From: an uncultured Flavobacteriales bacterium | Lineage (GTDB): Bacteria > Bacteroidota > Bacteroidia > UBA10329 | Direction of reading: 5' to 3' | DNA length: 36,810 nucleotides | NCBI GenBank assembly: GCA_937900875.1 | Contig: CALCGD010000152.1 | Coordinates: 1 to 36,810, forward strand | Shown: piece by piece, positions 1 through 36,810 of the stretch | How positions within the stretch are numbered: position 1 is the first letter of the stretch | How the letters are laid out: the number at the start of each line of letters is the position of its first letter | Position numbers and translations under genes: made by a program | The notes under the pieces: model-generated | Seen by the model: the letters and a program-made list of their open reading frames with translations, nothing else | Told to the model about the DNA's origin: nothing | The model's database searches: none

Positions 1-2890
1 CCAGCATTTGCTGTACATCCGTTGGCATCTGTTACGGTTACGGTATAAGAGCCAGCAAGCAATCCGGTAGCAGCGCTTCCAGTTGCGCCATTGCTCCAAG
101 AATAAGAGTAAGGTGCTGTTCCGCCAGATACGCTTGCAGAAGCGGAACCATCTGCAGTTTCGCAAGTTGCATCTGTAGCAGAAGCACTAGCTGATAATGC
201 GCTAGGCTGTCCAACTGTTGCATTCGCGTTAGCGCTACATCCGTTAGCATCCGTAACTGTCATTGTGTAAGAACCAGCTGCTAATGCAGAGATTGAAGTT
301 CCAGAACCACCATTGCTCCAAGAATAGGAGTAAGGCGCTGTTCCACCTGAAGCAGAACCTGAAGCAGAACCATCTGAACCTCCATTACAAGAAACATCCG
401 ATCCACTTGCGCTTGCAGAAAGAGCTGTTGGCTCTCCTACAGTTGCATTTGCGTTTGCTGTACAGCCGTTCGCATCAGTTATTGTTACCAAATAGCTTCC
501 GGCAGCAACACTAGAAAGATTAGTTGAAGTAGAACCGTTTGACCAGCTATAGCTGTAAGGAGAAGTTCCGCCAGATACTGATAGACTAACCGAACCGTTT
601 CCTCCATTACATGAAGCATCAGAAGCGCTAGCTGAGGCTGATAAAGCCGAAGGTTCAGATACTGAAGTATTTGTGTTGGCAGTACACCCATTAGCATCTG
701 TAACTGTTACAGAATAGCTTCCTACAGAAAGTCCAGTAATTGAACCACTTGTACCTCCGTTACTCCAAGAATAGGAGTAAGGCGCTGTTCCGCCAGAGGC
801 AGAAACTGAAGCTGAACCATCAGCACCTCCATTACATGAAACATCCGAAGAAGAAGTACTTGAAGTCAATGCACTCGGCTCATAAATAATCGTATTAGCA
901 TCGCTTGTGCATCCTGCTGCATCCGTTACAACAACGCTATAAGCACCACCGCTTAATCCTGTTGCCGAGGCAGTAGTTGCTCCATTGCTCCAGAGATATG
1001 AATAGGGAGCTGTTCCACCTGAAGCTGTAACCGAAGCAGAACCATCTGACCCGCCAAAGCAGCTTACGGCAAACTTGGTTATTGTTGATGCTAGTGTTGA
1101 ATTTTCTCCAACCGTTGCATTTGCATTTGCTGTACATCCATTAGCATCTGTTACAGTTACACTGTACGAACCGGCAGATACTGCTGTTAAATCTTCAGTA
1201 GAAGCTCCGTTGCTCCAAGAGTAAGAATAAGGAGCGTTTCCTCCTGATACGGTCAAATCAACCGATCCGTCCGTAGCTGATCCGCAGCTTGCATCTGACG
1301 AAGTTGCGCTTGCTGAAATAGCTGAAGGCTGACCGATAGATGCGTTTGCATTAGCGGTACAGCCGTTAGCGTCCGTTACAGTTAAAGAATAGCTTCCTGC
1401 TGCAACGCCAGAGACGTTTGCTGAAGTTGAGCCGTTCGACCAGCTATAAGAATAAGGAGCTGTCCCGCCTGAAACGGAAGAGTTTAATGAACCGTCTGAA
1501 GCACCATTACATGATGCATCTGAACTGCTTGCAGAAGCAGACAGAGAAGAAGGTTCACCTACCGATGTGTTAGAATTTCCGGTGCATCCGTTAGCATCGG
1601 TAATTGTAACCGAATAAGAACCAGCGGCTAATCCAGAGATTGAACTTCCAGAACCACCATTACTCCAAGAATAGGAGTAAGGAGCCGTTCCGCCAGAAGC
1701 AGAAGCACTTGCAGATCCATCATTTCCTCCATTACAAGAAACGTCTGAGCTACTTGCGGATGATGATAAAGCTGAAGGTTCAGCAACTGATGCGCTTGTA
1801 TTTGCAGTGCAACCATTAGCATCGGTTACTGTAACTGAATAGCTTCCTGCCGCAACGCCAGAAATTGAACTTGTGGTGCCACCATTGCTCCAAGAATAGG
1901 AATAAGGAGCTGTTCCACCCGAAGCTGAAACTGAGGCTGAACCATCAGACCCACCGTTACAACTTACATCAGAAGAACTTGCGTTTGCAGAAACTGCACT
2001 TGGTTCGCCAACCGACACGTTCGCGTTAGCAGAACATCCGTTTGCATCCGTTACTGTAACTGAATAGGAACCAGCGGTTAAGCCAGTTGCTGCAGCAGAA
2101 GAACTTCCATTGCTCCAAGAATATGAGTATGGAGATGCTCCACCACTTGCAGAAACTGAGGCAGAACCATCTGAACCTCCGTTGCAAGAAGCATCAGCAC
2201 TTGAAGTGCTTAGCGACATTGCGCCAGGCTGACCTATAGTTGCAAAAGCAACGTCAGAACAACCGTTCGCATCAGTAATAGTCACGCTATAAGAACCAGC
2301 AGCAACTCCGTTTAAATCTTGAGTGGAAGCTCCGTTGCTCCAAGCATAACTGTAAGAAGGTGAACCACCAGAAACAGAAAGATTGACAGACCCATCAGAA
2401 CCGCCATTACAACTCGCATCCGAAGATGTAGCTGAGGATGTAAGTAAGCTTGGTTGGCCGATTGAAGTGTTTGCATTTGCAGTACATCCATTCGCATCTG
2501 TAACTGTCACAGAATAGCTTCCTGCAGTTAATCCAGTAATTGAACTGCCAGAACCACCATTACTCCAAGAGTAAGAGTAAGGTGCTGTTCCACCTGATGC
2601 ACTTGCTGATGCAGAACCATCGTTCTGACCAAAGCAGTTTACATCATTGCTAGAAGCACTTGCAGATAATGCTGATGGCGCAGAAATAGTAACATTCGCT
2701 TGAGCTTGGTCGCTGTTTCCATCGGTTACCGTAACCGTGTAAGACCCAGCAGTTAATCCTGAAGCAGTTGCTCCAGTTGCTCCATTACTCCAAGAATAAG
2801 AGTAAGGCGTTACTCCGCCAGAAGCTGATGCCGTTGCTGAACCATCTGAACCTCCATTACAAAAAACATCTCCACTTCCTGAAATTGAAG
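1..2890 (-). repeat. Tandem array of at least 13 SprB-type repeats, period about 225 bp
   Basis: The motif encoding YSYSWSNG recurs at about 91, 313, 540, 762, 985, 1210, 1437, 1662, 1887, 2112, 2337, 2562 and 2790, with spacings of 222-228 bases (74-76 residues). Each unit has the layout CNGGSDGSA, then SGGTAPYSYSWSNG, then GLTAGSYSVTVTDANGCT, matching the SprB repeat family. Most units carry two cysteines (CNGG and NGCT). The first unit has a cysteine-free end, DGNSDQAQAN. Short DNA words are identical between copies, for example a 20-base word at about 316, 765 and 1665. The array continues past the left edge. Confidence 0.9.
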
Positions 2891-5168
2891 CAACTAAAGG
2901 ATTGCTAGAAGTAACGCAGAAATTGGTTGATTCAGAGGAAGTGAATGTTCCTCCTGAAGCTAAAGTAGCTCCGCCAACATCGGCAGTTAATGTGTACGAA
3001 CCACTTCCGTAGCTACAGCATATTCCATCACCATAAACATCGTTTATTACAAAATCGAAGCAGCCGTCAGGCAAGCAAAGATTAGTTACAAGTGTTGAAC
3101 CATCAGCTTGACTAGCATATGTTCCGCCAGAGGCAAGAACTGTTGAGCCATCTAAGACTTGCCAGCTTGTTTCTTCTGGATAATTATCGAATGTGATTGA
3201 TAACGTTACTCCGTTTGAAGCTGAAGAAAAGCTGCTTGAAGCTGCATCGTTTGATGGAGTATTATCACTGTTTCCATTTGGATTTGATGTCCAAGCTGAG
3301 AACGTATGAGAACCACCTGAGAAATTGATACTTGCAAGATTAACTGTTGTAGAAGAAGCACTAGCGAGTGAACCAGTCCAGTTATAAGTATTAACAGCGC
3401 CAGCATCCAATTGATAATTGATGGTTGCTGAGCTAAGTGTGTTAGAACCGTAGTTGTTTAACGTTAAAGATGGTATTGCTGATGTAGCACAGATTGTTCC
3501 ATCAGGAGAGTTAACTGAAGAAATACCAGCATCATCTGCAACTTGTGGCGAAACAGATAGAACTGCGCTGTAAGCATCAACTAAACCATAACCTAAATCG
3601 TTGCTCCATGTTCCTGCCGGTTGTCCAGAAACACCTGAGTTATAAGTGTAAGAACCTACTTTTCTACAGGTAGATTCAAGTGCAAATCTTGCTTGTGCTT
3701 CCGTCAAATTTGGGTTCGCAGAAAGAATCAAAGCCATAACTCCAGATGTGTTTGGCGTGGCAGAAGACGTACCGTTGAATGTCCCAGTATAATCTCCAGT
3801 TTCATAACCGGAAGAACCAGAAATATCTGTAGTTGCAATCTTAACACCTGGTGCGCAAACATCAGCTCCAGTTCCGTAATTCGATCCCCACCAATTTTCT
3901 CCATCACAAGAAGAAGGATTCTTTCTTTCGTAGCACATGCTCATGGCAATCACAGAAATAACATTTGTCTGTGTTGCCGGATAGCTGTTGGCTCCGTTAT
4001 CGTTACCAGCAGCAAACAAAACAGGCGCACCTAAACCACCACGACCGTTGTTTACCGCACCATTAATAGCATTGTTGATGGTAGAAGATGAACTACCACC
4101 ACCCCAAGAGTTACTAAGCACATCCGCACCCGCGTTATCCCAAGCCCAGTTTAGTGCATTACCAATCCAAGTATTAGAGGTAACCCAGCTCGTTCCAGAA
4201 CTGTAAGCAATTCTTACAGGAATAATCTTAGCGTTGTAAGCAACACCGGCTACGCCAAGGTTGTTGTTTCCAGCCGCGGCCACAATTCCGGCACACGCTG
4301 TTCCGTGAGCATCGTCTCCTGAAGGATGACCGCCACTTCCTTGACCAGTAGCATCATATCCACCAAGTAAATTAGCTTGTAAATCTGGATGGTTCAAGTC
4401 AACACCTTCATCAATAATGGCAACTTTAATGCTCGATGACCCAGTAGAAATACTCCACGCATTGAACACGTTCATGTCTGCGCCAGCTGTTCCATTGTAT
4501 TGTAATGAAGAACCCGTGTTATTTAAAGACCATTGATAATCAAGTAAACCATCATTTGTGTTAAATCTCTTTAATAGGAGTAAGAAATCTGGTTCGGCAT
4601 ATTCAAACGCACCACTTTCATGGATTCTATTAGCCATTGCAAGTGCGTTGCCAGAAGATTGTTTGGTGGTTTGTAGCACATAAACCAATGGGTCAAATTC
4701 GTTTCGTTCCAAGACATTCATGTTCAAATCCTTAGCAACGCTATTCAGCATGGAAAGGTCCTTTGTACTCTTAAGTCTCACAATTACTCTATCCTGAATT
4801 CCCTGATACGTTCCATCTTCATAAATCATGAAAGGATTGGCGTATTGCACAGAAGTGTTTTGATTGAGGCTTGCAATAAGCTTTTCAGTTTCTGCTTCGC
4901 TCAATCCATCTAACCGAACAATCGACACATCGGGAGCGGGTAATACATCGCCCTTTTCTAACGATTTTATTGAACTGAATTTTGAAAGCAATTCACTTTT
5001 TTCGGAGAAGGTCATTCCTTCCTGAAATTTGACTAGAATTCTGTCTTCCGCTTGCGCGAATTGATTCTTGCCTTCTGGTCCGTAGCTGAAGTAAACTGCA
5101 TCTTTTGCAGAAGCGCTAATAACAACCAGAAATAGAAAGGCAATTGAGTAGAGAAACTGTTTTTTCAT
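1..5168 (-). CDS. Secreted subtilisin-like S8 protease with SprB-type repeats (3' end off left edge)
   Basis: Reads open from ATG at 5168 for 1722 codons without a stop, so the C-terminus lies outside the window. Residues 1-22 form a signal peptide. Two prodomain-like segments follow (about 42-112 and 126-193). The S8 catalytic domain (about 240-505) has Asp253 in DEGVD, His288 in DAHGTA, oxyanion Asn389 in AAGND and Ser468 in GTSSATP, so the triad is intact. About 530-650 is a CARDB-like beta domain, and 655-750 is a Bacteroidota module with NYPEETSW and GDGICC. From about 760 onward there are at least 13 SprB-type repeats. Family knowledge: such proteins are exported, often by the type IX system, and kept at the surface. 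Inference: a surface protease with a long adhesive stalk; its sorting domain would be beyond the edge. A TAGGTTTG box lies about 65 bases upstream of the start. Confidence 0.9.
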   Translation of the reverse strand, partial: MKKQFLYSIAFLFLVVISASAKDAVYFSYGPEGKNQFAQAEDRILVKFQEGMTFSEKSELLSKFSSIKSLEKGDVLPAPDVSIVRLDGLSEAETEKLIASLNQNTSVQYANPFMIYEDGTYQGIQDRVIVRLKSTKDLSMLNSVAKDLNMNVLERNEFDPLVYVLQTTKQSSGNALAMANRIHESGAFEYAEPDFLLLLKRFNTNDGLLDYQWSLNNTGSSLQYNGTAGADMNVFNAWSISTGSSSIKVAIIDEGVDLNHPDLQANLLGGYDATGQGSGGHPSGDDAHGTACAGIVAAAGNNNLGVAGVAYNAKIIPVRIAYSSGTSWVTSNTWIGNALNWAWDNAGADVLSNSWGGGSSSSTINNAINGAVNNGRGGLGAPVLFAAGNDNGANSYPATQTNVISVIAMSMCYERKNPSSCDGENWWGSNYGTGADVCAPGVKIATTDISGSSGYETGDYTGTFNGTSSATPNTSGVMALILSANPNLTEAQARFALESTCRKVGSYTYNSGVSGQPAGTWSNDLGYGLVDAYSAVLSVSPQVADDAGISSVNSPDGTICATSAIPSLTLNNYGSNTLSSATINYQLDAGAVNTYNWTGSLASASSTTVNLASINFSGGSHTFSAWTSNPNGNSDNTPSNDAASSSFSSASNGVTLSITFDNYPEETSWQVLDGSTVLASGGTYASQADGSTLVTNLCLPDGCFDFVINDVYGDGICCSYGSGSYTLTADVGGATLASGGTFTSSESTNFCVTSSNPLVASISGSGDVFCNGGSDGSATASASGGVTPYSYSWSNGATGATASGLTAGSYTVTVTDGNSDQAQANVTISAPSALSASASSNDVNCFGQNDGSASASASGGTAPYSYSWSNGGSGSSITGLTAGSYSVTVTDANGCTANANTSIGQPSLLTSSATSSDASCNGGSDGSVNLSVSGGSPSYSYAWSNGASTQDLNGVAAGSYSVTITDANGCSDVAFATIGQPGAMSLSTSSADASCNGGSDGSASVSASGGASPYSYSWSNGSSSAAATGLTAGSYSVTVTDANGCSANANVSVGEPSAVSANASSSDVSCNGGSDGSASVSASGGTAPYSYSWSNGGTTSSISGVAAGSYSVTVTDANGCTANTSASVAEPSALSSSASSSDVSCNGGNDGSASASASGGTAPYSYSWSNGGSGSSISGLAAGSYSVTITDANGCTGNSNTSVGEPSSLSASASSSDASCNGASDGSLNSSVSGGTAPYSYSWSNGSTSANVSGVAAGSYSLTVTDANGCTANANASIGQPSAISASATSSDASCGSATDGSVDLTVSGGNAPYSYSWSNGASTEDLTAVSAGSYSVTVTDANGCTANANATVGENSTLASTITKFAVSCFGGSDGSASVTASGGTAPYSYLWSNGATTASATGLSGGAYSVVVTDAAGCTSDANTIIYEPSALTSSTSSSDVSCNGGADGSASVSASGGTAPYSYSWSNGGTSGSITGLSVGSYSVTVTDANGCTANTNTSVSEPSALSASASASDASCNGGNGSVSLSVSGGTSPYSYSWSNGSTSTNLSSVAAGSYLVTITDANGCTANANATVGEPTALSASASGSDVSCNGGSDGSASGSASGGTAPYSYSWSNGGSGTSISALAAGSYTMTVTDANGCSANANATVGQPSALSASASATDATCETADGSASASVSGGTAPYSYSWSNGATGSAATGLLAGSYTVTVTDANGCTANA

Positions 5169-5232
5169 CGGTGATTGGTTTGGTTATGCGTGAATTACGC
5201 AGCCTGAAACTAGGGTTAATGAGTGCCGATAA

Positions 5233-5240
5233 CAAACCTA
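5233..5240 (-). promoter_or_regulatory. Putative -7 box (TAGGTTTG) for the S8 protease gene
   Basis: On the minus strand this is an exact match to the Bacteroidota -7 consensus TAnnTTTG, 65 bases upstream of the ATG at 5168. No TTG sits at the usual 17-23 base spacing; the nearest is 27 bases away at 5268-5270. The call rests on the -7 box alone. Confidence 0.4.
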
Positions 5241-5373
5241 AATGGACACTCGTGAGACAGAAAGTAACAACTGTTTAGAAGATCGAACTAGACGGTTTAT
5301 TGTTGGGGAGGAGATATATTTTGATGGGAAGTAGGTTAGTCTCAATAAAACGTGATTATTACGTTTACAAGAA

Positions 5374-5381
5374 TAAATTTG
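5374..5381 (+). promoter_or_regulatory. Putative -7 box (TAAATTTG) for yebC
   Basis: Exact TAnnTTTG match, 22 bases before the yebC ATG at 5404, which would leave a leader of roughly 15 bases. There is no convincing -33 TTG at the expected distance. This box and the one at 5233-5240 point away from each other in the 235-base divergent gap, which otherwise shows nothing. Confidence 0.45.
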
Positions 5382-5403
5382 CGATCTAGTAATCAGAGAA
5401 GAC

Positions 5404-6114
5404 ATGGGAAGAGCATTTGAATACCGAAAAGCAGCCAAGGAAAAACGTTGGGGAAAGATGTCTAGGATTTTTCCAAAGCTTGGCAAGGCCATAACAATGG
5501 CAGCCAAAGAGGGTGGAGGTGATCCAGCTATGAATGCCTCTTTACGTACAGCTATCGCAAATGCGAAAGGGCAGAACATGCCTAAAGACAATATTGATTC
5601 AGCAATCAAGAGAGCGACCGCAAAGGATGCTAGTGATTATGCTGAGATCAATTATGAAGGCAAAGGTCCGTCTGGAGTTTTGATTTTTGTTGAATGTGCA
5701 ACTGATAATTCTACTCGTACCGTTGCCAACGTTCGTATGCATTTCAATAAGTTCGATTGTTCGTTAGTTCCAACCGGTTCTCTAGAATTTATGTTTAGTA
5801 GAAAGGCTGTTTTTGAGGTAAATAAAACCGAAGAAATGGACGTAGAAAATCTGGAGCTAGAACTGATTGATGCCGGACTAGAGGAAATTATTGATGATGA
5901 AGATACCATTTACATTCATGGTGAGTTTACTGAATTCGGTAATCTGTCTACCGCCATCGAAAACTTGGGAATTGAAGTGGTTAAAGCCAGTTTAGAGCGT
6001 TTTCCTACCCAAGAAGTTGAATTTACAGACGAGCAAATGGTGGATATCGAGAAGCTGATTGATAGACTTGAGGATGATGACGATGTGCAAGCGGTTTACA
6101 CCAACATTGCCTGA
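5404..6114 (+). CDS. yebC: YebC/PmpR-family transcription/translation regulator
   Basis: A 236-residue protein of normal family length. The N-terminus is [20 protein letters not shown] (the usual GRxF...RK...K...KxF opening), followed by [17 protein letters not shown] and [14 protein letters not shown], which are hallmark YebC/TACO1 blocks. The middle and C-terminal parts have the acidic alpha/beta region (LIDAGLEEI, ending in [13 protein letters not shown]). Members bind DNA or act at the ribosome to relieve stalling; which role applies here cannot be read from sequence. It stands alone, divergent from the protease gene, with 59 bases before the next gene. Confidence 0.95.
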
Positions 6115-6173
6115 TTAATACCTCCGGATTATTCCCGACAGTTTCCACAAAACCGTTGCTTTAGATTAGCAAG

Positions 6174-6923
6174 ATGCAACGCGTAGCTTTCGTATTCATA
6201 TTTATTAGTGGAATAGCCTCACTCGGTTCTTGTGCTCAAGAGCCTGCTATTTGTGGGTCGCCAAGCCATCAAATTTGGACTGACTTGTTAACTACTCATG
6301 TTGGCTCGGATGGCTGGGTTTCATACCAAGGGTTTATTGCAGATTCTGTCAAACTAAATCAATACCTCAAGATTCTTTCTAAGTGTGCGCCAAATGCAAA
6401 TTGGACGGAAGGAGAGAGGCTTGCTTTTTGGATAAACGCTTATAATGCATTCACCATTAAGCTGATTGTCGACCATTATCCTGTATCAAGCATTAAAGAC
6501 ATTAAAAAGGGAATTCCATTCATTAATTCGGTTTGGGATATTGATTTCTTTAAGATTGGCGGACGGGAAATGGACTTGAATGAGATTGAACATTCCATAC
6601 TGAGAAAGGAGTTCGATGAACCAAGAATTCATTTCGCCATAGTTTGTGCTTCAAAATCTTGCCCTAAACTGAGAAATGAAGCCTATACAGCTAAAAGCTT
6701 AGACCAGCAATTAGAAGAGCAAACTGTAGATTTCATCAATTCGGATAGGAATTTACTTGGTGGAGAAAAGATAAAACTGTCGCTTATTTTTAATTGGTTT
6801 AAGAAGGACTTTACAAAGCATAGAACCCTCAAGGAATTTTTGAAACTCTATGCTAAAGGAAGTGTAAATGAAAAGGCCAAAATCAAGTATCTAGAATATG
6901 ATTGGTCTTTAAACGGTAAGTAA
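6174..6923 (+). CDS. DUF547-domain lipoprotein
   Basis: 249 residues. The N-terminus is a hydrophobic signal ending in the lipobox LGSC (Cys20), so a lipid-anchored envelope protein is predicted. DUF547 signature blocks are present: LAFWINAYNAFTIKLIVDHYP, SVWDIDFFKIGG, LNEIEHSILR and IHFAIVCASKSCPKLRNEAY. The family is common in bacteria, but its biochemical role is not established. The next gene, 28 bases downstream on the same strand, is another putative lipoprotein, so the two are probably co-transcribed. A small hairpin (TTGCT/AGCAA) lies at 6156-6172, just before the ATG. Confidence 0.88.
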   Translation: MQRVAFVFIFISGIASLGSCAQEPAICGSPSHQIWTDLLTTHVGSDGWVSYQGFIADSVKLNQYLKILSKCAPNANWTEGERLAFWINAYNAFTIKLIVDHYPVSSIKDIKKGIPFINSVWDIDFFKIGGREMDLNEIEHSILRKEFDEPRIHFAIVCASKSCPKLRNEAYTAKSLDQQLEEQTVDFINSDRNLLGGEKIKLSLIFNWFKKDFTKHRTLKEFLKLYAKGSVNEKAKIKYLEYDWSLNGK

Positions 6924-6951
6924 TCGTATCAATAGAAAGAATAAAAACGGA

Positions 6952-7470
6952 ATGAAAATTGACTTCAATGCAGGCATGAAACAATTGCAAATTGCTGTTT
7001 TGGCTTTTTTCGTTCTACCAATGATTGCCTGCGGGCAAAAGAGTGAAACTTTCGAAGTTGCACTTAAAGGGATCTACAAAAACACGGTTCCACTTGTTCA
7101 TGAGAATGAAATAGATACGTGGAATTCTGCCATCCTGTTAGATACTAGAAATTCTGAAGAATTCGAGGTAAGCCATCTTCCAAATTCTAGGCTGGTAGGT
7201 TATGAAGAGTTTACGCTCGATTCAGTTTCTTCGATTTCTAAGTTAGATACCATAGTTGTTTACTGTTCTGTAGGCTATAGAAGCGAACGGATTGGAGAGA
7301 AACTGCTAGCTGCTGGATATAAGAACGTTTTCAATTTGTATGGTGGTATTTTCGATTGGAAGAATCGAAATAGAATAGTGGTTACTTCAAAAAACGATAC
7401 CACTGAAAAAGTACATGCCTACAATAAGGTATGGGGTGTTTTTTTAAAGAGAGGAGAGAAAGTTTACTGA
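6952..7470 (+). CDS. Rhodanese-like domain lipoprotein
   Basis: 172 residues from the ATG at 6952. A second in-frame ATG at 6976 would give a cleaner lipoprotein signal, with hydrophobic FFVLP followed by the lipobox MIAC, and may be the true start. The rhodanese fold is shown by LLDTRNSEEFEVSHLPNS, the active-site loop CSVGYRSE with Cys105, and the closing NLYGGIFDW. A single rhodanese domain with an intact cysteine suggests persulfide or sulfur-transfer chemistry in the envelope; the substrate is unknown. It probably forms an operon with the DUF547 gene. Its stop overlaps the stop of the convergent gene by 7 bases. Confidence 0.85.
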   Translation: MKIDFNAGMKQLQIAVLAFFVLPMIACGQKSETFEVALKGIYKNTVPLVHENEIDTWNSAILLDTRNSEEFEVSHLPNSRLVGYEEFTLDSVSSISKLDTIVVYCSVGYRSERIGEKLLAAGYKNVFNLYGGIFDWKNRNRIVVTSKNDTTEKVHAYNKVWGVFLKRGEKVY

Positions 7471-8777
7471 CCAGCGTAGTTGGCAATGAACTTCTTGCAT
7501 TTCGATTTCAACTTGTAGAACTCTCCACAATCTTGGTAGCCTAAGTTTCTCTTCGAGGTTTTTATTTTTTCCTCAAAACGGTCGGTTTTAGGATTGTAAA
7601 CAAACACCGAAGATTCAATAACCAACTCCGTGCCTTGCACTTTATAAGCTTCAAACCCTAAGATGTCGTTTTCTAATGTATGTACCGATCCTCCAAGTTT
7701 ATAAGCGAGGTTTACGTATTGCGGATTGACCCCGTATTCGGTTCCACATAAAATGATGCGCACTGGCACATTCAAAAGGTCGCAGATGCAGTAATCTTTC
7801 ATGCAACTTCGGTTGTCTGCAATCATGATTAACTCATCATAATCAGGAAACTGAGCGATGCCTTTGAGCAAGCCTTCTATGTTATTTTCCTCCGTTTCTC
7901 GATTATAATGGCCCCTCATATTCTTCCGCATTAGTTTGACCAACTTTTTAGGGTCTGATGCACTTGAATAAATAATGCCACCAAAATTTCCGAGTTTCCC
8001 TTTCTTAAAAGAGTCTCCATCGGTAAAAAGAACCACATTGGTTATGCCGCTTTTCTCAAAATTCTTAAGATGCCAACGCATCGCTTTCGACCCAAATCCG
8101 TACATGCTTCCTGTCCAATCCATCACCACAAGCGAATTCTTCCATTCTGGGTGTCGCTCTAGTACGTTAACTGCAGTTAGGTTGCTGGTTGGGCCTCCAG
8201 AACGCTTTATCATTCTATCTAATTTACTTTCCTGAGACGCGAAGTTTGGTTTGACCGCAGGAGGTACAGAATCCACTTCAGTAGTTATTGTCGTATCTGA
8301 AAGTTCAATTGGCTCAAAATAGATTTCAATTCCATGAAGCATTCTCATTGCTTCGGGTTCTGTGTTGCAAGCAGTTTGTAGTACAATATTCCACTCAATT
8401 TCTGATGAATTCAACGAGCTGTCAATCCTGAAAAGTTCTTTCAACCTGTTCATCATTAAACCCCGATAGTTGGTGCGCCACAGTTCTTTGTTTTTGGGAT
8501 ACTTGGTGTAAATAAGGTTGATTTCAGTCGCTCTGAAATTGGTCATCTTTCTTGTCCATTTTTGTGGATTTGAAATGGCGAATTGAGCGTATCCGTTTTC
8601 TAAAAACACAGCATTATCCACGGCATCATCTTCATACTGGTCGATTTCAAACAGGTTGAATTTTGACTCTAGCGCTGTTTGAGAATTGATGGTAAAGTCC
8701 GCTTCGGAAAACTGTTGTTCTTGTGCGGATAAAAACAGCGGGAGAAAGGCAATTACAATTATCCAAGATGGCCTCAT
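7464..8777 (-). CDS. Exported von Willebrand factor A-like protein of unknown function
   Basis: 437 residues with a signal peptide (MRPSWIIVIAFLPLFLSAQ). The N-terminal 170 residues resemble no family I can name. From about residue 213 a vWA-like fold is suggested by LVVMDWTGSMYG, where D220, T222 and S224 fit a DxTxS-type metal-binding site, followed by NVVLFTDGD and later ELIMIADNRSCMKDY. Bacteroidota genomes carry similar exported proteins of unknown role. It is convergent with the rhodanese gene and transcribed separately from the M43 protease, with a hairpin terminator between them. Confidence 0.75.
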   Translation of the reverse strand: MRPSWIIVIAFLPLFLSAQEQQFSEADFTINSQTALESKFNLFEIDQYEDDAVDNAVFLENGYAQFAISNPQKWTRKMTNFRATEINLIYTKYPKNKELWRTNYRGLMMNRLKELFRIDSSLNSSEIEWNIVLQTACNTEPEAMRMLHGIEIYFEPIELSDTTITTEVDSVPPAVKPNFASQESKLDRMIKRSGGPTSNLTAVNVLERHPEWKNSLVVMDWTGSMYGFGSKAMRWHLKNFEKSGITNVVLFTDGDSFKKGKLGNFGGIIYSSASDPKKLVKLMRKNMRGHYNRETEENNIEGLLKGIAQFPDYDELIMIADNRSCMKDYCICDLLNVPVRIILCGTEYGVNPQYVNLAYKLGGSVHTLENDILGFEAYKVQGTELVIESSVFVYNPKTDRFEEKIKTSKRNLGYQDCGEFYKLKSKCKKFIANYAGQ

Positions 8778-8827
8778 AGACTAGTGTTTGTTTGGAAAAC
8801 TAGATGTCTAATGATAGCGAATTCCAC

Positions 8828-8864
8828 AAACAGCCGATTCTCAATGTTAGAGAAACGGCTGTTT
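8828..8864 (-). terminator. Strong hairpin terminator after the M43 protease gene
   Basis: AAACAGCCG (8828-8836) pairs perfectly with CGGCTGTTT (8856-8864). Inside, TTCTC (8838-8842) pairs with GAGAA (8850-8854) around a 7-base loop, with one A-A mismatch between the stems. Read on the minus strand, the stem ends in GCTGTTTG, giving a short U-rich tail. It lies 60 bases past the M43 stop and 50 bases before the vWA gene start, so it separates two same-strand genes. Confidence 0.7.
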
Positions 8865-8924
8865 ACGATTAAATAGTATGCGATGAATTATCCGAAAACT
8901 CCAACAAGAGTAATAGATGGCGTA

Positions 8925-11003
8925 TTAATTCTTGACGAATCGAATTGTTTTAACTCCTTTATCCGAGTTCAATTGTATGAAGTAAATTCCAGCAGTTAAG
9001 TTCGAATTCAGGTTTGAAATTGCAATTCTGTTGATGCCTGAATTGAACTTGGTGGTTCGATGACCTAATTCTTGTCCCATTACGTTCACCAAAACAACAT
9101 TGGTAATAACAGCTTCTTCCAAAATCAACTCTAACTGGCTGTTCCCATCGATTGGATTTGGATAAACTCGAACGGTACGGAAAACTCCCGTTTCTTCGAT
9201 TCCGATTGAACTAGCATTCGGATTAATGTTAATGTCATCGATATACATATAGCTCTGGTTGTCGCTCAACGCCTCAAATCTTACAAGCACGTGAGGTTCT
9301 CCTGCCATTGTAGCCAACGAAACTTCGTCTTCTCTCCAGTCACTTTCATCAGGAACAAACGTGTTAGAAACGTTGCTACCGGCTGTGTTAATATCATCGC
9401 CATTCTTGGTGTAACGCAAGGTCCAAGATTCACCACAATTTCTAGAAGCGTAAATTCTCAATCGCTCACTGTGATTAGTGGAGTTTCTATTTGAGTGTGC
9501 TAATCGGAAAGTCAAAAAAGCATCTGCCGATTCAACATCCGTCATATCTATTGGTGGGCTGATAAGGCTATTCATATTACCAGAAGTAATGCTTCTCAAA
9601 TTGATTCTTGCCGAAGCATTACCTGTGTAAGAAGCTGTAGTATTCCGTTGCCAAGTAAGCCCGCCTGGTGTTTCTATTGACCATTCCAGCTCAGGGTCAG
9701 AATTATCTGGGAAACTAGAATCTTCCATTCCTTCAGAATAAGGACCGTCTATTCCTCCACCTAATTGTGTTACAACAACTGCGTCTTGCAGTGTTTCTGA
9801 TTCTGAACCAGCTGCGGTCGAAATTGTAAGTGTCACGTCATAAGTTCCTGCAGAGTTGTAGGTAATTGTAGGATTTGGATTGTTGCTTGATGATGGTGTT
9901 CCACCTGGGAAAGTCCAGCTCCAAACCCAACTTGGATCTACATCTGCTCCCCAAGAATTGTCTTCAAATTCTACTTCCAAACCTTCACAACCCAAAGATT
10001 CATCTAGGAAGAATTCAACATTTGGCACACAACTATTGCTAAATCCGTCAGCAGTACCAGTATTGTTTCTGTTTGTAGATGCCCAATAGTAATTTCTCTC
10101 TCCAGTACCACTACTTGCAGCCATTTGCATTTCTTCCGCTTGTTCCTCGGTAAACATTCTAGGGCAACTCGTGTAATCCATATAATTGTGAACGTTGTCT
10201 AGACTGCCACATGTAACCTGACTTGTGTTACAGCCACCAGAAGTTCCAGTAGTGTTTGGAGTGTCACTAATACCATCGTCAAAATTGCAATTGGAGGCTT
10301 CTTCTGGTTCGTTTGTTGGCCCCCAAGTGTGAGATAGGTTTAACCAATGACCAACTTCGTGAGATACAGTACTTTGTAATTGTGCCGCCCTAATGATAAT
10401 TCCGTTTCTATACGCATTTACGCTGCCTGGCAAATAAGTGTAGCCACCAGATCCACTTTCCATTGTATTTACCAGCCAAACCTGCAGGTATCTTCTCGTT
10501 TGGGTATTCCAATTTACGAGGTCTTTGATGTCTTCGTTACCAGCGTAAGTCAAATTCGATTCTGTTCTTGTTATGCCATCAGTGCAATTCCCGTTATGGT
10601 CAATTTTAGCCAACCTAAGTTCGAATTGCGGGTCACCAATAATGTCATCGAAGGGTGGTGTTACAGACGAAATATTACCATTCTGGGCACGTAATTCCAG
10701 ATTAACGTACTCCAATACGCTGATGATTGCGTCTTTGGAGAGGTTTTCTGACCCGTTATCATGAATGACGTGAAAGACTACAGGAATAACCTTCTGACCA
10801 CCTGCTCTCTGATTTTCTGGCAACGCACGCAGTTCTTCCATCTCGCGTAAAAATTGCTCACGATTTGCACGATTTTCTTGGCTCCGTTCTAACGCCTCAT
10901 TTGTTTTGCTATGTGTAAAACAAGGCAGCTTTTGAGCAGTTGATAGAAACGGAGCTATTAGAATGGCTGACAAAAAAAGCAGCTGGAAATAGGGTCTTCT
11001 CAT
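8925..11003 (-). CDS. Secreted M43 (pappalysin-type) zinc metalloprotease with PKD domain and type IX sorting tail
   Basis: 692 residues. Signal peptide about 1-24; a pro-region with a VIPVVFHVIHDNGSE strand opens the M43 fold. The zinc motif is HEVGHWLNLSH (His215, Glu216, His219, His225), and the Met-turn is NYMDYTS (Met275). A PKD-like module with WSWTFPGGTP spans about 335-415. A jelly-roll-like region lies at about 425-595. The C-terminal 80 residues start with VRVYPNP and end in KTIRFVKN, a type A type IX secretion sorting domain. The predicted role is an extracellular or surface-attached protease. The usual HExxHxxGxxH glycine is Asn here, but metal ligands are kept. The upstream 238 bases to the usp gene show no clear promoter box. 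Confidence 0.93.
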   Translation of the reverse strand: MRRPYFQLLFLSAILIAPFLSTAQKLPCFTHSKTNEALERSQENRANREQFLREMEELRALPENQRAGGQKVIPVVFHVIHDNGSENLSKDAIISVLEYVNLELRAQNGNISSVTPPFDDIIGDPQFELRLAKIDHNGNCTDGITRTESNLTYAGNEDIKDLVNWNTQTRRYLQVWLVNTMESGSGGYTYLPGSVNAYRNGIIIRAAQLQSTVSHEVGHWLNLSHTWGPTNEPEEASNCNFDDGISDTPNTTGTSGGCNTSQVTCGSLDNVHNYMDYTSCPRMFTEEQAEEMQMAASSGTGERNYYWASTNRNNTGTADGFSNSCVPNVEFFLDESLGCEGLEVEFEDNSWGADVDPSWVWSWTFPGGTPSSSNNPNPTITYNSAGTYDVTLTISTAAGSESETLQDAVVVTQLGGGIDGPYSEGMEDSSFPDNSDPELEWSIETPGGLTWQRNTTASYTGNASARINLRSITSGNMNSLISPPIDMTDVESADAFLTFRLAHSNRNSTNHSERLRIYASRNCGESWTLRYTKNGDDINTAGSNVSNTFVPDESDWREDEVSLATMAGEPHVLVRFEALSDNQSYMYIDDININPNASSIGIEETGVFRTVRVYPNPIDGNSQLELILEEAVITNVVLVNVMGQELGHRTTKFNSGINRIAISNLNSNLTAGIYFIQLNSDKGVKTIRFVKN

Positions 11004-11241
11004 TTGTTTGGTTCAATTTCAATAGGTAAACGATAGAATTTACTCGATTGTTTCGCGAAGATAAAAGGAGAAAGAGGTAAAATCAGCCGCCAGTTGACAA
11101 ACTAAGAGAATTGGAAAGACAAAGAACAAGGCAATTGTTTCGGTACCACACTTTTGACGAATGTCAGTTTATGAAGTGATTGCCCTCACTAAATAAGGGG
11201 GCTGTTGAATCGTTCTTTGAAATGAACTTCAGGCTAGCCGT

Positions 11242-12054
11242 ATGCAAAACATTCTAATTCCCACAGACTTTTCACTAAACGCATTAAGAGCTGCGGAGTA
11301 CGCGATAACCATTTTTGGCAACTCGGCTAATTACACGCTCGTAAATTGCTACGAGGTACCGCATTCTGGCGCCACCATGCTAATTTCTATTGCAGATATT
11401 TTAGAGAAAGATTCGTTACAGCTACTTGCTTCCGAACGAGAAAGGCTTATTGGTATGTATGCAGCTTTGGGTTTAAGAATCGAGGTTAAATCCATAATGG
11501 GCTCTCCTGCAGTGGCTGTGAGGAAGATTGCAACTGAAAACGATTTGGTAGTTATGGGAACAAAGGGCGCAACAGGACTAAAAGAAGTTTTTGTAGGCAG
11601 CGTGGCTTCCAACGTATTAGAAAATGTTCCATGCCCGGTAATTGCTATTCCGGAGATTGCGGCAAACGTTAAACCTGCCAAAATTCTATTTGCGGCAGAT
11701 GATAAATGTTTGTCTGAAGGAGAATTACCCGAAAGATTGGTTGGTCTTGCTAAGTTTTTTGAGGCCGAGGTTCTTATCTTAAATGTGGTGCCCAAAGGTG
11801 AAATTTCTCATGTAGGAAACAGCGCTGAAAATTCACGTAAGCCTACTAATGCGTTCGAAAATGTTAAGCATAGTTTTCATTTTATCGAAGATGAAGAAGT
11901 AAATCATGGTATTGAGGAGTTCATCAAAAACAATCAGGTGGATATGCTTGGAATGATTACAAGGAGAGATGATTTGTTCTCTAGATTGTTCGGGACTAGC
12001 AACACAAAAAGTATGATGATGCATACGAATGTTCCCCTTGTAGCATTTCATTAA
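11242..12054 (+). CDS. Universal stress protein, two Usp domains
   Basis: 270 residues, the size of two fused UspA domains. The first half begins MQNILIPTDFS and ends with VVMGTKGATG...GSVASNV..CPVIAIPE, the ATP-binding G-2x-G-9x-G(S) layout. The second half begins KILFAADD but ends with GMITRRDDLFSRLFG...PLVAFH, with the glycine motif degraded, so only the first domain looks nucleotide-competent. It is cytosolic with no signal. It lies 17 bases upstream of a paralogue on the same strand. Confidence 0.9.
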   Translation: MQNILIPTDFSLNALRAAEYAITIFGNSANYTLVNCYEVPHSGATMLISIADILEKDSLQLLASERERLIGMYAALGLRIEVKSIMGSPAVAVRKIATENDLVVMGTKGATGLKEVFVGSVASNVLENVPCPVIAIPEIAANVKPAKILFAADDKCLSEGELPERLVGLAKFFEAEVLILNVVPKGEISHVGNSAENSRKPTNAFENVKHSFHFIEDEEVNHGIEEFIKNNQVDMLGMITRRDDLFSRLFGTSNTKSMMMHTNVPLVAFH

Positions 12055-12071
12055 CTCTTAAAACACCTAGG

Positions 12072-12902
12072 ATGAAAAGAATACTTATTCCAACCGATAG
12101 AAGTGCCAATGCAAACCACGCACTTAACTATGCATTAGAGTTATTTAAGGGAAGTCAGATTGAATTTACGTTGTTTCAATCTTTCCAATATCCAGTGTAC
12201 ACTACCGATATACCTGTGTTTTCTGAAGATTTAGGCATTGATGAAGCGCTTCTGGATTTGGAGCGATTGACTGACGTGCTGAGAGAAAAATGGTCATCGT
12301 CCAATTACACTTTTAAAACCATCGTTGAGGCTGGCCCACTTTCTATCAATCTCGAACAATTGGTAGATTCCTTAGGTATTGACCTCATTGTAATGGGAAC
12401 GAAGGGTGCTTCCGGTATTTCAGCTGCTATTATCGGCAGTAATACCTCGGATGTAATTCAATCTGCAATCTGCCCAGTTCTTGCGGTACCGGAGAATGCA
12501 GTAATCAAAATACCTGCGCGAATACTATTTGCAATCGATAACAAAGGATTGACTAACGCCAATGTGATAGCATTGTTAACTGAAATTTCTAAAAGCTTCC
12601 AATCTCATGTTCATTTAATGAACGTTCTTGATGAGGGTAAAATGACAACTGTAGATGAAGCTGTTGAAGGATTAAAGTTGGATCATATTTTAGAAGAAGT
12701 AGAACATACTTTCCATTTTGAAAATAGCTCGGATAAAGCACATGCAATTGAAAATTACCTAAACCAGCATAACATAGACATGTTGGCGGTTGTGCCTCGA
12801 AAGAACAATTTTTTTGACTCCCTATTTAATCGGAGCGTAACTAGAAAATTGACGCTACATACCAAAGTTCCCATGCTTGCAATGCCTGATCTAGGGAACT
12901 GA
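12072..12902 (+). CDS. Universal stress protein paralogue, two Usp domains
   Basis: 276 residues, clearly a paralogue of the preceding protein: MKRILIPTDRS opening, IVMGTKGASG...GSNTSDVIQSAICPVLAVPE closing the first domain, and RILFAIDNKG opening a second domain whose glycine loop is replaced by VVPRKNNFFDSLFN. The 17-base spacing suggests a bicistronic operon from local duplication. Usp proteins act in stress survival; ligand and trigger cannot be read here. Confidence 0.9.
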   Translation: MKRILIPTDRSANANHALNYALELFKGSQIEFTLFQSFQYPVYTTDIPVFSEDLGIDEALLDLERLTDVLREKWSSSNYTFKTIVEAGPLSINLEQLVDSLGIDLIVMGTKGASGISAAIIGSNTSDVIQSAICPVLAVPENAVIKIPARILFAIDNKGLTNANVIALLTEISKSFQSHVHLMNVLDEGKMTTVDEAVEGLKLDHILEEVEHTFHFENSSDKAHAIENYLNQHNIDMLAVVPRKNNFFDSLFNRSVTRKLTLHTKVPMLAMPDLGN

Positions 12903-12961
12903 TATTCCACATTTAGTCTTGTTCACCAATTCTTAATTTAGCCGACCTTCAAAAAGACCGG

Positions 12962-14449
12962 ATGGATAAGATACTTGTAGCAAATAGAGGTGAAATTGCC
13001 TTGCGAATCATGCGTTCTGCCAGAGAAATGGGCATTAAAACGGTTGCTGTTTTTTCTGAAGCCGATAGAAATGCGTTGCATGTTAGATATGCAGACGAAG
13101 CCGTTTGTCTTGGTCCACCTCCATCCAATCAAAGTTATTTACTGGCCGATAAGATTATTGAAGTCTGCAAGGAATTGAATGTAGACGGTGTGCATCCAGG
13201 CTACGGTTTCCTATCTGAGAATGCCGCATTTGCCAATGCTCTTGAGAAGGAAGGTATAATACTCATTGGTCCATCGGCATACTCCATGGAAATTATGGGT
13301 GATAAACTTTCTGCTAAGGCAGCGGTAAAAGCCTATAACATACCAATGGTTCCTGGTACCGAAGGTGCTGTGGAGAATCTGCAAGAAGCTATATCAACCG
13401 CAAGGGAAATCGGCTTTCCAATTATGATTAAAGCATCTGCAGGTGGTGGAGGTAAAGGGATGAGAATTGTGCACCAAGAGGCTGAGCTAGAGGAGCAGAT
13501 GAATTTAGCCATTAGTGAAGCCACCTCGTCCTTCGGAAACGGGGCTGTCTTTATCGAAAGGTTTGTCAGTTCGCCAAGGCACATAGAAATTCAAGTGTTG
13601 GCAGATAAACACGGAAATGTGGTGCACCTTTTTGAACGGGAATGTTCTATTCAAAGACGACATCAAAAAGTAATTGAAGAAGCACCCTCATCGATTGTTA
13701 CCGAAGAAATGCGCACAAAAATGGGAGAGTGCGCAAAAGATGTTGCGCGTTCTTGCGGCTATATTGGCGCGGGTACAGTGGAGTTTTTGGTGGATGAAAA
13801 CCTGGACTTTTTCTTTCTTGAAATGAATACGAGATTACAGGTGGAGCATCCGGTTACGGAGTTTATATCGGGTGTAGATTTGGTGAAAGAACAGATTCGA
13901 GTGGCAAGAGGTGAGAAGCTTTCATTCAGTCAGGAAGACCTAAAGATTAATGGTCATGCCATCGAGTCGAGGGTTTATGCTGAGGACCCACAAAACAATT
14001 TCCTTCCCGATATCGGTACGTTGGAGCGTTATGTTAGACCTGAAGGTCCTGGCGTTCGGGTTGATGATGGTTTTGAGGAAGGTATGACAATTCCAATTTA
14101 CTACGATCCGATGATTGCGAAACTCGTTGTGCATGCCGAAAATCGGGATGAAGCACGAGCAAAAATGATTCGTGCAATTAGCGAGTACCAAATAACTGGG
14201 GTTAAAACCACGTTACCGTTTTGCAAGTTTGTTATGGAGCACGAAGCTTTTATAACGGGTAAGTTTGATACTGGGTTTGTAGGCCGTTATTTTACTCCCG
14301 AATCGCTAGATAATAGAAATTCAGATGAACAGGAAGTTGCGGCTTTAATGGCAGCATACGTTGAAGACACATCATCAACAACTATTCTTAGTTCAGCATC
14401 TGTTTCATCTGTTTCAAACTGGAAAAGGAACAGAACTTTGCACGATTGA
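12962..14449 (+). CDS. accC: Biotin carboxylase subunit of acetyl/propionyl-CoA carboxylase
   Basis: 495 residues. It carries the biotin carboxylase N-domain (ILVANRGEIALRIMRSAREM, HPGYGFLSENA), an ATP-grasp with the glycine loop KASAGGGGKGMRI, and the catalytic stretch EMNTRLQVEHPVTE. It catalyses ATP-dependent carboxylation of biotin on the carrier protein. The roughly 50-residue serine-rich C-terminal tail makes it longer than the 450-residue AccC norm; it ends NWKRNRTLHD. No biotin carrier or carboxyltransferase gene is adjacent, so whether the partner is acetyl-CoA or propionyl-CoA carboxylase is open. A weak -7-like TAATTTAG lies at 12934-12941. Confidence 0.93.
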   Translation: MDKILVANRGEIALRIMRSAREMGIKTVAVFSEADRNALHVRYADEAVCLGPPPSNQSYLLADKIIEVCKELNVDGVHPGYGFLSENAAFANALEKEGIILIGPSAYSMEIMGDKLSAKAAVKAYNIPMVPGTEGAVENLQEAISTAREIGFPIMIKASAGGGGKGMRIVHQEAELEEQMNLAISEATSSFGNGAVFIERFVSSPRHIEIQVLADKHGNVVHLFERECSIQRRHQKVIEEAPSSIVTEEMRTKMGECAKDVARSCGYIGAGTVEFLVDENLDFFFLEMNTRLQVEHPVTEFISGVDLVKEQIRVARGEKLSFSQEDLKINGHAIESRVYAEDPQNNFLPDIGTLERYVRPEGPGVRVDDGFEEGMTIPIYYDPMIAKLVVHAENRDEARAKMIRAISEYQITGVKTTLPFCKFVMEHEAFITGKFDTGFVGRYFTPESLDNRNSDEQEVAALMAAYVEDTSSTTILSSASVSSVSNWKRNRTLHD

Positions 14450-14457
14450 CAGGTGTT

Positions 14458-14492
14458 TTGCACCACTGGCGCGAAATTTGACTTATCTTTTG
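14458..14492 (+). promoter_or_regulatory. Possible promoter for the DUF4294 gene
   Basis: TTG at 14458-14460, a 23-base spacer, then TATCTTTTG at 14484-14492, a near match to TAnnTTTG. This fits the Bacteroidota -33/-7 layout at the long end of its spacing. The predicted transcription start would fall at or next to the ATG at 14496, implying a leaderless or nearly leaderless message. Confidence 0.3.
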
Positions 14493-14495
14493 TCT

Positions 14496-15155
14496 ATGCG
14501 TCCCACCGCAATCATATTACTTCTCTTATGGTCGATATCTCTATCGGCTCAGGATATTATATCCAAAAAGAAGAAGTCTGCCTTGCCCGCAAACGAACTT
14601 GCGGTTGCAAAAAAGCAAGATAGCTCGGCATCAGCGCTAATCAATGGACATTTGTATGACGCCATAATTATTGATGGCGACACAATTCCAGTTATCGCCC
14701 TTCCAGCTGCAAAAGCCACGGAAAAACGAGTCTTTAAGTCGAAAAGGGACGAGAAGAAGTATCGAAGATTGGTTTATCATATAAAGAAGGTGCTACCCTA
14801 TGCCAAGTTGGCTGGTAAGAAAATGCGCGAGGTGGAAGAGGAAGTTGCTGGAATGAGCAAGAAAGAGCGTAAGAAGCGCATGAAGCAGTTGGAGAAAGAA
14901 ATTAAGCGAGATTATGAGGGTGATTTAACCAAACTCACTTTCACGCAAGGTAGAATTCTGATAAAACTCTTAGATAGAGAAACAGGCAATATCTCTTACG
15001 ATATCGTAGCTGAGTTCAGAGGTAAATTCTCTGCATGGTTTTTTCAGGGAATTGCAAAAATGTTTGATTATGACTTGAAGTCTGAGTACGACCCTGAAGG
15101 AAAAGATAAGTTGATTGAGCAGTTGGTACTGAAAATTGAGGCTGGCGAACTTTAG
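14496..15155 (+). CDS. DUF4294 exported protein
   Basis: 219 residues from the ATG at 14496, which gives a proper signal peptide (MRPTAIILLLLWSISLSAQ). The frame stays open upstream to 14361, but that would overlap accC and bury the signal, so I reject the longer start. DUF4294 signatures are LYDAIIIDGDTIPVIALP, KKVLPYAKLAGKKM, a lysine-rich segment (KKERKKRMKQLEKEIK), LTFTQGRILIKLLDRETG and FRGKFSAWFFQGIAKMF. The family is Bacteroidota-specific and of unknown function. The stop overlaps the convergent uvrB stop. Confidence 0.85.
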   Translation: MRPTAIILLLLWSISLSAQDIISKKKKSALPANELAVAKKQDSSASALINGHLYDAIIIDGDTIPVIALPAAKATEKRVFKSKRDEKKYRRLVYHIKKVLPYAKLAGKKMREVEEEVAGMSKKERKKRMKQLEKEIKRDYEGDLTKLTFTQGRILIKLLDRETGNISYDIVAEFRGKFSAWFFQGIAKMFDYDLKSEYDPEGKDKLIEQLVLKIEAGEL

Positions 15156-17179
15156 TCCTTTTTTGAGATTTCCAATTCTATGTGCTTCATGGCATCTCGC
15201 AAACGCGCAGCTTCAATAAAATCCAACTCTTTTGCCGCAGACTCCATTGCAACTCTAACCTTGCCCAATTGAGTCTTTAATTCGTCTTTACTCAAGTACT
15301 GAACACCCGCCTCGGCTGCTTGATTCAAGTCGTGTTCGGTATCGTACTTCTGTCTACGTTTCATAGTACCCGCTACAGAAGTTTGTTCCATAATTGCTTC
15401 TTTGGATTTTACCAAGGCAGTTGGAACCAAACCGTTGTCTGTATTGAATTTTATCTGCTTTTCGCGCCTTCTTTCGGTTTCGTCCATTGTTTGCTTCATA
15501 GATTTTGTAATCCTGTCGGCATACATTATCACCAAACCATTTATGTTTCTAGCCGCTCTACCAGCTGTTTGCGTTAGTGCACGAGAAGAACGTAGAAAAC
15601 CCTCTTTATCAGCATCCAGAATGGCTACAAGACTTACTTCAGGAAGGTCTAATCCCTCTCTGAGAAGATTAATTCCAATTAAAACATCAAAGTTTCCTAA
15701 GCGCAGGTCTCTCAAGATTTCGACACGCTCCACGGTATCAACTTCAGAGTGGATGTAGCGACAGTTTACATTCAATCGGCCCATGTATTTTGCCAATTCT
15801 TCTGCCATACGTTTGGTGAGAGTCGTGACCAAAATGCGCTCACCTTTTTTAATGGTTTGATCAACCATATCAAGCAAATCATCCACCTGATTTACACTTG
15901 GTCTTACTTCAATAATAGGGTCTAGAAGACCAGTTGGACGTATAACCTGTTCTGCTACAATTCCACCGCTCTTCTCCAATTCGTAATCAGCTGGTGTGGC
16001 CGAAACGTAAATTAACTGATTGACAATTCCTTCAAACTCTTCAAACTTTAAGGGTCTGTTATCCATTGCCGATGGAAGTCGAAATCCATAATCGACTAGG
16101 TTTATTTTTCTGCTTCGATCGCCACCGTACATGGCGCCAATCTGAGAAACCGTTACGTGACTCTCATCAATAAACATGAGGAAATCGTCTGGGAAATAAT
16201 CCATCAAGCAAAATGGACGAGTACCAGCTGCACGGCCATCAAAGTAGCGTGAGTAATTCTCGATACCCGAACAGTAACCAAGTTCGCGCATCATTTCGAC
16301 ATCGTAATCAACTCGTTCTTGAAGTCGTTTTGCTTCAAGCGGTTTGCCAATTTCATTGAAATAGTCAACCTGTTTAACCATGTCTTCCTGAATCTGCCAG
16401 ATCTTTTCAAGAAGTGTATCTCTGGATGTTACAAAATTGTTTGCAGGGTAAATAACGGCTCTGTCTAACTCAGTAATAGTACTGCCAGAATTAGGGTCAA
16501 TTTTTTCTATCTCTTCTATCTCATCACCAAAAAATACAATACGATACGCGTAATCTGCATAGGCTAAGTACACATCTACAGAATCACCTTTTACTCTAAA
16601 TTGACCACGTTCTAATGTGCCTGTGGATCGTGCGTACAAGCTGGAAACCAAACGGTGTAGAAATAGATCTCTGCTGATTGATTCACCAACACTGACCTCA
16701 ACTGTGTTGTTTGCAAAATCGGTTGGGTTACCGATACCGTAAATACATGAAACAGATGAGACGACAATTACATCTCTTCTACCAGAAAGCAGGGTAGAAG
16801 CAGCGCTTAATCTGTGCTTTTCAATCTCGTCATTTATCTGAAGATCCTTCTCAATGTACGTGTCCGTAACGGGCAGGTATGCCTCTGGCTGATAATAATC
16901 GTAATACGAAACATAGTACTCTACCGCGTTATTTGGGAAGAATTGTTTGAACTCGCCAAAAAGCTGAGCTGCCAAGGTTTTGTTGTGACTAAGAATAAGT
17001 GTAGGGCGGCCAGTTTGCGCGATGACATTGGCCATGGTGAATGTTTTACCTGAGCCTGTAGCGCCTAAAAGAACCTGGTCCTTATCTCCAGCATCAACTC
17101 CTTCTACCAATTGCTTGATAGCCGTAGGCTGATCGCCCATGGGTTTGAATTCTGCTATGAGCTCGAACTTTTCGTTCAC
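15152..17179 (-). CDS. uvrB: UvrB, excinuclease ABC subunit B
   Basis: 675 residues, normal length. Walker A GATGSGKT at 39-46, the DNA-clamping beta-hairpin YYVSYYDYYQPEAYLP, helicase motif II MFIDESHVTVSQ, motif VI QTAGRAARN, and a C-terminal UVR domain (AAKELDFIEAARLRDAM). It verifies DNA lesions handed over by UvrA and recruits UvrC in nucleotide excision repair. Its ATG overlaps the stop of the upstream heme-binding gene (ATGA type), implying translational coupling. Its stop overlaps the stop of the convergent DUF4294 gene. Confidence 0.97.
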   Translation of the reverse strand: MNEKFELIAEFKPMGDQPTAIKQLVEGVDAGDKDQVLLGATGSGKTFTMANVIAQTGRPTLILSHNKTLAAQLFGEFKQFFPNNAVEYYVSYYDYYQPEAYLPVTDTYIEKDLQINDEIEKHRLSAASTLLSGRRDVIVVSSVSCIYGIGNPTDFANNTVEVSVGESISRDLFLHRLVSSLYARSTGTLERGQFRVKGDSVDVYLAYADYAYRIVFFGDEIEEIEKIDPNSGSTITELDRAVIYPANNFVTSRDTLLEKIWQIQEDMVKQVDYFNEIGKPLEAKRLQERVDYDVEMMRELGYCSGIENYSRYFDGRAAGTRPFCLMDYFPDDFLMFIDESHVTVSQIGAMYGGDRSRKINLVDYGFRLPSAMDNRPLKFEEFEGIVNQLIYVSATPADYELEKSGGIVAEQVIRPTGLLDPIIEVRPSVNQVDDLLDMVDQTIKKGERILVTTLTKRMAEELAKYMGRLNVNCRYIHSEVDTVERVEILRDLRLGNFDVLIGINLLREGLDLPEVSLVAILDADKEGFLRSSRALTQTAGRAARNINGLVIMYADRITKSMKQTMDETERRREKQIKFNTDNGLVPTALVKSKEAIMEQTSVAGTMKRRQKYDTEHDLNQAAEAGVQYLSKDELKTQLGKVRVAMESAAKELDFIEAARLRDAMKHIELEISKKD

Positions 17180-17610
17180 TTAAGAGAATTGAAGTGTTCT
17201 ACTAAAGCAGCCCGCTCTTGGTCGGTCAGTTTCGCATCCCAATGTATTAGCCAATAAAATAACATCGGCATTTCTTTCTTCTCTACAATTTCGGCTGCCT
17301 CTTTGGCCAAATGTTTTTGGTCTGCAATTGGGTATGATTTCCATTCGGAGAAGTTCATTTCCTCTCTTCCGTGCTCAATGTGTCCGTCAATCCAATAATT
17401 AACAGGAACAACATTGGCGTACCATGGATAGGTTGTCTCGTTTGAATGACAGTCCATACAAGCCTTATCAAGTATAGACCGAACATCAGCGTTATCGGTT
17501 TCAAAAGCCATTGTGGCATCAGTTGCAACTACCTCTCTTTCGTATGGAATGAATTGCACCAATGCCAAGACGAGAACAATCGGAACAAGAATTTTACGAG
17601 TTTTTGACAT
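17176..17610 (-). CDS. Membrane-anchored heme-binding domain (CxxCH) protein
   Basis: 144 residues. One N-terminal membrane segment or uncleaved signal (ILVPIVLVLALVQFIPY) and a single c-type heme motif, Cys51-Met-Asp-Cys54-His55, followed by SNETTYPWYANVVPVNYWIDGHI, the signature of the Bacteroidota heme-binding domain family (Haem_bd). Such proteins are small periplasmic cytochrome-like domains; the redox partner is not shown here. A TACTTTTG box lies just upstream. The 3' end overlaps the uvrB start, making an unexpected operon with DNA repair. Confidence 0.88.
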   Translation of the reverse strand: MSKTRKILVPIVLVLALVQFIPYEREVVATDATMAFETDNADVRSILDKACMDCHSNETTYPWYANVVPVNYWIDGHIEHGREEMNFSEWKSYPIADQKHLAKEAAEIVEKKEMPMLFYWLIHWDAKLTDQERAALVEHFNSLK

Positions 17611-17631
17611 TTTAACTAATTATTGAACAAA

Positions 17632-17639
17632 CAAAAGTA
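17632..17639 (-). promoter_or_regulatory. Putative -7 box (TACTTTTG) for the heme-binding/uvrB operon
   Basis: Exact TAnnTTTG match on the minus strand, 21 bases upstream of the heme-binding gene ATG at 17610. No -33 TTG at the ideal distance: 17653-17655 is only 13 bases away. It suggests the pair is transcribed separately from the CPBP-like gene upstream. Confidence 0.45.
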
Positions 17640-17689
17640 AGGTTGGTTTTCGCAACAGGCGTTTTCTTTGGCTTGCAATTGAATAATCC

Positions 17690-18658
17690 TCACATATAGT
17701 GGTGCAAATAGCCCATGGTTTCCATCAGCATGGCAACGCCCAAATGCACGATTAACCCACCAAAAATACTCTGGCTATGTATGGCCAGAACACCTAAAGC
17801 ATAGCCACCGAAGAAGGCGCCAATGGCTTCTCCGGCAGGTTTTCCGAAGTGAAAAACACAATAGAAAGATGCCATTGGCAAGATTGCGCGCGTACCCATT
17901 ATTCTAAACATGGTAATTGCCAATGCTCCTCTGAAAATGGATTCAACAGCTACGAATCCTGTTGCATAACTGGGTTCGAAAAGCACGGCTCGTTGCCAAA
18001 TGGCTAAATCAAAAACGTTGGTAAAATTCCAAGGTTTATACTGAGGATATGCTTGCTGAAAGTCAGGGAAGAAAGAAGCGCCAATTATCAACGGTGCTAC
18101 CAGTAATAAGACATAGAAATACGGTTTTAGCGTAAGCCAATCGCCTCTAAAACCAAAATCTAAAACTGCCCATTTGTGAAATAGAAATTTCATAATTGCC
18201 AATCCACCCAGAGCCATTACCATTTGATGAATGAAGAAATGGCACTTGGATGCGAACACCATTTCTGCCAGATTCCAACCGTATTCTCGTACCTGCACCA
18301 ATCGAAAAATGTGCAGTTTCGGAATCATTGCTATGAAAACGAAACATGCTCCCAATACCCAGAACTTCCAATCTCTAAGGAATTTGACCGAAGAACCATT
18401 TGCACATAGAAACGCTGTTAAAAAGTAAGACCCGCCATAAAGAATGCTGTAATAAGAAAACCTAGGAATAAACCCTCCACCTAAATTGAACGGACTTACA
18501 TCTACTGTTGGCGAATAATTGATGTACATGCATATACCCAGAACCAACATGGTTATGCAATAAACGACCCAGTTGAAATCCTTCTTTACAAAATCTGCTA
18601 CTGCGTGGTACAGTTCTTTCATCAATGGCGAATATCGGAAACCTCGTCCACCCGACAT
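17690..18658 (-). CDS. CPBP (CAAX-like) family membrane protein, possible intramembrane protease
   Basis: 322 residues, strongly hydrophobic with about seven or eight membrane segments. The C-terminal half carries the CPBP pattern: motif 1 VESIFRGAL (Glu239, Arg243), motif 2 FYCVFHFGKP (His270) and a late HLGVAM. The family motif is normally EExxxR, and the first Glu is Val here, so catalytic competence is uncertain. A second ATG at 18622 (MKELYHAV) is a possible alternative start. It is 79 bases upstream of the heme-binding gene on the same strand. Confidence 0.7.
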   Translation of the reverse strand: MSGGRGFRYSPLMKELYHAVADFVKKDFNWVVYCITMLVLGICMYINYSPTVDVSPFNLGGGFIPRFSYYSILYGGSYFLTAFLCANGSSVKFLRDWKFWVLGACFVFIAMIPKLHIFRLVQVREYGWNLAEMVFASKCHFFIHQMVMALGGLAIMKFLFHKWAVLDFGFRGDWLTLKPYFYVLLLVAPLIIGASFFPDFQQAYPQYKPWNFTNVFDLAIWQRAVLFEPSYATGFVAVESIFRGALAITMFRIMGTRAILPMASFYCVFHFGKPAGEAIGAFFGGYALGVLAIHSQSIFGGLIVHLGVAMLMETMGYLHHYM

Positions 18659-18734
18659 TTGGCTTTTATTCCGTTAAGATTCAGCAATAATTTGAACCTT
18701 GAGTGCGTAATGCTGTTCATTAAAAAACGATGAA

Positions 18735-19373
18735 ATGAAATATTCAATCGCATTATTATCGGTCATTCTCATTGGAGCGATGACTATTTTCGGAACAGAA
18801 AAAACGGAGAAAAAAATGAGCAATAAAAGCGAAGCCGCATTGGAGAAAGCAACATTTGGCGCAGGATGTTTTTGGTGTGTGGAGGCTATGTTTCAGAATA
18901 TCAAAGGGGTAACTAAGGTGGAGTCTGGTTACAGCGGAGGTCAAGTGAAGGCGCCTACTTACAAAGAGGTTTGTAATGGAACTACAGGTCATGCAGAGGT
19001 TATTCAGGTGACGTATGACCCAGATATTGTTTCATACGAAACGCTACTAGAAGCGTTTTGGCTTGCGCACGACCCGACACAACTCAACCGTCAAGGTGCC
19101 GATGTCGGAACGCAATATCGTTCAGTTATTTTCTATCACAGTGCCACACAAGAAATGTTGGCCAAGGAGTACAAGAATCGTTTGAATGTGGAAAATGCTT
19201 ACGGAGCTCCAATTGTAACGGAAATCTCAGAAATCACTAATTTCTACCCAGCCGAAGATTACCATCAAGATTATTATGATCAAAACCCTGGTAATTCGTA
19301 CTGCAGAATGGTAGTTGGGCCAAAGCTGGAGAAATTTAGAAAGGCCTTTAAGCAAGAAGAAGAGAATAATTAG
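18735..19373 (+). CDS. msrA: Peptide-methionine (S)-S-oxide reductase
   Basis: 212 residues. MsrA catalytic motif FGAGCFWCVEAMFQ, then VESGYSGGQVKAPTY, GHAEVIQVTYDP, the TQLNRQGADVGTQYRS block, and a single C-terminal cysteine in NSYCRMVVGPKLEKF. It reduces methionine-S-sulfoxide in proteins. From the ATG at 18735 the product has a signal-like N-terminus (YSIALLSVILIGAMTIFG), pointing to the envelope. An internal ATG at 18816, preceded by GGAG, would give a cytosolic form beginning MSNKSEAALEKATFG. Confidence 0.95.
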   Translation: MKYSIALLSVILIGAMTIFGTEKTEKKMSNKSEAALEKATFGAGCFWCVEAMFQNIKGVTKVESGYSGGQVKAPTYKEVCNGTTGHAEVIQVTYDPDIVSYETLLEAFWLAHDPTQLNRQGADVGTQYRSVIFYHSATQEMLAKEYKNRLNVENAYGAPIVTEISEITNFYPAEDYHQDYYDQNPGNSYCRMVVGPKLEKFRKAFKQEEENN

Positions 19374-19559
19374 CGTGCCATGTGCAGGCCGTTAAAGACG
19401 GATTTAGCGCCTTTTATATCTTCAGGCAGGCTTAGGAAAGTATCTCTTTACCTGAAAACAATTTCATAGGTTTTGTCGGCTACATACTCCTAACAAAACT
19501 GTGGAATTCGTCCAGTACTCCCGATTACAAATGGTGTTAATTGCCACATGCCGTTTAGG

Positions 19560-19567
19560 TATCTTCG
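19560..19567 (+). promoter_or_regulatory. Possible -7 box (TATCTTCG) upstream of tamB
   Basis: Seven of eight positions match TAnnTTTG. It lies only 9 bases before the tamB ATG at 19577, so the transcript would have almost no leader. Weak evidence. The rest of the 203-base gap after msrA shows only an imperfect hairpin at 19434-19453 with no U-run. Confidence 0.25.
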
Positions 19568-19576
19568 CGAACCTGT

Positions 19577-22500
19577 ATGGCCAGTAAATCGCGCACCATC
19601 TTCAAGAAAATTTTCAAATGGCTCGGCATTGTTTTGCTGAGCCTTTTCGTGTTAATTTTTCTGTTGATTCTCGCTTTGCGAACCCCATGGGCTCAGCAGT
19701 ACATTACAAACAAGGCCATTTCGTATGTCTCTGAGAAAACGCACACTCGTATTGAACTACAAAAACTGTTCATCACATTCCGTGGCGATATTCAGTTAGA
19801 AGGTATTTATGTAGAGGACCAACTGAAGGACACCTTGCTTTTTGTTGGCGATTTGGAGGCTGGTGTGGCCTTTTTGCCCCTGATTGATGGCAACATCAAC
19901 ATAAGCCGAATCAATTGGAATGGCCTTGTGGCCAACGTAAACCGTAATCAGGATAGCGCCTTCAATTTCGATTTTCTCATTGATGCCTTTGCTAGCAATG
20001 CAGAGGAGGACACGGTAGCTGAGGCTGATTCTCCCTTGCCAAAAATTGCAATCGGTCCTGTGCATTTTTCAAGCTTTAAGTTGCACTATCGTGATGAGAT
20101 TCTAGGGTTAGACGCCAAGCTTGATTTAGGAAAGTTGAGCTTAACTACGGATGAAATCGACCTGAACACATTAGCTATTAAATTGGATGAGCTTGCGCTA
20201 GAAAACGTAACACTAGATGCAACGAAATGGTTAGAAACTGCCGCTTCTGAAGAGGATACAACCCGGTCGCAACTACCCTTCATCTCTTGGAATAACATCA
20301 ATTTGAAAAACGTCAAATTGAGTTATCGTTCCCCGGATGATAAACTTGTTGTTGGCACCGTATTGGGCGAACTCGCCATTTCAAATTCAGAGATAGACCT
20401 TCAAAAACAAGCCGTCTTTGTAAATGAATTGGCGTTGAAAAACACTGTTGCATTTGCTCAGCTTCCAGCTTCAGAACCGAAGGATACAACAGCTGTTCCT
20501 GAGCCTTTCGCTTGGCCAAATTGGAAACTGAAATTGAATAAATTGAAGTTGGTGGACAATGCGATAGATTTGAATGTTGGAGGCGCATTCGAAACCCCAA
20601 ACGAGTTCAATCCAAGCAATATGCGAATCAATGGATTGCAGCTTCTGGTGGAGGATGTAGAGTTCATCCACAATACAGCGAAGCTTGATGTGAAGCACTT
20701 GGCACTCAAAGAGAAATCGGGTTTTGTTCTGAACCAACTTGGCCTAAAGGTCGAATTGAATAATGACCAATTGATTGTATGGAATTTGAACCTGCAAACA
20801 CCCTTTAATCAACTTGGCGCAAACGTTTCTGTGGATTATAAATCGATTGATAGTTTGATTCAAAATCCCCTATCCTCAAGTTTTAATCTTGATTTGACTC
20901 AAGCCAACCTTTCTATTCAGGACGCTTACTATTTCGCTCCCAATTTGAAGGATGATTCTCTGCTTCAAGACATCGTTGACTATCCGCTAAAACTGAGCGG
21001 AATTGTTTCGGGAAGAATGGACGAGATTACAATCAGAAACTTTAAGGCAATTGGGCTTCGCTCCACCCAATTGAGTTTAGATGGAACTATTCGCGGTTTA
21101 CCAGATACGGGCGCTATCTCGGTTGATATTCCGAATCTGAAGCTATCCCTCACTAAAAAAGACCTCGAAATCTTCATCAAGGAAAAGGAGAAAACGGCTT
21201 CCATTCCTGATAATATGCGCTTGACGGCAAGTTTGAAGGGAGGTGTAAAGGACCTGACGACCAAACTCGATCTTCAAACAGAGAAAGGCAACATCGGTCT
21301 TTCCGCGAACCTCAAAAACCTATTCGGAATTCCTTCTGCTAAGGGAAAACTGCAACTAACTAACATTGATGTTTCTGCTTTGGCTTCGGTTGAAGAATTG
21401 GCTACCGTTTCGCTTACGCTAGATTTTGACGCAACTGGAAACGCGCTCGACAATCTAATAGCCAATCTAGACTTTGCCTTTCAACAATTGAATTTCAAGC
21501 AGTATGATTATTCAGACTTAAAACTGAATGTTGCTGCAGACAAACAAAAGGCAAATGTTACGGCAGAGTTACATGACGAAAACCTCGATTTCGACCTTCA
21601 GTTAGAGGCCCTGCTAGACACGATTAAACCAGCCGCAAATCTGTTTTTGAATCTTAGAGGAGTGAATCTTTTTGCGCTTGGTGTTAGCAGTGAAGATGTA
21701 CGGTTAGGAGGAGATTTGAAGGCTTCTTACAGCGGACTGCCCTCTGATTTTCAAAGTACGCTTGGGATAAAAGATGCCATTTTGGTAAAGGAGGGAGAGG
21801 TATATCGCCTGAAACCTTTAACCGCAAAGCTGGATAATTCTCCAAAAAGCACTTTTCTAGCGCTTAACTCTGAGATTATTAACGGTAATCTCTCAGCAAA
21901 TACCTCAATCGACTCAATTGTTGGTTCGCTCACTAATTACGTGAAACGACTGGCAAGCACTGATTCCTTGCACCACGGAATTATGGACGATTCATTGGAT
22001 GTGACGGCACATTTCACGATAAACAATTCGCTATTGTTAACCGAAGCATTGCTGCCTGATTTAACGCGGTTGGATTCTATCCACCTTGATCTGGAATTCC
22101 ATCCATCACAGAATAAACTCGACCTTAATCTCATTGCGCCAAAAACTGTATATGCTGGAATTACCCTTGATAGCCTTGGGCTTTTTGCCACGGCAAATGG
22201 CGATCATTTGAATGGAAAATTGGCCTTCCAAAAACTGAAAGGAGGGCCAATTGATATCAATCGAACTACAGTTGATTTTGGATTGATTGATAAACTCGCC
22301 AATGTAAAGCTGGCGATTGCCGATTCGTTGGGAGGAAAGCTTGCATCTATCGGAACAATCATCGATTTGACTACTCAGAATACCCTCGTTAGCCTCATTC
22401 CGAATGATTTTATTCTTAATAGTGAGCAATGGAACATTCCTGCCGAAAATCAAATCTCATTCACAGACAAAGGAGTCATTTTTCGTTCTACGGATTTCTC

Positions 22501-24580
22501 AAATGCAGCTCAGCGCATACGGTTGGAAAACCTGAAAAGCGGCAATCCTTATGGGATGAAAGTGAATTTCGAGGGATTTGAATTAGCGTCACTCACAAGC
22601 TTTCTAAACGCTAACGATAGTTTGATTAGTGGCGAATTGAACGGTACCCTTCGACTTCTAAATCTCAATACACATCCTGGAATTGAAGCGGATATTAAGC
22701 TGAACCAGTTGGCTGTATTGGGATTGGACATGGGGCAATTGAAGCTTCTTGCCAATACAAAAGACAAGGACAAATACAACCTTAATTTGACCGTAAAAGG
22801 CGAAGCGATTGACCTGGAAGTCAATGGTTCGTTGATTTCCGAAGAAGAAATGTCGTTGGACTTGAAGGCTGATCTGCATCGCTTGGATGTAAAACTGATT
22901 GAGGGTTTTGCTGGAGGAGAGTTACAGAAGACCAGCGGAAGCATTCTAGCGCACACATCGGTTAAGGGATTGCTCAACGATATTCGTTACGAAGGCTCAG
23001 TTGCGTTTAATCAGGCGGCTTTTACCGTAACGCAGTTAAACACTCAATTCAGCCTGCCAAATGATAGGGTAACCATCGATAATGATGGTCTTGTTTTTAA
23101 GGCGTTCAATATCGTTGATGGAAACGGAAACCCAATTCAAATTGACGGGAAGATTGATACGCGAAACATGTTTGACCCTTCGTTTGATTTACGTGTTGTG
23201 GCCAATAATTTCCAACCGCTCAATTCTACAAGAGATGATAACGATTTGTTCTACGGAAAAGCATTTTTTGATGCTGATATTAAGTTAGGAGGAAAGGTAA
23301 GCCTACCTAAAATCAATGCGCAGACAAAACTGCTAAAGGGAACCGACATCACTTTTATTGTCCCCGAATCTCAAGCGGATATTGAAGAGCGCAAAGGACT
23401 TGTGACGTTTGCCAATATGAAGGATACGTTGAATGTAATTCTTGCCTCTGATAAACAGGTTGAAGAGTTGTTTGGGTTTAAGGGAGCTGATATAGTTGGA
23501 TATCTAGAAATTGACCGATCTACCAAGTTTCAAATTGTAATTGACGAACGTTCGGGAGATAAGATTCAAATTCAAGGCGAGGCGAAGTTGAACGCAGAAG
23601 TAACGCCAAATGGCATCGTCACACTTTCTGGAAATTACGAGGTAGAAAGCGGCTTTTACTACCTGAATTTCTACGGACTTGCCAAGCGCAAATTCGAACT
23701 TGTTTCGGGTAGTCGTATTGTTTGGAGTGGCGACCCATTGGCAGGCGAGCTTGACCTGAAAGCGAAGTACAGTCTCAAAACCTCAGCAAGTGATTTAATG
23801 ACGGATCAGCTTGCCCAAAGTGATGCGACCACGCTCACGAAATACAAGCAGGCATTGCCATTTGAAGTGATGCTCAACATCAATGGAGAATTGCTGAAGC
23901 CCGAAATCTTCTTCGGAATTGACATGCCGCCAAATGCCCGACAGGCGTTAGATGGAAACGTTTACAAGCGAGTTCGTCAGCTAAATGGCAATGCTTCTGA
24001 ACTTGACAAGCAGGTATTCTCACTTATCGTTCTGAATCGTTTTTTACCACAAAGTTTTGACCAAATGGGTGGTTCTGGGTCGCAAAGCATGGCGCGTTCT
24101 AGTGCCAGTAAATTACTTACAGGACAATTGAACGCACTGAGTTCAAAGTATTTGAAAGGGGTTGAGCTCAACTTTGACCTTAACAGTTACACGGACTACC
24201 AGAGTGGCACCGCAGACGATAAAACGCAGCTGGATGTGAACATTCGCAAGGCGTTGTTCAATGATAGAGTGGTGGTTCAAGTTGGCGGCCAAGTAGATAT
24301 TGAAGGGAAGAACAAAAGCTATGGGGCTGACGATATTTTGGGAGACATCAGCCTCGAATATCTTATCACAAAAGAAGGCGATTATCGTCTTAAAGCGTTT
24401 AGGAAGAATGAGTTTCAAGACTTGGTGCAAGGACAAGTGGTCGTGATGGGGCTTTCGGTGCTTTTCAATAAGAGTTTTAATGATTGGAAAGAGTTGTTGA
24501 GAAGCAAACCAAAACAAGAAGAACCAGTAGAATTTGAAGACGAACCAGAGATAGAAACGGAAGGTAGCAAAAGCGAATGA
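19577..24580 (+). CDS. tamB: TamB-like translocation and assembly module protein (DUF490)
   Basis: 1667 residues. An N-terminal membrane anchor (WLGIVLLSLFVLIFLLILAL) is followed by AsmA-like HTRIELQKLFITFRGDIQLEGIYVED, then over a thousand residues of short repetitive beta-strand sequence. The C-terminal TamB domain (DUF490) includes VTPNGIVTLSGNYEVESGFYYLNFYGL and VVVQVGGQVDIEGKN. TamB spans the periplasm as a hydrophobic groove and works with an Omp85 partner in outer-membrane protein or lipid delivery. The Omp85 gene follows with a 4-base overlap, supporting a paired function. Confidence 0.92.
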   Translation: MASKSRTIFKKIFKWLGIVLLSLFVLIFLLILALRTPWAQQYITNKAISYVSEKTHTRIELQKLFITFRGDIQLEGIYVEDQLKDTLLFVGDLEAGVAFLPLIDGNINISRINWNGLVANVNRNQDSAFNFDFLIDAFASNAEEDTVAEADSPLPKIAIGPVHFSSFKLHYRDEILGLDAKLDLGKLSLTTDEIDLNTLAIKLDELALENVTLDATKWLETAASEEDTTRSQLPFISWNNINLKNVKLSYRSPDDKLVVGTVLGELAISNSEIDLQKQAVFVNELALKNTVAFAQLPASEPKDTTAVPEPFAWPNWKLKLNKLKLVDNAIDLNVGGAFETPNEFNPSNMRINGLQLLVEDVEFIHNTAKLDVKHLALKEKSGFVLNQLGLKVELNNDQLIVWNLNLQTPFNQLGANVSVDYKSIDSLIQNPLSSSFNLDLTQANLSIQDAYYFAPNLKDDSLLQDIVDYPLKLSGIVSGRMDEITIRNFKAIGLRSTQLSLDGTIRGLPDTGAISVDIPNLKLSLTKKDLEIFIKEKEKTASIPDNMRLTASLKGGVKDLTTKLDLQTEKGNIGLSANLKNLFGIPSAKGKLQLTNIDVSALASVEELATVSLTLDFDATGNALDNLIANLDFAFQQLNFKQYDYSDLKLNVAADKQKANVTAELHDENLDFDLQLEALLDTIKPAANLFLNLRGVNLFALGVSSEDVRLGGDLKASYSGLPSDFQSTLGIKDAILVKEGEVYRLKPLTAKLDNSPKSTFLALNSEIINGNLSANTSIDSIVGSLTNYVKRLASTDSLHHGIMDDSLDVTAHFTINNSLLLTEALLPDLTRLDSIHLDLEFHPSQNKLDLNLIAPKTVYAGITLDSLGLFATANGDHLNGKLAFQKLKGGPIDINRTTVDFGLIDKLANVKLAIADSLGGKLASIGTIIDLTTQNTLVSLIPNDFILNSEQWNIPAENQISFTDKGVIFRSTDFSNAAQRIRLENLKSGNPYGMKVNFEGFELASLTSFLNANDSLISGELNGTLRLLNLNTHPGIEADIKLNQLAVLGLDMGQLKLLANTKDKDKYNLNLTVKGEAIDLEVNGSLISEEEMSLDLKADLHRLDVKLIEGFAGGELQKTSGSILAHTSVKGLLNDIRYEGSVAFNQAAFTVTQLNTQFSLPNDRVTIDNDGLVFKAFNIVDGNGNPIQIDGKIDTRNMFDPSFDLRVVANNFQPLNSTRDDNDLFYGKAFFDADIKLGGKVSLPKINAQTKLLKGTDITFIVPESQADIEERKGLVTFANMKDTLNVILASDKQVEELFGFKGADIVGYLEIDRSTKFQIVIDERSGDKIQIQGEAKLNAEVTPNGIVTLSGNYEVESGFYYLNFYGLAKRKFELVSGSRIVWSGDPLAGELDLKAKYSLKTSASDLMTDQLAQSDATTLTKYKQALPFEVMLNINGELLKPEIFFGIDMPPNARQALDGNVYKRVRQLNGNASELDKQVFSLIVLNRFLPQSFDQMGGSGSQSMARSSASKLLTGQLNALSSKYLKGVELNFDLNSYTDYQSGTADDKTQLDVNIRKALFNDRVVVQVGGQVDIEGKNKSYGADDILGDISLEYLITKEGDYRLKAFRKNEFQDLVQGQVVVMGLSVLFNKSFNDWKELLRSKPKQEEPVEFEDEPEIETEGSKSE

Positions 24581-26850
24581 TGAGATGGAAATCACATATC
24601 ATTTTGGCGTTAGTGTTGCCTGCATTGCTGCTTGCTTCGTGCAACACATTCAAGCATATTCCCGAAGGAGAAAAACTTTATACGGGCGCTAAACTGAAGC
24701 TGAAAGGTAAGGGAAGTAAGACGTTACTGTATGATTTAGAAGATGTCATTTCCCCTAAGCCAAACAAGGTCATTTTAGGTGCAAGATTTGGATTGTGGGT
24801 CCATTTTCAAGCACAAAAGAAGATTGGTAAAAAGCTGTTTAAGAAGCTTGATACACGCTATGGCGAGGAGCCCGTTTATCTCAGTCAGGTAAACGCCATT
24901 AAGAATGAGAAGATCCTTGCAAATAGATTGGAAAATCGAGGCTATTTCGGGTCAAGTATAAGCGCAACGGTTAAGGAAAAAACAAGAACAGGCTCGATGG
25001 TTTATTCGGTCAATATTCCTGAACCATATCTAGTTCAGACCTACACTTATTTGCCCGATTCCACGGCTATCGATTCTTTACAACGTGTGCTCAAAGATTC
25101 CTTAATAAAGAAAGGTTCACAGTTCGATACAGAGTTGATGAAGGAAGAACGCACACGTATTGATGCGTACCTGAAAAACAAAGGGTTTTACCATTTTAAC
25201 TCAGATTATCTGAGCTTCATTTCAGACACAAATCAGTATAAAGACAAGCGTCTGGATTTGTATCTCAAAGTGAAAGACAACACGCCTGCCGATGCGGTTG
25301 ACATTTATCGTATCAATGAAATTTCGATTTTTCCAGATTACAATATCAATCAGTCGGCTACATCCACAACCGATAGTTCAGCACTTGAGGACATCGTTTT
25401 TTGGCAGGGGAAACGGAAGTTCAAGCCCAAGCATTTGGTTGATTATATCGGCATAAGAAAAGGAGATTTATTCAGCCAAAAACAACGGATTGCTACTAGC
25501 CGGAAGTTGTCTTCAATGGGTAATTTTCAGTATGTGAGTATTCGCTATACCACTGACACGCTTGCTGGAGATTCAGTAGGTCTGCTCAATGCATCTATGC
25601 AGCTTACGCCATACAAGAAACATGGGTTGCAAGTGGAATTGCAAGGCGTGACCAAGTCGAGCAATTTTGCAGGTCCAGCCGTGATTGCTTCTTACACGAA
25701 TAAGAACATCTTCCATGGGGGCGAAATCCTGGAAATTGCTGGCGATTTCAGCTACGAATTTCAGATTGCTAAAGGCTCTACAAAAGGACTCGGTTCCTTT
25801 CAAGTAAAACTTTCCACGGGACTAACTTTTCCAAGAGTATGGCCAATCAAGATTAGAAGCAAAGGCGGCTATTCTGTGCCAAAAACAAAACTCGGCATAA
25901 ACGGAAGCATGATAAGCCGTTTGCAGTACTATGATCTAGCGTCATTTCAGTTTCAATACGGTTTTCAATGGAACTCAAACAAGTACATCGCACATGATTT
26001 AACACCAATCGATTTGGTGTATTCTAATCTATTTAGAACCACGACTGAATTCGATTCAATCCTGTCGAATAATGCGTTTTTGGCACAGAGTTTTGCAGAC
26101 CAGTTCATTCCGGGGCTTACCTACACATTCCTCTTCAATCAGTTGATGGATAAGGATCGAAAGCACCGCTTCTTTTTTAGGCTTACTGCGGATATTGCTG
26201 GCAACATCATTGGCGGAATTCAAACAGCTGCTAGCGCCAAAAAGGAGATTGCAGGGTTGCCGTATGCGCAATACGCCAAGGCGGATATTGATGTGCGCCA
26301 CTACACGAAAGTTGGGCGCGAAAGCCAATGGATTAATCGTTTGTTTATCGGAGGAAGTATTCCCTACGGCAATTCATCCACCTTGCCGTATGTCAAACAG
26401 TATTTTTCCGGAGGACCAAATAGCATTCGGGCATTTCGGGTCCGCTCTCTTGGACCAGGAAGTTATGATGCTTCAGGTTCAGGTGTATCGTTTTTTGATC
26501 AATCGGGAGATATCAAATTGGAATTCAATACGGAGTTCCGCCATCCAATCTACAGTTTGCTGAAAGGCGCGGTTTTCTTCGATGCTGGTAATGTTTGGCT
26601 CGTTAATGAGAACTCCGCCTTGCCTGGCGGGAAATTTACCAAAGATTGGTACCGTCAAATTGCAATGGGATTTGGGTACGGATTTCGTTTAGATCTTCAA
26701 TTTATAGTTGTACGATTTGATTTTGCAACGCCATTACGAACCGCAAACAACACATCTTCCGAAAAATGGACCGATGCCGTAGGCGTATGGCGTGGTGCTG
26801 GTTTTAGCGAAAATGTGGTAGTCAATTTCTCTATCGGGTATCCGTTCTAA
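24577..26850 (+). CDS. tamL: TamA-like Omp85 outer-membrane lipoprotein (TamL type)
   Basis: 757 residues. It begins with a lipoprotein signal ending in LLASCN (Cys22 from the first ATG), unusual for Omp85 proteins elsewhere but typical of the lipidated TamA homologue of Bacteroidota. The following 300 residues form POTRA-like repeats. The C-terminal half is a 16-strand-type barrel with VKQYFSGGPNSIRAFRVRSLGPG (lid-lock VRGF-like motif) and ends in phenylalanine (SIGYPF). It starts at ATG 24577, overlapping the tamB stop (ATGATGA). The symbol follows the Bacteroidota name and is my assignment. Confidence 0.85.
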   Translation: MMRWKSHIILALVLPALLLASCNTFKHIPEGEKLYTGAKLKLKGKGSKTLLYDLEDVISPKPNKVILGARFGLWVHFQAQKKIGKKLFKKLDTRYGEEPVYLSQVNAIKNEKILANRLENRGYFGSSISATVKEKTRTGSMVYSVNIPEPYLVQTYTYLPDSTAIDSLQRVLKDSLIKKGSQFDTELMKEERTRIDAYLKNKGFYHFNSDYLSFISDTNQYKDKRLDLYLKVKDNTPADAVDIYRINEISIFPDYNINQSATSTTDSSALEDIVFWQGKRKFKPKHLVDYIGIRKGDLFSQKQRIATSRKLSSMGNFQYVSIRYTTDTLAGDSVGLLNASMQLTPYKKHGLQVELQGVTKSSNFAGPAVIASYTNKNIFHGGEILEIAGDFSYEFQIAKGSTKGLGSFQVKLSTGLTFPRVWPIKIRSKGGYSVPKTKLGINGSMISRLQYYDLASFQFQYGFQWNSNKYIAHDLTPIDLVYSNLFRTTTEFDSILSNNAFLAQSFADQFIPGLTYTFLFNQLMDKDRKHRFFFRLTADIAGNIIGGIQTAASAKKEIAGLPYAQYAKADIDVRHYTKVGRESQWINRLFIGGSIPYGNSSTLPYVKQYFSGGPNSIRAFRVRSLGPGSYDASGSGVSFFDQSGDIKLEFNTEFRHPIYSLLKGAVFFDAGNVWLVNENSALPGGKFTKDWYRQIAMGFGYGFRLDLQFIVVRFDFATPLRTANNTSSEKWTDAVGVWRGAGFSENVVVNFSIGYPF

Positions 26851-26852
26851 TT

Positions 26853-28577
26853 TTAGTCCGAATCATTAAGAGTCTTCTCAGCTTTTTTGTAAGCTGGCGT
26901 AAGTTCTTGAACCCAAGAATTATCATACTCTGCAAGGACTCCCGATTGGTCCGCTTCTTCCTTGGTAATTTTCAAGTCAACATACTTGGCCATTACCTTG
27001 TAAGTCTTTGGCTTTAGGTTCTTGATTACTAGGAGAGCGGCATTCATTCCAGATTTAACAGCAATTGGAACGCCACCGCCTAATTCGGCCCAATGGCCAC
27101 CAAGCCATAGGTTTTTTACAGCCGTTTTATGTCCCGCAATTTTAGCTTGCATGTTGGCTTTTCCTGGACGAGCACCCATTAAGGAGCCATCACGGTTTCC
27201 GGTATAACGCCAGTGCGTAATTGGCGTGGCGATATCGCAGTATTCAATATGCGAACGAATTTCCTTGCCTAGTTTTTTCTCCACCCGGTCAATCAAAACA
27301 TCAGCAAACTCTTGTTTGAACTTCTTGTAAGCTTCTCCACGTTTCAGGTTTCCATTTTCGTCAACCTCCGTTTTCCACTTGTCATCTTGGTCAAAGCTGG
27401 CGTAGCAATAAATGGTCATCGTTCCTTTTCCTGCTGGCGCGAGAGAAGGGTCACGAAATGAAGGCGCTAGAATGCTTATTCCTGCTTTATGAGGGTCGCC
27501 TAGGTTGTGTTCGGTACGTTTTACATCATCTCGAACAATGAAAAGCATGGCATCATCCAATCCAAAATCCTCTACTGGGCAATCAATTCCTAAAGAAATT
27601 GTTACAGCTGAACTGTACAGTTGAGCATTGTGAAGTTTGTCTTTCACCTCTTTCGGAATGGCAGTTTCGGGAAGCATCTTTTCGTAAAGCGTTTCAACAT
27701 CACAGGCGGCTATAATATGCTTGGCTTTTACGCTAAACTTTTCGCCTTTCCGATTAAGTTGTATTCCGACAGCTTGACCATTTTCTAGTTCAACTTTCTC
27801 TACACGACATTGGTAATAGACATCGTTGCCCATTTTCTCAACCGCGTAATCCAACCATTCTGGGAAAACCTGACTTCCGCCTTTCGGTGGACTTTGATAA
27901 TCGCCATAATACGCCCAACCTATCGGAACTAAGCACGAAAGAAGCTCCTCCTCTGAGCCAAAAATTTTCAACATTTCGGGATCTTTGAAATAGCGTTGAA
28001 GCCCTTTTACCGTCCCTTCTGGACCAGTGAAACGAATGTGTTTTAGGAAGACGAGAGCAAATTTCAATCGGGTCATGTTGAAAACCATCATCTCCAATAG
28101 ACTCATGGTTTCTAATGATCGCGTGAAGGCTGGTAAGCTGTCAAACGCACTTCCAATTTGCTTTGCATCCTTGAAAAAGCGTTCAATCCCTTTTTTCTCG
28201 TGCGGAAAAAGTTTGATGAATTCTTCCTTTAAATCATCTGGCTTATCAGTAAGGAGGTAATCGTAATTATCGCCTTGGTAGCGTTTAATATTTGGCTGAG
28301 AAAGGGCTGTTGGATGATCGGTTCCAATAAAATCGAAAATGCGAGTAACAAGACCTTTTGGTCCGCATTGATTGAGCCAATGAATGGCGCTGTCAAATCG
28401 GAATTCCTTTCTCTTGAATCCAGCTAAGTAACCACCTGGTCGTGTATCCATTTCAAAAACACCAACAGAAAGTCCCGCTCGGCTGAGAAGAGCAGCAGAG
28501 GTTAATCCACTAATTCCCGCACCAATTACGATTACATCGTACTCAGGTTTGATAACCTTTTTTCGAACGAAACTCAA
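26853..28577 (-). CDS. CrtI/CrtISO-like FAD-dependent oxidoreductase
   Basis: 574 residues. Rossmann FAD motif VIVIGAGISGLTSAALLSRAG, then the phytoene-desaturase/carotenoid-isomerase pattern FEMDTRPGGYLAGFKRKEFRFDSAIHWL and the C-terminal NLWLGGHWAELGGGVPIAVKSGMNAA. The start is TTG at 28577, overlapping the upstream gene's TGA as TTGA; no in-frame ATG precedes the FAD motif. The family desaturates, isomerises or saturates conjugated polyenes. As the last gene of the pigment operon it probably acts on the aryl polyene chain, but the exact reaction is inference. It converges on tamL with only 2 bases between stops. Confidence 0.85.
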   Translation of the reverse strand: MSFVRKKVIKPEYDVIVIGAGISGLTSAALLSRAGLSVGVFEMDTRPGGYLAGFKRKEFRFDSAIHWLNQCGPKGLVTRIFDFIGTDHPTALSQPNIKRYQGDNYDYLLTDKPDDLKEEFIKLFPHEKKGIERFFKDAKQIGSAFDSLPAFTRSLETMSLLEMMVFNMTRLKFALVFLKHIRFTGPEGTVKGLQRYFKDPEMLKIFGSEEELLSCLVPIGWAYYGDYQSPPKGGSQVFPEWLDYAVEKMGNDVYYQCRVEKVELENGQAVGIQLNRKGEKFSVKAKHIIAACDVETLYEKMLPETAIPKEVKDKLHNAQLYSSAVTISLGIDCPVEDFGLDDAMLFIVRDDVKRTEHNLGDPHKAGISILAPSFRDPSLAPAGKGTMTIYCYASFDQDDKWKTEVDENGNLKRGEAYKKFKQEFADVLIDRVEKKLGKEIRSHIEYCDIATPITHWRYTGNRDGSLMGARPGKANMQAKIAGHKTAVKNLWLGGHWAELGGGVPIAVKSGMNAALLVIKNLKPKTYKVMAKYVDLKITKEEADQSGVLAEYDNSWVQELTPAYKKAEKTLNDSD

Positions 28578-29818
28578 TTTTTCATTTTTTCAATATCAAC
28601 CACTTGCGCCAAAGTGTTTATGATGGTTTTGTGCTTACGCACGAATGGATTTGTCTTATCCCAAACGTAGCCAGCAAGCACGGAAGTAAGCTGTTTTTTC
28701 ATCAACTGATTGATGTTTACATGGAAGAAAATCTTCTGCAAATCGCCCGAGTACCATTCTTTCACGTACGTTCTGAATACATCAATGCCGTATTCCAAAT
28801 GTTCAACGTATTCTTTTTGCCAATCTATCTTCTCTCCATTGAGTTCTCGTTCCACCAATTTTGCCGCTGTCAATCCACTTTCGGTTGCAAACGCAACTCC
28901 TGATGAAAAAACGGGGTCTAAGAATTCGGTTGTGTTTCCTGTAAGTACAAATCGGTCTCCAAAGAATTTTTCGGAAGAACGCATGTAATCCTTATGAACC
29001 TTTGGTTCCCAGAGATATTCGCGGTCTTTAAAACGTTCTTTGAACTTAATTGAACGATCAAACATGTTATTGAAAGCAGTAGTGACATCTGCACTTTCTT
29101 CTGCAAACTCTGAGAAATACTTTTTGTTCCCTACAAAACCTAGAGATGTATTTCCATTATGAAATGGAATTACCCATAGCCACAAATCCGTCTCTAAAAT
29201 CTCGAAAGAAATCTGAGTTGGATTTTCCCACTTATCTCTGGTGTCATCGTTCAGCTTAACATATGTAGCCATGTTGCTTGTTGGCGATATGTGCAAAGGA
29301 ATGTCAAGCATTTTGGTGAGCACACCGCCATAACCGCTACTGTCAATCACATATTTGCATCTGTATTCTTCTACGCCTTTCTGCGTGTCCACTTCAAATT
29401 TTACGCACTCTTTTGAGCCAAAATCGATCGATTTGAGCGTGCTCAAATACTTAATGTTTACACCTTTTTTCTCAGCTGCATCTGCTAAAGCTTTGTCAAA
29501 TTGGCGTCTAGGAACTTGCCAAGTCCAGGTCCAACCCTCTGTGAAATTATCGTCAAAAGAAATACGGAATTCCTTACCGTCTTTAATGAATAGTGCGCCT
29601 TCCTTCACCACAAAGTTTTGCTCTTCGAGCGCAGGCAGAAGACCAACTTCTTCAAAATGTGCCATACTTAACGGAAGCAGGCTTTCGCCAATTACGTAGC
29701 GCGGGAAACTTGTTTTCTCAACCACCAATACACTGTAGCCTTGATTTACCAAATAAGTAGATGCGACCGTGCCTGATGGACCAGCGCCAATTACCAATAC
29801 ATCAACTTCTTTTATCAT
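28574..29818 (-). CDS. FAD-dependent halogenase-like monooxygenase
   Basis: 414 residues. The FAD motif VLVIGAGPSGTVASTYLVNQG is followed by FPRYVIGESLLP, and W213-L-W-V-I-P218 matches the WxWxIP motif known from flavin-dependent halogenases. The end of the FAD-binding half has GNTTEFLDPVFSSGVAFATESG. It could be a halogenase or a related geranylgeranyl-reductase-like enzyme; the motif favours the halogenase side, and phenol-ring chlorination is a plausible job in a flexirubin cluster. It overlaps its neighbours on both sides by 4 bases (ATGA and TTGA), so it is strongly coupled. Confidence 0.8.
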   Translation of the reverse strand: MIKEVDVLVIGAGPSGTVASTYLVNQGYSVLVVEKTSFPRYVIGESLLPLSMAHFEEVGLLPALEEQNFVVKEGALFIKDGKEFRISFDDNFTEGWTWTWQVPRRQFDKALADAAEKKGVNIKYLSTLKSIDFGSKECVKFEVDTQKGVEEYRCKYVIDSSGYGGVLTKMLDIPLHISPTSNMATYVKLNDDTRDKWENPTQISFEILETDLWLWVIPFHNGNTSLGFVGNKKYFSEFAEESADVTTAFNNMFDRSIKFKERFKDREYLWEPKVHKDYMRSSEKFFGDRFVLTGNTTEFLDPVFSSGVAFATESGLTAAKLVERELNGEKIDWQKEYVEHLEYGIDVFRTYVKEWYSGDLQKIFFHVNINQLMKKQLTSVLAGYVWDKTNPFVRKHKTIINTLAQVVDIEKMKN

Positions 29819-31326
29819 ACCTGCTTTATTCTTTCAAGTAGTTTTTTCTTATCCAAAAACTGGCTACAAGTAACTACAGAGCTAATGGTAACGCCAAAAA
29901 TACCGTGCAAGTTTAAATACTGACCAGTTAGCCAAAGGTTAGAGATTTTAGTCTTCGGAGAGATGAAGTTTGTCAGTCCTTTCCTATAATCTTTTTCTGT
30001 TCCGTACATGTTGCCATCATCGCTGCCAATGTAGTCTCTAAAAGTAAGTGGAGTGGAAGCGTGTACGCTTTGAATATAATTTCTGATTTCGGGGAAACGC
30101 TTTTCTACCGCTTTTAGCACTTGCTCAGTCTTTTCTGACTTAAACTGTTCGTAATCCGAAGGACGTTCGCTCGGAGAGACAATGGAATTGTGGCTGTCTT
30201 TCCATTGTTCCACTTCGTCAAACCGCATGTATGTCATAATTGAAATTCCATCGGCATATTCTTCCGATTTAGAAGTAGCTGGTGTGCTCAGCATAAACTG
30301 TAAGGGCCATTCATCTTCCCCGTAATCGGGCTTTATCCATACATCATTTGTAGTATGATGATAAATGTTGTGGTTGAGGTATGAGAACGAGTTCGGCTTA
30401 CAAACGATATGAACGGTGAAACAGGAAAGCGTGTTTGAAACGCGCTGTAATCGATTGAAATACGATGGCTTAAAATGCTCCTTACCAATGACGTTTAAGA
30501 GAATCTTCGGCTGAATATTAGAGATGAAATTTTTACCACGATAAGTTGAACCGTCTGTAGTTGTAACTGAACTCAATTTGTCTTCTGATAAGTCAAACGC
30601 AATTACTTGCTTTCTTCGAAGTATGTCTCCGCCCTTTTCATGAATTGACTTTGCCAATTCTCGCGCAATTTGAGAACCACCATCAACGCAACGATACGCG
30701 CTCTGTATATAGCCATTCGTGACTAAAGCATGGATGTATAACGGACATTTATCTGCCGAACCAGCGTAAAGCAAATTAGACCCTGCGAGAACAGCGCGAA
30801 GCTTTTCATCGTCTGTAATTTGCTCAATGAATTGCTTGGCAGAAAGTTCTAGAATTGAATCGTCAGTATGGTCGAACTCTGATAATTCTAGCTGATCGAG
30901 CGGGAAAGTCTTTACTATTTCTTGTATGGTTTTTGAATACTTCCGAATGGCATTTACTTCCGCTGGAAAGTCGGCAATTAAGGTGTTTTCGAAATCGGTC
31001 CAAGAACTGGCGTGGTGAAATTTTGAACCATCGTCAAAGCTGATTTGGTCAAAGTTCTTCTCCATTTTTCGCCATTTCACAGATTCGGTCAGCCCGAAAT
31101 ATTTGAAGTAGGAGTGAAGCGCTTGACCTTTATCCAAGGCGGGTAGATAATGCACTCCTGTGTCAAAAACAGTTTTATCTCGACTGAAAACCTGCAATGA
31201 ACCGCCTAGTTGTTGGTTTTTCTCCAAAACGCAGACGCTATGGCCGTGGTCTGCAAGAATATAGGCGCATTGTAAACCGCCTAATCCGCTACCAATAATT
31301 ACAAAGTCGTACACCTTCTCAGCCAT
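29815..31326 (-). CDS. Phytoene dehydrogenase-like FAD-dependent oxidoreductase
   Basis: 503 residues from the ATG at 31326 (MAEKVYDFVIIGSGLGGLQC), which places the FAD motif near the N-terminus. The frame extends to a TTG at 31362 directly after the stop of the upstream gene, which would add 12 residues. Further CrtI-like features are VLEKNQQLGGSLQVFSRDKTVFDTGVHYLP, and at the C-terminus NLWLTGQYLNLHGIFGVTISSVVTC. It is a paralogue-type relative of the protein at 26853-28577, but diverged. It probably acts on a polyene or ring intermediate of the pigment pathway. Confidence 0.85.
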   Translation of the reverse strand: MAEKVYDFVIIGSGLGGLQCAYILADHGHSVCVLEKNQQLGGSLQVFSRDKTVFDTGVHYLPALDKGQALHSYFKYFGLTESVKWRKMEKNFDQISFDDGSKFHHASSWTDFENTLIADFPAEVNAIRKYSKTIQEIVKTFPLDQLELSEFDHTDDSILELSAKQFIEQITDDEKLRAVLAGSNLLYAGSADKCPLYIHALVTNGYIQSAYRCVDGGSQIARELAKSIHEKGGDILRRKQVIAFDLSEDKLSSVTTTDGSTYRGKNFISNIQPKILLNVIGKEHFKPSYFNRLQRVSNTLSCFTVHIVCKPNSFSYLNHNIYHHTTNDVWIKPDYGEDEWPLQFMLSTPATSKSEEYADGISIMTYMRFDEVEQWKDSHNSIVSPSERPSDYEQFKSEKTEQVLKAVEKRFPEIRNYIQSVHASTPLTFRDYIGSDDGNMYGTEKDYRKGLTNFISPKTKISNLWLTGQYLNLHGIFGVTISSVVTCSQFLDKKKLLERIKQV

Positions 31327-31362
31327 TCGGCTGCGAAGTTCGCATTCGTAATAAAACTTCAA

Positions 31363-34300
31363 CTACGCTGATTTACGCAAGATGTAGGTGACGTTAGAGC
31401 TTGATTTGTTCTCAAGTCGTTCCAAATCCAATTCGAATTTCTTCGCGAACGAAACCACTCGCTCCTCTGGTAGGAACTCTAAATCGTGTTCAGTCTTATT
31501 AAAACCAAAGATTTTGGTGCTGAATACTTCCGTCATTTTAGTTACTCCGTGCTTTTTCTTCTCATCTTCAATTCCATCTCTGATAATGATGGTTCCGCAT
31601 GGCAGAAGCTTTTCCGCACACCTTTCTAATAATGCTTTTTGGTCAGCGGCAGGGAAATAATGAAGTACATCTTTGATGATGAAGCAGACAGCTTCTTCAG
31701 GTTCAAATTTGGTTAAATCGGCTTGTTCGAATTCAATATTACCAACTGCGTAGTGCGTGTTTGAGGCAAGTTGAATTTTCTCCTGGTCATAATCCAAACC
31801 GATTACGTGCCTATCGTATGATTGCATGGCAAGCATGTGAGTGAGGTACCCGTACCCACAACCTAAATCATAGACCTTTCCTTCTCGCGGAACCCGCGAA
31901 ATGATTTCATCAAAGTTCTTTTCAAGAATCAACTTGATGCGGACATACCATTCGAGAACGGGGCCTTTGTAAGAGTAAAGTCTCTGAACTTTATCATGGA
32001 AATAATCGCCATCCTCCTGTTCAATTCTGATTTTTTCAAACTCAGATTTGAAGTGTTTTGAAATTGCCTTCGTGCGTTCCCGATATCCAGTACCAAACTC
32101 CGTTGAATCGGGAGTAATACGGTCAAGATATTTGAGTGTAACTCTTCCGTATTGCACCGAGAAGTCCCCCTTTCTTAATACATGATGCAGACCATGAATT
32201 ACAACGGGAAGAATATCTAGGTTTAGCTGCTCGGCCAGGTAGAAAGCTCCTTTTTTGAACCTTCCAATGCGCCCGTCTGTGGTTCGTGTTCCTTCTGGGA
32301 AAACGAGAATTGAGTATCCTTCATCAACTTTCTTTTTGATTTTCTCAAGATCCCACGAAGTTTCGTCTTTCGCATGAATGTATTCGGCAAATCGAATGAA
32401 AGCCCCGAAAAGCGGTGAATTCCAAACCCAGTCATTGGTTACCAGGAGCAATTTATTGCTGCTTCCAATCAGCATCATTAGATCTACGAACGAAGCATGG
32501 TTTGCAATCAATATAGCTGGTTTGTTCAAAGGGTCTTTGTTCAACCAACGAACCGGAACATGAAACATCGTGCGCCAGTCGGAATCAATCAGCAAACTAA
32601 TGCACGTCATCATTATCCGTTGTTTTCTCCCTTTTGAGATTGGAAGAATCATCACCACGAGAAGAATGGCGGTTAGAATAACACAACCTATTAAGAACCA
32701 ACCGAAGGCTAATCCTGCCCGCAGAAAATCGCGCAATTCAAGAGGGGAGAAGCCACGTTTTCTTCTGCTGTCAATCAGAATATCGTAAAGCAGGGGCTGA
32801 AGAGTTAGTGAAGCAATTACCACGCAGACCATACCTGTAACCGATAGTACCGCAATAGAATGTAAAGCTGGATGTTTTGAGAAGATGAGCACGCCCGTTC
32901 CAATAATGGTTGTTATAGCGGAAAGAATAATGGAACTTCGGTACGATTTGAGCTTGTCAACTCCGTATTTGTATCGACTCAAAATACCGTCAGAAACAAA
33001 GATGGAATAGTCGTCTCCCAATCCGAAAATGAAGGTGGTAACCACCACGTTTATCATGTTGAATTTAATCTCGAATAATCCGCAAATTCCAAGAATCCAA
33101 ACCCAACTTACCGCCATTGGTAAGAAGGTGACTAAGGCCAGCTCCAATCTCCCGTATGTGAGAAGGAGCACCACAAATACAAGTAGAGAAGAGAGAATTA
33201 GAATGAAGTTTAGGTCTTCGCTAACCGTGTTGACTAGATCATGAGCCAGCGAGCTCCTTGCAACTGTTTCTAGCCCATCAATTTTACCAACCTTTTCTGT
33301 GAATGACTCTCTGTTATCCTTAAGTAAATTGACCGTTGATACTACATTGAATCCATCATCTCCTTTAAAAATGAACTCGCTGTAAACAGGGTCATTCAAC
33401 AAAAAGTCTTGATAAAAGGATTCATCAGCAACTACATATTCCCGAAATAAATGGTCGTATACCTGAAGGAATTGAGATTGAAACCCAAGTTCAGCTCCGG
33501 TTGAAATCAATTCGGATTTCAACCCTTGTCCTAATTCAGTTACGTGCTTGTTCCAAGCAGAAACGCTCTGTTTTATTTGATTTGGCGTAAGCACAACATC
33601 CGTCAAAATGGTTGAGCGAATACTTGTGTCGTTAAGTGCTGTTTTGAGATTGGAACTTTTGAAAATAGCCTCGCTCAAATTAGAATCTGAAGACAAAACG
33701 AACAGACTTTCTCGGTTGCTATCTCCTACAATAATGTCTTGCGCTTTTTGAAGATGTTCGGGGAAATAATTGATTTGGTTTAAATCGTTTTCAAACTGCA
33801 CCTCGTCCGCATAATTCCACAGAAAAACGGTCGACCCAACCAAGCTTACAAACAGCAAAGCCTTCCATTTAAAAGGGGTAGGCTGAGAAGGTTTGGACTC
33901 TTTTTGAGGTCGGAATTTGGCAAAATGAGCCAAGTGTGGTAGCCCCAGCAGGGCAAAAAATGCCGTTCCTATTAAACTTAGCCCAGCGAAAGTTCCAAAG
34001 TCAGCAAGCACATCTGAACGCAATAAATTGAGACAGAAAAATGCTGCCACAGTTGTAGCGCAGCCCAACAACATTGGCGAACTGATTTCTTTTAATGTGT
34101 CTTCAATAGACCCAGTTTCGCGATAATGGTTGAAGAAATGAAAGCTATAATCAATTGCAATTCCGAGCACAATTGTGCCCACCGCTACCGATATGGCCGA
34201 TATGGATCCTTGCATTACGGTAATAACTGCTAGCGCAAATGTTAGTCCGAAAACAGCAGGCAAAAAGAACAGGATTGGGATTGTAATTCGCCTGAAATAG

Positions 34301-35154
34301 CCAATAAGCAAGAGCAGAATGGACACACCTGCCAGAATGCTAACTAGGCTGGTGTCTGCCTTAATTCGAGTAGCGTTCGCCACAGCAATTACGGGCCCTC
34401 CAAACAGAAGAATGTCTGTTTTTGAATGGGCTGTTTTAATGCTATCAATCGAAGTCTGTAATCCATGAACCAACAGAGAATTCTGCTCGGTTTCGGAAGG
34501 AGGATTGACAGGTTTAATTACCATTAAGAGATATTCTCCGTCAGGTGTAAACGTGTATCCGTCCACAATCTTAAAGGCGTTTCCTTCTTGTAGTTTATTT
34601 AAACGAGAAAGGATTGGAGCACCCAATTGCAAAGGGTCCTTCATCAAAAATTTCTTGGTGCCTAAGCTTTCGTAGCTCCTAAGTCGATTGAGAGTAGAAC
34701 TGAGGCGCGTTGCGATACCGTCATTGGACAAGTCAGTAAATAATGAGTCAACCTCATTGGCGGTAAGAAAATACGGGAGATTACGTAGGTAATTGCCATA
34801 GGCTTCTGCCATATTTGCCGCACCCGCAGAAAATTGAATGGACTTAATTAATCCAGTATCTAATTCGTTGCATTGCTCTAGAATTGTTTCTCCAACCGAA
34901 ACAAGTTCCTCGCTAGATGAGTTCGTTAATGGACCTATAGCAACAATAATATTCCCGGAAATGGAAGAATTACGGTACAGATTATCGTACTTTTTAAACT
35001 CCTCGGTACGCGGAAACGTTTTGGTAATGTCCTCTTCTACGTGCAAATGGCTTGCTTTCCATGCCATTATAACGAATGCCAATGCGAATCCAAATAGCCA
35101 TAACCATTTGAAATTTAGCGTTTTGAGATAAATAAACTGAAGTATCCGACCCAT
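31363..35154 (-). CDS. RND/MMPL exporter fused to PlsC-like acyltransferase and SAM methyltransferase
   Basis: 1263 residues from the ATG at 35154; the open frame goes back to a TTG at 35235 but no signal or homology supports that. The order is: RND exporter with two sets of membrane helices (about 1-800; charged positions D335 in GIAIDYSFHFF and D714-D715 in GLGDDYSIF); LPLAT/PlsC acyltransferase (about 860-1060; H886xxxxD891 in NHASFVD, E954 in FPEGTR); methyltransferase (about 1075-1263; DLGCGYG starting at D1096). It is an inner-membrane protein. Proposed role: methylation and esterification of the pigment coupled to export. First gene of the minus-strand operon. Confidence 0.9.
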   Translation of the reverse strand: MGRILQFIYLKTLNFKWLWLFGFALAFVIMAWKASHLHVEEDITKTFPRTEEFKKYDNLYRNSSISGNIIVAIGPLTNSSSEELVSVGETILEQCNELDTGLIKSIQFSAGAANMAEAYGNYLRNLPYFLTANEVDSLFTDLSNDGIATRLSSTLNRLRSYESLGTKKFLMKDPLQLGAPILSRLNKLQEGNAFKIVDGYTFTPDGEYLLMVIKPVNPPSETEQNSLLVHGLQTSIDSIKTAHSKTDILLFGGPVIAVANATRIKADTSLVSILAGVSILLLLIGYFRRITIPILFFLPAVFGLTFALAVITVMQGSISAISVAVGTIVLGIAIDYSFHFFNHYRETGSIEDTLKEISSPMLLGCATTVAAFFCLNLLRSDVLADFGTFAGLSLIGTAFFALLGLPHLAHFAKFRPQKESKPSQPTPFKWKALLFVSLVGSTVFLWNYADEVQFENDLNQINYFPEHLQKAQDIIVGDSNRESLFVLSSDSNLSEAIFKSSNLKTALNDTSIRSTILTDVVLTPNQIKQSVSAWNKHVTELGQGLKSELISTGAELGFQSQFLQVYDHLFREYVVADESFYQDFLLNDPVYSEFIFKGDDGFNVVSTVNLLKDNRESFTEKVGKIDGLETVARSSLAHDLVNTVSEDLNFILILSSLLVFVVLLLTYGRLELALVTFLPMAVSWVWILGICGLFEIKFNMINVVVTTFIFGLGDDYSIFVSDGILSRYKYGVDKLKSYRSSIILSAITTIIGTGVLIFSKHPALHSIAVLSVTGMVCVVIASLTLQPLLYDILIDSRRKRGFSPLELRDFLRAGLAFGWFLIGCVILTAILLVVMILPISKGRKQRIMMTCISLLIDSDWRTMFHVPVRWLNKDPLNKPAILIANHASFVDLMMLIGSSNKLLLVTNDWVWNSPLFGAFIRFAEYIHAKDETSWDLEKIKKKVDEGYSILVFPEGTRTTDGRIGRFKKGAFYLAEQLNLDILPVVIHGLHHVLRKGDFSVQYGRVTLKYLDRITPDSTEFGTGYRERTKAISKHFKSEFEKIRIEQEDGDYFHDKVQRLYSYKGPVLEWYVRIKLILEKNFDEIISRVPREGKVYDLGCGYGYLTHMLAMQSYDRHVIGLDYDQEKIQLASNTHYAVGNIEFEQADLTKFEPEEAVCFIIKDVLHYFPAADQKALLERCAEKLLPCGTIIIRDGIEDEKKKHGVTKMTEVFSTKIFGFNKTEHDLEFLPEERVVSFAKKFELDLERLENKSSSNVTYILRKSA

Positions 35155-35201
35155 TGAAAAAGAATGGTTGCTAATGATAGGAAACAAAATTGATTTAACA
35201 T

Positions 35202-35209
35202 TAAATTTG
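35202..35209 (+). promoter_or_regulatory. Putative -7 box (TAAATTTG) for the ammonia-lyase gene
   Basis: Exact TAnnTTTG match, 7 bases before the TTG start at 35217, so transcription would begin at about the start codon. It overlaps an AT-rich inverted repeat, TTTAA-CA-TTAAA (35194-35205). It lies in the 62-base divergent gap that must also serve the exporter-fusion operon on the other strand. No TTG at the ideal -33 distance. Confidence 0.45.
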
Positions 35210-35216
35210 CACCCCC

Positions 35217-36791
35217 TTGAAAAAGGATTACCCAAAAAATTCTAACGTTATAGGACAGACGCTTACACTCGACCAATTCTTCCGCTGTGTTATACAACTG
35301 GAAGCATCACAACCGTCACGACAGCAACGTGCCATGGTTGAAGAGAGTTTTAACTTTCTAAAAGAGTTCTCAAAAGACAAAATTATCTACGGAATTAATA
35401 CTGGATTTGGGCCAATGGCTCAATACCGTATTGAGAACGAAGAGCTTGAGCAACTCCAATACAATTTGGTTCGAAGCCATGCATCCGGTATGGGTGCTGG
35501 TTTGCCTGACCAGTATGTTCGTGCTGTGATGCTCAATCGTCTGAATACACTGGCTTTAGGTGGTTCAGGAATCAGCACACCAGTTATTGACCAACTTGTT
35601 CTGTTTATTGAGAAAGGGATTTACCCATACATACCTGAACACGGAAGCGTTGGCGCTAGTGGCGATTTAGTTCAATTGGCCCATTTGGCGCTCGGATTAA
35701 TAGGAGAAGGTGAGGCGAATTACAAAGGAGAAAACCGAAAGGTTGCAGACATTTTAAAAGAAATTAAAGCTGAACCCATAAAGCTTCAGCTACGCGATGG
35801 ACTTGGGTTGATGAACGGAACTTCTTGCATGAGTGGCATTGGTCTTTTGAACGTTATTTACGCTTCACGTTTGATAAAATGGGCCGTATTAATTGGCGCT
35901 GTAATCAACGAGATTGTTCGTTCTTATGACGACAGTTATTCGGAGTTTTTGAATCGAGCAAAAAAGCACGAAGGACAGCAAAGGGTTGCTGCAGCAATGC
36001 GTAGGTGCCTGGAGACGAGCAAATTGGTACGTAAACGTGAAGATCGTCTGTTCAAGGATATTGATAAGGTTGGAAACGGAAAGCCAATTAAGGAAAAGGT
36101 GCAGGAATACTATTCGTTTAGATGCATTCCGCAGATTATCGGACCAATTTTGGAAACGGTCCAGAATGCCGAGAATGTATTGATTGATGAGGTCAATTCA
36201 ACGAACGATAATCCCGTTGTTGATCTTGAAAACAAGCATGTTTATCATGGCGGAAATTTCCATGGCGATTATGTAGCCTTGGAAATGGATAAAATGAAAA
36301 TTGCCATTACTAAATTGAGCATGCTTTGCGAACGTCAGCTTAATTACCTGATGAATGATAAACTGAACGATATTTTTCCACCGTTTATGAACTTGGGAAA
36401 ACTCGGATACAATTTTGGCGTGCAAGGAATGCAGTTTACTGCAACTTCAACCACGGCAGAAAATCAGACACTTTCTTACCCAATGTCGGTTCATTCCATT
36501 CCGAACAATAACGACAATCAGGATGTAGTGAGCATGGGCACTAATGCCGCCTTGCTAACTAAAAAAGTAATAGACAACACCTTCCAAGTAATGGCCATCG
36601 AATGTGTGGCAATTGCACAAGGCGTTGACAGCTTGGGTTGCAAGTCAAAAATGTCGGTGGCTGGTCAGCGTTTCTATGAAACAGTTCGTAAGCATTTAGC
36701 TACGTTTGAAGATGACCAACCTCGTTCGAAACAATTGGGCGATTTAGCCGAATTTCTTCACGAAAATGATCCGCAAATCGAAATTTTCTAA
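35217..36791 (+). CDS. Aromatic amino acid ammonia-lyase, probably tyrosine ammonia-lyase
   Basis: 524 residues from a TTG at 35217, the only usual start codon ahead of the conserved LTLDQF opening; the first in-frame ATG (35334) would cut off conserved sequence. The MIO cofactor triad is A147-S148-G149 in GSVGASGDLVQL, preceded by GINTGFGPMAQY and followed by NFHGDYVALEMD and QFTATSTTAENQ. The substrate-selectivity pair is S87-H88 (LVRSHASG). I recall the Flavobacterium johnsoniae tyrosine ammonia-lyase having the same RSH pair and blocks such as EKVQEYYSxRCxPQIxGP, so tyrosine to 4-coumarate fits better than histidine degradation. No hut genes are adjacent. Confidence 0.88.
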   Translation: MKKDYPKNSNVIGQTLTLDQFFRCVIQLEASQPSRQQRAMVEESFNFLKEFSKDKIIYGINTGFGPMAQYRIENEELEQLQYNLVRSHASGMGAGLPDQYVRAVMLNRLNTLALGGSGISTPVIDQLVLFIEKGIYPYIPEHGSVGASGDLVQLAHLALGLIGEGEANYKGENRKVADILKEIKAEPIKLQLRDGLGLMNGTSCMSGIGLLNVIYASRLIKWAVLIGAVINEIVRSYDDSYSEFLNRAKKHEGQQRVAAAMRRCLETSKLVRKREDRLFKDIDKVGNGKPIKEKVQEYYSFRCIPQIIGPILETVQNAENVLIDEVNSTNDNPVVDLENKHVYHGGNFHGDYVALEMDKMKIAITKLSMLCERQLNYLMNDKLNDIFPPFMNLGKLGYNFGVQGMQFTATSTTAENQTLSYPMSVHSIPNNNDNQDVVSMGTNAALLTKKVIDNTFQVMAIECVAIAQGVDSLGCKSKMSVAGQRFYETVRKHLATFEDDQPRSKQLGDLAEFLHENDPQIEIF

Positions 36792-36793
36792 AC

Positions 36794-36810
36794 ATGTCGG
36801 ATAGAAAAGT
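36794..36810 (+). CDS. Start of an unidentified gene (cut by right edge)
   Basis: ATG at 36794, two bases after the lyase stop, reading MSDRK and then leaving the window. The tight spacing implies co-transcription with the lyase. Too short to identify; in this type of cluster a fatty-acid-synthase-like enzyme would be expected, but that is inference only. Confidence 0.4.

Follow-up and report, generated by a model that had tools for sequence, protein, structure and literature searches.

Closest described systems

In the aryl-polyene (APE) cluster of Escherichia coli, the RND exporter ApeM, the acyltransferase ApeD and the methyltransferase ApeB are encoded by separate genes. In Chitinophaga, the cluster for the orange pigment flexirubin runs from flxA to flxY, and its flxP-flxU interval in C. 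pinensis has been assigned an exporter as well as an acyltransferase of the phospholipid/glycerol type; the part of that account which treats this interval predicts the exporter there but does not describe a fusion (PMC3992019).

A fused form was, however, already known to annotators, as a protein of Aureispira anguillae (WP_264793640.1) carries the RefSeq name ‘trifunctional MMPL family transporter/lysophospholipid acyltransferase/class I SAM-dependent methyltransferase’. A search of the open literature returned no paper discussing this name or the fusion, and no biochemistry of any fused protein was found in the literature. F. johnsoniae UW101, a genetically tractable producer, has served in work on flexirubin mutants. 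For the pump half, the nearest solved folds were HpnN (5khn) and MmpL3/4/5, which are exporters of lipids or siderophores with low identity to it (10–16%), with another substrate, and without fused enzymes.

The sequence analysed here, called the window, is a stretch of 36 810 bp which represents the entire contig C152 of a 355-contig, 3.6-Mb genome of Bacteroidota. It contains a gene in which homologues of ApeM and ApeD are joined, unlike in E. coli, into one chain together with a methyltransferase (Table 1). The plasmid-borne Aureispira homologue has the identical three-domain order in one chain, with 35.7% identity over 97% of the length, and its gene is followed, as in the window, by a gene for a FAD-dependent oxidoreductase. 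The next neighbours differ, being C45 and AMP-ligase genes in Aureispira, and a halogenase-like and a second CrtI-like gene in the window.

Table 1. Location of the fusion gene, its domains and the adjoining genes in the window.
Feature	Position	Strand	Basis
Fusion gene, 1263 aa, RND/MMPL pump + PlsC-type acyltransferase + class I SAM methyltransferase (probable FlxU-type flexirubin exporter)	31363..35154	minus	
RND/MMPL pump, residues 1-800; 12 predicted TM helices, predicted periplasmic loops 35-252 and 450-632	32755..35154	minus	Pfam MMPL x2, model, ApeM-like
Two-helix membrane anchor of the acyltransferase, about residues 806-860	32575..32739	minus	helices H13-42, H47-68 of C-terminal model
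PlsC-type acyltransferase, about residues 840-1045; HASFVD (H886, D891), EGTR (E954)	32020..32637	minus	PF01553, 5kym, ApeD-like
Class I SAM methyltransferase, about residues 1060-1263; DLGCGYG at 1096-1102	31366..31977	minus	PF13649, fold, not ApeB-like
Flexirubin tyrosine ammonia-lyase FlxA, divergent from fusion; contig ends 19 bases beyond	35217..36791	plus	NF053541
CrtI-like FAD oxidoreductase, next downstream of fusion, conserved neighbour	29815..31362	minus	
FAD-dependent halogenase-like protein (CmlS/Trp_halogenase family); other flexirubin loci have homologues	28574..29818	minus	
Second CrtI-like FAD oxidoreductase	26853..28577	minus	

Integrity and distribution of the fusion gene

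The reading frame of the fusion gene was open without interruption from 31363 to its upstream limit, a TTG at 35235. This TTG was dropped as the start codon, since the relatives begin at the equivalent of the ATG at 35154 (MGRIL...), which is the conserved start in the same genus. The sequence-only reading, which had placed a single polypeptide with RND pump, acyltransferase and methyltransferase at exactly these coordinates, was thus borne out by the frame and by the Pfam domains, and the residues it had singled out (D335, D714/D715, H886 in HASFVD, E954 in EGTR and D1096 in DLGCG) were all in place.

In a genome assembly as fragmented as this one, in which the window is one contig out of 355, separate genes could appear fused by frameshift, misassembly or chimera. 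No hidden frameshift was detected, and relatives were collinear with the fusion along the full length both within the genus (60–79% identity) and in other families (31–37% identity). The best 80 loci from public genomes, all of Bacteroidota by their titles, likewise aligned with it nearly end to end and each contained the fusion, the frame being broken or truncated in draft contigs for three of them (L040, L064 and L082). Because of this collinearity at all three levels a frameshift or chimera was rejected, and with the identical architecture named in RefSeq the probability of an artefact is practically negligible.

One of the 80 loci, that of Chitinophaga filiformis DSM 527, has the full fusion between a GT2/DUF2062 gene and a CrtI-like gene; flexirubin was first found in this species, according to the published account of the cluster (PMC3992019). 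From the gene order, we infer the name FlxU for the fusion protein. The fusion had been presented as unusual in comparison with other aryl-polyene loci, which did not hold, as it is the rule in Bacteroidota flexirubin loci. The gene is an ordinary member of a known and named architecture; the observation was correct and its significance overstated.

Association with the flexirubin locus

The divergently adjacent lyase gene scored 799.9 bits against the FlxA model NF053541 (cut-off 700). In a sample of 296 Bacteroidota genomes, FlxA was found above the cut-off in 25, and 24 of these had a gene of the fusion family, which occurred in none of the 271 genomes without FlxA; the match spanned both pump and acyltransferase in 23 of the 24, and the remaining one (G171) had only the pump. 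One genome (G152) was the sole member of the sample with FlxA above cut-off and no fusion-family gene.

The gene order of the window was repeated exactly in a genome of the same genus (G004), and the order PSDA-LolA-DH-GT2/DUF2062-fusion-CrtI-like-C45/AAT-AMP ligase recurred across families. The flexirubin cluster of the window’s own genome is spread over contigs C152, C146 and C344/C125. The aryl-polyene core genes KS, CLF, LolA and GT2 were located on C146, together with a LolB2_flexi match of 51.8 bits, slightly below the cut-off of 60. With the divergent FlxA, the conserved synteny and the near-perfect co-occurrence, the assignment of the gene as a membrane-bound export and acyl-transfer protein of a flexirubin locus was upheld.

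In one flexirubin locus (L115 of G171, positions 8075-11372) the pump stood alone as a protein of 812 aa, and a Cupin_8 gene replaced the acyltransferase, the methyltransferase and the CrtI-like gene, so that the fusion is not indispensable.

At 26853-31362 on the minus strand, the CmlS/tryptophan-halogenase-like gene lies between the two CrtI-like FAD oxidoreductase genes, and the identical order was seen in a same-genus locus (L123). The halogenase-like gene and the paired CrtI-like genes suggest that the pigment of this organism is chlorinated on the ring and passes through an additional redox reaction. Elsewhere in the window, reading of the translation by eye revealed a giant S8-protease-like protein (3-5168, minus strand) which continues into a long series of ‘SYSVTVTDANGC’ (SprB-type) repeats in tandem and runs off the contig end. 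Likewise by eye, the stretch 19577-26850 on the plus strand was seen to hold a long TamB-like protein (1667 aa) and, directly after it, a BamA/TamA-like outer-membrane protein.

Pump, acyltransferase and membrane topology

Pfam detected MMPL in two stretches of the fusion protein, and the AlphaFold model of residues 1–830 (mean pLDDT 84.6) was a 12-helix RND fold. That the RND pump is complete was borne out by the model, in which twelve helices span the membrane and two loops lie in the periplasm, and by its closest folds. Two rows from plasmid records were left out of the alignments behind the structure models. In profile comparisons within a 17-protein set, to which these E-values refer, the pump domain matched ApeM (E-value 4e-38) and the acyltransferase domain matched ApeD (E-value 1.6e-23).

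The window protein has both the TM4 residue D335 and the TM10 residue D715. Among 114 aligned rows, some of which repeat one gene, D715 was invariant, and D335 was replaced by Asn in 42 and by Ser in three; with 45 of the 114 rows thus altered, only D715 is a firm signature among the proton-relay residues named earlier. With a variable TM4 Asp and a fixed TM10 D715, many members of the family may couple protons via one relay residue.

The acyltransferase domain (PF01553, E-value 1.8e-19, residues 902–1013 in 1290-aa numbering) carries the HX4D and EGTR motifs and the PlsC fold with its two-helix anchor. In the AlphaFold model of residues 795–1263 (mean pLDDT 89.5), residues 10–255 of this C-terminal model were superimposed on PlsC 5kym with a Z-score of 24.3 and an rmsd of 3.0 over 238 aligned residues, anchor included. 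Because the match extends over the two-helix anchor, the thirteenth hydrophobic helix is best read, on the model, as the acyltransferase’s own re-entrant anchor and not as a crossing that places the enzymes in the periplasm. The segments on either side of the anchor, DSRRKRG before and SKGRKQR after, are rich in basic residues, in keeping with a cytosolic location. SAM is cytosolic. We infer that the acyltransferase and methyltransferase domains would both lie on the cytosolic side of the membrane, with access to acyl-ACP/CoA and SAM.

The fused methyltransferase

The C-terminal domain was recognized by PF13649 (E-value 3.3e-13), and the Methyltransf_25/31/11 models matched at about residues 1119–1225 in 1290-aa numbering. 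Both motif I (D.GCG.G) and the Rossmann methyltransferase fold were present, the model resembling many class I methyltransferase folds with Z-scores of about 18–20. Phosphoethanolamine N-methyltransferases, which appeared as PDB sequence matches of the domain, were judged too generic for assigning a substrate.

The sequence-only reading had stated that the three activities are separate genes in other aryl-polyene loci. This is true of the pump and the acyltransferase in E. coli. It is misleading for the methyltransferase, since ApeB matches a separate gene here too, and not the fused domain: the ApeB orthologue is a stand-alone gene in both the E. coli APE and the flexirubin loci. The profile of the fused domain reached ApeB with an E-value of only 1.7e-4 (17-protein set, filters off), blastp of the domain against ApeB gave no match, and the best match of ApeB was a separate gene of 357 aa in the flexirubin locus of Persicobacter (48% identity). 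Chitinophaga, with C. filiformis among its species, likewise has orthologues of the Persicobacter gene inside its fusion loci. The window’s genome itself has two stand-alone ApeB-like genes (L131 and L132, on contigs C344 and C125), each about 48% identical to that of Persicobacter. With generic similarity only, and a separate orthologue present at about 48% identity, the fused domain was rejected as an orthologue of ApeB.

Residue D1096 was retained in 101 of the 114 aligned rows, some of which repeat one gene. In ten genomes the SAM motif DxGCGxG was degraded, e.g. to HLGNDYG (H for D1096 and D for G1100), and all of the degenerate copies came from two families (f21 and f49). In these ten genomes H886, E954 and R957 of the acyltransferase were intact, and the degenerate methyltransferase region was still about 160–180 residues long; the two degenerate domains examined gave no Pfam methyltransferase match. 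The ratio of methyltransferase to RND identity was 1.13 in intact members and 0.74 in degenerate copies, and judged by these identities the degenerate domain is diverging faster than the pump.

The persistence of 160–180 residues after loss of the SAM motif, and of any Pfam match in the two domains tested, is what would be seen if the domain did not work as an enzyme but were an appendage with a structural or regulatory role. Such a role seems quite improbable, as D1096 is kept in most rows and the domain of intact members shows no less conservation than the pump, a ratio of 1.13 being as expected of a working enzyme.

Of the 19 genomes in which the fused domain is intact, 16 had an orthologue of ApeB (about 44–56% identity to that of Persicobacter), the window’s genome among them, and of the ten with a degenerate domain nine lacked it. 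The two traits thus tend to go together (16/3 versus 1/9, Fisher p 2e-4, with phylogeny ignored and several of the assemblies incomplete). This co-occurrence, and the report that flexirubins differ in ring methylation with methionine supplying the ring methyl (PMC3992019), would fit a fused domain that methylates the ring in the head group of the polyene, doing the work of ApeB inside the export complex. Of the alternatives, this comes nearest to the sequence-only reading, in which the pigment is methylated as it is exported. That assignment is nevertheless unlikely, though somewhat less so than an appendage: a separate ApeB orthologue accompanies most of the intact domains, ApeB itself is best matched by a stand-alone gene, and the association is confounded by phylogeny, every degenerate copy being from the same two families. 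In these families the fusion persists with the SAM motif of its methyltransferase lost.

Tentatively, the fused methyltransferase may instead catalyse a second methylation during the maturation of flexirubin, with either the pigment, the resorcinol or the lipid acceptor as its target; this step would be tied to export and lost in the two families where the ApeB homologue is mostly missing. The same source also records variation of flexirubins in ring chlorination (PMC3992019), and the published variation in both ring features would make a link of the fused methyltransferase to pigment chemistry plausible.

Proposed role of the fusion protein

Taken with its genomic setting, the fusion is probably the standard FlxU-type station through which Bacteroidota flexirubin loci export their pigment across the inner membrane, and in which acyl transfer is followed by extrusion. 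At the inner leaflet, the ApeD-type acyltransferase would take the finished aryl-polyene off its carrier and pass it to an acceptor in the membrane, either dialkylresorcinol or a glycerolipid. The ApeM-type RND half would then extrude the lipid-like pigment, to be taken over by LolA/LolB-like carriers for delivery to the outer membrane. This sequence of events is in line with the export model for the aryl-polyene of E. coli (PMC8253772). The fused methyltransferase would be an additional enzyme that differs from ApeB, the putative ring methylase, and would probably act on the pigment or the acceptor before export; it was inactivated in lineages which presumably do not need its step.

As to the acceptor, the acyltransferase might prepare the polyene for export by joining it to a glycerolipid, with the dialkylresorcinol ester being formed by a C45/AAT-family protein or a ligase. 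The domain is of the PlsC/lysophospholipid type, for ApeD of E. coli a role in coupling the polyene to a lipid anchor has been proposed (PMC8253772), and a C45/AAT homologue belongs to the same gene run in most relatives. This C45/AAT acyltransferase-family neighbour of the relatives, or the ‘ligase-like’ FlxW of the published cluster description (PMC3992019), could instead make the dialkylresorcinol ester. On the other side, flexirubin as isolated is a dialkylresorcinol ester, and a glycerolipid form is not described in the accounts of isolated pigment drawn on here. We hold the glycerolipid route to be a real possibility, though one that falls short of an even chance.

For the export station proposed here, the analysis settles that flexirubin exporters are normally built as this fusion, which is also the near-perfect genomic companion of the FlxA lyase. 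The sole part that merits follow-up is the extra methyltransferase, degraded in two families. Since the domain decays there, the pigment chemistry of those families could reveal what gets methylated, and the presence of two unrelated methyltransferases per flexirubin locus is a testable point.
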